From positions 1 to 64,000 of the forward strand of contig CAILRB010000009.1 of assembly GCA_903836465.1 (NCBI GenBank): a DNA stretch of 64,000 nt, in the 5' to 3' direction. The notes under the pieces are model-generated. The model saw only the letters and a list, made by a program, of their open reading frames with translations. It ran no database searches and was not told the origin of the DNA. The position numbers and the translations under genes are program-made. Below are positions 1 to 64,000 of this stretch, one piece after another. Positions within the stretch are counted from its first letter, which is position 1. Each line of letters starts with the position of its first letter. The stretch comes from an uncultured Chlorobiaceae bacterium (GTDB lineage Bacteria > Bacteroidota > Chlorobiia > Chlorobiales > Chlorobiaceae).

Positions 1-15
1 ACCTCTAAAAAGTGA

Positions 16-76
16 CTTTTGATACATGTTGAAAAATAAGTATCACCAAAACACTATTCCACAATAGTATCAAAAG
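16..76. repeat. 10-bp inverted repeat beside the IS remnant
   Basis: CTTTTGATAC at 16-25 is the exact reverse complement of GTATCAAAAG at 67-76, separated by 41 AT-rich bases. The pair lies just downstream of the 3' end of the broken IS5-family transposase. It could be a weak hairpin or part of the element's terminal region, but no matching copy was found on the other side of the transposase. The rest of 1-136 shows no gene. Confidence 0.35.
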
Positions 77-136
77 CATTGCTCTTTGACATATTTTTGA
101 TGTAGAAATGCCTTGTTTGTTTTCGACTGGGCGCAG

Positions 137-1207
137 TTATCCCATGACTTTTGCATACTGGTCATGTAAAAAGACGGCAGAGACTGTTTTCTTGAGCTGT
201 ACACAACGCATCATATTATAGGTCAAATTGGTCAAGCCTATTTTTGCTGCTGCTCTGAAAAGACCGATTGTACGAACATGCATGCCATCCATACTGTTCG
301 TCATAAAGCCGAAAATATGCTCAACGCGAGCTCTTGTCTTTGATTTCAGGCGGTTGGATGCTTTCTGCTCATCCGTTAGCGGGTGGTTTTTGAAACCTTT
401 TTCATTGATCTGGCCTGTCACGCCACACGATTCAATACTTTCTTCCTGACCGATATAGGCACTATCTCCGTACAGTATCTGACCGGCATCGTCTTTATCT
501 ATCAAGGTTTAAAGTTCTTGGGAGTCATGAGGTGAGGCACTGCTTACGGTGTATGTCGTGATGAGTTTTGTCGCACTGTCGATTTTTACATGATTTTTGT
601 AACCTTAAAAAACGATGTGGTTCTTTTTGACCCAGCGAGCATCGACATCTTTCTGCCGTAGCTTATGGGGTTTTTCTTTCCAGGCTTCAGGAGTTTTTCC
701 GGCTTTTATCTCTTTGTTTTCCTCACGGGTATTGCGCTGCCGGGGAGCTTCGACAAAGCTGGCATCAACAATCTGGCCTGTGCTGGCAAAGATACTTTGG
801 TCATCAAGCGCTTGATTGAAACGATAGAAGAGCGGTGCAATAACATCTTCCAGAATAAGGGTTTCACGAAAATTCCAGATGGTCTTGCTATCAGGTACTC
901 TATCACTTGATTTCAAGCCAAGAAAGCGTTTGAAGGTGAGTCTGTCAGTGATCTGATATTCCATCTGATCATCAGAGAGGTTATACAAACTCTGCAAAAT
1001 AAGAAGTTTAAACATCAAGATTCGATCAAATGGGGGGCGACCTGTATGACTGCTTTTCTGAGGCTTATTAAAAACAATATCAAGAAGAGGTTCGAATATT
1101 TTCCAATCGATATGTGCTTCAAGTTTGACCAGAGGATCATTGAGTTTGGTAAGTTTTTCAAGCAAAAAATGCTCGTCAAACATGCCTAACGGGTTGATGT
1201 GTTTCAT
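137..1207 (-). pseudogene. IS5-family transposase, two in-frame stops
   Basis: DDE transposase of the IS5 family, broken. The N-terminal part (1207 to 605) has the typical start MKHINPLGMFDE and the first catalytic Asp in GQIVDASF (about residue 148). The same frame then meets TAA at 605-607, continues as GYKNHVKIDSATKLI, meets a second TAA at 509-511, and resumes with the second Asp (LYGDSAYIG) and the catalytic Glu (RVEHIFG) to the normal end at 137. Both stops fit single-base changes (Tyr to stop before GYKNH, Glu to stop before TLIDKDD), with no frameshift. The protein cannot be made whole without readthrough. Terminal inverted repeats and target duplications were not recognised. The element caps the distal end of the polysaccharide gene run. 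Confidence 0.88.
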
Positions 1208-1348
1208 TACAAAGGGTAAGTTGATATTATTGCCTTAATATACGAAATATTACCCTCGATTTATAACGCTAACACTTTAATATTTATAAAGATATATCAT
1301 TCAAGATTAAATAGAGGTACCCATAAATATGTATGTATTTTTTTATAT
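1208..1348. other. AT-rich gap between IS remnant and sugar gene cluster
   Basis: 141 very AT-rich bases with no coding signal. They presumably include the upstream end of the IS5-type element and the 3' flank of the SDR gene. No convincing hairpin terminator with a T-tract was seen. Confidence 0.4.
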
Positions 1349-2182
1349 TCACCATATACCCCAACCCCCATTCACTGCTAAATTTTCCCCTGTCATGTAC
1401 TTGGACATATCACTCGCCAAATAAGCAACTATACCACGAAAATCATCTCCAGTTGCCATACGCTCCAATGGTGTTTTTACTTCATAGCGTTGCACAAATG
1501 CTTCTGGCTGATTTCTAAATATACCCCCCGGTGATATAGCATTAACACGCACACTAGGCGCAATGGTAGTTGCCAACCATCTGGTGAACTGAATGAGTCC
1601 ACCTTTTGATGCGCCATAGGCTGCCGGGTTGCTCATGCTCGTGCCTTCGTACAAACTCCAGTCTGGCCCGTACATGCCATAGATCGAAGCGATATTGATG
1701 ATGCTGGCACCAGCAGCAACCTTAAGCAAGGGTGTTAAACCTTGACAGAGTTCAAATATGGCAGTAAGATTGACTTCGAGTGCACGACGCCAGGTTTCAA
1801 CGGTCTGTTCTTCAAATGGGACTGCCCAACCTTGCAAGTCCGAAGTACCAACAAATGCTGCGTTATTGAGGAGGATGTTGAGCCCTTTGCCTCCAATTTT
1901 TAACCAAGCTATTAATTCTGTGCGTTGTTCCTGAAGTTCAAGATCACAAAAATAATGCTCTACGTTGACACCCCATCTTTCGGTCAAGGTTTTACAAAGA
2001 GTTTGAAAATCTGATTCTGGTCGATCAACCAGCACTAAATCTGCGCCAAGTTCGGCCAAAGTATCGGCCATCACCTTACCAAGACCTCCAGTAGCACCGG
2101 TAATCAATGCACGGCGACCTGTAAGGTTTATGAGTTCTTTGATAGTGCTCACAGCTTCTGTTCTCTTATGTTTAATAGACAT
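1349..2182 (-). CDS. SDR-family oxidoreductase (PtmA-like)
   Basis: Short-chain dehydrogenase/reductase of 277 residues. Visible features are the nucleotide-binding TGATGGLG at residues 28-35, NNAA at 106-109, and a complete catalytic Ser-Tyr-Lys set (S166 in NIASIYG, Y189 and K193 in YGASKGG), so it should be an active NAD(P)-dependent enzyme. It is the last gene of the nonulosonic-acid run and its start overlaps the end of the CMP-sugar synthetase gene by 34 bases, which implies translational coupling. The pairing of an SDR with a CMP-nonulosonate synthetase and a Gfo/Idh enzyme is also seen in the Campylobacter ptm (legionaminic acid) locus, where the SDR is PtmA. Its exact substrate is unknown. 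Confidence 0.85.
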   Translation of the reverse strand: MSIKHKRTEAVSTIKELINLTGRRALITGATGGLGKVMADTLAELGADLVLVDRPESDFQTLCKTLTERWGVNVEHYFCDLELQEQRTELIAWLKIGGKGLNILLNNAAFVGTSDLQGWAVPFEEQTVETWRRALEVNLTAIFELCQGLTPLLKVAAGASIINIASIYGMYGPDWSLYEGTSMSNPAAYGASKGGLIQFTRWLATTIAPSVRVNAISPGGIFRNQPEAFVQRYEVKTPLERMATGDDFRGIVAYLASDMSKYMTGENLAVNGGWGIW

Positions 2183-2853
2183 TCAGCGATCTGAAAGTCA
2201 AGCAAGTTGTCAATATCAATCGCCCTTTCAACAGGCACATTCACCGCCTTGACCCGGCCTTCAAACATAGCGTTATGAGTCATTATAAATTCTGGGTTCG
2301 CGACATAACAGACCGTTGCCATGTCGTAAACCACAGGGGCATCCTGACGGCGGGCAATAGCTGACTTCGGCGGGTTAACCAGACTGACTGTGCCGTCCGA
2401 TTTGGCTTTCACCATATTGAAATACGGGCTGCGATGGGCATCGGTAACGGTGATAACCATATCAGCATCGCCTTTTTCGTATTCGTCAAGGCAGTTTTCA
2501 ATATCAACCGCCAACCTCAAGGGGGCTGTGGTAGGCACGGAGACCATCACTTCTGGCAATGCCCCCATCGTTTTAAGCAGATAATTGAGGGCATGACGCC
2601 ACGCAAGCCACTCTGGGCTTTCGTCTCGCGCAAGTTCTGCTGGCCGAATAAAGGGGACTTCGGCGCCATACTCACGCGCCACTGCCGCAATCTCTGCTGA
2701 ATCGGTGGAGACAATAACCCGTTCAATCCGCTTGACAGCAAGTGCCTGCTCAATGGACCATGCGATTAGCGGTTTTCCACCCAAGGGACGGATATTTTTA
2801 CCGGGCAAGCCTTTGGTGCCTCCACGGGCAAAGATAAATGCTATTGCTTTCAT
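2149..2853 (-). CDS. legF: CMP-nonulosonic acid (CMP-legionaminate-type) synthetase
   Basis: Acylneuraminate cytidylyltransferase family, 234 residues (usual length about 230). It activates a nonulosonic acid with CTP to the CMP-sugar donor used by transferases. The N-terminal nucleotide-binding signature ARGGTKGLPGKN is at residues 9-20, followed by PLIAWSIEQAL and the STDS motif typical of the fold. The specific sugar cannot be read from the sequence. legB, legC, a LegG-like epimerase and a PtmE-like gene in the same run favour legionaminic acid or a derivative over sialic or pseudaminic acid. It ends inside the SDR gene and starts 3 bases after the Gfo/Idh gene stops. Confidence 0.86.
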   Translation of the reverse strand: MKAIAFIFARGGTKGLPGKNIRPLGGKPLIAWSIEQALAVKRIERVIVSTDSAEIAAVAREYGAEVPFIRPAELARDESPEWLAWRHALNYLLKTMGALPEVMVSVPTTAPLRLAVDIENCLDEYEKGDADMVITVTDAHRSPYFNMVKAKSDGTVSLVNPPKSAIARRQDAPVVYDMATVCYVANPEFIMTHNAMFEGRVKAVNVPVERAIDIDNLLDFQIAECLLNIREQKL

Positions 2854-2856
2854 GGG

Positions 2857-3897
2857 TTAGTCTTGGTTGCTTGTGAGCATTGTTGAGACGATTTTCTGCC
2901 CACCAGACGCTGCGGAGATACGTGCCGCATCAATAATTTGTAAGACTTTTAAACCATCCTCACCCGTGACCAATGACGGTTTGTGTTCATCGACACAATC
3001 AATAAAATTTTGCCATTCAGCCAGATAGCTGTCATCGCGCTGGTGTTGGTAGCTAAACAATTCGCACCACTCTTTTGCACCCGCTTCATACAGTTCCACA
3101 ACACCAGTTAAGCCATTCCAGCGGAGAGTGCCATTTTCGCCAATGGCAGTACAACTCCGCGTTGTATCGTGACGGATAAAGTCAAGGTTGACGGTGCCTA
3201 TAAGCTGAAATTTATCATCGTCAGGCATAAAACCAAGAGTCAGGTGTGCGGTATCTTCAACATCAATTTCAAGAGCGCTTTGGCGACTTAGCGTGGCGTT
3301 TACCCAATCAACTTCGCCAAAAATCCAACGCAAATAATCAAGTTCATGACTGAGTTCAAGCAACACTCCCCCACCAAGTTCACGACGCGCTGATACGCTC
3401 TGCCGGTAATCGGTATTGGGACGCCAGAAGGGTAAATATTGACCAATTTCGCAACGTACGGACAAAACCCTTCCAATGGTACTTTCAAGAAGGAGAGTAC
3501 GGAATCGTTGAAGTGAGGGCAAACATCGAAGATTATACCCGAGCAGTAACACAGTACCTTGCTTTTGACAGGTCTCTATCAATTGAGTAACCCCTTCAAG
3601 TGATGATGATAAGGGCTTTTCAATGAGCAGATGTACTCCCGCCTCGGCTAATCGCTGGGCCACAGAAACGTGAAATGGTGCCGGATTAGCTATAACTGCA
3701 ATTTGAGGTAAAAAAGCAACAGCTTGTTCTATGGTTGAAAAACAGCCATCAGCATATTCAGGAATTGACAAGCACTTTTGATGGCGCAAAATACATATAT
3801 CCGCATCAGGATGAAGCTCTCTTGCAATTCGAAGGTGGCGGGTGCCGATACTGCCGAGCCCTACGATGAGGATACGGTTAATCAAGTTGGGATGCAT
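2857..3897 (-). CDS. Gfo/Idh/MocA-family oxidoreductase (PtmF-like)
   Basis: NAD(P)-dependent sugar oxidoreductase of 346 residues. It has an N-terminal Rossmann fold with GLGSIGTRH at residues 13-21 and the family hallmark EKP at 93-95, followed by the usual alpha/beta substrate domain. The first 16 bases overlap the HisF-like gene, so the two are coupled. A Gfo/Idh enzyme beside a PtmE-type nucleotidyltransferase and a CMP-nonulosonate synthetase also occurs in the Campylobacter ptm locus (PtmF). The substrate is inferred to be a sugar intermediate or a CMP-sugar modification step and is not known. Confidence 0.82.
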   Translation of the reverse strand: MHPNLINRILIVGLGSIGTRHLRIARELHPDADICILRHQKCLSIPEYADGCFSTIEQAVAFLPQIAVIANPAPFHVSVAQRLAEAGVHLLIEKPLSSSLEGVTQLIETCQKQGTVLLLGYNLRCLPSLQRFRTLLLESTIGRVLSVRCEIGQYLPFWRPNTDYRQSVSARRELGGGVLLELSHELDYLRWIFGEVDWVNATLSRQSALEIDVEDTAHLTLGFMPDDDKFQLIGTVNLDFIRHDTTRSCTAIGENGTLRWNGLTGVVELYEAGAKEWCELFSYQHQRDDSYLAEWQNFIDCVDEHKPSLVTGEDGLKVLQIIDAARISAASGGQKIVSTMLTSNQD

Positions 3898-4712
3898 TGC
3901 GCGGTTTTGTTAGAGCGCAAATGCTGCTCAAGCAACTGGATATCCCAAACTGGCAAATCAACCCCTCTGTCAATAAGTGACTGCCGCGCCTGCTTTAAAC
4001 CATCCCCCACAAAATTAAACAAATGTGCTGTAGCAACAGCATCAACTCGAGGGTCTGCCAAGCCTTCTGCAAGATGAATGGCATTGCCCACCCCACCAGC
4101 CAAAATAACTGGTTTTGGCATAACCTTCGGGAGCAAGTTAAGCATATTCAAATCATACCCTTGCCCAGTACCGTCACGATCCATTGAATTAAGATAAATT
4201 TCACCAACTGGCTTCGTAGTAATTTCTTCAATACGATAAGCTGCTGAGCCGGGTAGACATTGACTGCCATAGTGTGACCAAACTTGATAGACACCGTCCA
4301 GAGTCCGCTTGATATCCACAGAGCCAACAACACATTGCTGACCAAACTCACTGGCCAGCTCCTCAATCAAGGTTTCATTTTCAAACAGCGGAGTGTTAAC
4401 AACAACCTTATCCGCCCCTGAACGCAACAAGGAACGCGCCTGCTCAGTCGTTCGAACCCCTCCGCCCGCTGCAATGGGCACAAAGCACCCTTCGGTCAAC
4501 GATTTTAATGATTCACAAAAAGCATTAGCATTGCGTTCACCTCTTGTGACATCAAGAACTATCAGCTCATCGATAGAAAAAGAGATGTGTGAAAAGTTAT
4601 AATTGCTCTTGAGCCAATGCAAATCGCCAACTTTTTGCAAGCGGAAGTTTCTGCTTAACATAAAGTACCCATCGTTGTAGAGGAGCGTAAATATCAAGCG
4701 TTTCTTAAGCAT
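3882..4712 (-). CDS. HisF-like ammonia-channel partner of sugar amidotransferase
   Basis: HisF-type (beta-alpha)8 barrel protein of 276 residues, in an accessory set with HisH-like and PseA-like genes rather than in a his operon. The N-terminus MLKKRLIFTLLYNDG aligns with canonical HisF MLAKRIIPCLDVKDG, and the catalytic Asp11 is Leu here. The second catalytic Asp is kept (D133 in GSVDIKR). Loss of one of the two acid/base residues argues against imidazole-glycerol-phosphate synthase activity and for a role in passing ammonia from the glutaminase to the amidotransferase, as known for HisH/HisF paralogues next to WbpG/PseA-type genes. It overlaps the HisH-like gene by 8 bases and the Gfo/Idh gene by 16. 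Confidence 0.85.
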   Translation of the reverse strand: MLKKRLIFTLLYNDGYFMLSRNFRLQKVGDLHWLKSNYNFSHISFSIDELIVLDVTRGERNANAFCESLKSLTEGCFVPIAAGGGVRTTEQARSLLRSGADKVVVNTPLFENETLIEELASEFGQQCVVGSVDIKRTLDGVYQVWSHYGSQCLPGSAAYRIEEITTKPVGEIYLNSMDRDGTGQGYDLNMLNLLPKVMPKPVILAGGVGNAIHLAEGLADPRVDAVATAHLFNFVGDGLKQARQSLIDRGVDLPVWDIQLLEQHLRSNKTAQCIPT

Positions 4713-5346
4713 CGTGCTCTTGAGCCAAAAAGTTTTTTAAAAGAACCAAACCGTTTGTTTGACTTTTCTCTGGGTGAAATTGAGTCGCATAAATATTATC
4801 CTGCTCATAAGCGGCAACAAAATCGGAGCCATACACACAAGTTGATACATTCCCTTTTAACCCACCTGGCAACATGCGGTATGAGTGAACAAAATAGAAA
4901 TCAGCAGCTCTCGATAATCCCCGGAAAAGAGTGGATTCAGGTGAACTATGGACAAGATCGAAACCAATATGAGGGACTTTGGCGGTACCAATTTCTTGGG
5001 GATTGAACTTATCTACTGGATTAGGGATTAATCCAAGCCCAATCATATCTCCATCCTCAGAACCTCGACTCCCCATCAATTGCATGCCAAGACAAATCCC
5101 AAGTATTTTACTTTCTTTGGTTTGTACAGCTTCAAGAATGGCTTGGTCAAGCCCTTTTTCCTGCAAAGCAACCATTGCTTTGCGAAAAGAGCCAACACCC
5201 GGCAACAAAAGTGATGCTGACTGAACAATTACATCAGGGTCGCTACTGACCCTTGCGTCACAACCAAGATATCGAAGCGCACTGAGCACAGACCAAATGT
5301 TGCCCATCCCGTAGTCAATAACGGTAAGGTTCGATTTTATCGTCAC
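4705..5346 (-). CDS. HisH-like glutamine amidotransferase for sugar amidination
   Basis: Class I glutamine amidotransferase of the HisH type, 213 residues. The catalytic triad is visible: nucleophile Cys85 in GICLGMQ, and His191 and Glu193 in QFHPEKS. It hydrolyses glutamine to supply ammonia. Flanked by a HisF-like gene with a lost catalytic Asp and a PseA-type amidotransferase, it most likely feeds acetamidino (acetimidoyl) group formation on a sugar rather than histidine synthesis. The true histidine pathway is represented elsewhere in the window by hisB. It overlaps both neighbours by 4 to 8 bases. Confidence 0.87.
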   Translation of the reverse strand: MTIKSNLTVIDYGMGNIWSVLSALRYLGCDARVSSDPDVIVQSASLLLPGVGSFRKAMVALQEKGLDQAILEAVQTKESKILGICLGMQLMGSRGSEDGDMIGLGLIPNPVDKFNPQEIGTAKVPHIGFDLVHSSPESTLFRGLSRAADFYFVHSYRMLPGGLKGNVSTCVYGSDFVAAYEQDNIYATQFHPEKSQTNGLVLLKNFLAQEHDA

Positions 5347-6470
5347 GTTACAATGAATTTCGGCTTCCAGCGACCTTCTGTTTTTGTAAAGAGATCTTGA
5401 TTGGCATATCGATCAAGTACAGCATCAAATTCAGCTTGAGTCATCTGATAATAATCAAGATATTGTTCCATAAACTCTTCAGGATAATGGCCATCATACA
5501 GCCTGACTAAATTGACAGCCTGCGCCCTGTCCATAGCTCCACGCCTGACTTCAATACAGGCATCCTGATTAGCTCTTCCAAAACCATACTTCAAGTACAT
5601 CAAGTAGGTATGAAGCGAATAGAGGGCTTGATCGTTTTGAGAAAAATTGGTAAATGTTCCAGGGTTGGAACATTCGGCTTCCTTCAACCCACAGTGTTCT
5701 TTTGCAACCAAGTAATTACGATAAGGATCCCAGTTTTCAAAATATGACCAATGGGTCAACTGGATTGGATTGGATTGAAATTCATCATCACAAGGGTAAC
5801 GGAAAAAATAAAGATCATCATCCTTTAGACCTGATGCTGCCAGCACTTTATCGTACCCACCTTCGAGATAGACTTTCTGTTGGTAATGAACGTCATAGAT
5901 TGGATTTTTTGAAGTTTCAGTTGATCCGCCATACTCCACTTCACCATCTTCACCATAGAATATCAAGCCAATTCCAAACCCGATTGCTGCACGAATCACT
6001 GCCGTCTGTATTGCAATGAGCCAACCATAATAAGGAAATCCCATTTCAATAAAACCTGTCCGATTCAGCACACGCATAGCCTCATGGGAAGGATTAACTG
6101 AAATATGGTTAAATCCACTTTCAACAAAAGCTCGAAGATTGCGATCGCCAAGCTCAAGCGACAAAGCTGGTGTAACCGTAAGAGCAAGCGGATTCATGCC
6201 GTACTTGTGCTTCAGGTTATAAGCCACATAGGAACCATCTTTTCCGCCACTCACAGGAACAAGGCAATCAAAATGGCCATCGCTTCGCCGGTGTTTATCA
6301 AGAAGATTTACCAACTCTTTCTCTCTCACATCCCACTGAAGCGTCTTTTTCTTTTCTGTCCAGACACATGCGTTGCACCAACCACGATCATCAAAAGTTA
6401 TTCGCGGCCTGGTTGACATGGTCAGGCAATTTGAGCACCAGCAAAGATTTTCTACATTTATTTTATGCAT
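5343..6470 (-). CDS. N-acetyl sugar amidotransferase (PseA/PtmG/WbpG family)
   Basis: 375-residue amidotransferase that converts an N-acetyl group on a sugar to N-acetimidoyl using ammonia and ATP. The N-terminus has two Cys pairs that probably bind zinc (C12/C15 and C32/C35), followed by a PP-loop ATP-pyrophosphatase motif SGGKDG at residues 74-79. The family includes PseA and PtmG of Campylobacter and WbpG of Pseudomonas, which act with HisH/HisF paralogues. The same trio lies here in consecutive overlapping order. In a legionaminic-acid context the expected product is a Leg derivative with one amidino group. Which nitrogen is modified cannot be told. Confidence 0.88.
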   Translation of the reverse strand: MHKINVENLCWCSNCLTMSTRPRITFDDRGWCNACVWTEKKKTLQWDVREKELVNLLDKHRRSDGHFDCLVPVSGGKDGSYVAYNLKHKYGMNPLALTVTPALSLELGDRNLRAFVESGFNHISVNPSHEAMRVLNRTGFIEMGFPYYGWLIAIQTAVIRAAIGFGIGLIFYGEDGEVEYGGSTETSKNPIYDVHYQQKVYLEGGYDKVLAASGLKDDDLYFFRYPCDDEFQSNPIQLTHWSYFENWDPYRNYLVAKEHCGLKEAECSNPGTFTNFSQNDQALYSLHTYLMYLKYGFGRANQDACIEVRRGAMDRAQAVNLVRLYDGHYPEEFMEQYLDYYQMTQAEFDAVLDRYANQDLFTKTEGRWKPKFIVT

Positions 6471-6483
6471 TCAACATCAATTT

Positions 6484-7527
6484 TTATTTGTTATTTGCAC
6501 GAGTCAAATCCTCTTGCCTGCCGACATCCAGCCAAGACTCATGTACAGGATAGGCGACTGTCCTTTTTTCGATCACCTGCAGACGTTCAAACAAGGTCGG
6601 CATATCGCAGCGTGCATCTCGCTCAAGTAAACATAGAGCTTCCGGCTCCAGCACATAAACACCGGCATTGATATGGCTTCGATGCACAGGCTTCTCCTCA
6701 AAACCAACGATATCAATTCCATTGGTCTGTACCACACCAAAAGGGTGTTGCCACTCATGCACACGGACGGCCATGGTGGCTGTAGCATTATGACGAGTGT
6801 GAAAATCGAGCAACTCTCCATAGTGAATGTCTGTCATAACATCACCGTTGGTAACTGCAAATGGCAGAGATGGCTGCGGGTTCAGCAGCCCTAAAGCGCC
6901 CGCTGTACCCAAAGGAGATTGCTCTCGCAAATAATCAATCCGCACTTGCAGGCGATTCCCGTCTCCAAAGTACTCTTCAATGACATGGCCAAGATACTGA
7001 ATGGCCAACACAAAATGGCTGAACCCCTCCTCCTTTGCACGCTCAATGATGTGCTCCAGCATAGGCTTGCCCGAAACGGTCAACATCGGCTTTGGGCAGT
7101 TTTCTGTATGCGGACGAAGACGGGTACCCATACCGCCAGCCATGATAACCATCAAGTTAGGGCGAATAAGCGGTGTAGCGATTTCATCCCAAAGGTACAA
7201 GCCAACAATATGGTGCTGCTCGTCAACAACAGGCACTTGCTGAATTTTGTTCACAACCATTAACTTCCGAACCGCTTCTCGCCCAATTTCATCTGTTACA
7301 ACCAGGGGTGTATGGTGGATAATGCTTTCGATTGGGCTTTTGAGATTGAGACCCCGAAGCAATCCACGCCGAATATCACCATCTGAAATGGTGCCTTGCA
7401 ACTTACCCGTATCATTAACCACCAAAACAATCTTTATCGAAACCTTGGTAAGATTGGTGATTACCTCCTCAATAGTGGCTGACATTGGAAGAATCGCCTG
7501 TCGCCAGATTTGTTTAGTAATGGTCAC
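6484..7527 (-). CDS. CBS-domain sugar nucleotidyltransferase (PtmE-like)
   Basis: 347 residues in two parts: a pair of CBS motifs (about residues 8-120, with PMSATIEE and ISDGDIRRGLL) and a nucleotidyltransferase domain from about 125 with the GGMGTRLRPHT signature at 131-141. This architecture matches PtmE (LegE-type) of Campylobacter, which makes GDP-glucosamine as the first committed step of legionaminic acid synthesis. Its presence supports a GDP-linked legionaminic route rather than the UDP-linked pseudaminic route. CBS domains suggest allosteric control by an adenine nucleotide. It lies 13 bases upstream of the amidotransferase gene. Confidence 0.84.
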   Translation of the reverse strand: MTITKQIWRQAILPMSATIEEVITNLTKVSIKIVLVVNDTGKLQGTISDGDIRRGLLRGLNLKSPIESIIHHTPLVVTDEIGREAVRKLMVVNKIQQVPVVDEQHHIVGLYLWDEIATPLIRPNLMVIMAGGMGTRLRPHTENCPKPMLTVSGKPMLEHIIERAKEEGFSHFVLAIQYLGHVIEEYFGDGNRLQVRIDYLREQSPLGTAGALGLLNPQPSLPFAVTNGDVMTDIHYGELLDFHTRHNATATMAVRVHEWQHPFGVVQTNGIDIVGFEEKPVHRSHINAGVYVLEPEALCLLERDARCDMPTLFERLQVIEKRTVAYPVHESWLDVGRQEDLTRANNK

Positions 7528-7579
7528 TCTTCCTTTCGTCCATCATTCGTTACACAGGTCATAAAAAGACTTTTTTTGC

Positions 7580-8242
7580 TCATAGAATCTCCTTCAACAG
7601 CATAAAAGCTTCTGCCGCATCACACCCTGCGGCAGCGCCACGCAATGATGCCAATGATTGAATAGCCTTATTACTACGAGGAAACGGAAATGCTCCGACC
7701 TCTGAAGAGTAAATGCTCATAGCACTTACTTTTTCAGTTATGAATGGGCTGATGTTTACGAAAACATTCGGTCGAAAACATTCGCCTCCACCAAAACTGA
7801 AATCTGTCTCAGAAAGGGTTTCATAAGCAAGGATTCGCTTAATTGATGGATAGCGAAACCATTTTGTGCAACTGGCAACAGCATCAAAAACGACACGGTG
7901 ATCAGTATGTACGTCGGATGAGTGAGGCACAAATACTTCAGTCGGTTGAAATGAGCTAAATACATCAGACACTGCCTTAACCAAGTCGCCCATCGGTACA
8001 CGATCAAGCTGGATCGTAGGAAAATTAAGCATGAATACCTCATCAAAACAAAAGAGTTCCTTGACCCGATTGATTTCATCAGACCTTCGACTAACTTTCT
8101 CCTGACTCCATCCCGTTTCTACGGAAATAGCAGTAACGATCAGCCAAGCAACTTTTGCGCCTTCGGCTTTACGACGCAGAAGCGTACCTCCGACGCCGAG
8201 AACTTCATCATCTGGATGAGGTGCAACGACTATTGTTTTCAC
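7580..8242 (-). CDS. PIG-L family N-deacetylase
   Basis: Zinc-dependent deacetylase of the PIG-L (LmbE-like) family, 220 residues, normal length. The metal motif is at the N-terminus (APHPDDEVLG, with His9, Asp11 and Asp12), and a second conserved stretch, PHSSDVHTDHR, supplies the remaining ligand. Members remove N-acetyl groups from sugars. Within this locus it could free an amine on a GlcNAc or nonulosonate intermediate so that the nearby GNAT enzyme can add another acyl group, or create GlcN for the PtmE step. The order of action is inference. Confidence 0.86.
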   Translation of the reverse strand: MKTIVVAPHPDDEVLGVGGTLLRRKAEGAKVAWLIVTAISVETGWSQEKVSRRSDEINRVKELFCFDEVFMLNFPTIQLDRVPMGDLVKAVSDVFSSFQPTEVFVPHSSDVHTDHRVVFDAVASCTKWFRYPSIKRILAYETLSETDFSFGGGECFRPNVFVNISPFITEKVSAMSIYSSEVGAFPFPRSNKAIQSLASLRGAAAGCDAAEAFMLLKEIL

Positions 8243-8289
8243 GGATAACTTGTCTTTATTCTAAAAATGAACTTAAGGCTTAAACATTG

Positions 8290-9447
8290 CTAATGAACTA
8301 ACGGATCTTCAGTCTTAAGTATCGATGCAGAAAAATTTAATCGCTTAATGAGGTCATATGCCCTTTGCGCAGCATGACCATCACCAAATAGGTTTTGCAT
8401 GGTAGCTACATTACCCCGAAAAATCGGGTCATCAGCTTGGCGTATACCATCCTTAATAGCCTGTCGCACCGCATCGACAAAAATAACATTTTCTGAGCAT
8501 AGCCTCGCACGTTGACGTAATCCGACATTAATTGCAGGAATTGGAATACTTGCAGACTCAAGCAAGCCTGCAGATGAATTCCCGATAATCAACGATACCG
8601 ATTTAAACAACGCAAGGAATGCATCTCGCGGCAAATTACGGTATACATATACATCTTCAAATAAAGTCTCAATATGTTCGATTGCATTTAGTATCTTTCG
8701 ATTCCCAGGATCTGAATTGGGAGATCCAATAAAACAGAAGTAACCTTGCTCATTCAACTCTGAAACAATATCCAAAAGAATAGAGTCTGAACGATCCACT
8801 TCTATGTCAATAGGATGATAAATAACAATGGCGCTTTTTTCTGGAACATCATATCCAGTGAGCTTCTTAAAGAATGCCCGACTATCAATGCCCTCCAACA
8901 CAGTAAATTTATCAACCGCAATGCTACCAATCGTATAAATTCGCCAGTCTGGCTCCCCAATTGCTAACAAACGTCGTTTATGCTCCTCATGGCTAACAAA
9001 GTGAAATGTAGATAGTTTAGATACCGAATGCCGAATGGGGTTATCGATATAACCATCTGCAGCATGATCACCTCCAAAAAAATGAATTGATGGAATGGAA
9101 AGATAGCTGCCTAGTAACCCGCCAATCATAACATCTTCACGATCTCCCGCATAGAGAATTAAATCAGGAGCAAAATGACGCACCGTATCAATTGAGGCTA
9201 TTAGCAAGTTAGCAGCACTCTTCAATCGGGATGCTTTAGTATCAGAATCAATGAGACTCTCAATATCAAGCAATATGTCAAAACCATCTTGAATAATCTG
9301 GTTAACGGTATAACCAAATGCAGGAGAAAGATGAGCTCCTGATACCAGCAATTTCAAATCAATATCCGAATCACTATTCAGCAATTTGAATAAAGGGCTC
9401 ATCAAATCATATTCAGAACGAATAGAACTAAATGCTAAAATTTTCAT
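8290..9447 (-). CDS. legG: Hydrolysing NDP-HexNAc 2-epimerase (NeuC/LegG family)
   Basis: 385-residue member of the UDP-GlcNAc 2-epimerase fold, hydrolysing type. The start MKILAFSSIRSEYDLMSPL matches the family N-terminus (R-x-E-Y, as in NeuC/LegG). The C-terminal half has GNSSAGLLESASIPIPAIN and NVGLRQRAR, the nucleotide-diphosphate binding region. In legionaminic synthesis LegG releases NDP and inverts C2 to give 2,4-diacetamido-2,4,6-trideoxymannose, the NeuB-type substrate. It shares its first base with the last base of the GNAT gene. Its codons look more AT-rich than those of the housekeeping genes. Confidence 0.86.
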   Translation of the reverse strand: MKILAFSSIRSEYDLMSPLFKLLNSDSDIDLKLLVSGAHLSPAFGYTVNQIIQDGFDILLDIESLIDSDTKASRLKSAANLLIASIDTVRHFAPDLILYAGDREDVMIGGLLGSYLSIPSIHFFGGDHAADGYIDNPIRHSVSKLSTFHFVSHEEHKRRLLAIGEPDWRIYTIGSIAVDKFTVLEGIDSRAFFKKLTGYDVPEKSAIVIYHPIDIEVDRSDSILLDIVSELNEQGYFCFIGSPNSDPGNRKILNAIEHIETLFEDVYVYRNLPRDAFLALFKSVSLIIGNSSAGLLESASIPIPAINVGLRQRARLCSENVIFVDAVRQAIKDGIRQADDPIFRGNVATMQNLFGDGHAAQRAYDLIKRLNFSASILKTEDPLVH

Positions 9448-10259
9448 TAAAATACGTCCGACATAACCATGTGCAGTTTAAAGTTTGGTATAAAACATTG
9501 CCGTTCAATACGATAGCCGAATTGATAATCCATTCGTATATTATCGTTCGAGAACATACCCATCAGTTCTTGATCAACAATCATATTGAAGAAAAGATCA
9601 TCGGGCAGCACTTTCAACGCAGCAGGATCACCGAAATACATGAGGTCGAACTCATCACCAAAGCGCTTAAGCAAAACACCATCGAATTCCCACCACTCTC
9701 CCCCAGGTTTCATCATCCGCCAATTACGTACAAGAATGCTATTCATATCTAAAGTATAGCGGCTTGAATCTTGATAGTATTTAAGAAAGGCTTCTGATGC
9801 CAACAAAATCTTTTTATTAACACGAACAACACATCCGTCCTCATTTATCTTCCAATCAAGCCTTTTTCTGAACCCCGGAGCCGATAGCTTGTTGGGAAAG
9901 CCAATAATTAAGCCGGAAATTGATTTTTCTTTCACCAAATTATTTACCCTTGTAGCTAACGCCACAAAAAGGCCATATTTGCGATGTGTTTTAGCCACTA
10001 CAGTCGTCATACTTAAATAACTATCCAGTGATTTCCCCACACTGTTGGCCAAATGCAATGGAATGACGGCGTAATGAGCAACTAACCTATCATGTTCGTA
10101 TGCTAGAGAAACAATCGGATCACCAAATATGTTGTCCAAATATGCCCAATTCCAAATGTGAACATCCAACTCCCTTTCAAAACCCTCTTTAAAAAGTCTT
10201 AAAATTTCATCTTTATGTCCATTCAGATCATCCTTGCATTGAATATCTACTATCTCCAT
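9447..10259 (-). CDS. GNAT-like acyltransferase
   Basis: 270-residue protein with a GNAT-like N-terminal half: FERELDVHIWNWAYLDNIFGDP, then a central strand-helix set (STMTTVVAKTHRKYGLFVAL is the likely acyl-CoA site, residues about 85-105). The C-terminal half also resembles distant GNAT-fold polysaccharide enzymes. No signal peptide or membrane segment is seen. It lies between a 3-hydroxybutyryl-CoA dehydrogenase homologue and legG, 11 bases from the former, so N-acylation of an amino sugar from a CoA thioester is a reasonable inference. The acyl group could be acetyl or 3-hydroxybutyryl. Assignment to the fold is moderate and the substrate is unknown. Confidence 0.65.
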   Translation of the reverse strand: MEIVDIQCKDDLNGHKDEILRLFKEGFERELDVHIWNWAYLDNIFGDPIVSLAYEHDRLVAHYAVIPLHLANSVGKSLDSYLSMTTVVAKTHRKYGLFVALATRVNNLVKEKSISGLIIGFPNKLSAPGFRKRLDWKINEDGCVVRVNKKILLASEAFLKYYQDSSRYTLDMNSILVRNWRMMKPGGEWWEFDGVLLKRFGDEFDLMYFGDPAALKVLPDDLFFNMIVDQELMGMFSNDNIRMDYQFGYRIERQCFIPNFKLHMVMSDVF

Positions 10260-10270
10260 ATTGCTTTTTA

Positions 10271-11137
10271 TCAGTAAATATAAAATCCAATATTTGTTTT
10301 TCGACCAAGATGATGAGCTCGAACCATCTTACGCAGTAGGGGATGGGCTCGATATTTAGGATCACCGGTTTCGGCATAAAGCGTTTCCATTATAGATAGA
10401 CAGATATCATTACCAATAAGATCAGCAAGTGCCAATGGCCCAAGAGGATGGTTGGCGCCATTTTTCATCGCCTTGTCAATTTCCTCTTTACTTGCTACCC
10501 CTTCTGCATAAATTGATACCGCCTCATTAATCATTGGAATAAGCATCCTGTTAACAATAAAACCGGGAGATTCATTCACTACAACTGGCGTTTTGCCAAG
10601 TTTCTCTGCAAACTTGACAGCCTTTCCAATGGTTTCTTTCGAAGTCAAATGACCAGCCACAACCTCAACCAGAAGCATTTGTAACGCTGGGTTAAAGAAA
10701 TGTATCCCTACAAAATTTTCTGGATGAGGGAGTTCCATCCCTAAGCTTGTTATCGAAAGTGATGATGTGTTCGTCGCAACAATCGCTTCTTCACTCACAT
10801 AATTAGAGAGCTCGATAAAAAGTTTCTGTTTAGGCATCTGTGATTCAATAATGGCCTCAATTATCATATCATCACCACTGACACAACATAAATCGATATT
10901 TATTTCAAGCTTATCGAGACCTTGAGAATATTGTTCTTCGGTTATTACACTGCGTCGAGTCAATCGCTTTAGATCACGTTCAACACTAGCTCGCGCACCG
11001 ACAGAAACACCATCTTTACCAACCCAATTAATATGCGTCACAAAATTATTGGCGCAAAGCAATGAAACAATTCCTTTACCCATAACCCCAGAACCAATAA
11101 CACTTACCCTCAAATCGTTCCTCCCGAAATTACCCAC
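10271..11137 (-). CDS. 3-hydroxybutyryl-CoA dehydrogenase homologue
   Basis: 288 residues, the usual length of single-domain 3-hydroxyacyl-CoA dehydrogenases. The NAD-binding VIGSGVMGKG is at residues 13-22. The catalytic set is complete and correctly spaced: S125 (NTSSL), H146 (GIHFFNPA), E158 (EVVAG) and N196 (NRML). It interconverts acetoacetyl-CoA and 3-hydroxybutyryl-CoA. Fatty-acid degradation genes are absent nearby; it lies between an ORF6N gene and a GNAT-like gene inside a nonulosonic-acid locus. Nonulosonic acids often carry N-3-hydroxybutyryl groups, so supplying that acyl-CoA is a likely role (inference). It is more AT-rich than the housekeeping genes, in line with horizontal acquisition. 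Confidence 0.9.
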   Translation of the reverse strand: MGNFGRNDLRVSVIGSGVMGKGIVSLLCANNFVTHINWVGKDGVSVGARASVERDLKRLTRRSVITEEQYSQGLDKLEINIDLCCVSGDDMIIEAIIESQMPKQKLFIELSNYVSEEAIVATNTSSLSITSLGMELPHPENFVGIHFFNPALQMLLVEVVAGHLTSKETIGKAVKFAEKLGKTPVVVNESPGFIVNRMLIPMINEAVSIYAEGVASKEEIDKAMKNGANHPLGPLALADLIGNDICLSIMETLYAETGDPKYRAHPLLRKMVRAHHLGRKTNIGFYIY

Positions 11138-11249
11138 TTTAATGACATTATTTTATGTGCCAAGCATAATTAAACAGTTCGTTGAAAACTAAATCCAAGA
11201 GGCATAAAACACACTCTATCACTCCTCCCTAGCGCAGCAAACCATATTC

Positions 11250-11270
11250 GGTACGGGTACGGGTACCGGT
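11250..11270. repeat. Short GGGTAC hexamer repeat
   Basis: Three near-identical hexamers (GGTAC, GGGTAC, GGGTAC) run from 11250 to 11266 and end in CCGGT, in the gap between the ORF6N gene and the dehydrogenase gene. The repeat is GC-rich within an AT-rich spacer. It may be a recombination scar or a binding site. Confidence 0.4.
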
Positions 11271-11287
11271 GATGACACAAAGTTTCC

Positions 11288-11836
11288 TCACGGTTTTTTC
11301 TTCTTTATCGTATGCTTGAACTTCAAAACCGCAAAGTTCAGCTCTATTGATGTTTCGGTATCGCTTGTTTGCAAATCGTCATCAAAAATATCGGCAATAA
11401 GTTCACCACTCTTTTGCATGAGCGATTTTTGTTCTGCTTTATCCTTCGCCAGTGACAACTCTTTGATACTTCTGGAGAGTTCCCTGATTTTTGAAAAAGT
11501 CTCTATGATGGATATTGTTGCCTGTATTGCTTGTGGACTTTTGAGTATTGTAGCAAGCATATACAGCCCTTTTTCAGTAAATGCTTTGGGATTGACTGTA
11601 GAGTGCTTGAGCTTCTCGAACCGGTGGAAATTTTCCACCAGTTCATTTTTTTCAGGCTTTGAAAGTTTTAAGATATAACCAAAAGGGAATTTAACAGGAT
11701 TATTCGTGACCGCTTTATTGATATCTCGGGTCTCAACTCCATAAATTTGAGCAACATCACTGTCAAGCAAGACACTCTGACCTCTTATCTCAACGATCAG
11801 CTCTTTTAAATTCTCAATTTTTATGATCTCACTCAT
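11288..11836 (-). CDS. ORF6N-domain DNA-binding protein
   Basis: 182-residue protein with an ORF6N domain in the N-terminal half (about residues 8-95: VEIRGQSVLLDSDVAQIYGVETRDINKA is split by the usual turn, then FTEKGLYMLATIL). The C-terminal part is charged and helical (KELSLAKDKAEQKSL, with a KKKK tail). ORF6N domains are known from phage antirepressor-type proteins and are presumed to bind DNA. Its ATG overlaps the neuB stop by 4 bases (ATGA), so it is translated as part of the sugar operon. No other phage gene is near. It may regulate the locus or be a passenger; its function is unknown. Confidence 0.85.
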   Translation of the reverse strand: MSEIIKIENLKELIVEIRGQSVLLDSDVAQIYGVETRDINKAVTNNPVKFPFGYILKLSKPEKNELVENFHRFEKLKHSTVNPKAFTEKGLYMLATILKSPQAIQATISIIETFSKIRELSRSIKELSLAKDKAEQKSLMQKSGELIADIFDDDLQTSDTETSIELNFAVLKFKHTIKKKKP

Positions 11837-12834
11837 AACAGATCATCCTTGTCATAGTCTTTCACAGCAGCTTGTCCAATAATCTCATCCCACCGCATGG
11901 GTGAAATACCTGTTCCTGGTCGCTTGGCTGTGACGTTCTGTGCACTGAAGAGTTCACCAGCTTTAATCAACTTGCTGGCAACAAGTGATTTACGAGCAAC
12001 AGGCTTATTCTTTGCTTCGCCTGGAGTGAGCCGTTTGATGCCATCACCAAGAGCAACTTCGATATTGCGAATGGCTGTTACCATAGCCTTGAGTTCTGCA
12101 GGTTCAAGACTTGCCTTGTGATCAGGGCCTGGCAAATTGCGATCAAGGGTAAAGTGTTTTTCGATGACCGTTGCGCCCAAGGCAACAGCGGCAATTGCTA
12201 CTTCGATACCTTGCGTATGATCTGAATAACCCACCGCCACACCAAATGCACTATGAAGGCTCTGCATAGCTCGAAGATTTACCTCTGTCATTGGTGTAGG
12301 ATATTCTGTGGTGCAATGCAGCAGTGTAAGATTAGTATGAGACGTACCGGCTTGTTCAAGCACCCCAAGTGCAGCTTCAATATCTCCCAAGGTTGCCAAC
12401 CCGGTAGAAAGAATAACCGGCTTACCAAGTTGACCAATATGGCGCAGGTAAGGGAGATTGTTGATCTCTCCTGATGGAATCTTGAACTGATATTGACCGA
12501 GACTCACCAGCAGATCAACACTCTCGATATCAAAACCTGTAGAAAAAAAGCTAATATTGCGCAATGCACAATGGGCGATAAGTTCGTTGTGCATTTCACG
12601 ATTGAGTTCCAGTCGGCGGAGCATCTCATGCTGCGATTCATTGCCATCCGTACTCTTTTTCTGGTAGTCGGCCTTTTTGGCTATGTGCGTAACCAGACGG
12701 TCAGCGTTGAAGGTCTGAAACTTGACAAGATCAGCACCCGCTTCGGCTGCAACGTCAATCAACTTCTTGGCTAATTCCATGTCACCATTATGGTTGACAC
12801 CAGCTTCAGCGATAATAAGCGTTCGTTGTGTCAT
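11833..12834 (-). CDS. neuB: N-acetylneuraminate/legionaminate synthase
   Basis: NeuB-family synthase, 333 residues, full length. It condenses phosphoenolpyruvate with a 6-carbon N-acyl mannosamine-type sugar to make a 9-carbon nonulosonic acid. The N-terminal TIM-barrel has EAGVNHNGDMELAKKLID and VKFQTFNADRLV. The metal and PEP region SDHTQGIEVAIAA and EKHFTLDRNLPGPDHKASL are clear. The C-terminal part (from about residue 275) is the SAF/antifreeze-like domain that caps the active site. It overlaps the neuD stop by 4 bases and its own stop overlaps the ORF6N start by 4. LegB and LegC in the same operon make it a LegI-type enzyme. Confidence 0.93.
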   Translation of the reverse strand: MTQRTLIIAEAGVNHNGDMELAKKLIDVAAEAGADLVKFQTFNADRLVTHIAKKADYQKKSTDGNESQHEMLRRLELNREMHNELIAHCALRNISFFSTGFDIESVDLLVSLGQYQFKIPSGEINNLPYLRHIGQLGKPVILSTGLATLGDIEAALGVLEQAGTSHTNLTLLHCTTEYPTPMTEVNLRAMQSLHSAFGVAVGYSDHTQGIEVAIAAVALGATVIEKHFTLDRNLPGPDHKASLEPAELKAMVTAIRNIEVALGDGIKRLTPGEAKNKPVARKSLVASKLIKAGELFSAQNVTAKRPGTGISPMRWDEIIGQAAVKDYDKDDLL

Positions 12835-13460
12835 GAGCTACTCTTGCCGGTATATCGTGAATGATCAGCCTGATTACTACGCACGGAAAGGCCCATCCCA
12901 ATCACGCAACCTTCTCCAATTTTTACACACTCTTTGATAACAGTGCCACTACCTACAAAACTTCCTTTACCAATTGTGACGCCGCCATTTAAGATTGCCC
13001 CTGTTGAAATATGGCAGTGATCTTCTACCGCAGAATCATGTTCAAGGAGTGAACGATTGTTGATAATGCAATTCTCTCCAACCCTGACGCCAGCATTCAC
13101 AATTGCCCCATGCATCACTATTGTGCCGGAACCAAGAGTGGCGTGTCGGGACACATACGCCGTCGGCGCTATAATAACTGGAAGTTGAAAGCCGAGCTTG
13201 ACTGCTTGCAGATAAAGTCGTATACGGCTACCTGGCGACAGAATCTGACCCAAAGAGATCAGTGCATAGTTGTACTCTTTGAGCAGTTGAGGCAAGTCAT
13301 CATCGGTGGCTATAACTGGATAGCCCAAGTGCTTGTCGTGCATTTCATGCGCCATTCCAACCAACCCGGCAATCTGGTAATGGCCTTGATGCTCAATAAC
13401 ATCAATGCAGGAGTGAGCATGGCCGCCAGCACCTATGAGTATGATACCTGGTTTGCTCAT
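12831..13460 (-). CDS. neuD: NeuD/PglD-family sugar acetyltransferase
   Basis: Left-handed beta-helix acyltransferase of 209 residues. I chose the ATG at 13460 (MSKPGIILIGAGGHAHS), although the frame is open to 13586, because it gives the family N-terminus and a 4-base ATGA overlap with the legC stop. The N-terminal Rossmann-like part (GAGGHAHSCIDVIE) binds the sugar nucleotide. The hexapeptide repeats occupy about residues 90-195 (HGAIVNAGVRVGENCIINN, then GAILNGGVTIGKGSF). In legionaminic synthesis this type of enzyme (LegH) N-acetylates the 4-amino group made by LegC. Confidence 0.88.
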   Translation of the reverse strand: MSKPGIILIGAGGHAHSCIDVIEHQGHYQIAGLVGMAHEMHDKHLGYPVIATDDDLPQLLKEYNYALISLGQILSPGSRIRLYLQAVKLGFQLPVIIAPTAYVSRHATLGSGTIVMHGAIVNAGVRVGENCIINNRSLLEHDSAVEDHCHISTGAILNGGVTIGKGSFVGSGTVIKECVKIGEGCVIGMGLSVRSNQADHSRYTGKSSS

Positions 13461-14644
13461 GAAACCGCTTGAAGCAGAGTTGAACTGCTCGGAATATTTA
13501 TCAAACGCTGAACAAGCGACTCTGCGCCAGCCAAATCCATACGAGGGCACTCCCTGAATGGAGCCAACTCGTGCATTAAAATCCATGCGGGGCGAGTCAT
13601 AATGCCTGCATCGTTGGTGGCCTGAAGCAGTATATCACGTTGATCGGCATTGTTTGAGTCAAGCACAAGAGTTTGCAGCCAGTAGTTGCTTTGACATTGT
13701 GCTGGTTCCTCCACCAGCCTGATACCCGACACTGTTGCGAATGCCGCTTGATAACGCTGAAACAGCTCCTTTTTGGCTTTGAGCATTGCTGGCAACTGCT
13801 CCAACTGCGCACAGCCCAAAGCCGCATTGATGTTTGGCATACGGTAGTTGTAACCGATTTCATCATGGCGGTACTCCCATGCATGTGGCAACTTGGCTGT
13901 TGTGGTCAAATGCTTGGCATGGCGGGCAAGCTCTGGATCATCGGTCAGAATTGCACCGCCTCCTCCAGTAGTTATGGTCTTGTTGCCATTGAAACTCAAG
14001 GTGCCCATCAAACCAAATGTTCCGGTATGGCGACCGTGATAGTAACTGCCAAGAGACTCGGCTGCATCTTCAACAAGTGCAAGATTAAAATCGTACGCTA
14101 TGGAAATGACTTCATCCAAATCAACCGAATGACCAAAGGTGTGCATGGGCACGAGAGCCCTGATGATCTTTCCTGTTGTGCGGTTGATACACTGACCGGC
14201 ACGCTGCTTGGAATGGTGTTCCAGATAGTCACGCAACTTTACAGCATCAACACCTAACGTATTTTCGTCACTATCCACAAAATGTGGGGTTGCGCCGCAA
14301 TAAGTCACGGCATTGGCGGTAGCAACAAAGGTAAGCGCCGGAATCAGCACTTCATCACCACTGTTCACGCCTGCCAGTTTTAACGCAATGTGCAGAGCGG
14401 CTGTGCCATTCACTACAGCAACCACATGTTTGGCTCCGGTAAAGACTGCAAGATCAGTCTCAAAGCGGTCAACAAACTTGCCGACGGACGAGACAAAGGT
14501 TGAATCGAGACACTCTTTGAGATAGAGCCACTCGTTGCCGGAAAAGGTTGGTTCATGCAGAACCGCCGATTTCTGTCCGATAACTTTACGTAAAGCGACA
14601 ATGACTTGATCAGCAAGAGTGAATGGGGTGCTCAAATCGTTCAC
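13457..14644 (-). CDS. legC: LegC-type sugar aminotransferase
   Basis: PLP-dependent DegT/DnrJ/EryC1-family aminotransferase. It transfers an amino group to C4 of the 4-keto-6-deoxy sugar nucleotide made by LegB. The frame is open to 14698, but a GTG at 14644 that overlaps the legB stop (GTGA) fits the coupled style of the operon and leaves 395 residues starting VNDLSTPFTLADQ. Motifs seen are VVNGTAALHIALKLAGV (PLP phosphate region), GDEVLIPALTFVATANAV, VEDAAESLGS, and the PLP lysine in SFNGNKTITTGGGG. The size and N-terminus match LegC rather than PseC. Confidence 0.88.
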   Translation of the reverse strand: MNDLSTPFTLADQVIVALRKVIGQKSAVLHEPTFSGNEWLYLKECLDSTFVSSVGKFVDRFETDLAVFTGAKHVVAVVNGTAALHIALKLAGVNSGDEVLIPALTFVATANAVTYCGATPHFVDSDENTLGVDAVKLRDYLEHHSKQRAGQCINRTTGKIIRALVPMHTFGHSVDLDEVISIAYDFNLALVEDAAESLGSYYHGRHTGTFGLMGTLSFNGNKTITTGGGGAILTDDPELARHAKHLTTTAKLPHAWEYRHDEIGYNYRMPNINAALGCAQLEQLPAMLKAKKELFQRYQAAFATVSGIRLVEEPAQCQSNYWLQTLVLDSNNADQRDILLQATNDAGIMTRPAWILMHELAPFRECPRMDLAGAESLVQRLINIPSSSTLLQAVS

Positions 14645-15648
14645 AGGTTGTATATATCCGATTTGTAACTGGCCAAGTTCGCAGGGTTCATGAACCATTC
14701 AGCGGTTTCAGCAAGACCACGCTTGAACCCCTCTCGACCACCATAACTCGGCTGCCATCCGAATAGTTGCCGGGCTTTGGAATTATCAGCCCACAAGCGC
14801 TCAACCTCTGAATTCGCTGGACGTAAACGATTCTCATCCGTAATAATTTCAATTTCGGTATTCATCACTTCCGCAATCAACTGAACTGTATCACCAATGG
14901 ATATCTCAAAGTTACTACCAAAGTTGACGACCTCACCCAAGCCTTGATCAGAGTTCATCGCTGCAATAAATCCAGCTACCGTATCCTGCACAAAGTTGAA
15001 ATCACGCGTAGGTGAAACTGCACCAAGCTTTATCTGCCGTTTACCATTGGCAATCTGGGTAATGATGGTCGGAATAACAGCACGGGCAGACTGACGGGGA
15101 CCGTAAGTGTTGAATGGTCTCGCAATAACAACAGGTAATCCAAAAGAAGCAAAAAAGGAATAAGCCAATTGGTCAGCAGCAATTTTTGTAGCAGAGTAAG
15201 GCGACTGCCCCTGCAACGGATGCTCTTCAGCTATAGGCACAAAACGTGCTGTCCCATATACTTCGCTGGTGGAAGTATGAACTACTCTCTTGATGCCAAG
15301 CTCCCGCGCCGCCTGCAAGACATTGAGTGTTCCCTTGATATTGGTATCGACATAAGTATCTGGCGAGTGGTACGAGTAGGGTATTGCTATGAGTGCTGCA
15401 AGATGGAGTACAACATCACAACCCTTCATTGCCTCTTTTACTCCGTGCGGGTCGCGGATGTCACCGGGGAATATCTCAAATTTTCCATTTACGTCTGGTG
15501 CGCAGTGGTCGAGCCAGCCCCATGAGTTGAAGGAGTTATAGAGAACGAAGGCGCGGACATTATAGCCTTGGCGAACGAGGGTTTCTGTCAGGTGTGAACC
15601 GATAAAGCCGTCGGCACCGGTAACAAGAACGGTTTTACTCTTCAGCAT
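14641..15648 (-). CDS. legB: NAD-dependent 4,6-dehydratase LegB
   Basis: Extended SDR sugar-nucleotide 4,6-dehydratase of 335 residues. It converts an NDP-GlcNAc to the 4-keto-6-deoxy intermediate. The NAD-binding GADGFIGS is at residues 11-18. The active-site TSTSEVYG is at 125-132 and the catalytic pair Y151/K155 lies in YSATK. The segments NSFNSWGWLDH, RPFNTYGPRQSARAVIPT and the C-terminal EVERLWADNSKA are characteristic of LegB rather than PseB/PglF. It opens the four-gene overlapping block and lies 26 bases after the ABC flippase stop. Confidence 0.92.
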   Translation of the reverse strand: MLKSKTVLVTGADGFIGSHLTETLVRQGYNVRAFVLYNSFNSWGWLDHCAPDVNGKFEIFPGDIRDPHGVKEAMKGCDVVLHLAALIAIPYSYHSPDTYVDTNIKGTLNVLQAARELGIKRVVHTSTSEVYGTARFVPIAEEHPLQGQSPYSATKIAADQLAYSFFASFGLPVVIARPFNTYGPRQSARAVIPTIITQIANGKRQIKLGAVSPTRDFNFVQDTVAGFIAAMNSDQGLGEVVNFGSNFEISIGDTVQLIAEVMNTEIEIITDENRLRPANSEVERLWADNSKARQLFGWQPSYGGREGFKRGLAETAEWFMNPANLASYKSDIYNL

Positions 15649-15674
15649 AACAACTCAAGTGAAAGAAAAATTCG

Positions 15675-17495
15675 CTAATTGCTGGAATTTTCGCCAAAAA
15701 GATGTGCAATCCGAGTCTCTCTTGGCTCATTTGAAACTATTTCCTGATAGCTGCCAATCCGCTTAATGCCGCCATCCCCAAGCTCAACAACCTGAGTACA
15801 GTTTTTCAGGGTGGTAAGGCGGTGGGCAATAATCAAAATCGTCAATTCATTTCCCAAGCTCTCAATAGCCTCCATCACCGCCTGTTCTGTGTCGTTATCA
15901 AGAGCGCTGGTGGCTTCATCAAAAATGATAACATCAGCCTGTTTGTAAAGAGCGCGTGCAATACCGATGCGCTGCCGCTGCCCTCCAGAGAGACGGATAC
16001 CCCGCTCTCCAACATAAGTTTTATACTTTTTAGGCCAGCTTTCAATAATCTGTGCAATCTGTGCCTGTTGCGCTGCCTGCTTGACCCGGTTATGGTCAAT
16101 GTTGCCTTTTGGTATCCCGAAGGCAATGTTTTCCTCAATAGTGCTGTCGGAAAGGTAAATAGCCTGCGGCACATGGGCAATATGCGCCTGCCACGCCCTG
16201 TTGTTGGCTGAGGCTATTGGCTGACCGTCAATCTCAAGAGCACCATCGGTAGGTTGCAGGAGCCCCATAACAACATCAAGCAGTGTGCTTTTTCCACTGC
16301 CTGTTACCCCGATAAAACCAGTCCGGCTACCCTTGCATATCTCCAGATTGAGATTGTTGAGTACCAGAGGAGTCTGCTCGGTGTATCGAAAAGAGAGATT
16401 TTTCAGCTCAATCTTTTTGAGGAACATCAACGGCTTTGCGGGCGGTTGATCGGCATAATCAGGCAGTGGCTGCTCAAGCAGTTCAAGAGCATCCTTCAAC
16501 GAGGCTTCACCTCCCTGTATGGTCGACAACGATGAATAAGCAAGCTGCAATATCGGTAAAAGACGCTGGGCACCAAGTGCAAGAACACCGAGAACTGGAA
16601 TGGCTTTGGCAATACCGTTGGGTTGCAGGGCAAGCATGTAGGCAAGGGCAGAAATCAGCAGCATACCCAACGCTTCAAGAGCATAACGGGGGCTCATACC
16701 GATAAACAAATTATTCCCCTGAGCATGACGCAACGGCAAATCAGCATTGCGGTAAATTTGACAGTAAGCTGCCTGCGTGCCATCAATCAAAACATCACGG
16801 ATGCCACCCAACCCCTCCTGCAGCGACTTGATGACCTGCGTCGATTCATGAGCTATACGTTGGCTGTTCACCACCAACCGGCTTTGTGTAATCTTGATAA
16901 TCAACGCATAGAGCAATCCAAAACCGCCAAAAGCCGCCAACGCAATAACAGGATCTACTGAAACCAGAGTGATCAGGATAGCCAGTAAGATAATGGTTGA
17001 GCTGATGAGGTTCAGAATACTGGTAAAGGTATAAATGACAGTGTTCGTTTTGGTTGATATACCGTTAATGATTTCACTGCTGTTACGGGCAACATGCACT
17101 GAATAGGGCTGGTAGAGCGTGCGCCGGTAGATGCTGATGCTGAGGTCAGCCCCGGTTGCATAAGAGAGGCGTGTGCTGGCCCAGAGAAGGAACAGACGCA
17201 CCCCACCCGAGAGAAGCGCCGCCAAGCCGAATAAAATGGTGAGCGGGAGCAGAAGCTGGCTGGGGTTTTTCATACCCAATGCCTTGATAAACGGCTGCGC
17301 TGCGGAGAGCTGAAAGATTCTCTCCGGAGCGGTCAGCACGGCAAGAAACGGCAACACTGCGCCAATGCTGAGGATTTCGGCAAACGATGCGCCGACCATC
17401 AACAAAAGCAACAACATGAATTGGACTCGGCGCCTTGGGTTGATTTGGTGCCAGAGACGTTGGAGAAGCATTGGTATTGAATTCACCTGATCCAC
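15675..17495 (-). CDS. ABC transporter, PglK-type lipid-linked oligosaccharide flippase
   Basis: Single-chain ABC half-transporter of 606 residues. Six membrane helices occupy roughly residues 25-335, followed by one ATPase domain with Walker A GVTGSGKST at 396-404, signature LSGGQRQRIGIARAL, Walker B VIIFDEATSALD and the switch His in IIAHRLTTL. All ATPase motifs are intact. The N-terminal sequence resembles PglK/WlaB flippases, which turn undecaprenyl-linked glycans across the inner membrane. With no Wzx or Wzy gene in view, this is the likely flippase for the locus. Its start overlaps the end of the phosphatase gene by 13 bases. Confidence 0.86.
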   Translation of the reverse strand: MDQVNSIPMLLQRLWHQINPRRRVQFMLLLLLMVGASFAEILSIGAVLPFLAVLTAPERIFQLSAAQPFIKALGMKNPSQLLLPLTILFGLAALLSGGVRLFLLWASTRLSYATGADLSISIYRRTLYQPYSVHVARNSSEIINGISTKTNTVIYTFTSILNLISSTIILLAILITLVSVDPVIALAAFGGFGLLYALIIKITQSRLVVNSQRIAHESTQVIKSLQEGLGGIRDVLIDGTQAAYCQIYRNADLPLRHAQGNNLFIGMSPRYALEALGMLLISALAYMLALQPNGIAKAIPVLGVLALGAQRLLPILQLAYSSLSTIQGGEASLKDALELLEQPLPDYADQPPAKPLMFLKKIELKNLSFRYTEQTPLVLNNLNLEICKGSRTGFIGVTGSGKSTLLDVVMGLLQPTDGALEIDGQPIASANNRAWQAHIAHVPQAIYLSDSTIEENIAFGIPKGNIDHNRVKQAAQQAQIAQIIESWPKKYKTYVGERGIRLSGGQRQRIGIARALYKQADVIIFDEATSALDNDTEQAVMEAIESLGNELTILIIAHRLTTLKNCTQVVELGDGGIKRIGSYQEIVSNEPRETRIAHLFGENSSN

Positions 17496-18214
17496 AGAAT
17501 ATTCTTGACGGCGTCAGGTGAATGCGCATCAGTGCCAGCATGGGTATAGACACCGGTTTTTTCATAATACCGGGCACTCGCTTTTACCCTGCCGCCATAC
17601 TGACCATTGATGCTGCCGAGGTTGCCCTGAAACTGGCATCCCAGTTGTTTGAAATAACGAAGCAACTCATTGCCTGGTTCGGTGTCGTTGTTCTTCCCAC
17701 TGCTCCCGGAAAGCCATCTCTTCCACCTCCCTGCCCCCGGAAGTTTCTGTTCCACCGTTTCCAGCAAAAAGCAGCGCTCGGGGTGTGCGATAAGAGGAGT
17801 ATAGCCTCTGCGTTTAACCGCAAAGATCGTCTCCTTCACCAGATCTACAGAGGTGTTGTTGGGAATTTCAATCATCATGCAGGTCGTGCCTTCGAGGAGC
17901 AATGGCTTACTGATGTAGTCCAGCAGGAATTCGTCGAGGTAGTATTCGCGACCGGAATGCAGTGTGATGCCAATGCCTTGCTTCTCCAGCTCACGCTGAA
18001 GCTTGTCGCGCTCATGAAGCACCTCTTCGGTAGAGACCTCATACATGCCCTTAATCAGGTGCGGTGTACAATAGACTTCACGATACCCTGCCTCTGCAAG
18101 CAGACGAGCCATCTCAATCGACTCATCATGTTCCTTTGGTCCATCATCAATACCCGGCAAGATATGGCAATGATAATCGGTGGTTCGCTGTTGCCGTGGC
18201 ATTCCTGTGACCAA
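17483..18214 (-). CDS. CpsB/YwqE-type PHP tyrosine phosphatase
   Basis: 243-residue metal-dependent phosphotyrosine phosphatase of the PHP class. It should dephosphorylate the Wzc-type kinase encoded just upstream. Metal ligands are visible at the N-terminus (DYHCHILPGIDDGP, H15 and H17), in the middle (IAHPERC) and at the C-terminus (GTDAHSPDAV). A segment of about 45 residues between HPERC and YFKQLG is rich in Trp, Gly and Ser and looks like an insertion relative to shorter members. It lies 20 bases after the kinase gene, and kinase-phosphatase pairs of this kind control chain length and export of capsular polysaccharide. Confidence 0.88.
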   Translation of the reverse strand: MVTGMPRQQRTTDYHCHILPGIDDGPKEHDESIEMARLLAEAGYREVYCTPHLIKGMYEVSTEEVLHERDKLQRELEKQGIGITLHSGREYYLDEFLLDYISKPLLLEGTTCMMIEIPNNTSVDLVKETIFAVKRRGYTPLIAHPERCFLLETVEQKLPGAGRWKRWLSGSSGKNNDTEPGNELLRYFKQLGCQFQGNLGSINGQYGGRVKASARYYEKTGVYTHAGTDAHSPDAVKNILWIR

Positions 18215-18234
18215 CTGGGTTGTGATGGATTTGT

Positions 18235-20613
18235 TCAGGACTTGCGGAGCTTGATGTCACCCACTTTCGAGATAAGCTCCTTGACAAAGGAAAGCTTGCC
18301 TCTCTTTTTCCCCTCTACCTCCTCGCCATAGCCATAGCCATAGCCATAGCCATAGCCATAGCCATAGCCATAGCCGTAGCCACTCCCACGGAGAGATTTG
18401 TTGTTAAACACAAACCCGGCTACCGGCGCTTTTGCGCTTTGCAGCATTTCACTGAGTCGGGTTGCCGCTTTTCTTGGTATACGTCCAGCTTCCATCACAA
18501 CAAGTACAAGATCAGCAAATGAGGTCAGTACAATAGAATCACTTACCGGAAGGGTTGGCGGAGCATCAATAATTATCTGATCAAACATCTCCCGGAGACG
18601 TTCAATAAGCTCTTTCATGGCTGGAGAGCCAAGGAGCACCGACGGGTTCGGGGGAGGGGTCCCGGTCGAAAAAAAGGTTAGGTTGTTTATGATTGTCGGC
18701 TGCAAGGCAGTGGCAAGGGGAACATCGCCAGCAAGCACTTCAGTAACTCCTGGAATTTGCTTCATACCAATCCTCTGGTAGAGGATTGATTTATGAAAGT
18801 CACAGTCAATCAGCACCGTCCGAGCGCCGGTCAGTCCAGCCGTAATCGCCAGATTTGTGCTGATAGTACTTTTGCCTTCACCTGAAAAAGCGCTGGTGAG
18901 CACAATAACTTTTCGCTTCTGGTTCAGCGCTGAAAAGTGAATGGCGGTGCGAAGTGAACGAAATGCCTCTGCTGGAATAGATTTCTGCTTTGTGTGAGCG
19001 ATGATAGAGAGATTCTCCTCTTCATTGTTTCCATCTTCACCTTTTCCAATATAAGGGATGGTTGCAAGGTAAGGAAAGCCAAGAAGGTTTTTTGCCTCAC
19101 TTTCGTTCTTAACTGTATCATCAAGGTAGTCAATAAGCAATGCAAGAGCTATGGCTGCAATAAGACTGATGAAAAAGCCTATCAGCAGGTATTTGACTTT
19201 TTCGGGTCGGACTGGAGTTGCCGGAATAATTGCTGTATCAATGACGTTGATGTTGCTGATGGTTGATGCTTTTGCAATGCGGGCCTCTTCATGCTTCTGC
19301 AGCAGGAAGATATAGATGTCACCCGTGACCTTAGCCAAGCGGGTATAGCGCGCAAGATCACGCTCTTCAACGGGTATGCCCCGAAGCTGACCTTCGTATG
19401 TGGAAAGTCGCTGGGTAACGTCCGACTCCTGTTTGGCGAGATTTTTGAGCCCTGTTTTGTAGGTGCTCCTGATTTTCTGCTGGATCTCATCAATCTGCGC
19501 CTGCACATTCAGAATGGAGGGATGGTTTTTTGTGTATTCAACCAGAAGTGATCGCTTCTGCACCTCAAGGTTGGCAAGCTGCTGGGCCATCTCAGCAACC
19601 AGCGGATCATCTTTCATAACTGCAGGCGAGTATGGCGTGCCCTGTGCAAGGGTTGCCCGTTGTGCATCAAGTGCAAATTCAAGCTGTTTTTTTCGAAGAT
19701 TAAGCTCCACTCTGTCCTGCTCAAGGGTTGAATATTTCTTGATCAACTCCTCGGCCTCGGCATCAAGCTTGACAATCCCTGATGATGTTTTATATTGCTG
19801 GAGGTTAACCTCGGCCTTGTTCAGATCATTTTTTATGTTCTGCAACTGCTCTTCAATAAAACTCACCGATTTTCCGGCTTCCTGGGTTTTAAAGGCGAGA
19901 CTCTTGTCGAGGTACGCCTGCACCAGGGTGTTGACGACATCGCGAGCAAGCGAGGCGTTGGTGTTCTCATAGGAGACCTCAATCACGTTCGTCATTCTAC
20001 CCAACTCCTTGACCTTTATTGCTGATTCGAGGGCAGCGACAGCCTTGTACAACGGTGTATGGGTAAGTTCAAAAGAATCAGCTTTATTACCAGAAAGTTG
20101 TAGATTGAGGATAATACCCGGCAAACGTAAAGGAATGCTATTATTGCCTTTCCCTAATATTTTGCCGCTGCCGTCTTCTACTTCATAGCTCTCTTTTCCT
20201 GTCATGGTGACTTTCAGCACCTGTACCGCTTGTGAGGTTGCAATGTCGAGGATCTTGCAGGATGATTTTGCAGAAGAGGGAGTAATCATCCATTGAAGGT
20301 TCAGCTTGTTGACCACCTCTTCAGCTATGGTTCTCGATTTGATGATCTCAATTTCAGCCTGGATCGAGTTATCACCCCCAGGCATGATCAGCTCATTGAT
20401 CCCCATCTTTGCGTTGTCTTTTTTGACATTGACGGTGGATGATGACTGATAGACAGGCCGCATCAGGAACGTATAAAGAATAACACTGACTAAAACCGTC
20501 AGGAAAACAGTGACAAAAACTTTTCGCCGACGGAAAATAATGTTGATATAATCGGCAAGATTGATCTCCTGCTGCTGAAAAATATTTTGATTTTGTTCCT
20601 GTAATTCAGTCAC
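18235..20613 (-). CDS. Wzc-type polysaccharide co-polymerase/tyrosine autokinase
   Basis: 792 residues. A Wzz-type N-terminal domain is bounded by membrane helices at about 31-52 and 475-496, with a long periplasmic coiled coil (about 250-450) between them. The cytoplasmic BY-kinase domain has Walker A SGEGKST at 577-583, Walker A' LIDCDFHKS at 601-609 and Walker [15 protein letters not shown] near 680. The C-terminal tail contains nine alternating Tyr-Gly pairs, an unusual tyrosine cluster coded by a hexamer microsatellite. Autophosphorylation of this cluster regulates oligomerisation and polysaccharide assembly in known members. The gene follows the Wza-type exporter and precedes the cognate phosphatase. 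Confidence 0.93.
18325..18378 (-). repeat. Hexanucleotide microsatellite in the autokinase tail
   Basis: Eight perfect tandem copies of GCCATA (18325-18372) and one variant GCCGTA (73-78) read on the plus strand, 54 bases in all. On the coding strand each unit adds one Tyr-Gly pair. Length changes in steps of one unit keep the frame, so slippage would change the number of tyrosines without inactivating the kinase. Confidence 0.95.
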
Positions 20614-20655
20614 AACGTTGCGGGATGAATGGTTAATATTTTGAGTTCCGTAAGT

Positions 20656-21468
20656 TTACTGTTTCAGGTACTTGATATTGACAAATGGCTGAAGTATCGA
20701 ACTGACAGTCTGAAGCGAGGGCAAGAGGTCTGAAATAGCATCATTCCAGCTCCCGACAGCACTTTTTGGGACATAAACGATATCCCCTTCCTGAAGCTGC
20801 ATGGGTACTGCCTTACCTCGCAGTATACTGTCGAAATCAACAATGAGAAGTTCACCCTGCGTCGGGGTATTGGATCGGATAATCCTTACTTTCTGAAAAT
20901 TGTAGCCCGTATTCTGCACTTCAGCATTTGCGATGACTTGCGCGAGGTTTACCCCTGAGGCCGGCATAGCAAATGGACCCGGTTTTTTTACGGCGCCAAA
21001 AACAAATACCTGGCGCGTGCGGTATTCGGAAATTTCAACAACAACCCAAGGATTGTTAAAGTATTGGCGCATGACAGAGTATATCCTCTCCCTCACCTCG
21101 GAGAGTGGTAATCCTCCGACAGTAACTTTTCCTGCAATGGGAAGATAAATGCACCCTCTGCCGTCAACCCGGTAGCCTTTAAACTGAGTATTGCTCCCTC
21201 CTGCTCCGATGAATTCCGTTTTTCCGCTGACGTTGACAGAGAGCACATCGTTGGGGCCTATGCGGTAGTCATAAGACTGTGGTGGTAGAGGTGAAGTCGA
21301 TGAAGTCTCTCCAACGTCGACAGCTTCACGGATGTTTGTAGCCTCTGGCTTTGCGTTAATGCGTTGATGAGTACCTGCAGGAAGATCCTTGTATGAGGCG
21401 CAACCACTCATTAAAAGTGACAGGGCAAAGAGCACCATTACCGGGCGAAAGATGTTTTGGAACATCAT
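20656..21468 (-). CDS. Wza-type polysaccharide export lipoprotein
   Basis: 270-residue outer-membrane polysaccharide export protein. A signal peptide with lipobox LLMSGC puts the lipidated Cys at residue 23. The Poly_export domain follows (YRIGPNDVLSVNVSGK at about 68-83, then YRVDGRGCIYLPIAGKVTVGG), then SLBB-type soluble ligand-binding segments (VFVFGAVKKPGPFAM, EGDIVYVPKS). It lacks the long C-terminal helix of E. coli Wza, as do many shorter family members. It lies 42 bases upstream of the autokinase and is the first gene after the 185-base intergenic region. Confidence 0.9.
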   Translation of the reverse strand: MMFQNIFRPVMVLFALSLLMSGCASYKDLPAGTHQRINAKPEATNIREAVDVGETSSTSPLPPQSYDYRIGPNDVLSVNVSGKTEFIGAGGSNTQFKGYRVDGRGCIYLPIAGKVTVGGLPLSEVRERIYSVMRQYFNNPWVVVEISEYRTRQVFVFGAVKKPGPFAMPASGVNLAQVIANAEVQNTGYNFQKVRIIRSNTPTQGELLIVDFDSILRGKAVPMQLQEGDIVYVPKSAVGSWNDAISDLLPSLQTVSSILQPFVNIKYLKQ

Positions 21469-21653
21469 TTATTAACTATGTCCAATTAAAATTAAAAGCT
21501 CCGCTACTTTCAGTCACATGAGCTGAAGAATTCACACTGTAACATTTTGTTGCAGTGAATATAGTAATTATTGGCAAAAAACACCATTTTACAGCGGCTC
21601 AACCATACCCCTTTAGGGCGCCATTGTGCATTTATGGCACAGAGAAAAACCAG
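21469..21653. promoter_or_regulatory. Leader of the polysaccharide operon with a stem-loop
   Basis: AT-rich 185-base gap between the initiating transferase and the export gene. An imperfect hairpin TTCACACTG (21531-21539) with CAGTGAA (21553-21559) lies in the likely 5' leader of the export-kinase operon. It could be an operator or attenuator. A TATATT sequence sits just upstream on the minus strand, but a matching -33 element at normal spacing was not seen. Confidence 0.35.
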
Positions 21654-22754
21654 TCATTGCTGGAGAAGCTGCTGATTCTCTTTCAGTGAAGGATTTGATG
21701 CTCGCTTTAGATTGATATAGATGAATATGTACAGAAAAAAACTGATCAGCCATGCTGCAATAAGTATGTCGGTATGACGGTATTGCCAAACAGCTACACT
21801 TGAGACAAGGGCTGCGTAGGTCCAGCAAAATGGTGCAACAAGACTGTTCCGTATTTTCAGCCGCAGGTGCCCGAAATAGGGACGAACAATCTTTATTTTA
21901 ATGAGGCTGTGCAGATGCTCGCTGTCCGGCAGGCCAAGGGAGACTTTCTGGACGTAACGACGTCCCATGGTGAAGAGGGCTTCATTAACGGGGTAGGCAC
22001 ACACCAGCAACGGTGCCCAGACGGAGACTTGCGGGTTGCGCATCGGGAGCATCACGGCCACCCAGGCAAGAAGAAAGCCGAGTACATAGGCCCCGCCATC
22101 GCCAAGGAATATTTTACCGAATGGAAAATTAAAGACAATAAAACCAGTCAGTATGACGACTATCGTCAAACACAACTGTGCCAGCTCCCGGTCACCGACT
22201 TCGAGTGCAATCAACCCCAAGGCAACAAAAAGGAGCATGATAGTCCCTGAAGCAAGACCGTTGAAACCATCAATCATGTTAATGGCATGTGCAACACCAG
22301 CCACGGCAAAGGCGGTAAATGCTATGGAGAGGGGAAGATAGAGAAGAAGAGAGTCCACACCCATAATCTCAAGGTGAGTTATGGTATAGCCTGTCAACCA
22401 CCAAGCGGCGACACCACTAAGCATGGTTGAAAGGAGGCGACTGAAAGCGCTCACCCGTTTGGTTAGGTCTTCAAGCAGTCCTGCGGCAAAGGCTGGCACA
22501 CTGGCAATCACCATCGAGCAAAGAAGTCTCGACAGGGGTTGAGGAGAGACAAAACATGCTACAACAAGGGCGAGAAATATCGCTACACCTCCAATCCTTG
22601 GGGTGGGATCAACATGGAACTTTTGTGGACCTTCTACCGTATCATGCGAGTGTTTGCCATGCCATTGCTGCGTCATCACCACAACGCAGGTCAACCCTAA
22701 AGAGGTAAGTCCAGAAATAATAAGGCCATCATGAAGAATATCGAGGAGGGGCAA
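21654..22754 (-). CDS. WecA/MraY-family undecaprenyl-phosphate sugar-1-P transferase
   Basis: Glycosyltransferase family 4 membrane protein, 366 residues with about ten predicted helices. It transfers HexNAc-1-phosphate from a UDP-sugar to undecaprenyl phosphate and so starts a lipid-linked glycan. Characteristic cytoplasmic motifs are seen: GLLEDLTKRVS (in place of the usual DDxxD), HAINMIDGFNGLASG and IFLGDGGAYVLGF, with the His-containing SEHLHSLI loop. It is the only glycosyltransferase-like gene in this locus. It points the same way as the exporter genes but is separated from them by 185 bases. Confidence 0.88.
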   Translation of the reverse strand: MPLLDILHDGLIISGLTSLGLTCVVVMTQQWHGKHSHDTVEGPQKFHVDPTPRIGGVAIFLALVVACFVSPQPLSRLLCSMVIASVPAFAAGLLEDLTKRVSAFSRLLSTMLSGVAAWWLTGYTITHLEIMGVDSLLLYLPLSIAFTAFAVAGVAHAINMIDGFNGLASGTIMLLFVALGLIALEVGDRELAQLCLTIVVILTGFIVFNFPFGKIFLGDGGAYVLGFLLAWVAVMLPMRNPQVSVWAPLLVCAYPVNEALFTMGRRYVQKVSLGLPDSEHLHSLIKIKIVRPYFGHLRLKIRNSLVAPFCWTYAALVSSVAVWQYRHTDILIAAWLISFFLYIFIYINLKRASNPSLKENQQLLQQ

Positions 22755-22796
22755 AATTATTCTGGTTTTAAGTGTTGGGTCATCATCTAAGCTCTC

Positions 22797-22828
22797 AGGC
22801 CAGATCTTTCAAACCAGAGATCTGACCT
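22797..22828. terminator. Hairpin without T-tract downstream of Gly-rich gene
   Basis: AGGCCAGATCT (22797-22807) pairs with AGATCTGACCT (22818-22828), 10 of 11 bases, around a 10-base loop. It stands between the secreted Gly-rich gene and the initiating transferase. No T-run follows on the minus strand, so it may be a processing or weak termination site. Confidence 0.4.
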
Positions 22829-22846
22829 GATACTGTTCATTCATAC

Positions 22847-23146
22847 TTATCTCTGCTCATTTTGCCGATCATTCTGGCCACCTTGACCTTGATCATTGCC
22901 TCCACCCTGTTCTGTGGTGCCTCCACCCTGCTGAGTGCCACCTCCAGTGCTTCCTCCGACGGCACCACCAGTGCTGCCGCCGACAGAACTGCCAACGCTG
23001 CTGCCAATCGTAGAACTGATTGCTCCAAGAGGAGCTGTAGCAGAGACATCAGACATATTTCCCGAAACAGCCGCGAGAAGCGGGGATGCTGTAGAACTTA
23101 AAAGGGCGACAGCGACTATAGTTGCGCGTACAATAGTTTTTTTCAT
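22847..23146 (-). CDS. Small secreted Gly/Ser/Gln-rich protein
   Basis: 99-residue protein of unknown function. It has a clear Sec signal peptide (MKKTIVRATIVAVALLSS, cleavage likely after SPLLA near residue 25). The mature part is low-complexity: Ser/Gly repeats (GSSVGSSVGGSTGG), then Gly/Gln-rich repeats and an acidic/basic QNDRQNEQR tail. It has no cysteines. The composition resembles short flexible surface or matrix proteins. It lies 21 bases downstream of the exported beta-rich protein gene, so the two may form an operon. Confidence 0.65.
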   Translation of the reverse strand: MKKTIVRATIVAVALLSSTASPLLAAVSGNMSDVSATAPLGAISSTIGSSVGSSVGGSTGGAVGGSTGGGTQQGGGTTEQGGGNDQGQGGQNDRQNEQR

Positions 23147-23167
23147 GATTGATTTCCTGATAAGGTT

Positions 23168-23950
23168 TTACAGTTTAAAGCCGAAACCACCTGCAAAGAC
23201 AAAGCGCACACCGTCACCGGAGTAACGGGTAAGATCGGCAGCTCCTGCGGTTACCGCAAATGGCACGTTACCTATTTTGAATGATTTTGATACGCCTGCG
23301 TTAAGATTCACACCGTTCCAGTCGGTAATAATATTAAAGGAATCAGCTATTTCGTAGGCGAGGTTACCAAATACATACGTTCCATGCCTACCCTTGTCGT
23401 GAATAATGTCTTCAGGGCTCTTGTCACCAAATCGTCCTGTGCCGGCGCCAATACTGTAATGGAGTTTTGTTGTTCTTATATCTTTATTGAGCAAGGATTC
23501 ATACTGTAATCCGCGGCTGTAAACAACATAAAAGCTTTTGCCAGCATCGCCGCCATCAGTGAGCATGACGTTTTCGACACCGACACCTACTGCATCAGCA
23601 TTACCAAGTTCCCTGAACACATGAAAAGCGGAGGAGTATTCTTTCCACTCAGAAATATCAATTGAAATAATTGATGCCTGAACGCCAATGTTCTCTTTTG
23701 GATTGCCGAGACCTACACCCAATACAGCCGCACCGTCATTTTTTGTTGTGTATGGTGAAGGAGCTGTTCCGCCTGCACCGACAAAAATAACATTATTGTA
23801 GGCGCCCCAGGCAACAGGAGTTGTTATGGATTTACCATGATTATTGGGCATATAGATGGATGTATCGGCCTGTCCTGCCCCAGCATCTGGTGAATGCAAG
23901 GCAAGCATACCGAAAAGAGCCGGAAGAATGGATGCTTTAGAGAGCTTCAT
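23168..23950 (-). CDS. Exported beta-rich protein, possible outer-membrane barrel
   Basis: 260 residues with an N-terminal signal peptide (MKLSKASILPALFGMLALHS, cleavage near AGAGQA). The mature protein alternates short polar and Gly/aromatic strands (YVFGNLAYEIADSFNIITDW, LNAGVSKSFKIGNVPFAV) and ends FVFAGGFGFKL, a C-terminal pattern common in outer-membrane beta-barrels. I do not recognise the family. It precedes the Gly-rich gene and follows the terminator of the nuo operon, so it probably starts its own transcription unit. Confidence 0.65.
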   Translation of the reverse strand: MKLSKASILPALFGMLALHSPDAGAGQADTSIYMPNNHGKSITTPVAWGAYNNVIFVGAGGTAPSPYTTKNDGAAVLGVGLGNPKENIGVQASIISIDISEWKEYSSAFHVFRELGNADAVGVGVENVMLTDGGDAGKSFYVVYSRGLQYESLLNKDIRTTKLHYSIGAGTGRFGDKSPEDIIHDKGRHGTYVFGNLAYEIADSFNIITDWNGVNLNAGVSKSFKIGNVPFAVTAGAADLTRYSGDGVRFVFAGGFGFKL

Positions 23951-24019
23951 TTTTATAGGGCTTTAGGGTTATAAATACTTTCTTTTCAATTATAGTCATT
24001 TCTATACTGAAATACAAAA

Positions 24020-24051
24020 AAGCCCGTTTAACCATAAGGATAAACGGGCTT
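24020..24051 (-). terminator. Rho-independent terminator of the nuo operon
   Basis: Perfect 11-bp stem (AAGCCCGTTTA at 24020-24030 with TAAACGGGCTT at 24041-24051), 10-base loop, followed on the minus strand by TTTTTTGTATT. It lies about 30 bases after the nuoN stop and ends the 11-gene operon. Confidence 0.93.
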
Positions 24052-24079
24052 GGATAATTTACCGGCTGCAGACGAAATC

Positions 24080-25615
24080 TCAATGAAGCGTGATTCCGAA
24101 CATGGCTGATGAGTATTGTGCAAAATCTGAAAGCGGGGCGAAAAAGAGACCGAAATAGATGGTCAGGATCATCAGCACCGCCATGAGAATCTGCGCAGGC
24201 ATTCCGGCGGACATCTCCTTTTCGTCATGCTGTGTTGATTCGCGGAGGTACATGTTGAGCGGGATGAGCATGTAGTAGTAGAGCGAGATAACGCTCGTCA
24301 TGATTCCGATGAGCGCAAGCCAGATATAGAGGGAACCTTTGGCAAGCAGTGCTGAAAAGATCATCAGTTTGCCGATAAAGCCGAACGTCGGGGGAAGTCC
24401 AACAAGAGATATCAGGAATACGGTCAAAGCCGCACCGGCAAGTGGCATTTTTTTGCCAAGGCCACGATAATCGTCGAGATTTTCGCTGCCTGTTTTGTTG
24501 GCGATAAGAATAACGACATAGAAGGCTCCGAAATTCATCAGAAAATAGGAGAGCAGATAAAAGAGCGTTGCCTGGGTACCGAGCTTGTCCATGACAATAA
24601 TGCCGAGGAGCAGGTAACCGGCATGGGCAATGGATGAATAGGCCAGCAGGCGTTTGACGTTTTTCTGCCAGAGCGCTACGACGTTGCCGTAGATCATGGA
24701 GGAAATAGAGAGAAGAATAAGGAGTGAGAGCCAGTCAATACCGAGAATATCTTCGTAAGGGTGTCCGCCATGGGGCACGGCTATGTAGAAAAAGCGCATG
24801 AGCAGGGCAATGCCTGCTGCTTTTGAGGCAACGGAGAGATAGGCGGTGATTGGAGTCGGCGCACCTTCGTAAACATCGGGCGACCAGAAGTGAAACGGCA
24901 CGGCGCCAATCTTGTAGCCGAATCCGGCGAGCACAAGAAGGGTTGAAAAGATCATCACCAGCGGGTCGTAGCCGTGTGCGGCCAGCTCTGCGCTGATTTT
25001 GATGAGGTTGGTCTGGGCGGTGAGGCCGTAGATCAGTGAAAAGCCGTAGACCATAAGACCCGATGAAACGGCGCCGTAGACAAGGTATTTCAATGCGGCT
25101 TCGGAGGAACGGGCGTTGCGTTTGAAATATCCGGTCAGAATGTAGGCGGTGAAACTTACCAGTTCCATGGAGAGGAAGATCATCAGCAGGTCTGCCGATG
25201 AAGCCATCATGATCATGCCGATGACCATTGAAACAATAAGCGCATAGTACTCACCCATACTTTTTACTTCCCGGTCGAACTGCTCGTCGGACATGGTGAC
25301 AACAACGGCGAGCATTCCGGAAAGGACAAAAAAGTATTTGAAGAAGAGAGCAAACTCATCGAGAACATACATTCCAAAAAAGAACTCGCCTGCCGGCAGG
25401 GAGTGCTGCTGGAAGATGAAGAAGAGGCTGCCCGCAAGCCCGACAAGGGTTGTTAGGGAGAGCAGATTGTTTTTCCTGCCTTTTGCCACCAGATCGATGA
25501 CGATGAGGAGCATAAAAAGCAGGGAGAGATAAATTTCAGGTATAAAAAATCCAACGCTTGCTTTTAGAGTGGCAATGATACCTTGAATTTCAGCACCTGA
25601 TGGCAGCTCGAACAT
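24080..25615 (-). CDS. nuoN: NADH-quinone oxidoreductase subunit N
   Basis: Antiporter-like membrane subunit of NDH-1, 511 residues and about 14 helices, normal length. The conserved central region YLVYGAVSSGLMVYGFSLIYG and the proton-channel segment AGFGYKIGAVPFHFWSPDVY, with its key Lys, are present. So is VKRLLAYSSIAHAGYLLLG in the second half. It is the last gene of the nuo operon, 38 bases after nuoM, and is followed by a strong terminator. It should take part in proton pumping coupled to quinone reduction. Confidence 0.96.
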   Translation of the reverse strand: MFELPSGAEIQGIIATLKASVGFFIPEIYLSLLFMLLIVIDLVAKGRKNNLLSLTTLVGLAGSLFFIFQQHSLPAGEFFFGMYVLDEFALFFKYFFVLSGMLAVVVTMSDEQFDREVKSMGEYYALIVSMVIGMIMMASSADLLMIFLSMELVSFTAYILTGYFKRNARSSEAALKYLVYGAVSSGLMVYGFSLIYGLTAQTNLIKISAELAAHGYDPLVMIFSTLLVLAGFGYKIGAVPFHFWSPDVYEGAPTPITAYLSVASKAAGIALLMRFFYIAVPHGGHPYEDILGIDWLSLLILLSISSMIYGNVVALWQKNVKRLLAYSSIAHAGYLLLGIIVMDKLGTQATLFYLLSYFLMNFGAFYVVILIANKTGSENLDDYRGLGKKMPLAGAALTVFLISLVGLPPTFGFIGKLMIFSALLAKGSLYIWLALIGIMTSVISLYYYMLIPLNMYLRESTQHDEKEMSAGMPAQILMAVLMILTIYFGLFFAPLSDFAQYSSAMFGITLH

Positions 25616-25653
25616 AATTCTCTTCGTTTATTCTTTCAGTCAATTTAATTAAA

Positions 25654-27288
25654 TCACATTTGTGACAGCACAACGGGTGACAGTACCTGAACGAGTTTGT
25701 TAATGCTGGTCGTAATCATACCGAGTACCGGCATTGGATAGATACCAAGGAAAATGGTGATCACCACCAGCGGAACAAGCATGGCGAGTTCGCGCCCGTC
25801 AAGGTCAAGCTTTCCGTGCCAGTCGTGGAAATGGATGTGTTCGTGTCCATCTTCTCCGACAACAAGATCATAAGCGGCGTCCTGCTTTCTCTGACCAAGG
25901 AACATTCTCTGGAGCGACCAGAGCAGATAGGCTGCACCGAAGACGATGCCGAGAACGGAGACCATGGCAATTGGTCGGGTTGTTACGGAGCTGAAGGCGC
26001 CGACAAAGACAAATGCCTCGGAGATAAATCCGCTGAGGCCGGGAAGACCAAGTGAGGCGAACCATGCGACGGTAACCACTGCGGCATAGACCGGCATATA
26101 GGAGGCAAGGCCGCCGAATTTCTCGATTTGGCGGGTGTGCGCACGGTCATAAATGACGCCGACAAGAAGGAAGAGCATCGCAGTGATGGTGCCGTGGTTG
26201 AACATCTGGTAGAGCGCTCCAACCATTCCTTCGCTGTTTCCTGCAGAGAGGCCGAGCAGTACGTAGCCCATGTGGCTGATGGAGGAGTAGGCAACCATCT
26301 TTTTCAGATCTTTCTGGGCCAGTGCGCAGAAGGCGCCGTAGATGATATTGATGGCTCCAAAAATGCCGATGACGTACATTCCTGCATGGAAGACTTCCGG
26401 AAAGAGCGGGAAGTTGATACGAATCATGCCGTAAGTGCCGAGTTTCAGAAGCACGCCTGCAAGGATAACGGAAATGGGGGTCGGCGCTTCAACGTGGGCG
26501 TCCGGCAGCCAGGTGTGGAAAGGGAACATCGGGACTTTGATGGCAAAGCCGATAAAGAGCACGATAAAGGCTACATAGCGCCAGAAGACATTATCAGGGC
26601 CGAGAATGGCGTCTTTAATATAATTACTCTGGGTGGCCATGGCAACAAGGCTGAAGGTGTGGTTGCCGGTGACGGGATCGAGAACGCTGAAGTAGAGTCC
26701 GATCATGACCAGAAGCATGAAGACGGAGCCGAACAGGGTGTAGAGGAAGAACTTGATGGCCGCATATTCGCGGTTTGGTCCACCCCAGATGCCGATAAGA
26801 AAGTACATCGGAAGCAGCATGACTTCCCAGAAAACGTAGAAAAGGAAGAAATCAAGGGCGACAAAGCAGCCCATCATAGCTGATGCAAGCAGGTTGTAAA
26901 GAATAAAGTATCCTTTTACCTGTTTCTGGATTGTCCAGCTTGACAGAACGCCGATTGCCGAGATGAGTGCGGTCAGGATCACCATGGTGATCGAGATGCC
27001 GTCAACACCGAGGAAGTACTCAATGTTCAGGGAGCCGAATCCGCCGAGATGAAGACTGATCCACGGAATCTTTTCGACGAACTGGAAGGAGCCGAGAGGG
27101 CTTCCCCCTGGTCCTGCAGTGATTCCTGGCAGCGCGGGGTCATAACCTCTCCAGATCAGAACCGCCAGCACTCCCTGGGCAAGTGCCGCAAGCAGTGAAA
27201 CAATTCTGATTATCTGCTTTTGCGATGAGGGCACGGCAAGAATAACCAGACCGGCGATAATAGGCAGAAAAACAATTAAACTCAGCAT
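25654..27288 (-). CDS. nuoM: NADH-quinone oxidoreductase subunit M
   Basis: Antiporter-like subunit of NDH-1, 544 residues. Landmarks are the FWEVMLLPMYFLIGIWGG segment with the essential Glu, GFAIKVPMFPFHTWLPDAH and LKKMVAYSSISHMGYVLLG. A hydrophilic loop near the C-terminus carries a His-rich stretch, EDGHEHIHFHDWHG (DNA about 25815-25860), not usual in E. coli NuoM. It starts 39 bases after the nuoL stop. Confidence 0.96.
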   Translation of the reverse strand: MLSLIVFLPIIAGLVILAVPSSQKQIIRIVSLLAALAQGVLAVLIWRGYDPALPGITAGPGGSPLGSFQFVEKIPWISLHLGGFGSLNIEYFLGVDGISITMVILTALISAIGVLSSWTIQKQVKGYFILYNLLASAMMGCFVALDFFLFYVFWEVMLLPMYFLIGIWGGPNREYAAIKFFLYTLFGSVFMLLVMIGLYFSVLDPVTGNHTFSLVAMATQSNYIKDAILGPDNVFWRYVAFIVLFIGFAIKVPMFPFHTWLPDAHVEAPTPISVILAGVLLKLGTYGMIRINFPLFPEVFHAGMYVIGIFGAINIIYGAFCALAQKDLKKMVAYSSISHMGYVLLGLSAGNSEGMVGALYQMFNHGTITAMLFLLVGVIYDRAHTRQIEKFGGLASYMPVYAAVVTVAWFASLGLPGLSGFISEAFVFVGAFSSVTTRPIAMVSVLGIVFGAAYLLWSLQRMFLGQRKQDAAYDLVVGEDGHEHIHFHDWHGKLDLDGRELAMLVPLVVITIFLGIYPMPVLGMITTSINKLVQVLSPVVLSQM

Positions 27289-27327
27289 GTTCCGTATCTG
27301 TAAGTTTTCTGATTAAAAGTATATCTC

Positions 27328-29604
27328 TTAGTAGATCAGTCGTGTTAAATAAAAAACAAAGTAACCAAAAACAGCAAGAAGCAGCATGACGACATAGGTC
27401 TGCACTTTTCCTGTCTGCAGTTTTCTCAGCATCGCTCCTGTGGTGTTGACGGTGAATGCGGTAAAGTTTACCATGCCGTCAACAATGTTTCTGTCGAATC
27501 CGTCATTGAGATAGGCGAATTTCCTCACCAGAGTGGCTACGCCGTTGACAATACCGTCAACGATGTGGGTGTCGAACCAGGAGAGGATGTTCGCAATGAG
27601 CATTGAGCCTTTGATGAAGGTTGCTTCGTAGATCTCGTCCCAGTACCATTTGTTGAGGGAGAAGAGATAGAGCGGCCTGATGGCAATGGCTGTCTTTTCG
27701 GGATCGATAATGTTGAAGACGTAGACGACAAAAGCGAGAGTGATGCCAAGCAGCACCATAATGCTTGAAATGTAGATTGCGGTGAAGTGCGCGGCGTGAC
27801 CGGCATGGACAATCTCTGCCTGACGAACGTCTGAGTATGTATGGGCGCCTTTCTGGGCTTCGCCATGTCCACCCTTCTGCGCTTCGCCATGCGCACCTGC
27901 TTCGACTGCTGGCGCTTCGACGGCAGGAACAACTTCAGCGAGGGCTGAGGTTACGGAAGCGGTACGAAGGTCACCAATCTGATGGTTGGCCTCACCAACC
28001 ACGGTGGCCGGTGTCTGGATCATCTTCATGAACCACCCTTTTCCTCCGTCAAGCGGATCAGGTGAATAGACAAAGAAAATTGAAAGTGCTGCAAGTATGA
28101 CGAGAGGCGCTCTCATGTTCCATGAAACTTCGTGGACTCCATGCTCCTCATGGTGATCGTCCGAATGCGCGTCATGTGAGGCATGTGCATGATGATCCTG
28201 ATGGTGATCATCGGCAGGCTTCAGGTGCGTGCGACTTTCTCCGAAGAAGACCAGCCATATCTGACGACCCATATAGAAGGCGGTGAGCATGGCGGAAAAG
28301 AAGCCGAGAACGGGAATAAGATAATAGATGCCGCCGCCTTCAACTTTGGCGAAGCCGATGGCGCCGGCAAGAATGGCGTCTTTGCTCATGAAGCCGCTGG
28401 TGAGAGGCAGACCGGCAAGGGCGAGGGTTGCAAGGGTGAAGGTTGCAAAGGTCCAGGGCATTTTTTTGCGGAGATCGCCCATCCAGCGCATATCCTGTTC
28501 GTGGTGCATGGCGTGGATGATGGCGCCTGAACCGAGAAAGAGGCATGCCTTGAAGAATGCATGGGTGACGAGATGGAAAAGCGCTGCTGAATAGGCGCCG
28601 ACTCCAAGGCCGAGCACCATGTAGCCGAGCTGTGAGACGGTTGAGTAGGCCAGCACTCGTTTAATATCGTTCTGGGTAATGGCGATGGTTGCTGCCATGA
28701 AGGCGGTGCAGGCGCCGGTAAAGGCGATGACGTGGAGGGCGTCAGGCGTCAGGAGCACAAAGATGCGGGCGACAAAGTAGACGCCTGCGGCAACCATGGT
28801 TGCTGCATGGATGAGTGCCGATACCGGTGTCGGGCCTTCCATGGCATCCGGGAGCCATACATGAAGCGGGAACTGTGCTGATTTACCGACGCAGCCCATA
28901 AAGAGAAGGATACCGGCAGCGGTAAGCCATCCATGGGAGAGACCGAACTTCCCTGCTGCAAGGTTGGCGTAGATCTGCTCGAAACTGAAGGTATGGAACT
29001 GTGAATACAGAATCAGGATGCCGAGCCACATGCCGATGTCGCCGACACGGTTGGCAAGAAAGGCTTTTTTCTGAGCATCGGCTGCGCTCTGTTTTTCGAA
29101 GAAGAAACCGATGAGCAGGTATGAGGAGAGTCCGACAAGTTCCCAGAAGATATAGATGGCGAAAAGGTTGTCGGAGAGTACGATACCGAGCATGGAGAAG
29201 GTGAAGATCCCCAGAAAGGCGAAATATCTTCCGTAATTCTTGTCTCCGGCCATATAACCGGTTGAGTAGAGATGAACAAGAAGGCTGATCAGGGTAACCA
29301 TTGCCAGCATGATGGCCGTGAGGTTGTCAATCACGATGCCCATCTTGATCTGGAGTGGACCGACGCCGGGAACGTTGCCGAGATCAATCCAGGTAAAGTC
29401 CCAGGCAATCCTGAATGCCGGATCGTAGGTTTGCACAATTACCGACCAGAAGATGTAGGCCGATATCGCAAATGCTGTACCAAGTATGCCCACTCCTATA
29501 AAATCGCCTCTGCGCGGCAGGCGGCGATTGAAAAAGATAAGAATGACAAACGAGAGCAGCGGCAGCAGCAGTACGACTATTGATAACTGAATTAAACTGT
29601 GCAT
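27328..29604 (-). CDS. nuoL: NADH-quinone oxidoreductase subunit L
   Basis: Largest NDH-1 membrane subunit, 758 residues against about 610 in E. coli. The core motifs are intact (FWELVGLSSYLLIGFFFEK, GKSAQFPLHVWLPDAMEGPTP divided at its usual helix break, IKRVLAYSTVSQLGYM). The extra length is a hydrophilic insertion between helices. It holds a His-rich segment (DNA about 28141-28227) and a short internal duplication, GEAQKGGHGEAQKG (DNA about 27842-27905). The C-terminal lateral helix region is present. Position between nuoK and nuoM is canonical. Confidence 0.96.
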   Translation of the reverse strand: MHSLIQLSIVVLLLPLLSFVILIFFNRRLPRRGDFIGVGILGTAFAISAYIFWSVIVQTYDPAFRIAWDFTWIDLGNVPGVGPLQIKMGIVIDNLTAIMLAMVTLISLLVHLYSTGYMAGDKNYGRYFAFLGIFTFSMLGIVLSDNLFAIYIFWELVGLSSYLLIGFFFEKQSAADAQKKAFLANRVGDIGMWLGILILYSQFHTFSFEQIYANLAAGKFGLSHGWLTAAGILLFMGCVGKSAQFPLHVWLPDAMEGPTPVSALIHAATMVAAGVYFVARIFVLLTPDALHVIAFTGACTAFMAATIAITQNDIKRVLAYSTVSQLGYMVLGLGVGAYSAALFHLVTHAFFKACLFLGSGAIIHAMHHEQDMRWMGDLRKKMPWTFATFTLATLALAGLPLTSGFMSKDAILAGAIGFAKVEGGGIYYLIPVLGFFSAMLTAFYMGRQIWLVFFGESRTHLKPADDHHQDHHAHASHDAHSDDHHEEHGVHEVSWNMRAPLVILAALSIFFVYSPDPLDGGKGWFMKMIQTPATVVGEANHQIGDLRTASVTSALAEVVPAVEAPAVEAGAHGEAQKGGHGEAQKGAHTYSDVRQAEIVHAGHAAHFTAIYISSIMVLLGITLAFVVYVFNIIDPEKTAIAIRPLYLFSLNKWYWDEIYEATFIKGSMLIANILSWFDTHIVDGIVNGVATLVRKFAYLNDGFDRNIVDGMVNFTAFTVNTTGAMLRKLQTGKVQTYVVMLLLAVFGYFVFYLTRLIY

Positions 29605-29637
29605 GTTCCAGGTAATGTTTTCAGGAATAAATTAAAA

Positions 29638-29955
29638 TTACTCTTTCAGGGTGTCTATACTCGACACGTCCACACTCTTGAATATCTTGTATATATTGAT
29701 CACGATGGCCAGAGCGATCGCTGCTTCGGCTGCGGCAATAACGATGACGAAAAGAGCGAACATCACCCCTTCCATGCCGCCGTTGTATTTGGAGAATGCC
29801 AGAAAATTGATGTTTGCGGCATTCAGTATCAGTTCAACGCCCATCAGAACAACAATGGCATTTTTCCGGGTCATGACGGCAAAGAGCCCGAAGCCCAGAA
29901 GAAAGGCTGAGATGGTGAGATAGTGGTTGAGTCCTATGGTTGTCAACTGTTCCAT
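29638..29955 (-). CDS. nuoK: NADH-quinone oxidoreductase subunit K
   Basis: Small three-helix NDH-1 subunit, 105 residues. It contains the two conserved membrane glutamates (GVELILNAANINFLAF and the AAEAAIALAIVINIYK helix), which form part of the hydrophilic axis of the membrane arm. It starts 22 bases after nuoJ ends and precedes nuoL by 33 bases. Confidence 0.96.
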   Translation of the reverse strand: MEQLTTIGLNHYLTISAFLLGFGLFAVMTRKNAIVVLMGVELILNAANINFLAFSKYNGGMEGVMFALFVIVIAAAEAAIALAIVINIYKIFKSVDVSSIDTLKE

Positions 29956-29977
29956 ATTGTGATAGACTTTTTTTTCG

Positions 29978-30490
29978 TTATTTACCGGGCTTGTCGAAAC
30001 GTGCGAGAAATGCGGCTCCTATAAGGGCTGCAAGCAGCAGGATGGAGACCATTTCAAAGGGCAGCACGTAGCGCGACATGGTTTCAAAGCCGATCCGTTC
30101 GACGATGCTTCCCTGAAGCATTGTTTCGGAGGGCATCCATGTGTGTGTTGTATAAATGGTATAGAGCATTGCCCCGATCATGGCAATGAGAAGAAGCGTA
30201 CCGGGGATGATATGGAGGACTTCGCTTTTCTGGCCGGTCTGCATGATGCTGTTGGTAAACATGACACCAAAGAGGAGCAGGACAAGGATACCGCCGACAT
30301 AGACGACCACCTGGGTAACGGCAATGAAATCGGCACTGAGAAAGACGTAGAGCGCTGCCGCGCCGAAAAACGTGAAGAGCAGGGAAAAGGCGGAATAGAT
30401 CACGTTCCGGGTAAAGACGACAAAAGCCGCTGAACAGACCGTAATGGCTGCAAAGAGATAAAATATGACCGTATACGTTGTGTTACTCAT
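29978..30490 (-). CDS. nuoJ: NADH-quinone oxidoreductase subunit J
   Basis: Five-helix membrane subunit of NDH-1, 170 residues. The conserved third helix, FIAVTQVVVYVGGILVLLLF, contains the pi-bulge region important for coupling. The N-terminal helix pair and the C-terminal LLLAALIGAAFLAR helix complete the usual topology. It lies 28 bases after nuoI. Confidence 0.96.
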   Translation of the reverse strand: MSNTTYTVIFYLFAAITVCSAAFVVFTRNVIYSAFSLLFTFFGAAALYVFLSADFIAVTQVVVYVGGILVLLLFGVMFTNSIMQTGQKSEVLHIIPGTLLLIAMIGAMLYTIYTTHTWMPSETMLQGSIVERIGFETMSRYVLPFEMVSILLLAALIGAAFLARFDKPGK

Positions 30491-30518
30491 AGTAATTGGA
30501 GCACATTAATTGGTTCGC

Positions 30519-31139
30519 TTATTCTCCGTCCTTTGTTTCCTGCTTTGCTTCTGCTGCCTTCTTTTCTTTATCCGCCAGGGCCTTTGCCTGTATTTCGGCA
30601 AGCTTGCGTCGTTTGGCTTCCGCTTCGAGGCGGGTAAGGTTGCCGAAATGATAGAGCATATTGCTGCGGTCAAACTCTGAAAAGTCGGCGACTGGTGTAT
30701 GGTAAAGGCACTCTGTCGGGCAGACTGTGGTGCATATTCCGCAGGTCATGCACTTTGCCACGTCTATATCAAAGACGGGTACCCAGAATTTTTTCTGTTG
30801 TCCGTCTGATGTTTTTCCGCACAGTGCTAAATCATCGGGCGCAACCTTGATGGTCTCCATTTCTATACAGGAGATCGGGCAGGCTCTGACGCACTGACCG
30901 CAGCCGATACAGTCTTCGATTTTATTGTAGAGACGATAGCGAGCGTTCGCTGGTGTAGGAATAACCTCACGGGGGTACTGCAAGGTGCAGAGCCCATCGA
31001 CCTGACGAAAATAGTCGACATCATCAAGACCGGCATCGCCTTTGCGATGGATGGCATTGAAAAAATGCTTCAGGGTGATTCCCATACCGGCTGCAATTGT
31101 GACTGCGCCGGTTTTTATATTGCCGAAATACTCACTCAT
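30519..31139 (-). CDS. nuoI: NDH-1 ferredoxin-like subunit I
   Basis: 206-residue iron-sulfur subunit carrying clusters N6a and N6b. Two complete 4Fe-4S motifs are visible: CIGCGQCVRACP and CMTCGICTTVCP. The C-terminus (about 40 residues, KRRKLAEIQAKALADKEKKA) is a charged, Ala/Lys/Glu-rich helix not found in E. coli NuoI. In a complex without NuoEFG, NuoI is at or near the electron entry face, probably taking electrons from reduced ferredoxin (inference). It starts 48 bases after nuoH ends. Confidence 0.96.
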   Translation of the reverse strand: MSEYFGNIKTGAVTIAAGMGITLKHFFNAIHRKGDAGLDDVDYFRQVDGLCTLQYPREVIPTPANARYRLYNKIEDCIGCGQCVRACPISCIEMETIKVAPDDLALCGKTSDGQQKKFWVPVFDIDVAKCMTCGICTTVCPTECLYHTPVADFSEFDRSNMLYHFGNLTRLEAEAKRRKLAEIQAKALADKEKKAAEAKQETKDGE

Positions 31140-31187
31140 AATTCTTCTGCGTCATTACTTGTAACTGCATTGACTGTTGAACTTTTC

Positions 31188-32306
31188 TTAAGGGCGATAG
31201 ACTTCCCAGATTGCGGTCAGCACAAAACTGATGAAGGCAAACGGGGTCAAAACTTTCCAGCAGAGGTACATCAACTGATCGACCCTTAAACGGGGAAGCG
31301 TCCAGCGAAGCCACATCTGTACAAAAATAAAGAAGAACCCTTTTGTTATAATCCAGAAGGCTCCCCATACGGGCCCGTTTGTCCAGTCGTTCAGGGCAAA
31401 GCCTCCAAGGTTGGGCAGCGGCGAATTCCATCCGCCGAGAAAGACGATGGAGATAATGGCGGAGACCATGAACATGCTGCCGTATTCGGCAAGGAAGATC
31501 ACGGCGAACTTCATGCCGGTGTATTCGGTAAAGTAACCGGCAACCAGCTCGGATTCTGCTTCGGGAATATCGAATGGTGCGCGGTTCACTTCGGCAAGTG
31601 ATGCAATAAAGTAGATGAGGAACGGCAGCCACGCTATCGGCGATTGAAAGAGAAAGAAGTGTGCAAAACCGTACGCTCCTGACTGTAGCATAGTGATCTT
31701 CTGCATGTCGAGGGTACCGGCCATCATGGCGCCGCAGAGCAGGGCGATGGCGGCGGGAATCTCGTAGCTGACAATCTGGGCGACGCTGCGGACTGCGCCG
31801 TACAGTGACCACTTGTTGTTGGAGCCCCATCCTGCGGCCAGAATACCGACCACTTCAATGGCGACGATGCCGATGGCAAAAAAGAGTCCTACGTTCAGGT
31901 TTGCTCCGATAAAGGCGGAACTGAACGGGAGTACCGCAAAGGCAAGGAAGGAACCGACAAAGAGAATTCCGGGACCGACGACGAAGAGGAATTTGTCGGC
32001 TGATGCAGGAACGATGTCTTCTTTCTGGAGAAGTTTGAGGATGTCGGCAATGGTTTGGAGAATTCCCCATTTACCAACTTCCATAGGGCCAAGCCTGTCC
32101 TGCATGAAGGCTGAAATTTTCCGTTCGCCGTACACGCCGTAGGTGAGCGAGTAGAGTGCGATAAAGACAAGCGGGATGGCGGCGAGAATCACCAGACCGA
32201 GCGGCAAACCAAAGAGATAGAACCCGGCAAGAGCGTCTGACCAGGCATTGAGACTGTTACCCATAAGAAAAGGGATGCTAAATTGCGATAAGGCCATGGT
32301 ACTCAT
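31188..32306 (-). CDS. nuoH: NADH-quinone oxidoreductase subunit H
   Basis: Eight-helix membrane subunit at the junction of the NDH-1 arms, 372 residues. It helps form the quinone site. Conserved parts seen are [20 protein letters not shown], the acidic loop [20 protein letters not shown] and [19 protein letters not shown]. It overlaps the nuoD stop by 4 bases. It is about 45 residues longer than E. coli NuoH, mostly in the N-terminal segment before the first conserved helix. Confidence 0.96.
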
Positions 32307-33505
32307 CTGTCAACCTCCCCGAGAACAATATCGATGCTGCCGATAATGGCGACAAGATCGGGTATAAGCTGCCCTTTTGAAAGGTCTTTCATTGCTGAAA
32401 GATTGACAAAGCAGGATGAACGGGCTTTGCAGCGGACCGGTTTGGTTGATTTTCCGTCACTCTCAATATAAAAGCCGAGTTCACCACGGGGATTCTCTGC
32501 CCGGCCATAGACCTCTCCGGCTTTTGGACGAATACGCTTCGGGATGGCTGATCTTGGATTGAAGCCTTCTGCAGAGGGTATTTTGTCGATGCACTGCTCT
32601 ATAATCTTGAGGCTTTCGTCCATCTCCCAGGCACGGACGAGATGGCGTGAGAGGCAGTCGCCGATAACGGAGTCTTTGCCGTCGGGTACGGGGACTTTAA
32701 AGTCGAGTTCGGGATAAATGGAGTAGGGGTCGTTTCTTCTCAAATCCCATTTTACTCCTGAGCCGCGAAGCATGGGGCCTGACCAGCCGTAGTTTATGGC
32801 AACATCGGCAGGCATGATTCCTATACCGAGGGTTCGTTTGACGAAGATCTCGTTTTTGGTGAGCAGTTCGCAAAGCTCGACGGTTTTTGGTCTGAAGTAG
32901 TTAACAAACTCTTTCACTCTTTTGAGGAAATCGGCCGGTACATCGTAGGCAAGGCCGCCGACCCATATATAGTTATAGAGCATTCGCGCGCCTGATGCCC
33001 ATTCGAGAAGTCCGAGAATAATTTCGCGGTCACGGAAGCAGAAGAGAAAGGGGGTAAAGGCGCCGAGATCGATTCCATAGGTTCCGATGGCCACCAGATG
33101 CGATGCAATTCTGTTCAGTTCGGCAACGATAACCCGGATGAATTCAACTCTGCGGGGAATTTCTATATCGAGAAGTTTTTCAACGGTGATGGCGTAGGCA
33201 AATTCGCTGTTCATACCTGCAAGGTAGTCGAGCCGGTCGGTATAAGGAACAACTGCGGGGTAATCAACGTTTTCGCAACACTTTTCGAAGCAGCGGTGGA
33301 GGTAGCCAAGGTAGGGCTCGGCCTGGGTAATAACTTCGCCATCGGTAAGACACTCCAGCTTGAGCACTCCATGGGTTGACGGATGCTGAGGCCCCATGGC
33401 GAGAACCATCTGCTCGGTGGCAAGGTCTTTTTCAAGTATGACCACCGTGTCGCTTTGTCGGGTAACCCTGACTGAACCCAGTCCGGCTGTATCTAATTCC
33501 TGCAT
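32303..33505 (-). CDS. nuoD: NADH-quinone oxidoreductase subunit D
   Basis: 49-kDa-type NDH-1 subunit, 400 residues with the start at 33505 ([14 protein letters not shown]). The frame stays open to 33613, but that extension overlaps the end of nuoC and looks unlike the family. The family signature [15 protein letters not shown] contains the His that lines the quinone site, and the C-terminal half retains the partner Tyr/His region inherited from hydrogenase large subunits ([25 protein letters not shown]). NuoC and NuoD are separate genes here, unlike the E. coli fusion. Confidence 0.95.
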
Positions 33506-33536
33506 ACGTGAGCTGCGTTTACTATTTAAAACACTG

Positions 33537-34055
33537 TTAGTACGGCACCTTGATTCCGTGATACTGATCCTGCACTTTGTAATCTTTGCGGAGGGGATAT
33601 CCTTCCCAGTCATCGGGGCAGAGAATTCTTCTCAGCTCGGGGTGACCGGTAAAGGTCATGCCGAACATGTCGTACGCTTCCCTTTCGTGCCAGTTGGCGG
33701 TGTGCCAGACACAGGCGACGCTTGGGATGGATCCTCCGTCGCGGACACACTTCACCTTGACGGCCAGTTTATGATTGAAAAGAGCAAGTGATTCGAAATT
33801 ACAGATAATACCAAGCTTCTCTTCGGCGGGATAGTCCACACCGGTGAGGCAAGCCATATAGTTGAATTTGAGCTTCGGATGGTCGCGCATGAAGAGGGCT
33901 ATCTCTGTCCACTGCGACGTATCGATAACTTCAAAGAAAGGCATGGTCTCATTGGCGTCAAGAGCTGATATGGCCGAACCAAACTTCTCATGGATAATCG
34001 AGTATGCAGCAGCACTCTCCTGTAATGACTGCGATATAACCTTTCCTTCTTCCAT
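33537..34055 (-). CDS. nuoC: NADH-quinone oxidoreductase subunit C
   Basis: 30-kDa-type peripheral subunit of NDH-1, 172 residues. The signature [20 protein letters not shown] and the following [17 protein letters not shown] are characteristic. It has no cofactor and binds NuoD and NuoB around the quinone end of the hydrophilic arm. It starts 24 bases after nuoB ends and ends 31 bases before nuoD. Confidence 0.96.
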
Positions 34056-34079
34056 TTGACAGTAAGCCTTATAAGTTAG

Positions 34080-34649
34080 TTATGCTCCGACGACCGTGCG
34101 CTCACGCTCGATAATGAACCGGGGATCGACACTTTTTTCAGCCAGCTTTTTCAGTGCATCGGCCCTTGAGATACCAATCTGCTCCATCCTTATCAACTCC
34201 TGGATTTTCATGAGCCCACCGATAAGCGATTCGGGTCTCGGGGGACATCCGGGAACATAGACGTCGACAGGAATAATACGGTCAACTCCCTTGAGAACAT
34301 GGTAGCCGTGCTCCCAGTAGGGACCTCCGCAATTGGAGCAGCTTCCCATGGAGAGAACGTAACGGGGTTCCGGCATCTGTTCGTAAAGCCGTACAACCCG
34401 TTCGGCCATTTTCATGGTAACGGTGCCGGCAACAATCATAAGATCGGACTGACGGGGTGATGAGCGGGGGAAAATACCGAAGCGCTCAAGATCGTAGTTG
34501 GAGGCGTTGGTCGCCATCATTTCGATTGCGCAGCAGGCAAGACCAAAACCCATTGGCCAGAGTGATGACAAACGAGCCCAGTTCAGAACATTGTCAACCG
34601 ATGTTACCAGCATGTTATGCTTTGTTATCCCGGCATCAAGTAAACCCAT
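34080..34649 (-). CDS. nuoB: NADH-quinone oxidoreductase subunit B (cluster N2)
   Basis: 189-residue subunit that holds the terminal 4Fe-4S cluster N2. Ligand cysteines are the tandem pair in [11 protein letters not shown], then CSNCGGPYW and VPGCPPRPE. The cluster passes electrons to the quinone bound between NuoB and NuoD. It lies 30 bases after nuoA. Confidence 0.96.
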
Positions 34650-34679
34650 AACGATCTAATGAATGGTGAATAGTATCTG

Positions 34680-35120
34680 TTAACCCCTCAATGAGGTGGA
34701 TTTCGCAGTCGGCAATTCCGGCATTTCGGGCATCTTTGGAATATTCGGGGTCGGCCTTACCCAATCGAGATCTCCTTTCACCCAGGCGTAAGCAAGACCG
34801 AGAATCAGGATGCCTGCAAAGACAAGCGCCTCAACCAGAGCAAATTCTCCAAGCTGGCGGAATATGGTTGCCCAGGGAAACAGGAAGACAACCTCAACGT
34901 CAAAAATGATAAATATAAGTGCGACTACGTAGAACCTGATATTGAACTTGACCCATGCGCTGCCTATTGCTTCTTCGCCGCACTCGTAGGTTGAATTTTT
35001 TGCGGGGTTCGGCCTGCTGGGACGCAGGAGACGGGCGGTGAGATACCCGCCGGCGACGAAAACAACGCCAAGGGCAAGGAAAGCAAAAACATTGCCAAAA
35101 TTACTCAGTGTCTGATCCAT
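34680..35120 (-). CDS. nuoA: NADH-quinone oxidoreductase subunit A
   Basis: First gene of the nuo operon, 146 residues with three membrane helices. Family motifs include [18 protein letters not shown] (the conserved Cys loop) and [15 protein letters not shown]. The C-terminal tail, rich in Pro and Met ([15 protein letters not shown]), extends beyond the E. coli length. It is preceded by a TATATTTG promoter-type element about 80 bases upstream. Confidence 0.95.
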
Positions 35121-35199
35121 GTAACGCTGTTTTGAGTTAATTCGGGTCTGACAAGAAAAAAATTTTCAGTCCTGTTTCATTCTTTTTTAACAAGGTGCG

Positions 35200-35207
35200 C
35201 AAATATA
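35200..35207 (-). promoter_or_regulatory. -7 element of a Chlorobi-type promoter for nuo
   Basis: TATATTTG on the minus strand exactly matches the Bacteroidetes/Chlorobi -7 consensus TAnnTTTG, about 80 bases upstream of nuoA in an AT-rich gap. No clear -33 TTTG was found at 17-23 bases upstream, so only the -7 box is claimed. Confidence 0.45.
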
Positions 35208-35244
35208 TAAAAAAAAATTTCTTTGGCCACAGAAAAAAATAGGC

Positions 35245-35496
35245 TTAATGGCCTTCGTTCTGAAATTTTCGGCCTATACGCATAAATAACTTTATAAATA
35301 AGGATGTTATCAGTAAAACAATAAGAAGTATGGCCCCCTGCGAGACCGGCCAGGAGCCGGTAACGGCAAACAGAGCGGGCCCGATTGTCGACAGAACAAT
35401 CATCCAGATAATCGGAGTCCACGCAATACCGAAAATAACAGGAAGAGCTGTTTTCATAAACTGCTTCCTCGTTTCAACATCAGGAAAAAGTTTCAT
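35245..35496 (-). CDS. Small two-helix membrane protein
   Basis: 83 residues with two hydrophobic helices (PVIFGIAWTPIIWMIVLSTI and the GAILLIVLLITSLFIKLFM segment) and a short basic C-terminus. The family is not recognised. Its start overlaps the stop of the TPR gene by 4 bases, so it is probably the last gene of that transcript. It lies upstream of nuoA on the same strand, with the presumed nuo promoter between. A link to NDH-1 or haem synthesis is possible but unproven. Confidence 0.6.
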   Translation of the reverse strand: MKLFPDVETRKQFMKTALPVIFGIAWTPIIWMIVLSTIGPALFAVTGSWPVSQGAILLIVLLITSLFIKLFMRIGRKFQNEGH

Positions 35497-36107
35497 GGTG
35501 CTTCAAAAAAAAGAGTTCCTATCTGCCCGGCCAATGCGGCGTCGAGTGTTTTTAGTATTTCATACTCCCTTTTCAGCCCTTTCATATCGCCTCTTGAGAG
35601 GTAATACATGGCGATCTTGCTGTGGGGTTCAGGGTTTTGCGGTTCAAGGTCGAGCGCTTTTTCAAAAGCCTCTTTTGCTTTGTCGAGCTCTCCAAGATCA
35701 AGGTAGGCATCGCCAAGAACGCAGTAAATATCGGCATATTCCGGGTCGATGGCAAGCCCTTTTTGAAGGGTCTTCAGTGCGGCCTCCTCTTTTCCAAGCA
35801 TGAACTGCACGAAACCAAGGTGTTTGTAGGCTTGCAGAAAACCGGGGTCGAGCACAATGGTTTTCATGAGATCGCAGGCTGCTTTCCGGTAGGTGCCCAG
35901 GGCAAGGTTGGTGACTGCACGCGCATAGAGCACTTCCGGGTCACGACGTTTTATCTCTATGCAGCGATCAAGCAGCTCAAGCGCCTCTTCGTTCCGCTGC
36001 TGGTCAATATAGCTCACCGCGAGTTCATACTGTTTGCGGGGATTATCGGGATCCTGCTGCAGTGCGGCCTCCCGCTGCTCTTTCTCTCTCTCTTGTTCAG
36101 CGTTCAA
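35493..36107 (-). CDS. TPR-repeat protein
   Basis: 204 residues made almost wholly of tetratricopeptide repeats (about five), for example NPRKQYELAVSYIDQQRNEE, then YADIYCVLGDAYLDLGELDK and AKEAFEKALDLEPQNPEPH. It has no signal peptide or membrane segment, so it is probably cytoplasmic. TPR proteins mediate protein-protein contacts and the partner is not evident. It lies 12 bases after the ferrochelatase-family gene and overlaps the small membrane protein gene. Confidence 0.85.
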   Translation of the reverse strand: MNAEQEREKEQREAALQQDPDNPRKQYELAVSYIDQQRNEEALELLDRCIEIKRRDPEVLYARAVTNLALGTYRKAACDLMKTIVLDPGFLQAYKHLGFVQFMLGKEEAALKTLQKGLAIDPEYADIYCVLGDAYLDLGELDKAKEAFEKALDLEPQNPEPHSKIAMYYLSRGDMKGLKREYEILKTLDAALAGQIGTLFFEAP

Positions 36108-36119
36108 GGGTAAGGAATT

Positions 36120-37184
36120 TTACTGGTTATGTTCAAGACGTTCCAGGTCGATCTGAAGCTTGTTGAGTGCTTCAAGCTTCTCAAGTACCTGATCAGCAAG
36201 CCATTGACCGAAAGGGAGTGAGTCGTTAATGCACCGGATGTACTGGAAGAGGGGAAAACCGGCGCGTTCAAGCATGTTGCGGGCATCATATTCGGTTTCG
36301 CTGTTATCGGCAAAAAAACCGTAGGGGAACATGACCACTCCTTCGTACCCCTCACTCTTAAAATCCAGAAGCGCTTTTTCAATGGTCTCGGAGGTCCACT
36401 CCCCTCCTCTGGAATGGTTCATGCAGCCCTGACGAACATCGCTGAAAATATTTTGCGGATCGGCCAGAATTTTTTGTTTCATCACCTCAAAAAATGCTAT
36501 GGTCTCTTCGAGTCCGGTAAAGAGTGTCGGTGGATTTCCGGCACGATCTCTGACGAGAGTGCCATGGATGACCAGCACAAGACCGATTTTACCGCGTGTC
36601 TGGAGACGCAGGGCGGGAGAAAGCTCCCCGAAAAGATGCTCTATGTATATTCGGTGAAGACGATCTTCTTTCCAGAGTTTGCTTAACACGTTGACCTGGC
36701 TGAAGGTACTGTCGCCATAGACGTCGACGACCATCTGGCAGGCCACACCGCAGGAGAATGCTGATTCAACCGGAAACATCGGCACGATGATTATTCCGTT
36801 ATAGTTCTGCCGCAACTGCGGCAGCATATCATCGAGATAGGGCGGTACGAAATAGCAGGCATCGAAGACGTCGATATCGACTTCTGAAAGCAGAGGGCTG
36901 CCGCTTGCGGCAATGCAGTCGGCCAGTCTGTTTTTCTGGGCCCGGTTGATTGCCAGGAGCAAAGAGCTGTATCGGTTGAGTTTCCATTCGATATAGTGCT
37001 TTGTTGAACGGTAATCTGCAATAAAATAGATCAGGGGCGCAGGAATTTTTGCAATCTGACGCGTAATGACCTTGAGAATTTTTCTCGAACTTGGCCACAG
37101 ATTCCTTATGGTAACTTTTTCAACTTCTCCATAAGTGGTGACAACAACGGCATATTTTTTTCTGGTCACAATGCTATCCACCAT
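36120..37184 (-). CDS. hemH: Ferrochelatase-family protein
   Basis: 354 residues of the ferrochelatase (HemH) family, which inserts Fe2+ into protoporphyrin. The two metal/proton residues of the family are present: H207 in LVIHGTLVRDRAG, and E296 in FADNSETEYD, which aligns with DHLEVLYD of Bacillus. The N-terminal half is divergent (no classical LGGP start; TTYGEVEKVT instead), so a related chelatase role cannot be excluded. Green sulfur bacteria make both haem and chlorophylls and need branch-point chelatases. It overlaps the PAP2-like gene by 19 bases and precedes the TPR gene. Confidence 0.75.
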   Translation of the reverse strand: MVDSIVTRKKYAVVVTTYGEVEKVTIRNLWPSSRKILKVITRQIAKIPAPLIYFIADYRSTKHYIEWKLNRYSSLLLAINRAQKNRLADCIAASGSPLLSEVDIDVFDACYFVPPYLDDMLPQLRQNYNGIIIVPMFPVESAFSCGVACQMVVDVYGDSTFSQVNVLSKLWKEDRLHRIYIEHLFGELSPALRLQTRGKIGLVLVIHGTLVRDRAGNPPTLFTGLEETIAFFEVMKQKILADPQNIFSDVRQGCMNHSRGGEWTSETIEKALLDFKSEGYEGVVMFPYGFFADNSETEYDARNMLERAGFPLFQYIRCINDSLPFGQWLADQVLEKLEALNKLQIDLERLEHNQ

Positions 37185-37759
37185 TGTAATTCGACAACCA
37201 TCATGCTAAAACCAACCACTCCACCGATAAGCGTCTGCATAAAATTATGGGCTTTCAACACTATTCTTGACCACATAAGCAGGGGCACAAGAAGCAGCAG
37301 CCATAGAGCTGCAACACCGAACTGCATAAACAGCAAGGCGACAGAGGAGGTGAAGGTGAAGAGATGTATGCTGATTTTCCACTGGAGAGTGATCAGCAGG
37401 ATTAAGACGGTATTGACGGCGTTAAAGAGCAGGATACCGGTGAGCAGCCTTGGTGGATGAAGCTGCTTCATAAATTCATAACCGAGGGCATTGACGGCAA
37501 CAAGAACCAGCAGAGGCAGAAAACGCTGTTCGCGAAAGGTGATGTTGTAATCGGAAATTCTTCCTGTTTTTTTCAGGCCGGAGATCAGGAGGATGGGTGC
37601 AAGTGTGCTTGCGGAAAAAAGCACTATCAGGTAGGAGATACTCTTTGCGTCATTGCCGTATCCGAGCATCACAATAGCGACATAGACTGCCGGCGCAACC
37701 ACAACCGGACTGATCACCCATGAAACAATGCTTGCAAATCGGTGTAAAATAAACGGCAT
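37166..37759 (-). CDS. PAP2-like integral membrane protein with degenerate active site
   Basis: About 197 residues from ATG 37759; a GTG at 37852 is also possible but would run into the tRNA promoter region. Five to six hydrophobic helices. It follows the layout of lipid-phosphate phosphatases (PAP2), with motif 3 recognisable as SR-x5-H-x3-Q (SRIVLKAHNFMQ), but the usual Asp is Gln. The motif 2 position reads WKISIH in place of PSGH. The N-terminal motif is KKTGRISDYNITFREQR. It may be inactive or have altered specificity. It overlaps the ferrochelatase-family gene. Confidence 0.6.
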   Translation of the reverse strand: MPFILHRFASIVSWVISPVVVAPAVYVAIVMLGYGNDAKSISYLIVLFSASTLAPILLISGLKKTGRISDYNITFREQRFLPLLVLVAVNALGYEFMKQLHPPRLLTGILLFNAVNTVLILLITLQWKISIHLFTFTSSVALLFMQFGVAALWLLLLVPLLMWSRIVLKAHNFMQTLIGGVVGFSMMVVELQWWIAL

Positions 37760-37872
37760 AGGCTTAAAATATAGAAACCGGAATAAAATATTTTTAGCGT
37801 CATACGCCGTAAAAGTATCTTTAAAGATAGTTTTTATTAGACTAAAAACCACGTATATTATTGACCTGAACT

Positions 37873-37954
37873 GCGAGAGTGGTGAAATTGGTATACACGC
37901 TAGTCTTAGGAACTAGTGCCGTGAGGCGTGAGGGTTCGATTCCCTTCTCTCGCA
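37873..37954 (+). tRNA. tRNA-Leu (UAG)
   Basis: Acceptor GCGAGAG (37873-37879) pairs with CTCTCGC (37947-37953). Anticodon TAG is at 37907-37909 in loop CTTAGGA. It has the long variable arm of class II tRNAs and T-loop GGTTCGATTCC. The 3' CCA is not encoded. A TATATT box lies at 37854-37859 just upstream. Confidence 0.96.
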
Positions 37955-37968
37955 CCGCTCAGAAACAG

Positions 37969-38053
37969 GCCAAAGTGGCGGAACTGGTAGACGCGCTGGA
38001 CTCAAAATCCAGTGAGTGAATAACTCGTGTGGGTTCGATTCCCATCTTTGGTA
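37969..38053 (+). tRNA. tRNA-Leu (CAA)
   Basis: Acceptor GCCAAAG (37969-37975) pairs with CTTTGGT (38046-38052, G-U at the end pair). Anticodon CAA lies in loop CTCAAAA between arms CTGGA and TCCAG. It has a class II long variable arm. It lies 14 bases after the first tRNA-Leu and is probably co-transcribed with it and the HIT gene. Confidence 0.95.
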
Positions 38054-38089
38054 CGAATACAACAATCAACGTCGTGGAGAACGCTCGTC

Positions 38090-38608
38090 ATGAATAGAAT
38101 GTACTCGCCCTGGCGTGAAGTGTACATGCAGTCTTTCAAGGATGACAAGCCTGCCGCTGCTGATGGTAAATCAGTTTTTGCCGATATTCCTCCAGAGGAT
38201 GACGAGAAGCGCTTTGTCCTTTACCGGGGAACAAGGTGCTTCATCATCATGAATCTCTATCCCTACAATTGCGGGCATCTCATGGTGATTCCCTACATGC
38301 AGACTGCCGACTTTTCAGAGCTGGACCAGGGGACAAAGCTGGAGGTGATGGAGCTGACCGATCTCTCCATCAAGGCACTGAAGCTTACCCTGAGGCCGCA
38401 GGGGTTCAACATCGGCGCCAATCTTGGACGGGTTGCCGGTGGTAGTGTGGATAACCATATTCATTTCCATATTGTGCCTCGCTGGGAAGGCGACACGAAT
38501 TTTATGCCTGTTCTTGCCGATGCCAAGGTGCTCAGCAATGATATGACCTCCACCTACAAAAACCTGAGACAAGCCTTCATTGATCTTACCCGGGCACAGG
38601 AGCAATAG
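38090..38608 (+). CDS. HIT-family nucleotide hydrolase/transferase
   Basis: 172 residues from ATG 38090, chosen because GGAGA lies upstream at about 11 bases and because earlier in-frame codons fall inside the tRNA. The histidine triad HIHFHIV is at residues 123-129, and NLYPYNCGHLMVIPYM is the second conserved block. HIT proteins act on nucleoside phosphate conjugates (AP4A or AMP-amine types). This longer form resembles the AP4A phosphorylase-like branch. It is followed after 14 bases by a methyltransferase gene. Confidence 0.9.
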   Translation: MNRMYSPWREVYMQSFKDDKPAAADGKSVFADIPPEDDEKRFVLYRGTRCFIIMNLYPYNCGHLMVIPYMQTADFSELDQGTKLEVMELTDLSIKALKLTLRPQGFNIGANLGRVAGGSVDNHIHFHIVPRWEGDTNFMPVLADAKVLSNDMTSTYKNLRQAFIDLTRAQEQ

Positions 38609-38622
38609 TCTCTTTTGCCGCA

Positions 38623-39555
38623 ATGGAAACCGTTCCCTGCCCCATAAGCAACTCCACGGAGTTCATTCCCTGGCTTCAGGTGCCAGACCGCTTTGACGCT
38701 TCCGGAATAAAGCGATGGCAGCTTGTTCAGTCTTGCGCCTCCGGGCTCATTATGCTTAATCCCCGTCCCGAAAGCTCTGAAATAGCTGTTCATTACCGAA
38801 GCGGTCCGTATGATCCTTATCGGCATGCCAACGGCAACTCATCGTTGAGTGAGCGGGTCTTTCTTGCCGCGCGATCACTGTTGCTTGGCTACAGGGCTTC
38901 TCTTATCCTGAAAGGAGCTTTCAAGCCTCTTGAGAAGCTTTCGATTCTTGAGATCGGCTGTGCAACGGGAGAGCTGCTGCACTTTTTTCACCGCAGCAAG
39001 GGAATTCCGCTTGATCATCTTGCGGGCGTAGAGCCTGATGCGGAATCAGCGGCTTATGCGCGAGAGGTTTTCGGGCTGAGCGTCTCCCCTTTTCTGCAGA
39101 ATGGGTACCCCAAAAAGTTTGACCGTCTTGTGCTGTGGCATACGCTTGAACATATTCACGCTCTGCATGAAACTCTCCAGGGTGCAGCGTCACTGCTTGA
39201 GCCGAACGGCGTGCTTGTTCTTGCACTTCCCAATCCTTCGGGTTCCGGAGCAAACTCTTATCGGGAGAATTGGATCGCCTGGGACGCGCCGCGTCATCTC
39301 TTCCATTTTATGCCGGGAACTCTTGAAAGGCTTCTTGAACAGCATCATCTGCGCGTTTTCAGCCGCCGGCCTTATCTTCCTGATGCGCTGTACAATACGT
39401 TTTACAGCGAAAAGCTTCGCTGTAACAGTAAGGGGGAGCGATTTCATGCCCTGAAACGTGTCACCGCACTTGGTTTGGCGATGGTTTCACTGGGCAAGGA
39501 GGCCTTATGGCCGAAGGAGGCTTCGAGTTTTATTTATTTTGCAAGAAAAACATAG
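38623..39555 (+). CDS. Class I SAM-dependent methyltransferase
   Basis: 310 residues. The Methyltransf_23-type core has motif I LEIGCATGELLHFF (about residues 109-122) and LVLWHTLEHIHALHETL as motif IV. The N-terminal part (WQLVQSCASGLIMLNPRP) resembles methyltransferases of cell-envelope or small-molecule modification. No membrane segment is seen. The substrate is unknown. It starts 14 bases after the HIT gene and ends 11 bases before the convergent TolC-family gene. Confidence 0.85.
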   Translation: METVPCPISNSTEFIPWLQVPDRFDASGIKRWQLVQSCASGLIMLNPRPESSEIAVHYRSGPYDPYRHANGNSSLSERVFLAARSLLLGYRASLILKGAFKPLEKLSILEIGCATGELLHFFHRSKGIPLDHLAGVEPDAESAAYAREVFGLSVSPFLQNGYPKKFDRLVLWHTLEHIHALHETLQGAASLLEPNGVLVLALPNPSGSGANSYRENWIAWDAPRHLFHFMPGTLERLLEQHHLRVFSRRPYLPDALYNTFYSEKLRCNSKGERFHALKRVTALGLAMVSLGKEALWPKEASSFIYFARKT

Positions 39556-39566
39556 CCTGGAGAACG

Positions 39567-40946
39567 TTACCTGGAAATCCTTCTCCGCCCCAGGGCTTTG
39601 TCGAGTTGGGTACTTGCTGCAAGGCAGTCGTACACTGCCTGTAGATAGTTGGTTTTGGCTTTGTTGAGCTGGAGTTCCGCGTCGGTTAATTCAAGGCGGG
39701 AACCGATGCCTTCTTTGAAGCGGAGACGCGATATGTTGTAGCTTCGTTCTGCAACGCTGATGGTTTTGGACTGTACCTCAATTCTTTTCTGTGATTCCCT
39801 GAAATTTAATAACCGAACCTCTATTTCAGCCCTGACATTGGCTTTGAGCTCTTCAAACCGTGTACGGGTCTGGAGCTGCCCGATCCTTGCCTGTTCAACC
39901 TGGGAGCTGATGCGATAGCCGGTAAAGAGAGGCATGGTGAGCTGAAGACCTACTGAAGAGGATGCCGGCCAGCGGGAATTGGAGGGTCTGATGCCATCAT
40001 TGAAGGCCGTCTGAGACTCAAGTTTGCCGAATGCGGAAAGAAGTGGAAAGCGTTCAGCACGGGCAGCATTGACTTTTTCACCTTCCGCCTGTACCTGAAG
40101 ATCAAGCTGATGAAGATCGGGCCTTGAATCGAGCGCTTCGCGATATGCGGCGTTGATATCGGCAGGATAGATGGCCGAAGGAATCTCAAGTTTTCCGGTC
40201 AGTTTGACGTTGCTGTCGACCGGAATGCCCATGGCATTTTTCAGCCTGGTCATGGTGGTCGCCACTCTGTTTTCGGCCTGTATGAGGTCGGGACGGAGAT
40301 TTTCAACGGAAAGAAAGGCTTTGAGGGTATCAATATCCGCAGCTACTCCCTGCCGGAACATGGACCGGGTATCTTTTCTTGATTGCTCCCAGCGAGCGAT
40401 ACTCTGCTCAATCAGTGACAACTGCTCTTTTGAGATGAGTGCGTCGAAATAGGAGATTTTTATGTCGGCAACAACAGCGGACTCGGCGTTCCGGTAGGCC
40501 TCTTCACTCATCTTGCGAACAATTCCAGACGCCCTTATGCCTGCAATTGCCGATCCGTTGAAGAGCGGCTGATGCACATCAAGGGTAGCGCGTCCGGCAT
40601 TATCGGAGCTTGTTGTGAGTGTCGTTGGAAAACCTGGAAACCCCTGGTTTGGAGGAAGCAGCAGTACTGATGGTTTCAGGGTGCGGGTATAGGTGAATCC
40701 TGTTGTAATCTGGGGCATCACGGCTGACCAGCTCTCCCGGATTTTCTGCCCTGCCATATCGCGATCGAGTCGGGCAATTTCAAGGATGCGGCTTTTTTCG
40801 AGCCCTGTACGAACGGCTTCATCAAGGGTCAGTGATCTTGTCTCTTCTGAAGCGGTGGCTGCTTTCAGAAGAGAAGACTCTGTCAACAAAAGAAAAGGCA
40901 GGAGAACCAAAATAATTGCTCCAAGCCGGAATACTATTCGTCTCAT
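39567..40946 (-). CDS. TolC-family outer-membrane efflux protein
   Basis: 459 residues. The signal peptide is within the first 35 (LGAIILVLLPFLLLTESSLL). Two repeats of the outer-membrane efflux fold follow, with long helices (LDEAVRTGLEKSRILEIARL in the first; YREALDSRPDLHQLDLQVQA in the second). The tail NKAKTNYLQAVYDCLAASTQLDKAL is typical. It forms the outer-membrane channel of tripartite pumps or type I secretion. Its inner-membrane partners are not adjacent, so the substrate is unknown. Transcribed away from the hydrolase gene. Confidence 0.92.
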   Translation of the reverse strand: MRRIVFRLGAIILVLLPFLLLTESSLLKAATASEETRSLTLDEAVRTGLEKSRILEIARLDRDMAGQKIRESWSAVMPQITTGFTYTRTLKPSVLLLPPNQGFPGFPTTLTTSSDNAGRATLDVHQPLFNGSAIAGIRASGIVRKMSEEAYRNAESAVVADIKISYFDALISKEQLSLIEQSIARWEQSRKDTRSMFRQGVAADIDTLKAFLSVENLRPDLIQAENRVATTMTRLKNAMGIPVDSNVKLTGKLEIPSAIYPADINAAYREALDSRPDLHQLDLQVQAEGEKVNAARAERFPLLSAFGKLESQTAFNDGIRPSNSRWPASSSVGLQLTMPLFTGYRISSQVEQARIGQLQTRTRFEELKANVRAEIEVRLLNFRESQKRIEVQSKTISVAERSYNISRLRFKEGIGSRLELTDAELQLNKAKTNYLQAVYDCLAASTQLDKALGRRRISR

Positions 40947-41277
40947 CTTCTTACAAAATAATAACTTTTACATTTACTCCACGGCAGGGCACACAACGTT
41001 CGCTTCGTGATGCCTGTCTGTTATTATACTATTCTTTTAAGTCATTTCTGAAAAAGCAGTTCAATATGCAGGAACTTTCCCGGGAAGAGGTGGAGCCCAG
41101 GTAAACGGTGTTTTGCCTCTTTTTTTCGTTTTTACCGGATGCGGCGGTGTTTCGTGATTGCATTATCCGGCCCCGTATGTATATTCAGTGTATGTACTTT
41201 CGAGCTCCTTGTATAGTTCCTGCCGGTTCTATGTTATTCCGGACGTCAGGGTTTTATCAACAAATTATCTGCTCATC
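40947..41277. promoter_or_regulatory. Divergent intergenic region, TolC gene / hydrolase gene
   Basis: 331 bases if the hydrolase starts at 41278. On the plus strand TTGCAT (41158-41163) and TATATT (41180-41185) are spaced by 16 bases and could be its promoter. An imperfect hairpin at about 40984-41021 (GGCAGGGCA with TGCCTGTC) lies nearer the TolC gene. Nothing else is evident. Confidence 0.35.
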
Positions 41278-42486
41278 ATGGAACCTATCATCATTAATGA
41301 TTACTGTTTCAAAAGGGTCTACTTCTGGATGCAGTATACTCCTGAAGATCTGAATTTCACGGAAATAGCCATAGATGTCTATTATCCAAAAGACAGAAAG
41401 GCGAATGGTCTTGTTATGTTCAGTCATGGATTCATGATCGGCCCCGATCTGCTCTATCTTCCGAAACGTCTGCTTGCGGGCATTTTCAACAACGAGCAGG
41501 CTCCCCTGTTTGGCAACTACCCTTCCTATTTTTACAACTATACTTCTGCCATAGTAAAAAATAACTGGGCAATGGCTTTTGTGACCTCGACGCACAAGCA
41601 AAACGAGTTTACTCCCACGACTGATTTTGGCGGCAATCCGAGGGTTGGACAGGAAGCGTTCATGGCAGCCTCCTATCTTGCATGTTTCGGCGCGACCAGC
41701 ACCTTCTATAATGCAAGCCGCTCGAAGCAATTTCAGTTCATGAACTCCAACAATGTCATTTTTGCCGGCCACTCTGTCGGAGGCGCACATGCACAGGTGG
41801 CCGCCACCGGATTTGACAATCTGCAGGCGATCGGGGAAAAAACAAACAAGAAGTTTGACCCAATTGTCTACGACAGGGTTATCTTTCCAAGATACACGGA
41901 GAAGCTTTCGACCTGGGGGGAGGCCAGCCGGGCTAATCCAGTCGGTCTTGTTCAGCTTTCGCCTGTGGATATGAAAAATCCGCTTTTTGGCGGCATGGAA
42001 GCTTACCGGCAAAAACTGGCGACGATACCGATTCCTAACCTGATGATTGTCGGCCAGTGCGATTGTGCCTGCCTTGAGACATCGCAGCCTCCGGCATGGT
42101 CTGCCGATTCGGCGGTTGTCACCGAGTACAGCCAGATGGCTCCCGCAGGGAGTAATTCGTGGGCGGCTGTCGCCAATGTTGAAAAAGGCAGCCATTGCGG
42201 ATATCTGACTGCGCCGAGTGCGCTCTGCTCTACGGCCGACAGCAGCTCGCAGTGCAAAAGCTGTCCGGATACGGATAAATATAAACCGGTCGGCAAGGAG
42301 ACTGACTTCACTGCTGAGCTTTTCAAACGCTTTATCGACCTCTATCCCGCCAATTCAGGGTTTGCTGGTTCACGCCAGGATTGGGTGGATAGCAGTTTCG
42401 TGAAGTGGCTCAACAATCAAAGCCCGTCTGAGACGTCGATCAATCTTGTTCCGTTCAGCGACGGAAAATATGTGTATCACGTGTAG
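41278..42486 (+). CDS. Alpha/beta hydrolase of unknown substrate
   Basis: 402 residues from ATG 41278. The frame is open from a TTG at 41158, but that extension has no family or signal-peptide character. The alpha/beta-hydrolase core is clear: oxyanion strand GLVMFSHGFMIGPDLLYLP (residues 44-62) and nucleophile elbow FAGHSVGGAHA with Ser166. The later stretch NLMIVGQCDCACLETSQPP and the SHCGYLTAP segment, the latter with a possible catalytic His, contain several cysteines. It resembles dienelactone-hydrolase or chlorophyllase-like folds, but no specific family is claimed. Ends at a strong terminator. Confidence 0.75.
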   Translation: MEPIIINDYCFKRVYFWMQYTPEDLNFTEIAIDVYYPKDRKANGLVMFSHGFMIGPDLLYLPKRLLAGIFNNEQAPLFGNYPSYFYNYTSAIVKNNWAMAFVTSTHKQNEFTPTTDFGGNPRVGQEAFMAASYLACFGATSTFYNASRSKQFQFMNSNNVIFAGHSVGGAHAQVAATGFDNLQAIGEKTNKKFDPIVYDRVIFPRYTEKLSTWGEASRANPVGLVQLSPVDMKNPLFGGMEAYRQKLATIPIPNLMIVGQCDCACLETSQPPAWSADSAVVTEYSQMAPAGSNSWAAVANVEKGSHCGYLTAPSALCSTADSSSQCKSCPDTDKYKPVGKETDFTAELFKRFIDLYPANSGFAGSRQDWVDSSFVKWLNNQSPSETSINLVPFSDGKYVYHV

Positions 42487-42523
42487 CTTGCAGCGGAAAC
42501 CATTTCGGCTGTGTATGGCTTTC

Positions 42524-42558
42524 AGACCCGGGTTCACTGGAATCCGGGTCTTTTTTTT
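42524..42558 (+). terminator. Rho-independent terminator of the hydrolase gene
   Basis: GACCCGG (42525-42531) pairs with CCGGGTC (42544-42550), extended inward by TTC/GAA across one mismatch, then eight T (42551-42558). It lies about 40 bases after the stop and faces the convergent rarA gene. Confidence 0.93.
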
Positions 42559-42567
42559 ATTACAGGA

Positions 42568-43911
42568 TCAGGGCTGGTAACGGTCGCGCCATATCTGGCT
42601 CAGCCTTTCTCTGATATACTTTTCACGCCCTTCATCTCCGGGACGGTAATAGGCCTTCGGTTCCATGCTTTCAGGGAAGTAGTGCTGGGCGACAAAATGG
42701 CCCGGATAACTGTGGGGGTAGTGATACCCGGCGCCGTATCCTTCCGCTTTCATGAGTTTGGTGGGCGCGTTGCGCAGGTGAAGCGGCACAACCAGATCCT
42801 GCTTGACTGTTGCATCACTCATCGCCTCGTTGATGCCCTGATAGCTTGCGTTTGATTTTGGTGCGGAGGCAAGGTAGGTAACGCCCTGGGCCAAATTGAT
42901 TCTTGCCTCGGGCATCCCGATCATGGCAACGGCCTGAAAGACCGAGATGGCAAGGGTTATGGCGTAGGGGTCGGCGTTGCCGATATCTTCGCTCGCAAAA
43001 ATAACCATTCGCCGGGCGATGAATTTCGGGTCTTCTCCTCCTTGTATCATTCTGGCAAGCCAGAAGAGGGCTGCATCGGGATCGGAACCTCTCATGGATT
43101 TGATAAAGGCGGAGATGATGTCGTAGTGGTTTTCGCCCCCTTTGTCGTAAATGGGGGCCTTGTGCTGCAGTGCCTCTTCAAGCAGCTCCCGGTTCAGCAC
43201 GATTTTGGTCGCATCCTTTGGTAACAGCGAGACGGCGGCTTCGATCGCGTTCAGGGCCTTGCGGGCATCTCCTCCGGAAAACTGCAATAAAAAATCAAGT
43301 CCGGTTATCTCAATGGAAAGCCCTTTGAAGAGAGTGTCCTCTTTCAGGGCGCGACTGATGACCGCTTCGATTTCGTCCGGGCCAAGCGGTTTGAGAATAT
43401 AGACCTGCATCCTGCTCAGGAGTGCTCCGTTCACCTCAAAGGAGGGGTTTTCGGTGGTGGCTCCGATCAGTACAATAAGTCCCTGTTCAATGGCATGGAG
43501 CAGCGTATCCTGCTGTGATTTATTGAAGCGGTGAATTTCGTCGATGAAAAGGATGCTTCGTTGGCCTGCTCGCCTTGCTTTTTCGGCGTTTTCAAGGGCC
43601 TTGCGGACATCCTTGACGCCTGAGTCGATGGCTGAAAGCTGCTCAAAGCGATAGTTCAGGGAGGCGGCGCAGATTTCAGCAAGGGTGGTTTTTCCTGAAC
43701 CGGGAGGTCCCCAGAAAATCATGGAGGGCATCTGGGAGCTGGCGAGGAATTTACGAAGCGGCCCGTTTTTACCGACAAGATGCTCCTGCCCGGCCATCGC
43801 ATCAAGGGTGCGCGGACGAACCCGCTCGGCAAGAGGTTGAAAATAATCTCCGGCGGCGGGAGACGCTGCAAAGCCGAAAAGGTCGGACTGAATGTGATCG
43901 GTATTAGCCAT
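42568..43911 (-). CDS. rarA: Replication-associated recombination protein A (MgsA)
   Basis: AAA+ ATPase of the RarA/MgsA/WRNIP1 family, 447 residues, full length. It acts at stalled replication forks with clamp-loader-like activity. Walker A GPPGSGKT is at residues 68-75 and Walker B is [11 protein letters not shown], with sensor 1 ATTENPS. The C-terminal tetramerisation part contains [15 protein letters not shown] and [17 protein letters not shown]. It starts at the ribE stop with a 1-base overlap. Confidence 0.95.
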
Positions 43912-44591
43912 TAAAATCCGTTTTCCTGAAGCCAGGCCTCATTGATACGTGAAGCCGTCCGCGCTTCCGGCTTTGCCTCTTCCCGCCCAAAAGAGGAGGC
44001 TCTGCCGAGCTGACGGGCAACATACTTGCCGAGTATGTCGAATTCAAGATTCACCTGGCTGCCCTGTTTGAGTTCATTGATGGTGGTATGGGCAAAGGTG
44101 AAGGGAATAATCGCAACGGCAAAGAGCTGCGCTTCAAGCTTTGCGACCGTAAGGCTGATGCCGTCGATGGTTATAGAACCGGCAGAGACGATCATGGAGC
44201 TGAAGTCGTCCGGAAAGGCGATCCAGAGTTCACGGCTTGAACCAAGTTCTTTGATCTCCTTCACGGGTGCCGCACAGTCAACATGGCCAAGCACAAAATG
44301 GCCGCCGAGGCGATCAAGTGGACGGAGTGCCCGCTCAAGGTTGACGAGCGCTCCGTTATGCAGAGCGCCAAGCGTTGTTTTTGAGAGGGTCTCTTCAATG
44401 GTATCGACCTCAAACCACCCCTCACCAAGCGCAACAACGGTCTGACAGGCGCCGTTGATGCTGACGCTCTCGTCGACAGAGAGGTTGCTGAACTCTTTGG
44501 TGTTGTTGTACTGCACCCTGAGCCGCAAACCTCCCTGCCGCCGTGTTACTCCCCTCACCCTTCCGACATCCTTGATAATTCCGGTAAACAT
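43911..44591 (-). CDS. ribE: Riboflavin synthase, alpha subunit
   Basis: 226 residues with two lumazine-binding domains. It dismutates two 6,7-dimethyl-8-ribityllumazine molecules to riboflavin. The first domain starts [12 protein letters not shown] and includes [15 protein letters not shown]; the second has [17 protein letters not shown] and TIDGISLTV. The C-terminus is about 20 residues longer than usual. It lies 19 bases after tpx and in the same run as ribD, but not adjacent to it. No FMN riboswitch was recognised upstream. Confidence 0.95.
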
Positions 44592-44610
44592 GCGTGGCTG
44601 GTTTCTTCAG

Positions 44611-45120
44611 TTATACGATCGCTTTGAGGGCGGCAAGGGCCGCGCTGTAGTTTGGTTCTTCCACGATTTCCGGCACCTGTTCGGTGTAGCGTACGATTCC
44701 GTCGGCATCAACAATCACAATGGCACGGGAAAGAAGACCTTTGAGTGGACCATTGGCAATGGTGACCCCATAATTGATGCCGAATTCGGGAGAGCGGAAG
44801 GTGGAGAGTGAAATAACATTTTTTAATCCTTCAGCTTCACAGAAGCGACTGTGTGCAAAGGGCAGGTCGGCGGAGATGCAGAGCACAACGGTGTTGTCGA
44901 GGGTTGATGCTTCCTGATTGAAGCGTCTGACTGAAGCTGCGCAGACGGGCGTGTCAAGGCTCGGAAATATATTAAGAACGAGTCTTTTTCCTGCAAAGTC
45001 TGCAGGCCCTGCTTCGGAAAGGTCGGTTTTCACCAGACAGAAAAAAGCTGCTTCGGAGCCTTTGGCCGGAAGAGTCCCGACGGTTTCAAAAGGATTTCCC
45101 TTCAAAGTAATCTGTGCCAT
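44611..45120 (-). CDS. tpx: Thiol peroxidase (Tpx)
   Basis: 169-residue atypical 2-Cys peroxiredoxin starting [15 protein letters not shown] at 45120; the longer open frame upstream is not conserved-looking. The peroxidatic Cys60 is in [16 protein letters not shown] and the resolving Cys94 in SRFCEAEG. It reduces peroxides using thioredoxin in the cytoplasm. It follows the DoxX gene by 67 bases, and a shared role in oxidative stress for these two is possible. Confidence 0.95.
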
Positions 45121-45187
45121 GAATTGTAATTTAAGATTAATAAAATGTAACCGATAAAAACCTGCCCGACAGGATGACTGCAATCTC

Positions 45188-45604
45188 TTAGTCCCATAGG
45201 CCACCACCACGGGAAAGGCTGAAACGGCCTGCTCCAAAGAAGAAAACGGCGAGTGAACCAAACAGGTAAAGTGCCTGCAGTTCAAGGGCATATCCTCCAT
45301 GTTCCGATATTGAATAAAGCTCTTTCGAATGAACGAGATAGATCGCCATAACCATGACGAGTGTCTGTACAAGAGCTGCTGGACGGGTATAGATGCCTGT
45401 CACCATGAGCAGAGGCGCAAGAAGTTCACCGCCAAGAATTCCATGGGAGAGGTATCCCGGTAACCTGGCCTTAAGAAGCATGGACTCCACAAAAACGTAA
45501 CCGTGCTGAAGTTTGTTTACTCCGTGAAAGAGCAGCAGTGTACCAACAGAAACCCGCAGAAGCAGTTTTCCAAAGTCACTGTTATTGACAAACCGTTCAA
45601 TCAT
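45188..45604 (-). CDS. DoxX-family membrane protein
   Basis: 138 residues with four hydrophobic helices. The start at 45604 is set by AGAAGG six bases upstream; an earlier in-frame Met lacks a site. Family features are [17 protein letters not shown] and [20 protein letters not shown]. DoxX-type proteins are integral membrane proteins often linked to redox or thiol metabolism. The neighbouring tpx gene would fit, but the function is unknown. Confidence 0.85.
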
Positions 45605-45684
45605 CGGTGACCTTCTTTTTGTGTATTTTTTCACCATTATCAACCGTGTTTGGGTTCTTCTTCAACCTTGTGCCTTTGGACGGT

Positions 45685-46791
45685 TCAAGCTGCAATATAT
45701 GCCTCCAGCAGTACGTCATTCCCGAAAAACTTCGGAGGTTCGAAACGCAGATTGAATGCCTGATCGGGCATGCTGATACCGAGAGGCGCAAAGGAACTCA
45801 GGGCGTCACCGCCAAAAAGTTTCGGAGCTATAAACATCGTGATTTTATCAACAAGCCTGGCTCGAACGAATGAGGCGGACAAGCGGCTCCCTCCTTCAAC
45901 CATCACGGAGAGAACATTCTGCTTCTGCAGCTCCGCCAGTACAGAACGAAGATCAAGTTCTCCGGCATGTTCATTGACAAATAACACGGTTACCCCTCTC
46001 TGTCGTAACAGCGCGACTTTCGGCAGCCGTTCCCATGAGGATGATGCAAAGACCATAGTGGGGGCGGCGGTATCAAATATTTTTGCATCCAAAGGAAGAC
46101 TCAGCCGGCGGTCAAGAACCACGCGAAGGGGATTACGCCCTGCACAATGCCTGACGGTAAGCTGGGAGTCGTCGGCGCGTACGCTGGCCTCGCCGATCAG
46201 TACGGCATCATAAATGCTCCTGAGCCGGTGTACCTCGCGTCTTGCCTCTTCCCCGGTAATCCAGTGGGATGCACCGAGCGAGGTTGCAATTTTTCCGTCA
46301 AGGGTCTGGGCAAGTTTTATGGTCACAAAGGGCAGCCCTTTCGTATGGCTTTTGATAAAGGCTTCATTGCATTTCAGACATTCTGCTTCGAGCACGCCCT
46401 CAGTAACCGGAATCCCTGCGGCCTGCAGCCTGGCGATGCCTTTTCCGGCAACCTCGACATGGGGATCGCGGCAACCGATGACAACGCGGGAAATACCCTT
46501 CTCAACAATAAGGTCACTGCATGGGGGAGTTTTTCCGAAATGGGCGCAGGGCTCAAGAGTAACATACAATGTCGCCTCTCGAAGCTTCTGTTCGTCGGAA
46601 ACCGATGCAATGGCATTAACCTCCGCATGGGGGCCTCCAAATTTCTGGTGACAGCCCTCGCCGATAATTTCTCCGTTGTAGACGATAACCGATCCCACCA
46701 TGGGGTTCGGGCTTACACTGCCCGCACCCTGCAGGGCAAGTTCAAGAGCGCGCCTCATAAAAATGGCATCATCGCGGTACGGCATAGTCAC
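45685..46791 (-). CDS. ribD: Bifunctional riboflavin deaminase-reductase
   Basis: 368 residues. The N-terminal deaminase (about 1-145) has zinc ligands H55 (PHAEVNAI), C82 and C91 ([11 protein letters not shown]). The C-terminal reductase (about 150-365) has [15 protein letters not shown] and [14 protein letters not shown]. It carries out steps two and three of riboflavin synthesis from GTP. Its start overlaps the stop of the dCMP deaminase gene by 4 bases, so two zinc deaminases are translated in tandem. Confidence 0.95.
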
Positions 46792-47321
46792 TCCTTCAGG
46801 TTACTGGCTAAATTCACTTGTACCAGCCGAATACCGGAAAGTCTCAGCAGTTCGTCGATCTGCTCTATTTTATAGGGTTTGTCATAGTAGATGGTTTTGA
46901 TGCCGACGTTGATGAGCACCTTAAGGCAGTGAATACAGGGACTGGCAGTAATGTAGATATCGGAATCTTTGATTGAAACACCATGTTTTGCCGCCAGTGC
47001 GATGGCATTGATTTCAGCATGTATCGTGTTGACACAGTTCTCTTCAACAGTACCGTCGGGATGTTTGCTCTCGTAAATAATGCAGTTACTGTCGTTGCAG
47101 TGAGGGAGCCCGGATGGGGCTCCGTTGTAGCCGGTCGAAAGAATACTGTTCTCTCTGACGATGACGGCTCCGATATGCGCCCGGCTGCAGGTCGCCCTGC
47201 GCGAAATTAGATGCGCGACGTTCATGAAGTACTCATGCCAGCCAAGCCGCTTTTCAGGGACTGAAGAGCCCTCACCTTTTTCACCCGAACAGCAGCTTCC
47301 GCTCTTCATTTCTTCATGCAT
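46788..47321 (-). CDS. dCMP/deoxycytidylate deaminase
   Basis: 177-residue zinc-dependent deaminase of the dCMP deaminase/ComEB type. It converts dCMP to dUMP for thymidylate synthesis. Motifs are HAEINAI (H101, E103) and SPCIHCLK (C129, C132), with [14 protein letters not shown] and [14 protein letters not shown] before them. A Cys-rich N-terminal extension of about 25 residues ([13 protein letters not shown]) is not part of the core fold. First gene of the ribD-DoxX-tpx-ribE-rarA run. Confidence 0.9.
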
Positions 47322-47435
47322 AGTCCTGTTCTTTATTTAAAGAGATGGCAGGAGAAAAAATACTTTAACGGTAAATGTAATGAAAAAGATCGGGCTCATG
47401 CAAAACGCGCCAACTCTTTCTGCAGGGATGCCTGC

Positions 47436-47846
47436 TTATTGATGCGGTTTTATGAGGAGCAGAGGAATGGTGATTTTTTCACGGAGAGTTCTGGAAACAC
47501 TGCCGAAAAGGATTCTTTCGGGCAAGCGGTGACCATGGAGAGCCATGGCGAGAAAATCGTAACCGTTTTCTTCAATCTCCCTGAGAATCTCTTTTTCCGG
47601 TTCTCCGCTTCGGATGACTATGCGGGCATCAATGCCTTCTGCCTGCAGTTGATTGCGGTAACGCTCAAGAATAATGATAGACTGTTCGCGAAAATACCTC
47701 TCCTGATCAAGGGTATGTGAGTGAACAACATGCAGCAGGTGCAGTGTGGCGCCAAGCTGAAGTGCCAATGCTGAAACATGCTCAATAATGGTCTCATCAA
47801 CCGGTGAGCAGTCGATAGCAACAAGGATTTCTTTGTAGAGTTTCAT
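47436..47846 (-). CDS. Universal stress protein (UspA family)
   Basis: 136-residue UspA-type protein. The start MKLYKEILVAIDCSPVDE is typical. The C-terminal ATP-binding pattern is GYDFLAMALHGHRLPERILFGSVSRTL, close to the G-x2-G-x9-G(S/T) motif. Its start is 1 base from the stop of the Nramp transporter gene, so the two are coupled. It may regulate the transporter or respond to metal stress (inference). Confidence 0.9.
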   Translation of the reverse strand: MKLYKEILVAIDCSPVDETIIEHVSALALQLGATLHLLHVVHSHTLDQERYFREQSIIILERYRNQLQAEGIDARIVIRSGEPEKEILREIEENGYDFLAMALHGHRLPERILFGSVSRTLREKITIPLLLIKPHQ

Positions 47847-47847
47847 C

Positions 47848-49092
47848 TCAGCTTCCTCCGGTCAGTGTCGTGTAAAAAAAATAGATGTTGAGGACGATAA
47901 CAATCAGAGAAATAATTGATGCGGCGGCAAACTCAAGGTTACGGCTTCGGAAACTACCCATCACCGTGCTGTTACGGCTGAGTATGAGGAGCGGCACCAG
48001 AGTAAAGGGTAGCTGTATGCTCAGGATTACCTGGCTGAAAATAAGAATGCGAAAGGTGTCTTGAGTGAACAGAATAATCAGAAATGCCGGAATGGCAGTT
48101 ATAAAAACGGCAGTTCTGTAGAGCGCGGTTCGGGGATCTTCAGGCTTGCCCAGAAAACCGGTGATAACATCGGCTTCTGCCATGGAGGAGGTCATCGAAG
48201 AGCCTACTCCGGAAAAAATAAGGGCTATGGAAAACAGTAAACCGGCAAGCGGGCCGGCAAGTGGCTTCAGTGTTGACGATGCCTGTTCGATACTGTTTAC
48301 CGGAATATGGTTGTTATAAAAAACCGCAGCGGCAACAATGATCATGGAAGCATTCACCACCCAGCCCAGAGTCATGGCGGAGAGGGTATCAATTTTTTCA
48401 TATCGGAGCAGCTCTCGCTTTTCTTTCTCCGAAATTCCCCACTCCCGGCTGTGAATGACATTTGAATGGAGGAAAATGTTATGCGGCATCACTACTGCGC
48501 CGAGAATGGCCAAGGCTGTATAAATGCTTTTGTTATCAACTTCAGGCACAAGAAGCCCGGAAAATGCAGCGCTCCAGTCGGGCTTGACAATCAGCAGTTC
48601 GACAAGGTAGCATAAGGTGATAATGCCAAGAAAGCCGACAATGATTGTTTCAATTCGGTGGTATCGCTGACTGATGACCAGAAAAACCTTGAGAAGCAGC
48701 GTTATGAGCGCTCCGGCCCAGAGGGGGATACCAAAAAAGAGCATGAATCCGATTCCGCCTCCCAAAAGCTCGGCGACATCGGTTGCTACACAGGCAAGAA
48801 TAACGCTGAAACCAAGAAAAGCCGTGACCGGCCCGGGAAAAAAGTCACGGATGTTGACGGCTAATGATTTTCCGGTAGCAATGCCAAGTTTAGCGGCGCT
48901 ATGCTGAATCAGTACCAGCATGATGGTGCCTAAAGTGACCACCCAGAGTAACTGGTACCCAAACTTCGAGCCTCCCTCAATATTTGTAGCCCAGTTGCCC
49001 GGGTCAATAAATCCCACGGTAACAAGAAAGCCCGGCCCAAGAAAACTGAGGAGTGTTTTCAAAGAAAATATTTTCTTTTTGGCTTTTGGCAT
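47848..49092 (-). CDS. mntH: Nramp-family divalent metal transporter
   Basis: 414 residues, 11 predicted helices. Both metal-binding signatures are intact: DPGNWATN in helix 1 and MPHNIFLHS in helix 6. This predicts proton-coupled Mn2+/Fe2+ uptake. The segment VATDVAELLGGGIGFMLFFG is also typical. It is followed at once by a UspA-type gene. No Fur or MntR-like operator was recognised in the 87-base upstream gap shared with the thioesterase gene. Confidence 0.92.
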   Translation of the reverse strand: MPKAKKKIFSLKTLLSFLGPGFLVTVGFIDPGNWATNIEGGSKFGYQLLWVVTLGTIMLVLIQHSAAKLGIATGKSLAVNIRDFFPGPVTAFLGFSVILACVATDVAELLGGGIGFMLFFGIPLWAGALITLLLKVFLVISQRYHRIETIIVGFLGIITLCYLVELLIVKPDWSAAFSGLLVPEVDNKSIYTALAILGAVVMPHNIFLHSNVIHSREWGISEKEKRELLRYEKIDTLSAMTLGWVVNASMIIVAAAVFYNNHIPVNSIEQASSTLKPLAGPLAGLLFSIALIFSGVGSSMTSSMAEADVITGFLGKPEDPRTALYRTAVFITAIPAFLIILFTQDTFRILIFSQVILSIQLPFTLVPLLILSRNSTVMGSFRSRNLEFAAASIISLIVIVLNIYFFYTTLTGGS

Positions 49093-49179
49093 CGGTGACG
49101 TTTTCTTTTTGGCAAAGCTTCTTATAGCATTAAGTTATAAGGAACCAAGCATCACCTGAATCTACATTTTTATTTTGTC

Positions 49180-49572
49180 ATGGAAACGTACAAGCTTGTT
49201 TTGCCTGAACATCTTAACCATTACGGATTTCTCTTTGGAGGAAACCTGTTGAAATGGATTGATGAGGTCAGCTATATCACGGTATCTCTGGATTATCCCG
49301 GATGTAACTTTGTTACGGTGGGAATGGACAAGGTCGAGTTCAAGAAAAGTATCCGGGGGGGGTCTATTCTTTGTTTTGTGACTGAAAAAAGCAGAATAGG
49401 GCGTACGTCAATTGAGTATACGGTGCACGTCTACAAAAAAAGTATTGAAACCGGTGAGAGAATTCTTGCTTTCAGTACCAATATCACCTTTGTCTGTCTT
49501 GATGAAAAAGGGGCAAAGAAAGAGCTCTGCTGCGGACATAAAATAACCGGCCCTGACAAGACCTGCATCTGA
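49180..49572 (+). CDS. Hotdog-fold acyl-CoA thioesterase
   Basis: 130-residue single hotdog domain of the YciA/BACH type. The start [21 protein letters not shown] carries the family block, with [13 protein letters not shown] next, including the catalytic Asp. It should hydrolyse acyl-CoAs in the cytoplasm. The C-terminus has a CCG...C cysteine cluster. Divergent from the Nramp gene and convergent with the LptF/G gene. Confidence 0.9.
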
Positions 49573-49588
49573 GGCTTGCAGGTCATCG

Positions 49589-50914
49589 TTACCGGGAGGT
49601 ATTGAACACTGCTCCGGTCAGACTGATAACAAGCAAGATGCCGATACCGGCCATCACGGTATTGGCCAGCCACATCGAAATCATGGGGTCAATCAGACCG
49701 CGTTCGGCGATTTTTTCGCCTGCAATCATGATCATCCAGTATAAAACGAAAAAAAGCAGCGAGATGGCGGCCCCGGCCCCAAAACCGCCGCGCCTCGCGA
49801 GAACGCCAAGAGGAGCGCCGACCATAACAAAAACGAAACAGGCAAGTGATAGTGCGTATTTTTTATGATAAGCGGCCATGTAACGATTGTAGGTGCTCTG
49901 GTTTGATGCAATGCTGTTGAGTTCACTGTCAAGTTGTGCAAGTTGCCGGTCAACATAGCCTGCGGCTGCGGCTATTGCCTTTGACGATGGAGAGGCTGCG
50001 TGGAGGGTTTCGCGAGCTTCGGCGCGGGGTTGTGCCATTAGCGCCGCCAATTTTTCAAGCGGCATGCGGATGCGTTTTTCGGATGCCGACATCCTTTGCA
50101 TGATTGCATTGCCAATATTATGCAGCTCGTTCGCTGAAAGTTCGTTGTCACCGGAACGCATCCTGTTCCCGGAAGAGCGCGCAAAACCTGAACCTGATGA
50201 CTCAAAAACAAAGCGCTGTTTGCTGAAGCTCATGTTGCGGCTGTTTTTGTGATCCGGCTGGCGTACTTGATGAATCTCACCGTTATAGAGCGTCATCACC
50301 AGATACTGGTAATCGGCGGTAAAATCGATAGTTCCCTTTTCAGCCGTCACCACGGTGCTGTACTCCGGTTTTGTAACATCATAAATGACAATGCCATAAA
50401 GATTTTTTAACCGATCATCAGATTTACGGATGAAGATGGAATAACCGTCCACCAAGGTTGAAAAAGCGTTTTCTGTTAATCCGAAGGCGGGTTTTGATCG
50501 TGCGATATCGACCATCATGGATTTCGCATAATAGTTTGCCTGGGGAAGAACAACATTATTGAACCGTTCGACAAGCGCGGAGAGAAGAAGTCCTGCCAGG
50601 AGCACAGGAATCATAAGTCGGTAGAGAGAGATGCCTGATGCCCTGAAAACGGTCATTTCCGAGGTAGTGGTCAGCGTACCGAATGCCATAACGACGGCAA
50701 CAAGCACAGCCATTGGAGCGGCAAGACCAACCATCCATGCTGACTGCAGCATAATGAGTTCGACAATGGTCGAGAAACTAATACCCTTACCGATAAAGCG
50801 ATCGGCAAATGTTGAAAAAAACTGGAGTATCAGAACAAAAACAAGGGTGATAAAGGCAAATAAAAAGGGCCCGAGATGTAATTTGAGGATATATCGATCA
50901 ATAATTTTCAACAC
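49589..50914 (-). CDS. LptF/LptG-family permease
   Basis: About 441 residues, taking the GTG at 50914 (VLKIIDRYILKLHLGPFLF), which matches the family N-terminus. In-frame starts at 50923 (GTG) and 50953 (ATG) cannot be excluded. Six helices in two groups of three flank a periplasmic jellyroll domain (about residues 115-330). LptF and LptG carry lipopolysaccharide out of the inner membrane with LptB. Only one such gene is here. The helical insertion before helix 4 (SASEKRIRMPLEKLAALMAQ) is longer than in E. coli LptF. Confidence 0.88.
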   Translation of the reverse strand: MLKIIDRYILKLHLGPFLFAFITLVFVLILQFFSTFADRFIGKGISFSTIVELIMLQSAWMVGLAAPMAVLVAVVMAFGTLTTTSEMTVFRASGISLYRLMIPVLLAGLLLSALVERFNNVVLPQANYYAKSMMVDIARSKPAFGLTENAFSTLVDGYSIFIRKSDDRLKNLYGIVIYDVTKPEYSTVVTAEKGTIDFTADYQYLVMTLYNGEIHQVRQPDHKNSRNMSFSKQRFVFESSGSGFARSSGNRMRSGDNELSANELHNIGNAIMQRMSASEKRIRMPLEKLAALMAQPRAEARETLHAASPSSKAIAAAAGYVDRQLAQLDSELNSIASNQSTYNRYMAAYHKKYALSLACFVFVMVGAPLGVLARRGGFGAGAAISLLFFVLYWMIMIAGEKIAERGLIDPMISMWLANTVMAGIGILLVISLTGAVFNTSR

Positions 50915-51071
50915 CTTTATCACTCTATTTGGGGGGCCGTTACAAAAAAACATTCTGTGCTGACAGGATCAGAAACAATGCAACTGCGACCTGCTGTTCT
51001 GCAAGATAAGAACTCTGGAGTATCTATCAATAAGCTGGAGGGTGCTCGGGAAGCAGGAAAAGGCATAAAAC

Positions 51072-51109
51072 AATAAAGACTTACAAGCCTGAACCTGTAA
51101 GTCTTTATT
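51072..51109. terminator. Terminator downstream of tRNA-Lys
   Basis: Perfect 14-bp stem, AATAAAGACTTACA (51072-51085) with TGTAAGTCTTTATT (51096-51109), around a 10-base loop. T-rich sequence follows on both strands (TATTGTTTTAT on minus), so it can end tRNA-Lys transcription. Confidence 0.85.
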
Positions 51110-51114
51110 TTATA

Positions 51115-51190
51115 TGGTGCACCCGGGAGGACTCGAACCTCCAACCCATTGATTAAGAGTCAATTGCTCTACCGATTGAGCCACGGGTGC
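51115..51190 (-). tRNA. tRNA-Lys (CUU)
   Basis: Acceptor GCACCCG from 51190 pairs with CGGGTGC, then ACCA, so the CCA end is encoded. The anticodon loop CTCTTAA between ATTGA and TCAAT gives anticodon CUU. The T-arm GGAGGTTCGAGTCCTCC is complete. It lies 9 bases downstream of the secG stop. Confidence 0.95.
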
Positions 51191-51198
51191 GGATAATT

Positions 51199-51555
51199 TT
51201 ATTTTGCTGGCAGTAGTGGTGTTGATGGTGCAGAAGGCACGGTTTTAGCTGGAGCTGGAGCTGCGGGCCGGGCTGGAACACTCTGCTGAAGAATGCTTTC
51301 CGACGAAGTCTTTGAGGACTCTTTGCCTGGAAGGGTAAACTGGGCTATAAAACAAAGCAACATGACAACGGCTGCAAGGATGGCTGTCGTCTTGCTTAAA
51401 AAGTCACCTGTCCGCCGGACACCAAGAGTCTGAACAGTACCAAGACTGGCCATACCGCCAGTCAAACCGCTGCCGCTTTTTGGACTCTGCAACAAAATAA
51501 CGCCAATAAGCAGAATCGATGCAAGTAAACCGACAATAACTATGAAAACATGCAT
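51199..51555 (-). CDS. secG: Preprotein translocase subunit SecG
   Basis: 118 residues from ATG 51555 ([16 protein letters not shown]); the open frame continues upstream but the family starts here. It has two membrane helices with the conserved loop [19 protein letters not shown] between them. SecG assists SecYE in protein export. The C-terminal tail, rich in Ala/Pro/Lys ([17 protein letters not shown]), is longer than in E. coli. Divergent from the DUF2905 gene. Confidence 0.92.
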
Positions 51556-51646
51556 GTCGAGCCGCTCTAAATAATTCGCAAATATTCTTGTATCTTTCAA
51601 TCAAAAGAAGGCCTTAATTTAGCAACTTTTAAAAAATATCCAAACC

Positions 51647-51889
51647 ATGTTTTCAGTTGCTGGTAAAATAGTTACCCTGGCTGGTCTGGTTATTGTTCTT
51701 GTTGGCCTTCTTCTTATGACTTCTGATAAAACAGGATTATGGCGCTGGTTCACCTGGTTTGGCAATCTTCCCTTCGATATCAGGATTGAGAAGGCTAACT
51801 TCAGGTTTTATTTTCCAATAGGCACCTCCCTGCTGCTTTCTCTATTTCTCAGTCTGATACTTTTTCTTGTCAACAAATTTATCCGCTAA
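51647..51889 (+). CDS. DUF2905-family membrane protein
   Basis: 80 residues with two membrane helices flanking the conserved [20 protein letters not shown], which defines the DUF2905 family. Its role is unknown. The reading frame ends 7 bases before the hisB start used here, so the two are probably co-transcribed. Confidence 0.9.
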
Positions 51890-51896
51890 ACTCTCT

Positions 51897-52499
51897 ATGC
51901 CAGAAACAATCTCAAGGGCACCTCGTTCCGCAACGGTTAGCAGAACCACAAAAGAGACAAACATTACTGTAACTGTAACGCTTGACGGGACGGGCATGAG
52001 CTCTGTCAACTCCGGAGTGGTTTTTCTTGACCACATGCTGACCAATTTCAGCAAACATTCAGGCTTTGACCTGGCACTGGAGTGCCATGGTGACCTTGAG
52101 GTCGATGATCATCATACTGTTGAAGATGTGGCTCTGGTTCTCGGCAGTGCCATTGCCGAAGCTCTTGGAGAGAAAAGGGGGATTCAGCGCTATGGCTGGG
52201 CACTTATTCCTATGGATGAGGCTTTGGCCCGTTGCGCGCTTGACCTTGGGGGAAGAAGTTATTGTGTTTTCAGTGCTGAGTTCAATCGACCGGTTATTCA
52301 GGGATTTTCAACAGAAATGGTTGAACATTTCTTTTTGTCGCTTTCGGGAACATTGAAAGCCAATATCCACCTGTCAATTCTTGAGGGAGAAAATACGCAC
52401 CACAAAATAGAGGCGCTGTTCAAGTCTTTTGCTTATGCCATGAAGGCTGCTGTTGCCATAACCGGTACTGAAATCCCTTCAACCAAGGGAAAGCTTTAA
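51897..52499 (+). CDS. hisB: Imidazoleglycerol-phosphate dehydratase
   Basis: 200 residues, the usual size of the monofunctional enzyme. It carries out step six of histidine synthesis. I chose ATG 51897 ([16 protein letters not shown]); the frame is open from 51867, inside the DUF2905 gene. Manganese-binding His motifs are seen: [32 protein letters not shown] and [13 protein letters not shown]. No other his gene is in this window apart from the sugar-linked paralogues at 3882-5346. Confidence 0.95.
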
Positions 52500-52517
52500 G
52501 CTCTCCCTTTGGCTTTT
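52483..52517 (+). terminator. Terminator overlapping the hisB 3' end
   Basis: CCAAGGGA (52483-52490) pairs with TCCCTTTGG (52504-52512), with one bulged base, and is followed by CTTTTTC. The left arm lies inside the last hisB codons. It separates hisB from the convergent rny. Confidence 0.65.
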
Positions 52518-52533
52518 TCAGGATTGGGGACTT

Positions 52534-54108
52534 TTATTTTGCGTAGGCGACAGAACGTTTTTCGCGGATAATGGAGACCTTTATCTGGCCGGGATACTGT
52601 GCCTCTGATTCAATTTTGTGGGCGATATCATGGGCAAGAACATCTGCCTGTGAATCGCTTACATTATCGCCTTCAACAATCACCCTGATTTCTCTTCCTG
52701 CCTGCAAGGCGTAGGTTTTCAAAACACCGGGAAATCCTTTTGCGATCTCTTCAAGACTCTCAAGCCGCTTGACGTTGCCATCTGCCGTTACTGCACCCCG
52801 GGCTCCGGGACGGGAGAGGGATATAGTATTGGCTGCGTCAACGAGATCGGCGATGGGTGACTCTTTATCGACGTCACCATGATGGGCGGCTATGGCATTA
52901 AGGACCAGAGGCGATTCGTTGAACCTTTTCATAAAGGTCATTCCGGTCATGGCATGGGGTTCATCACTTTCCGGCAGCACCAGTCCGATGTCATGCAAAA
53001 GACCGGCACGTTTGGCAAGGCGAGCATCAAGTTTGAGTTCGGCAGCCATAAGACCTGAAAGCATGGCAACCTCTCGACTGTGCTGGAGCAGGTTTTGGCC
53101 GTAGACGGTGTAAAATTTCATTTTACCGACAAGCGCGATAACTTCAGCGGGCATGTCGGAAATCTGCAGCGAAGAGAGCGCTTCCTCTCCGGCGGTTATG
53201 ATAACATCATCAATCTCCTTTTTCGCGTCACCAAAGGCTTTTTCAATAGCCACCGGATGAATAATGCCATCGACAAGAAGTTTCTGGAGAGTCAGCTTGG
53301 CAAGCTCACGGCGCAGAGGATCAAAGCATGATAAAATAACCACTTCAGGAGTATCGTCAACAATGATATCAACTCCGGTTGCGTTTTCAAAAGCTTTGAT
53401 ATTGCGTCCTTCACGTCCGATAATGCGACCCTTGAGTTCATCGCTCTGAATATGAACGACGGAAAGCGCATTTTCTGTGGTCTGCTCAAAAGAGATGCGC
53501 TGAATTGCTGTCAAAAGCGTTTTCTCAGCAAGACGGTCTGCTTTCTGCTCTGCTTCTTCATGAATCTGATGAAGCGTTTCCGTTGCTTCTTCGCGTGCTT
53601 TTGCAACCATGTTGTCGATCAACATCTGCCGAGCCTCTTCGGCCTGCAGGTTGCTGATGCTTTCAAGGCGCTGGTTCTGTTCTGAAATAATCCGTTCAAG
53701 CTCTGTTGAGCGAAGCATCACTGACTCGGTGATCTGATCGATTTCCTTGCGCTGATCCTGGAGCTTGCGTTCAGTATCCTTGACATCCTGCGCCTGTTTT
53801 TTCAGTTGCGCCTCTCTCTGCTGTGTCTGCTTCTGCAGTTGGGTGTACTTGTTGTTTTTGATGAGAACTTCCTGATCAAACTCACGACGCTTCTTTTTCC
53901 ACTCCTGGTTTACTTCGCTGACCTTAAGTTCTTTGTATTCGTTGGCCTCTTTCTGGGCTTCCTGAACTATTTGCACCGCACGTTCCTCGGCTTCAAGCAC
54001 TTTTGTCGTACCGATCCGTTCAAGAAAATATCGTCCAATAAAAAAACCCGCTGCAAAAAAAAACACTGAAGCTAAAACAATTAAAAACAGGTTTATAACT
54101 ATACCCAT
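52534..54108 (-). CDS. rny: Ribonuclease Y
   Basis: 524 residues, full length. An N-terminal membrane helix (LFLIVLASVFFFAAGFFIG) is followed by a long coiled coil (about 40-200), a KH domain (GRIIGREGRNIKAFENATGV) and an HD domain (RAGLLHDIGLVLPES, AIAAHHGDVD). It is an endoribonuclease that starts mRNA decay at the membrane. A strong Shine-Dalgarno GGAGGTGG lies 5 to 12 bases before the ATG. It follows the 6S-like RNA candidate. Confidence 0.95.
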   Translation of the reverse strand: MGIVINLFLIVLASVFFFAAGFFIGRYFLERIGTTKVLEAEERAVQIVQEAQKEANEYKELKVSEVNQEWKKKRREFDQEVLIKNNKYTQLQKQTQQREAQLKKQAQDVKDTERKLQDQRKEIDQITESVMLRSTELERIISEQNQRLESISNLQAEEARQMLIDNMVAKAREEATETLHQIHEEAEQKADRLAEKTLLTAIQRISFEQTTENALSVVHIQSDELKGRIIGREGRNIKAFENATGVDIIVDDTPEVVILSCFDPLRRELAKLTLQKLLVDGIIHPVAIEKAFGDAKKEIDDVIITAGEEALSSLQISDMPAEVIALVGKMKFYTVYGQNLLQHSREVAMLSGLMAAELKLDARLAKRAGLLHDIGLVLPESDEPHAMTGMTFMKRFNESPLVLNAIAAHHGDVDKESPIADLVDAANTISLSRPGARGAVTADGNVKRLESLEEIAKGFPGVLKTYALQAGREIRVIVEGDNVSDSQADVLAHDIAHKIESEAQYPGQIKVSIIREKRSVAYAK

Positions 54109-54159
54109 TAAACCACCTCCATTTTCATGCTCTCATACTCACATAAGAAGCACCGTTTT

Positions 54160-54310
54160 AAACAAAAAAAACCGCACCAAGACAAGGTGTGTAAGATTCA
54201 AGAACCCGTGATACACGGTGGGCGCCTCCTTCAGGTTTTTTGCTTCCAATGGAACACCGTTTCGAGTGTTCTTAAACTTTCCTCCTCATGGAGTCAGGAA
54301 AATTCAATAA
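54160..54310 (-). ncRNA. ssrS: Candidate 6S-like RNA downstream of zapA
   Basis: The 315-base gap between zapA and rny has no gene but holds structured sequence on the minus strand. Hairpin GAACAC/GTGTTC (plus coordinates 54252-54271) and hairpin CCGTG-TAT-CACGG (54206-54218) stand about 30 bases apart. The second is embedded in GCGCCCACC...GGGTTCTTGAATCTTACAC, which resembles the 3' half of 6S RNA (CCACCTTGAACC...GGGTTCAAGG in proteobacteria). A T-run lies at 54162-54171. Position right after zapA is the classic 6S location. The apical stem is shorter than usual, so the call is tentative. Confidence 0.45.
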
Positions 54311-54327
54311 GGCCTGCAATCAAAAAG

Positions 54328-54342
54328 AAGAGCTGGGCTCCC
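54328..54342 (-). terminator. Terminator after zapA
   Basis: On the minus strand GGGAGC pairs with GCTCTT (two G-U pairs) around a CCA loop, followed by CTTTTTG. On the plus strand the hairpin is also followed by TGTTTTTT. It separates zapA from the 6S-like RNA region. Confidence 0.55.
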
Positions 54343-54423
54343 TGTTTTTTACTGTTAGTTCTTGTACCTTACAACCACCTCAATCAACCGGTGCGGATAC
54401 TCGTTCTCTTTTAATGTAACGGT

Positions 54424-54687
54424 TTATTGCAGATTTTGCCCAATAAAAACATTAAGCCGGGCAATGTTCTGTTTCAGCGACGCCATCTCCTCTTCAAGTT
54501 CGATCTTTTTCTCGGCAAACTGAATTGCCGCAAGAACTGCCAGTTTTGCAGCTCCAAATGTCGGGGCCTTTTCAGCAAAAAGCCTCATCACCCCATCAAC
54601 ATCACGAGCAGCCTTTTCGGTCAACTCCCTTCTCCCGGACCTTAGAGGATAGCTGTCACCATAAACATTTACATCAATTTTTTCCAT
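54424..54687 (-). CDS. zapA: Cell division protein ZapA
   Basis: 87-residue ZapA-family protein. It stabilises FtsZ filaments at mid-cell. The N-terminal beta part (MEKIDVNVYGDSYPLRSG) and the following helix (AARDVDGVMRLFAEKAP) are typical. A C-terminal coiled coil (FAEKKIELEEEMASLKQNIA) mediates dimerisation. It starts 10 bases after the coiled-coil gene and lies in the pheT transcript. Confidence 0.88.
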   Translation of the reverse strand: MEKIDVNVYGDSYPLRSGRRELTEKAARDVDGVMRLFAEKAPTFGAAKLAVLAAIQFAEKKIELEEEMASLKQNIARLNVFIGQNLQ

Positions 54688-54696
54688 CTCATTACG

Positions 54697-55002
54697 CTAC
54701 AATGTCTGATTGTTTCTGAGCTCCATTTCTATTTTCTGCAAAATCAGAACCAACTTCTGTTTCACCTGCCCTTTTTCTGCATCGGCAAAAACTCCATCAA
54801 GGACGTTGCCGGCATCTATGGCAGTGGAACCAACTGTTCCCGGCAACTTGAGAGACCTGAGAATATTCTGAAGACTTGAAAGTTCAGAACGCAATACCTC
54901 ATTCTCTTTCCGGCAGTCAGTCAACTGGACAATGAGCAGTTCAATATTTTTCTCAAGAAGGTTGACGTCAACCTTGATGTTTTGCCCGTCAAAATCTTGC
55001 AT
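54697..55002 (-). CDS. Small coiled-coil protein between pheT and zapA
   Basis: 101 residues, mostly helical. A coiled coil (about 14-52: LLEKNIELLIVQLTDCRKEN, then EVLRSELSSLQNILRSL) is followed by a linker and a second helix (KGQVKQKLVLILQKIEMELR). The size, coiled coil and position next to zapA suggest a ZapB-like or other division partner, but there is no recognisable motif. It starts 14 bases after pheT ends. Confidence 0.75.
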   Translation of the reverse strand: MQDFDGQNIKVDVNLLEKNIELLIVQLTDCRKENEVLRSELSSLQNILRSLKLPGTVGSTAIDAGNVLDGVFADAEKGQVKQKLVLILQKIEMELRNNQTL

Positions 55003-55015
55003 AGAACAAAGAGGA

Positions 55016-57427
55016 TCAGACTTGTCGAATCACCGCACCAAGTTTACTTTCGGCATCACTGCCGACTTTCGAAAGAATATCGCTGATTTTCTCTTCCTGT
55101 AATGTTCCCTTATGATCGACTATTTCAAGAGCAAGTGCTACACTGCGCTCTCCTCCATCTTCGCGGGTGCGCTCGAAAAGGTCAAAAACCGAGACACCCC
55201 TGATCAACGAGTCACTTGAACGTACAAGCTCTACCAGTGACTGAACGGTAACATCCGGCGGCAAAATAAGCGATATATCCCTCTGAACAACTGGAAATCT
55301 GGACGGCGGGTCATAAGTGACATCTGAATTGAAACAGCATTCCAGAACTGCCACATCAATTTCCGCTACATAAACATCCTGAGCGATATCAAATTTCTTT
55401 AACAGGTCATCATCAACCTGCTGAACCGCCCCCACTCTGTATGAGCGGGTACTTCCTTTTTCTGTCAACTCCACGTCAATGCCGACAGTGTTTTTATTAT
55501 AAAGATTCACTGCTGATTTATCAAGCAAATTCAGCTTTTCAAGAAGCATCTCGACAGAGCCCATGAGATCGTAATAATCAACCTTTTCGGACGACTGATT
55601 CCAGATTCTTGGAAAACGGCTACCCGTCAACGCTATAACAAGATACTCCTGCTCCTTGTAACCGTTGAGCCGCGACTCACCACAACGCTCGCTCTCTGGA
55701 ATGCTTTGAAATCCCCTGGCAACTTCAAAGAGTCTCTGATCCCGATTGCCATGCCTGATATTATGGCTGATAACCTTGAGAAATCCGGGCACCAGCCCCG
55801 GCCTGAGAACTTCAAGCCCTTCACTGATAGGATTAAGCACTCCAACAAGTCTGTCGCTGAACAATCCGGCCTCCTCTCTTTTCATCAGCGGGTTGGTCAG
55901 AATTTCCCTGAAATTCAGCCCGACCAGAAGGGAGCGAAGGAAGTCAGGGAAAAATTCCGGATGTTTGCGTGACTGCGGATAAATGGTCGCCATCTGTGAT
56001 GAGGGCTGTATGTTGTCGTAACCAGAGAGGCGTGCAACCTCCTCGACAAGATCAATCTCTTCAGAAACATCAACCCTGAAGGAGGGCACCGCAACGGTTA
56101 TGGACTCACCGGTCGTTCCTTCCGCTGAAAAGCATATCCTCTCAAGCATCTCTACCATATCGGCGGCACTGATCGAACTGCCAAGCAAGGCATTGACCCT
56201 GGCTGGACGCAAGGTGACCTTCCGCAATGCTGCAGGCATGGAACCCCACTCCTGAGCCTCTTCAATTCTGCCTCCGGCAAGCTCGAGTATCAGCGCTACG
56301 GCACACTCTGACGACCGCCTGACGTTTTGCGGATCGATACCTCGCTCGTAACGATAGGAAGCGTCTGAGGAAAGCGCTGCTTTTTTTGCAGATTTCCGGA
56401 TCATTGAGGGATCAAAGTAAGCCGATTCAAGTAAAATATCTGTTGTGGTATCACTGACGGCTGAATCAAACCCTCCCATGACGCCTGCCAGAGCAACCGG
56501 TTTCAGTGCATCGCAAATGACCGGCATTCCGGGTTCAACCCGGATGAGTTGCTGATTGATGGCGGCAAATTCTCCCCGCATGTCGCTCCGTATCACCACC
56601 CGCTCTCCGGCAAGTCTGGCAAGATCAAAGGCATGAAGGGGCTGACCAAGCGCATGGAGAATATAGTTGGTAATATCAACGATATTGTTTTTTGGCCTGA
56701 GACCAATACTTTCAAGCTTTTTCCGTAACCATTCGGGAGACTGGGCAACGGTTATGCCGCGAATAACCACTCCTGTGTACCAGGGGCATGCTCCTTCGTC
56801 CAAAACCTCAACCAGCGCGCCTTTTTGTGAAAATGCGACCGGGTAACGGGAGGGATAATGAATCTGATCGCGACCGGCGAGCTCCCTTGCCACACCAAGG
56901 TGCGAGAGAACATCGGGCCTGTTTGGCGTCACCGATATATCAAGCACCACGTCACCGTCAAGGTAACGGGAGAAGGGTTGGCCTATGATACATGATGAAT
57001 CAAGCTCCATGACTCCTGAATGGTCGTCAGAAAGCCCAAGTTCGTCAGCGGCACAAATCATCCCGAAGGAGCGTTCACCCCGTATTTTTGATGGTTTGAT
57101 GGTCATGGTCTGGCCGTCAGGAAGCTGAAGTTTCGCCTTTTCAGTTGCTACCGGTACAAGCATCCCCGCTTTGACATTCGGGGCGCCGCAGACAATCTGG
57201 AGAGGTTCGTCACGGCCAATATCGACACGGCACAGCGTCAATCGCTCTGCATTGGGATGGGGCAGAACTTCATCAATTCTGCCGACCACCACCAGATCAT
57301 CGGGCAAAGAGGGCTCCTGAACCTCCTCTACCTCAAGCCCGAGAAAGGTCAGTTTTTCAACAAGCGACGGCGTATCGGAAGAAAAATCAGGTAAAAAATC
57401 TTTGAGCCAACTGACAGATATTTTCAT
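55016..57427 (-). CDS. pheT: Phenylalanyl-tRNA synthetase beta subunit
   Basis: 803 residues, full length. The N-terminal tRNA-binding EMAP domain (about 40-150, VVGRIDEVLPHPNAERL) is followed by B3/B4 editing, B5, and the core with SYRYERGIDPQNV and RVDVSEEIDLVEEVARLSGY. The C-terminal FDX-ACB anticodon-binding domain has FPVVQRDISLILPPDV. It forms the heterotetramer with PheS, whose gene is not adjacent. A terminator and four tRNA genes lie directly upstream. No strong Shine-Dalgarno is visible before the ATG. Confidence 0.96.
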   Translation of the reverse strand: MKISVSWLKDFLPDFSSDTPSLVEKLTFLGLEVEEVQEPSLPDDLVVVGRIDEVLPHPNAERLTLCRVDIGRDEPLQIVCGAPNVKAGMLVPVATEKAKLQLPDGQTMTIKPSKIRGERSFGMICAADELGLSDDHSGVMELDSSCIIGQPFSRYLDGDVVLDISVTPNRPDVLSHLGVARELAGRDQIHYPSRYPVAFSQKGALVEVLDEGACPWYTGVVIRGITVAQSPEWLRKKLESIGLRPKNNIVDITNYILHALGQPLHAFDLARLAGERVVIRSDMRGEFAAINQQLIRVEPGMPVICDALKPVALAGVMGGFDSAVSDTTTDILLESAYFDPSMIRKSAKKAALSSDASYRYERGIDPQNVRRSSECAVALILELAGGRIEEAQEWGSMPAALRKVTLRPARVNALLGSSISAADMVEMLERICFSAEGTTGESITVAVPSFRVDVSEEIDLVEEVARLSGYDNIQPSSQMATIYPQSRKHPEFFPDFLRSLLVGLNFREILTNPLMKREEAGLFSDRLVGVLNPISEGLEVLRPGLVPGFLKVISHNIRHGNRDQRLFEVARGFQSIPESERCGESRLNGYKEQEYLVIALTGSRFPRIWNQSSEKVDYYDLMGSVEMLLEKLNLLDKSAVNLYNKNTVGIDVELTEKGSTRSYRVGAVQQVDDDLLKKFDIAQDVYVAEIDVAVLECCFNSDVTYDPPSRFPVVQRDISLILPPDVTVQSLVELVRSSDSLIRGVSVFDLFERTREDGGERSVALALEIVDHKGTLQEEKISDILSKVGSDAESKLGAVIRQV

Positions 57428-57454
57428 AGGAGAGATCTGCTTTCATGAACAAAA

Positions 57455-57485
57455 AAAGCTCTGTACCGGCAACGAACAGAGCTTT
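57455..57485 (-). terminator. Terminator between tRNA operon and pheT
   Basis: Perfect 10-bp stem AAAGCTCTGT (57455-57464) with ACAGAGCTTT (57476-57485), 11-base loop, followed by TTTTTTT on the minus strand. It lies just after tRNA-Glu and 28 bases before the pheT ATG, so it ends the tRNA transcript or works as an attenuator for pheT. Confidence 0.9.
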
Positions 57486-57491
57486 ATTGAG

Positions 57492-57563
57492 TGACCCCAA
57501 CGGGATTCGAACCCGTGCTACCACCTTGAAAGGGTGATGACCTAACCACTAGTCGATGGGGCC
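57492..57563 (-). tRNA. tRNA-Glu (UUC)
   Basis: Acceptor GGCCCCA from 57563 pairs with TGGGGTC, discriminator A. The anticodon loop CTTTCAA gives UUC, and the T-arm CGGGTTCGAATCCCG is complete. CCA is not encoded. It is last in the Pro-Arg-His-Glu cluster. Confidence 0.96.
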
Positions 57564-57569
57564 TTCTAT

Positions 57570-57645
57570 GGGTGAATGAGGGGACTCGAACCCCCGGCCT
57601 CCAGGGCCACAACCTGGCGCTCTAACCAACTGAGCTACAATCACC
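57570..57645 (-). tRNA. tRNA-His (GUG)
   Basis: It starts GGTGATTGTAGCTCAG at 57645, with the first G as the His-specific extra G paired to discriminator C at 57570. The anticodon loop TTGTGGC gives GUG. One U-U mismatch occurs in the acceptor stem. The genomic sequence past the discriminator is CA, so CCA is only partly formed. Confidence 0.95.
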
Positions 57646-57672
57646 GTCTACATCATACGGACTTTTTATTCG

Positions 57673-57745
<73 letters not shown>

Positions 57746-57772
57746 CGCTTCAATCTTGAGAACCTTTACTTG

Positions 57773-57845
57773 TCGGGGTGCCGAGACTCGAACTCGGGAC
57801 CTCCTGCTCCCAAAGCAGGCACGCTACCAACTGCGCCACACCCCG
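57773..57845 (-). tRNA. tRNA-Pro (UGG)
   Basis: Acceptor CGGGGTG from 57845 pairs with CACCCCG, discriminator A. The anticodon loop TTTGGGA gives UGG. First gene of the four-tRNA operon. Confidence 0.96.
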
Positions 57846-57861
57846 ATCCTTAAGGGAAGGC

Positions 57862-57891
57862 CCAATATAGCACAAGAACATTGATTACAAA
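57862..57891 (-). promoter_or_regulatory. Chlorobi-type promoter of the tRNA operon
   Basis: On the minus strand a TTTG box (57888-57891) is followed after 18 bases by TATATTGG (57862-57869), close to the Bacteroidetes/Chlorobi consensus TTTG and TAnnTTTG. It lies 17 bases upstream of tRNA-Pro. Confidence 0.6.
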
Positions 57892-57912
57892 AAAAAATAT
57901 TTCTTTACCAGG

Positions 57913-58326
57913 CTATAAATTGTCCCTGAAATAATTTGTAATAATCTGCCTGAGCTCCTCATGATAAATCATTTCAACCGCTTCTGCCGGAGTAACAAGC
58001 TTGCGGCGACGGTCGTGCATCTCATCCCACTCATCAAGCATGGTTTCAATGAAAAGCGGATAGACCTGAACAGAAAAGTGTTTCCCGAACTTGCTGTATC
58101 GGAATTGACCTGCTTTTTTGTAATGAACCTCTCCTATCAAACCAGCTTCCTCGTAAGCCTCTTTCGCGGCTGAATCTGCAGGAGACAAGCCTTTTTCAAC
58201 ATATCCCTTGGGTATGATCCATCGCTCGGATTTTCGGGAAGTAATCAGCACCAGCCGATCGTCAAGAACCGGGATAACCCCCGACTGCCTGAATACTCCC
58301 TTAAGCCTTCCTGCCATAACAAACAT
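57913..58326 (-). CDS. Nudix hydrolase
   Basis: 137-residue Nudix protein. The Nudix box reads GYVEKGLSPADSAAKEAYEEAGL (given in two pieces: GYVEKGLSPADSAAK and EAYEEAGL). It matches G-x5-E-x7-R-E-U-x-E-E-x-G-U except that Lys replaces the usual Arg. It should hydrolyse a nucleoside diphosphate derivative. The start MFVMAGRLKGVFRQSGVIPVL resembles DIPP-like enzymes acting on polyphosphates or diadenosine polyphosphates. Divergent from the sugar nucleotidyltransferase. Confidence 0.85.
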   Translation of the reverse strand: MFVMAGRLKGVFRQSGVIPVLDDRLVLITSRKSERWIIPKGYVEKGLSPADSAAKEAYEEAGLIGEVHYKKAGQFRYSKFGKHFSVQVYPLFIETMLDEWDEMHDRRRKLVTPAEAVEMIYHEELRQIITNYFRDNL

Positions 58327-58522
58327 TTCTATATTTTTATCCAGCTCATTTTATTTTCAACAGCCGAAATATGAATTCCGTGTGCGCAAAATACAACTGA
58401 TTTCCTTATTTAACAGCTATCAGTCAGCAGTTGACTTAAATATTTTTTATACTGTCTGTCTTGTAAATGTAAGGATAAGAATATATCGTTGTGTTTTTTT
58501 AACTAAAACCTTTTGAGAAAAC

Positions 58523-59500
58523 ATGAAAGCAATTATTCCTGTTGCGGGTGTCGGCACCCGTTTGCGGCCTCATACTTTTTCACAGCCGAAAGTATTGCTT
58601 AATGTGGCAGGAAAACCCATTATCGGCCACATTATGGACAAGCTTATCGCAGCAGGTATCGATGAAGCCATCGTTATTGTGGGCTATCTTGGCAACATGG
58701 TTGAAGAGTGGCTGTTAAAACATTACACGATCAAATTCACCTTTGTTCAGCAAACGGATCTCCTCGGACTTGCCCATGCTCTCTGGATGTGCAAACCGAA
58801 CGTCATTGACAATGAACCGCTTTTCATCATTCTCGGCGACACCATTTTTGATGTGGATCTGGAACAGGTTCTGAAAAGTCCGTTTTCAACCTTGGGAGTA
58901 AAAGAGGTTGATGACCCCAGACGATTCGGTGTGGCTGTAACTGATGGTGAAAAAATTCTGAAACTGGTGGAAAAACCTGATACTCCTGTCAGTAACCTTG
59001 CCATTGTCGGACTTTATTTTCTCCGTGAATCCAGATCGCTCTTTGCCACCATTGACCATCTGATTGACAATAAAATAAAGACAAAGGGAGAATACCAGCT
59101 CACCGATGCGCTCCAGCTCATGATTGAAGGTGGAGAGACATTCACCACGTTCCCGGTCAGCGGCTGGTATGACTGCGGCAAACCTGATACGCTGCTCTCA
59201 ACCAACAAGATTCTTCTTCAAAACAATATCACGTCAAAAGAGTACCCCGGCTGCATTATTGTTGATCCGGTGTTTATTGCCGATAATGCCATTCTAAAAA
59301 ATGCCATTATTGGCCCAAATGCCACTATAGGCGAAGATTCCAAAATTACGGATGCTATCGTCAGGGATTCTATTATCGGCAGTGAAGCCAGGGTTGTCCA
59401 TATCATGCTTAATCACTCCATCATAGGAAGCAATGCAAGCATTACCGGAAATCCTCATGAAATCAGTGTCGGTGATTATTCTGAAATTATGGTGGGATAA
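58523..59500 (+). CDS. Sugar-1-phosphate nucleotidyltransferase
   Basis: 325 residues. The N-terminal nucleotidyltransferase (about 1-235) has AGVGTRLRPHTFSQPK at residues 8-23, and the substrate parts GDTIFDVDL and WYDCGKPDTLL. A C-terminal left-handed beta-helix (about 245-325) follows, with hexapeptide turns such as NAIIGPNATIGEDSKI. It resembles RmlA-like/glucose-1-P thymidylyltransferase long forms; the exact sugar is unclear. The 195-base upstream gap shows no clear regulatory signal. Ends 8 bases before the metK promoter. Confidence 0.88.
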   Translation: MKAIIPVAGVGTRLRPHTFSQPKVLLNVAGKPIIGHIMDKLIAAGIDEAIVIVGYLGNMVEEWLLKHYTIKFTFVQQTDLLGLAHALWMCKPNVIDNEPLFIILGDTIFDVDLEQVLKSPFSTLGVKEVDDPRRFGVAVTDGEKILKLVEKPDTPVSNLAIVGLYFLRESRSLFATIDHLIDNKIKTKGEYQLTDALQLMIEGGETFTTFPVSGWYDCGKPDTLLSTNKILLQNNITSKEYPGCIIVDPVFIADNAILKNAIIGPNATIGEDSKITDAIVRDSIIGSEARVVHIMLNHSIIGSNASITGNPHEISVGDYSEIMVG

Positions 59501-59507
59501 GAGAATT

Positions 59508-59540
59508 TTTGCATAGAAGAAAGCGAATGTTTACATTTTG
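59508..59540 (+). promoter_or_regulatory. Chlorobi-type promoter of the metK-ahcY leader
   Basis: TTTG at 59508-59511 is followed after 20 bases by TACATTTTG (59532-59540), near the Bacteroidetes/Chlorobi -33/-7 consensus. Transcription would start near 59545, just upstream of the structured leader RNA. Known SAM-Chlorobi RNAs have such promoters. Confidence 0.5.
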
Positions 59541-59569
59541 TCTTTTATTTTTCGTCGGCATCCCCATTA

Positions 59570-59675
59570 CCTATGGACACGGTGCCGCAAGCTCCTGTGA
59601 GGCCGTATGTCTCCGGGCTTGCCGGATAAAGTTTTTCCGTGTCCTGTCATTTCCCTGTGAAATCTTCACACTGAA
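59570..59675 (+). ncRNA. SAM-Chlorobi RNA leader of metK-ahcY
   Basis: A folded 5' leader. The outer stem GGACACGG (59575-59582) pairs perfectly with CCGTGTCC (59637-59644). The inner stem CCGCAAGC (59585-59592) pairs with GCTTGCCGG (59617-59625) with one bulge. A small hairpin CCT-GTG-AGG is at 59594-59602, and TGTGAA-ATC-TTCACA at 59656-59670. The SAM-Chlorobi motif is known only from Chlorobi, always before metK-ahcY operons, and both genes follow here. Its ligand has not been established in what I know; regulation by SAM or SAH is a hypothesis. The motif assignment rests on context and fold, not on an alignment. Confidence 0.78.
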
Positions 59676-59750
59676 AAGCTCTCCACCAGGTTAGTTTTTT
59701 CTTTTCTTGTTAGTTATTGTTATTCGTTTAATCAAAACCTTATTGAAAAT

Positions 59751-60965
59751 ATGTCACAGAAAAGGTATTTCTTTACCTCAGAATCTGTATCAGAAGGACA
59801 CCCGGACAAGGTAGCCGATCAGATTTCCGATGCTGTTCTCGATGATTTTCTTCGCCAGGACTCCAATTCACGTGTTGCCTGTGAGACTTTTGTAACAACT
59901 GGCCAGGTAATTGTGGGCGGTGAAGTGACAACCAAAGGAATTGCAGATATCCAGACAATTGCCCGCAAGGTTGTGACCGAAATCGGCTACACCAAGGGTG
60001 AGTACATGTTTGAAGCCAACTCATGCGGCGTTCTTTCAGCGCTTCACAGTCAGTCTCCCGATATCAATCGCGGTGTTGACCGGAAAGAAGAGATTGCTGA
60101 CGAGTTTGACCGTGTCGGCGCAGGTGATCAGGGCATGATGTTCGGCTATGCCTGCACAGAAACCCCTGAGTTGATGCCTGCTGCAATCCAGTTTGCCCAG
60201 CAGCTTGTCAAGAAACTTGCAGAGATCCGCAAGGAGGGAAAAATCATGACTTACCTCCGTCCTGATGCGAAGAGCCAGGTTACCCTTGAATATGAAAACG
60301 AAATCGTCAAGCGTGTTGATGCTGTTGTTGTTTCAACCCAGCACGATCCGGAACCGGAAGGCGTCAGCGAAGCTGCATGGCAGGAAGTCATTAAAAATGA
60401 CATCATCAATAATGTTGTCAAGGTTGTCATTCCGGCATCTCTGATCGACGAAAACACCAAGTTTCATATCAATCCGACTGGACGCTTTGTTATCGGCGGA
60501 CCACACGGTGATACCGGCCTGACCGGTCGGAAGATCATTGTTGATACTTACGGCGGTGCGGCGCCTCACGGCGGTGGTGCCTTCAGCGGCAAGGATCCTT
60601 CAAAGGTTGACCGCAGTGCCGCTTATGCAGCACGCCACGTTGCCAAAAACATTGTTGCCGCCGGACTGGCTGACAAATGCACCGTTCAGGTCTCTTATGC
60701 CATCGGTGTTGCACGCCCGGTCTCTATCTATATCAATACGCATGATACTGCAAAACAAGGCTTTGATGATGCCCAGATCCAGGAAAAGGCTGAAGTGATT
60801 TTCGATCTTCGTCCTGCGGCCATCATCAAACGGTTCAGCCTCGACAAACCTCAGGGATGGAGCTATCAGCAGACTGCTGCCTACGGTCATTTCGGCCGCG
60901 ATATCTTCCCTTGGGAAAAAACCGAGAAGGTTGCAGAGCTGAAAAAAGCTTTCAATCTGGCCTGA
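59751..60965 (+). CDS. metK: S-adenosylmethionine synthetase
   Basis: 404 residues, slightly longer than E. coli MetK. It makes SAM from methionine and ATP. Signatures seen are [19 protein letters not shown] (ATP site), [12 protein letters not shown], and the Gly-rich loop [19 protein letters not shown]. All look intact. First gene of a metK-ahcY operon, preceded by the SAM-Chlorobi leader and followed after 34 bases by ahcY. Confidence 0.97.
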
Positions 60966-60999
60966 GCAATATCAACGTCTTAAAACAAGAAACACTCCT

Positions 61000-62415
61000 A
61001 TGACAACAGTCGCGAAGGCACTTGATTATAAAGTAGCTGATATCTCTCTTGCTGAATGGGGACGGAAGGAAATTGATGTCGCTGAAAAAGAGATGCCGGG
61101 CCTTATGGCTACCAGGCGGAAGTATGCAGGCAAATATCCGCTGAAGGGCGCCCGTATTTCCGGTTCCCTGCACATGACCATCCAGACCGCCGTGCTGATC
61201 GAAACCCTTGTGGAGCTCGGTGCAGAAGTGCGCTGGGCAAGCTGCAATATTTTTTCCACCCAGGATCATGCAGCCGCCGCTATCGCGGAAAGCGGTGTGC
61301 CGGTCTTTGCCTGGAAAGGCGAAACGCTTGAAGAGTACTGGTGGTGTACCCGCCAGATCCTTGAATTTGAAGGCGGAAAGGGGCCAAACCTGATTGTCGA
61401 TGACGGCGGTGACGCAACATTGATGATCATTCTCGGTTACAAAATCGAGAACAATCCGGAAATGCTTGAGAAAGTTCCGGGCAATGCTGAGGAAAAAGCA
61501 CTTTACCAGCAGCTCAGGGAGGTCTTTGAAGAGGACAACCAGCGCTGGCACAAGGTTGCTGCTGAGATGAAGGGCGTTTCGGAAGAGACCACTACCGGCG
61601 TCCACCGCCTCTACCAGATGATGGAAAAAGGCGAATTGCTCTTCCCTGCCATCAACGTCAACGACTCGGTCACCAAGTCGAAATTTGACAATCTCTATGG
61701 ATGCCGTGAGTCACTGGCTGACGGTATCAAGCGGGCAACTGACGTCATGGTTGCCGGCAAGGTTGTTGTTGTGCTTGGCTATGGTGATGTGGGCAAGGGA
61801 TCAGCCCGCTCAATGCGTGCTTATGGTGCAAGGGTCATCGTTACGGAAATTGATCCGATCTGCGCTTTGCAGGCTGCCATGGAGGGCTACGAAGTCTCTA
61901 CCATGGATGAAGCGGTCAAGGAAGGTAACATTTTTGTCACCACCACAGGCAACAAGGATGTCATCACCCTTGAACACATGAAGCAGATGAAGGATGAAGC
62001 TATTGTGTGCAACATCGGCCACTTCGACAACGAAATCCAGGTTGAGCAGCTTTATGCTTATGCCGGTGCGAAAAGGCTCAATATCAAGCCTCAGGTGGAC
62101 AAGTACACTTTTGAGAATGGCAACTGCATCTATCTGCTTGCAGAGGGACGCCTTGTCAATCTGGGATGTGCAACCGGTCACCCGTCGTTTGTGATGAGCA
62201 ACTCGTTTACCAACCAGACGCTTGCACAAATTGAACTCTGGACCAAAGAGTATGCCATTGATGTCTACCGACTGCCGAAAGAGCTTGATGAGGAGGTTGC
62301 AAGACTGCACCTTGAACAGCTCGGCGTGAAACTTACCCGGCTTACCGATGCACAGGCTGAGTATATCGGCGTACCTCTTGATGGACCGTACAAACCCGAC
62401 CATTATCGCTATTGA
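61000..62415 (+). CDS. ahcY: S-adenosylhomocysteine hydrolase
   Basis: 471 residues. It splits SAH to adenosine and homocysteine and so closes the methylation cycle started by MetK. Seen are the substrate part [18 protein letters not shown] and [17 protein letters not shown], the NAD-binding [18 protein letters not shown], and the C-terminal [10 protein letters not shown] that reaches into the partner's NAD site. The length includes the usual bacterial insertion of about 40 residues. Ends 26 bases before a bidirectional terminator. Confidence 0.97.
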
Positions 62416-62440
62416 GAGCTTGATGGCAAACGCTACAAAC

Positions 62441-62470
62441 AAAAAAGCAACCTCCAGAGGTTGCTTTTTT
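62441..62470. terminator. Bidirectional terminator, ahcY / tRNA-Gln
   Basis: AAAAAAGCAACCT (62441-62453) pairs with AGGTTGCTTTTTT (62458-62470) around loop CCAG: 13 base pairs with a T-run on each strand. It serves ahcY on plus and tRNA-Gln on minus. Confidence 0.94.
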
Positions 62471-62481
62471 GTTTTGCGGTG

Positions 62482-62553
62482 CTGGGGCGGCAGGATTCGA
62501 ACCTGCGGATGTCGGCTCCAAAGGCCGATGCCTTACCACTTGGCGACGCCCCA
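62482..62553 (-). tRNA. tRNA-Gln (UUG)
   Basis: Acceptor TGGGGCG from 62553 pairs with CGCCCCA (U-A first pair, typical of Gln), discriminator G at 62482. The anticodon loop CTTTGGA gives UUG. CCA is not encoded. It ends 11 bases before the shared terminator. Confidence 0.96.
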
Positions 62554-62724
62554 TTGCGCGAGGTTACGTTAAATCATAACCGGCTTTTAATATACGCACA
62601 ATATGAGAAAATAAAAACCGCTTGAATATAACGAGTCTCTCTGCCACTTTACTCCATTTTAGTGTATTTTTTGTTGAGAAAAACAGAGAGTACACCTGTT
62701 GATAACATTATTGAAAACGCATTG

Positions 62725-63369
62725 ATGACAAAAATCAAGATCTGCGGAATAACCCGCCTTCAGGATGCTCTTTATGCCGCTCACGCTGGCGCCGACGCCC
62801 TCGGCTTTAATTTCAGCCACATGAGTCCGCGACTGATTGCACCCGAAAAGGCAAAGGATATTATTGATAAACTGCCGCCGTTTGTTCAGTCGGCTGGTAT
62901 CTTTGTAGAACACTCCCCTGAAGAGATCAATGCCATTTGCCGTCTCTGTAACTTGCAGATTGCACAATTGCATAGCGACCGGTACAGTCCGGAACAGGCG
63001 CGATCGATCACTGCGGCAAAGGTTATCAGAGTGTTTCGCCCTGAAGAAAATTTTGCGGTAGAAGAGGTTTTTGAGTTTGCCGCAAAAAGCGGCATCAGGA
63101 GTTTCCTGTTTGATGCTTACCGGCCAGACATGGCTGGAGGAACTGGAGAGAGTATCGGTGAGGCACTTGCGACGCGTCTCTTTAACCAAATCAGAAGCTC
63201 ATGCTATGCCATACTTGCGGGAGGACTGAATGCCGATAATGTCAGTGAGGCAATCCGGCGTGTTCAGCCCTACGGAGTCGATACGGCAAGCGGAGTTGAA
63301 AGCGAGCCCGGCATCAAGGATCCTGAAAAAATAGAAGCCTTTATCCGGGCTGTACGCAAAACTTCTTAA
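62725..63369 (+). CDS. trpF: Phosphoribosylanthranilate isomerase
   Basis: 214 residues from ATG 62725 (MTKIKICGITRLQDA), which is the family start; the frame is open upstream from 62662. It carries out step three of tryptophan synthesis. The catalytic Cys is in KICGITR, and later motifs are SAGIFVEHSPEEIN, FLFDAYRPDMAGGTGE (catalytic Asp) and ILAGGLNADNVSEAI. Other trp genes are not in the window. Its stop overlaps that of the convergent hydrolase by 3 bases. Confidence 0.94.
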   Translation: MTKIKICGITRLQDALYAAHAGADALGFNFSHMSPRLIAPEKAKDIIDKLPPFVQSAGIFVEHSPEEINAICRLCNLQIAQLHSDRYSPEQARSITAAKVIRVFRPEENFAVEEVFEFAAKSGIRSFLFDAYRPDMAGGTGESIGEALATRLFNQIRSSCYAILAGGLNADNVSEAIRRVQPYGVDTASGVESEPGIKDPEKIEAFIRAVRKTS

Positions 63370-64000
63370 GTACCGCTATTGGCCTGCACGTGTCCCCAGA
63401 TAAGTTCCGAGGCCACCTCCGGCAGTTCCACCGTGATCAGATGACCGCATTCGGGAACACAAACATAACTCCCTTTGTGAGTAAGGTTGACCAATTTTTC
63501 TGTGTTCTCACAGGTCATGATGGAATCACCCGCTCCGGCGACAAAGAGGATTGGCATATCAACTTTTTTGACCATCTCCGGCACTGAGTCAGTAGTACTG
63601 AACGCCGTAATGTGCTGAGTCGTCTGATCAATGGCCTCTGGAGCGCAGAGACCAAGGCTTTTGAACCCGATAAGAATATCATGAAGCATGACGGTATTCT
63701 TCGCAAGAACAAGACGGGCAAAGATATAGGCAGGAAGCCACCAGGTTAGTTTTCGTAAAAGGCCATTGAAAACAAAAGTAATGGTATTCGTGGCAAATGC
63801 CTGGATGAACTGGCTGTTTGGCAAAAACCCGAAATTGAAAAAGGTCATTGATCGAATAAGGCCGGGATGAGAACAGGCATAATCGAGCGCAACAAAAGGG
63901 CCAAAAGAAAAGGCGGCAATATGAAACCGTTTGAGCCCGAGATTGACAACCAGATCGTTCAGGTCATGGGCAAAAAAGTCGATGTGATAATGGTTATTGG
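63366..64000 (-). CDS. Alpha/beta hydrolase, 5' end beyond the window
   Basis: Partial gene: the frame stays open without a stop to the window edge, so at least 211 residues. The nucleophile elbow lies near the edge, AAFSFGPFVALDYA (AFSFG in place of the usual GxSxG). The acid/His region is in the C-terminal half (ILFVAGAGDSIMTCENTEK, and VPECGHLITVELPE). This resembles lipid or pigment-ester hydrolases of the alpha/beta type; the exact class is not claimed. It is not a short protein starting at 63848, because homologous sequence extends upstream of that Met. Confidence 0.85.
   Translation of the reverse strand, partial: NNHYHIDFFAHDLNDLVVNLGLKRFHIAAFSFGPFVALDYACSHPGLIRSMTFFNFGFLPNSQFIQAFATNTITFVFNGLLRKLTWWLPAYIFARLVLAKNTVMLHDILIGFKSLGLCAPEAIDQTTQHITAFSTTDSVPEMVKKVDMPILFVAGAGDSIMTCENTEKLVNLTHKGSYVCVPECGHLITVELPEVASELIWGHVQANSGT

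Follow-up and report, generated by a model that had tools for sequence, protein, structure and literature searches.

The tyrosine tail of a Wzc-type BY-kinase from an uncultured Chlorobiaceae bacterium is coded by an in-frame hexamer microsatellite, and its relatives, which appear to have altered both the repeat unit and the size of the array in nearly every species, suggest that this tail evolves through repeat turnover. We consider it probable that the tyrosine cluster, coded by an in-frame micro- or minisatellite, undergoes repeat turnover through slippage or unequal exchange, and that the number of units by default drifts within a permissive range. The array lies in the 64,000-nucleotide stretch of DNA analysed here (hereafter referred to as the window; Table 1). 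Read on the minus strand, it begins with TACGGC and continues with eight identical TATGGC units, which together code nine Tyr–Gly pairs, (YG)9. A previous sequence-only reading of the window described nine tandem hexamers coding nine Tyr–Gly pairs in the kinase tail. The nine pairs stand, with the amendments that the gene runs along the minus strand, that one unit is a synonymous TAC variant and that the array lies near the C terminus of the kinase, 29 residues short of its extreme end. The unit is six bases long and in frame, and therefore its gain or loss leaves the reading frame intact, as that reading had argued. We found no description of microsatellite-coded BY-kinase tails in the open-licence literature searched.

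The gene product is a kinase of the Wzc type, as previously proposed. It has Wzz (PF02706, 1.9e-14) and GNVR (PF13807, 2.3e-13) domains fused to the kinase domain, as in PCP-2a proteins, its match to TIGR01007 exceeds the cut-off, and the solved structures nearest to it are Wzc octamers (PDB 7nhr, E=1.7e-65). Like the Escherichia coli Wzc/PCP-2a BY-kinases (PDB 7nhr and 3la6), it combines a Wzz-type periplasmic part and GNVR with Walker A, A′ and B motifs, a tyrosine-rich tail and an OPX neighbour. Walker A′ reads VLIDCDFHK, with H/K replacing the usual R, Walker B reads IIIDAPP and the EX2RX2R motif reads EAFRSLR (residues 549–555); these motifs and Walker A are largely invariant across the orthologue alignment. 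The nine YG pairs lie 168 residues past Walker A, at the position of the autophosphorylated tyrosine cluster of the family, where the sequence-only reading had also placed them, and by analogy with the family this tail is presumably phosphorylated. The OPX gene lies upstream and the phosphatase gene downstream, and the phosphatase is of the PHP type (CpsB), unlike the Wzb partner of E. coli Wzc.

Table 1 Features of the window around the BY-kinase gene
Feature	Position	Strand	Details
Nonulosonic (legionaminic-type) acid genes LegB, LegC, NeuD and NeuB	11833..15648	minus	TIGR04180, TIGR04181, TIGR03570, TIGR03569
PglK/MsbA-like ABC transporter, probable flippase or exporter	15675..17495	minus	PglK best match
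CpsB/CapC-type (PHP) phosphotyrosine phosphatase, presumed kinase partner	17483..18214	minus	PF19567 E=3.3e-33
BY-kinase, Wzc/PCP-2a type	18235..20613	minus	792 aa; Wzz, GNVR, kinase domain, YG tail
C-terminal extension, 29 residues past the array	18238..18324	minus	acidic start, then basic, weakly amphipathic predicted helix
YG microsatellite	18325..18378	minus	TACGGC + (TATGGC)8; kinase residues 746–763
Walker A motif GEGKST, residues 578–583	18865..18882	minus	sequence; invariant in orthologue alignment
OPX, Wza-like outer-membrane polysaccharide export protein	20656..21468	minus	PF02563 2.8e-18, SLBB_2 1.8e-7
WecA/MraY-type initiating glycosyl-phosphate transferase	21654..22754	minus	PF00953 1.1e-30

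The capsule to which the sequence-only reading referred finds no support in the neighbourhood. The adjacent genes make a nonulosonic acid, with all four TIGR matches exceeding their cut-offs, and the genes scanned included no recognisable Wzx/Wzy pair, so that 'capsule' as a product name is a guess. The ABC transporter matches PglK at E=1.3e-78 but under the cut-off of that model. The nonulosonic acid genes belong to a large cluster of the legionaminic type with WbuX/WbuZ-type amidation genes (window positions 2149–15648, minus strand) in this green sulfur bacterium. An apparently truncated IS5-family transposase, covering approximately the first half of its family profile, occupies positions 605–1207.

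The array is far purer than its coding function would predict. Tandem Repeats Finder (TRF) assigned it a period of 6, 9.7 copies and a 96% match, with a score of 109, the highest in the window (the next is 73). Seven of the eight neighbouring hexamer pairs are identical, against 1.16 expected from local codon usage (p = 5e-5, the lowest value that the simulation could return), and nowhere else in the 2.77-Mb genome does this codon pattern run to four or more YG. That the array is prone to slippage is well supported, with good backing from the comparison of species. A genome rich in microsatellites in general was ruled out, as just two pure arrays reaching 24 bp or more, the window array among them, occurred in 367 kb of the source genome, and loss of mismatch repair was rejected as a cause, with both MutS and MutL in the genome; their presence also weighs against turnover by slippage. 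The second pure array (L141; G000:C15:18682-18785) consists of 8.7 copies of the 12-nt unit GGCGTTTTCACC and codes TGVF repeats within a short open frame.

Comparison with orthologues located the change in the tail. The closest orthologue (L004, genome G078) is 86.5% identical to the window kinase, and 38% of fourfold sites differ between the two genes. No gap separates the two proteins across the 740 residues before the tail, and the comparison with the G069 orthologue is likewise free of gaps; among the three closest orthologues, all length change is confined to the tail, and the array differs in size or layout in each. This combination of an indel-free kinase body with differing tails is a footprint of repeat turnover. 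Opposite the (TATGGC)8 of the window, L004 has (TATGGG)8, which indicates the spread of one unit, beside which eight parallel C-to-G changes are implausible. In other orthologues, the tail reads YG4-SG-YG5-SG-YG2 (G069), YG13 with a 12-nt unit, TATGGATACGGA (G079), YG15 in a mixture of TATGGC and TATGGA (G054), YG8 with fully mixed codons (G007), YG2-G-YG6 (G075) or YG mixed with NG at a period of 18 nt (G060). Across close orthologues the tyrosines number 9 to 15, as counted between species from one genome each, mostly draft or metagenome-assembled, in which the longest arrays are possibly collapsed. Different numbers and differing units are what slippage would yield, in line with the previous proposal that it changes the tyrosine number. 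The array resembles a simple-sequence contingency locus in being purer than codon use predicts and in differing in repeat number or unit between close species at constant flank lengths.

Comparable purity was found in most arrays of the family, and it bears on a rival explanation, in which selection acts at the protein level only, the YG repeat being selected as a substrate and the DNA purity being mere codon bias. The Chlorobiaceae units vary by species, ending in GGC, GGG or GGT or forming a 12-nt unit, and 52 of the 87 neighbouring hexamer pairs are identical, where the codon usage of each gene predicts 14.7 in total. Codon bias was rejected as the source of purity in 7 of the 11 arrays (p<0.01), and L004 uses GGG, which has a usage of 0.19 there, eight consecutive times. 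Three YG arrays (G007, G071 and, largely, G069) are mixed-codon exceptions. A peptide repeat can indeed be kept without DNA purity, as 69 of the 394 Bacteroidota genomes surveyed contain YG arrays of at least 5 in the codon pattern of the window array, and mixed-codon YG tails are widespread among them. All but one of the 50 arrays that we read outside Chlorobiaceae (L076-L105 and L108-L127) lie at the C terminus of a BY-kinase, the exception (L117) not being a kinase, and they lie about 165–190 residues past Walker A in the kinases where that motif was detected; the YG peptide itself is therefore ordinary. In one other family, moreover, five species keep 8, 8, 8, 7 and 8 YG despite quite different codons. 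Selection on the protein alone is nevertheless already contradicted for the window array, and we regard it as highly improbable for the Chlorobiaceae tails as a whole.

The arrays outside Chlorobiaceae share with the window array a YG tail (YG5–13), the distance from Walker A and, often, a basic C terminus. Unlike the window array, they are codon-scrambled, with runs of identical hexamers no longer than 4: only 43 of the 302 neighbouring hexamers are identical, against 67.2 expected from their own codon use, and 0.0002 of the simulations were as low, although these purity counts treat related species as independent and the probabilities are rough. They also show a weak excess of 18-nt (three-unit) periodicity (56 against 36.8 expected). 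The scrambling and the 18-nt period may reflect selection against slippage. That arrays are DNA-pure in Chlorobiaceae and codon-scrambled elsewhere bears on whether codon choice serves to permit or to suppress slippage.

Pure arrays recur in a second group of Chlorobiaceae BY-kinases. Their hexamer tails include (TATGGC)9 in G022, (TATGGT)5 in G052 and (TATGGT)10 with a separated part in G080, and this group also contains perfect 15-nt units coding YGYGK in 3 to at least 8 copies. Examples are (TATGGGTATGGCAAA)6, (TATGGGTATGGCAAG)6, (TACGGCTATGGGAAG)5, (TACGGTTACGGCAAA)5 and at least 8 copies of (TATGGTTATGGCAAG), and the 15-nt units are distinct in most species. G062 and G038 each encode two paralogues with different units, and homogenisation is therefore local to each array. 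In the kinase tree the two groups (10 and 20 rows) lie apart, and the pure arrays are scattered in a manner that needs approximately eight state changes.

Two apparent signs of length polymorphism or strain variation were rejected. The G080 array is split over contigs C53 and C111 (L106 1-200 and L107 100-200), with approximately four units on one side and ten on the other. Each half adjoins imperfect inverted repeats (GTGCTCGTTAGAGAATAACTATAACAA and GTGATTGTTAATAAATAACTATAACAA), with TAT common to both, and such terminal inverted repeats beside the array suggest that an insertion element splits it, which rules out the assembly break as a length polymorphism. In G056, two contigs share one 15-nt unit and are not strain variants, as both end within the array, at a contig break of the kind that long repeats cause.

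From what is known of the family, the tail tyrosines of each subunit would receive phosphate in trans from its neighbours, and the PHP phosphatase of the adjacent gene would remove it, a cycle that would operate the kinase ring and so govern polysaccharide assembly. Slippage or unequal exchange, as the comparison between species suggests, would gain, lose and homogenise whole units of the Chlorobiaceae tail DNA, so that each species would end with its own unit and its own tyrosine number, with the frame always kept. The kinase would tolerate a broad span of tail lengths, and the unit number would by default drift inside a permissive range, with modest effects at most.

The sequence-only reading had proposed that repeat number is a tuning device, which is possible; a tail that is neutral and permissive is no less likely, and a disordered tail in which any tyrosine number over some minimum works is equally compatible with the data. 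In Wzc, the tyrosine tail is autophosphorylated in trans, phosphorylation breaks the octamer and the phosphatase resets it (PMC8285477; PMC12220298). The more tyrosines are replaced, the less Wzc is phosphorylated, and none of them is essential or sufficient by itself (PMC8285477); at least four replacements by Glu badly cut capsule production (PMC8285477; PMC12220298), whereas a Wzc with three tyrosines changed to Glu still makes capsule (PMC8285477). A review concludes that total phosphorylation has to pass a threshold (PMC12220298). Such a threshold, with no essential tyrosine, fits a rheostat or a tolerant tail alike. In the rheostat, selection would keep slippage, and tyrosine number would set the phosphorylation capacity and thereby polymer length or amount, with graded, heritable variation in a population. 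The graded loss of phosphorylation in Wzc, the span of tyrosine numbers among close orthologues and a DNA purity far over codon expectation in two kinase groups speak for it; the capsule made by the triple Glu mutant and the Ser and Asn tolerated in place of Tyr inside orthologue arrays speak against it, and we hold it to be unlikely. Distinctly unlikely, in our estimate, is the wider proposal that pure arrays serve a selected rheostat for polymer length in Chlorobiaceae and that scrambled codons fix the length in other Bacteroidota. As to the relation between tyrosine number and polymer length, reviews hold that the number in BY-kinase tails is not conserved and that the total threshold matters; a lineage that alters it in whole steps of the repeat, the rest staying in place, amounts to a natural series of alleles.

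Known systems share parts of this arrangement. The pneumococcal CpsD/Wze kinases, with (YGX)3–4, likewise have tandem YG-containing tyrosine repeats and a CpsB-type phosphatase, and wze of the serotype 19A subtypes differs by one YGX repeat; unlike the window kinase, they are separate kinase polypeptides (PCP-2b) with few repeats, which are not described as a DNA microsatellite (PMC8519296). An Acinetobacter capsule glycosyltransferase gene contains a four-copy in-frame hexamer, TAAATT, from which a unit was lost both in vitro and during infection of a patient, and thus on an observable time scale (PMC9247103). It resembles the window array as an in-frame hexamer in a surface polysaccharide gene in which slippage changes two residues, and differs in that the slip was selected by phage (PMC9247103). 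As a strain-level control, E. coli wzc was of little use: 4697 genomes match its 3′ end, only one of them at less than 95% identity, and its tail is not a DNA repeat of the window type.

The window tail further differs from that of E. coli Wzc in being a pure, microsatellite-coded YG repeat with a 29-residue extension after it. The E. coli Wzc tail has been proposed to thread the active site of the neighbouring subunit from its free end. The tyrosine stretch of the window kinase has no free end, and with this extension it cannot simply thread a neighbour's active site in that way. The extension also opens a reading in which the array is mainly a flexible linker of variable length between the kinase and a basic C-terminal helix docking on the membrane or the kinase, with the number of units setting its reach and not its phosphate count. 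In most orthologues, as in many other Bacteroidota, the array is succeeded by a C-terminal segment that is basic and weakly amphipathic; that of the window kinase, kept in the closest orthologues, has a moment of 0.40 and a charge of +3. An AlphaFold2 model of the kinase (mean pLDDT 61), whose low confidence makes it weak support, leaves the YG tail unstructured and places a helix at residues 774–790. The extension is, however, missing in L009 and very short or missing in the second kinase group, and the retention of Tyr instead of any flexible residue points to phosphorylation. We therefore judge a mainly tethering role quite improbable and retain repeat turnover within a permissive range as the preferred reading. 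The segments that follow YG arrays in many Bacteroidota BY-kinases are acidic and then basic, and often aromatic or amphipathic, and possibly constitute a feature of this BY-kinase group that has no name yet.
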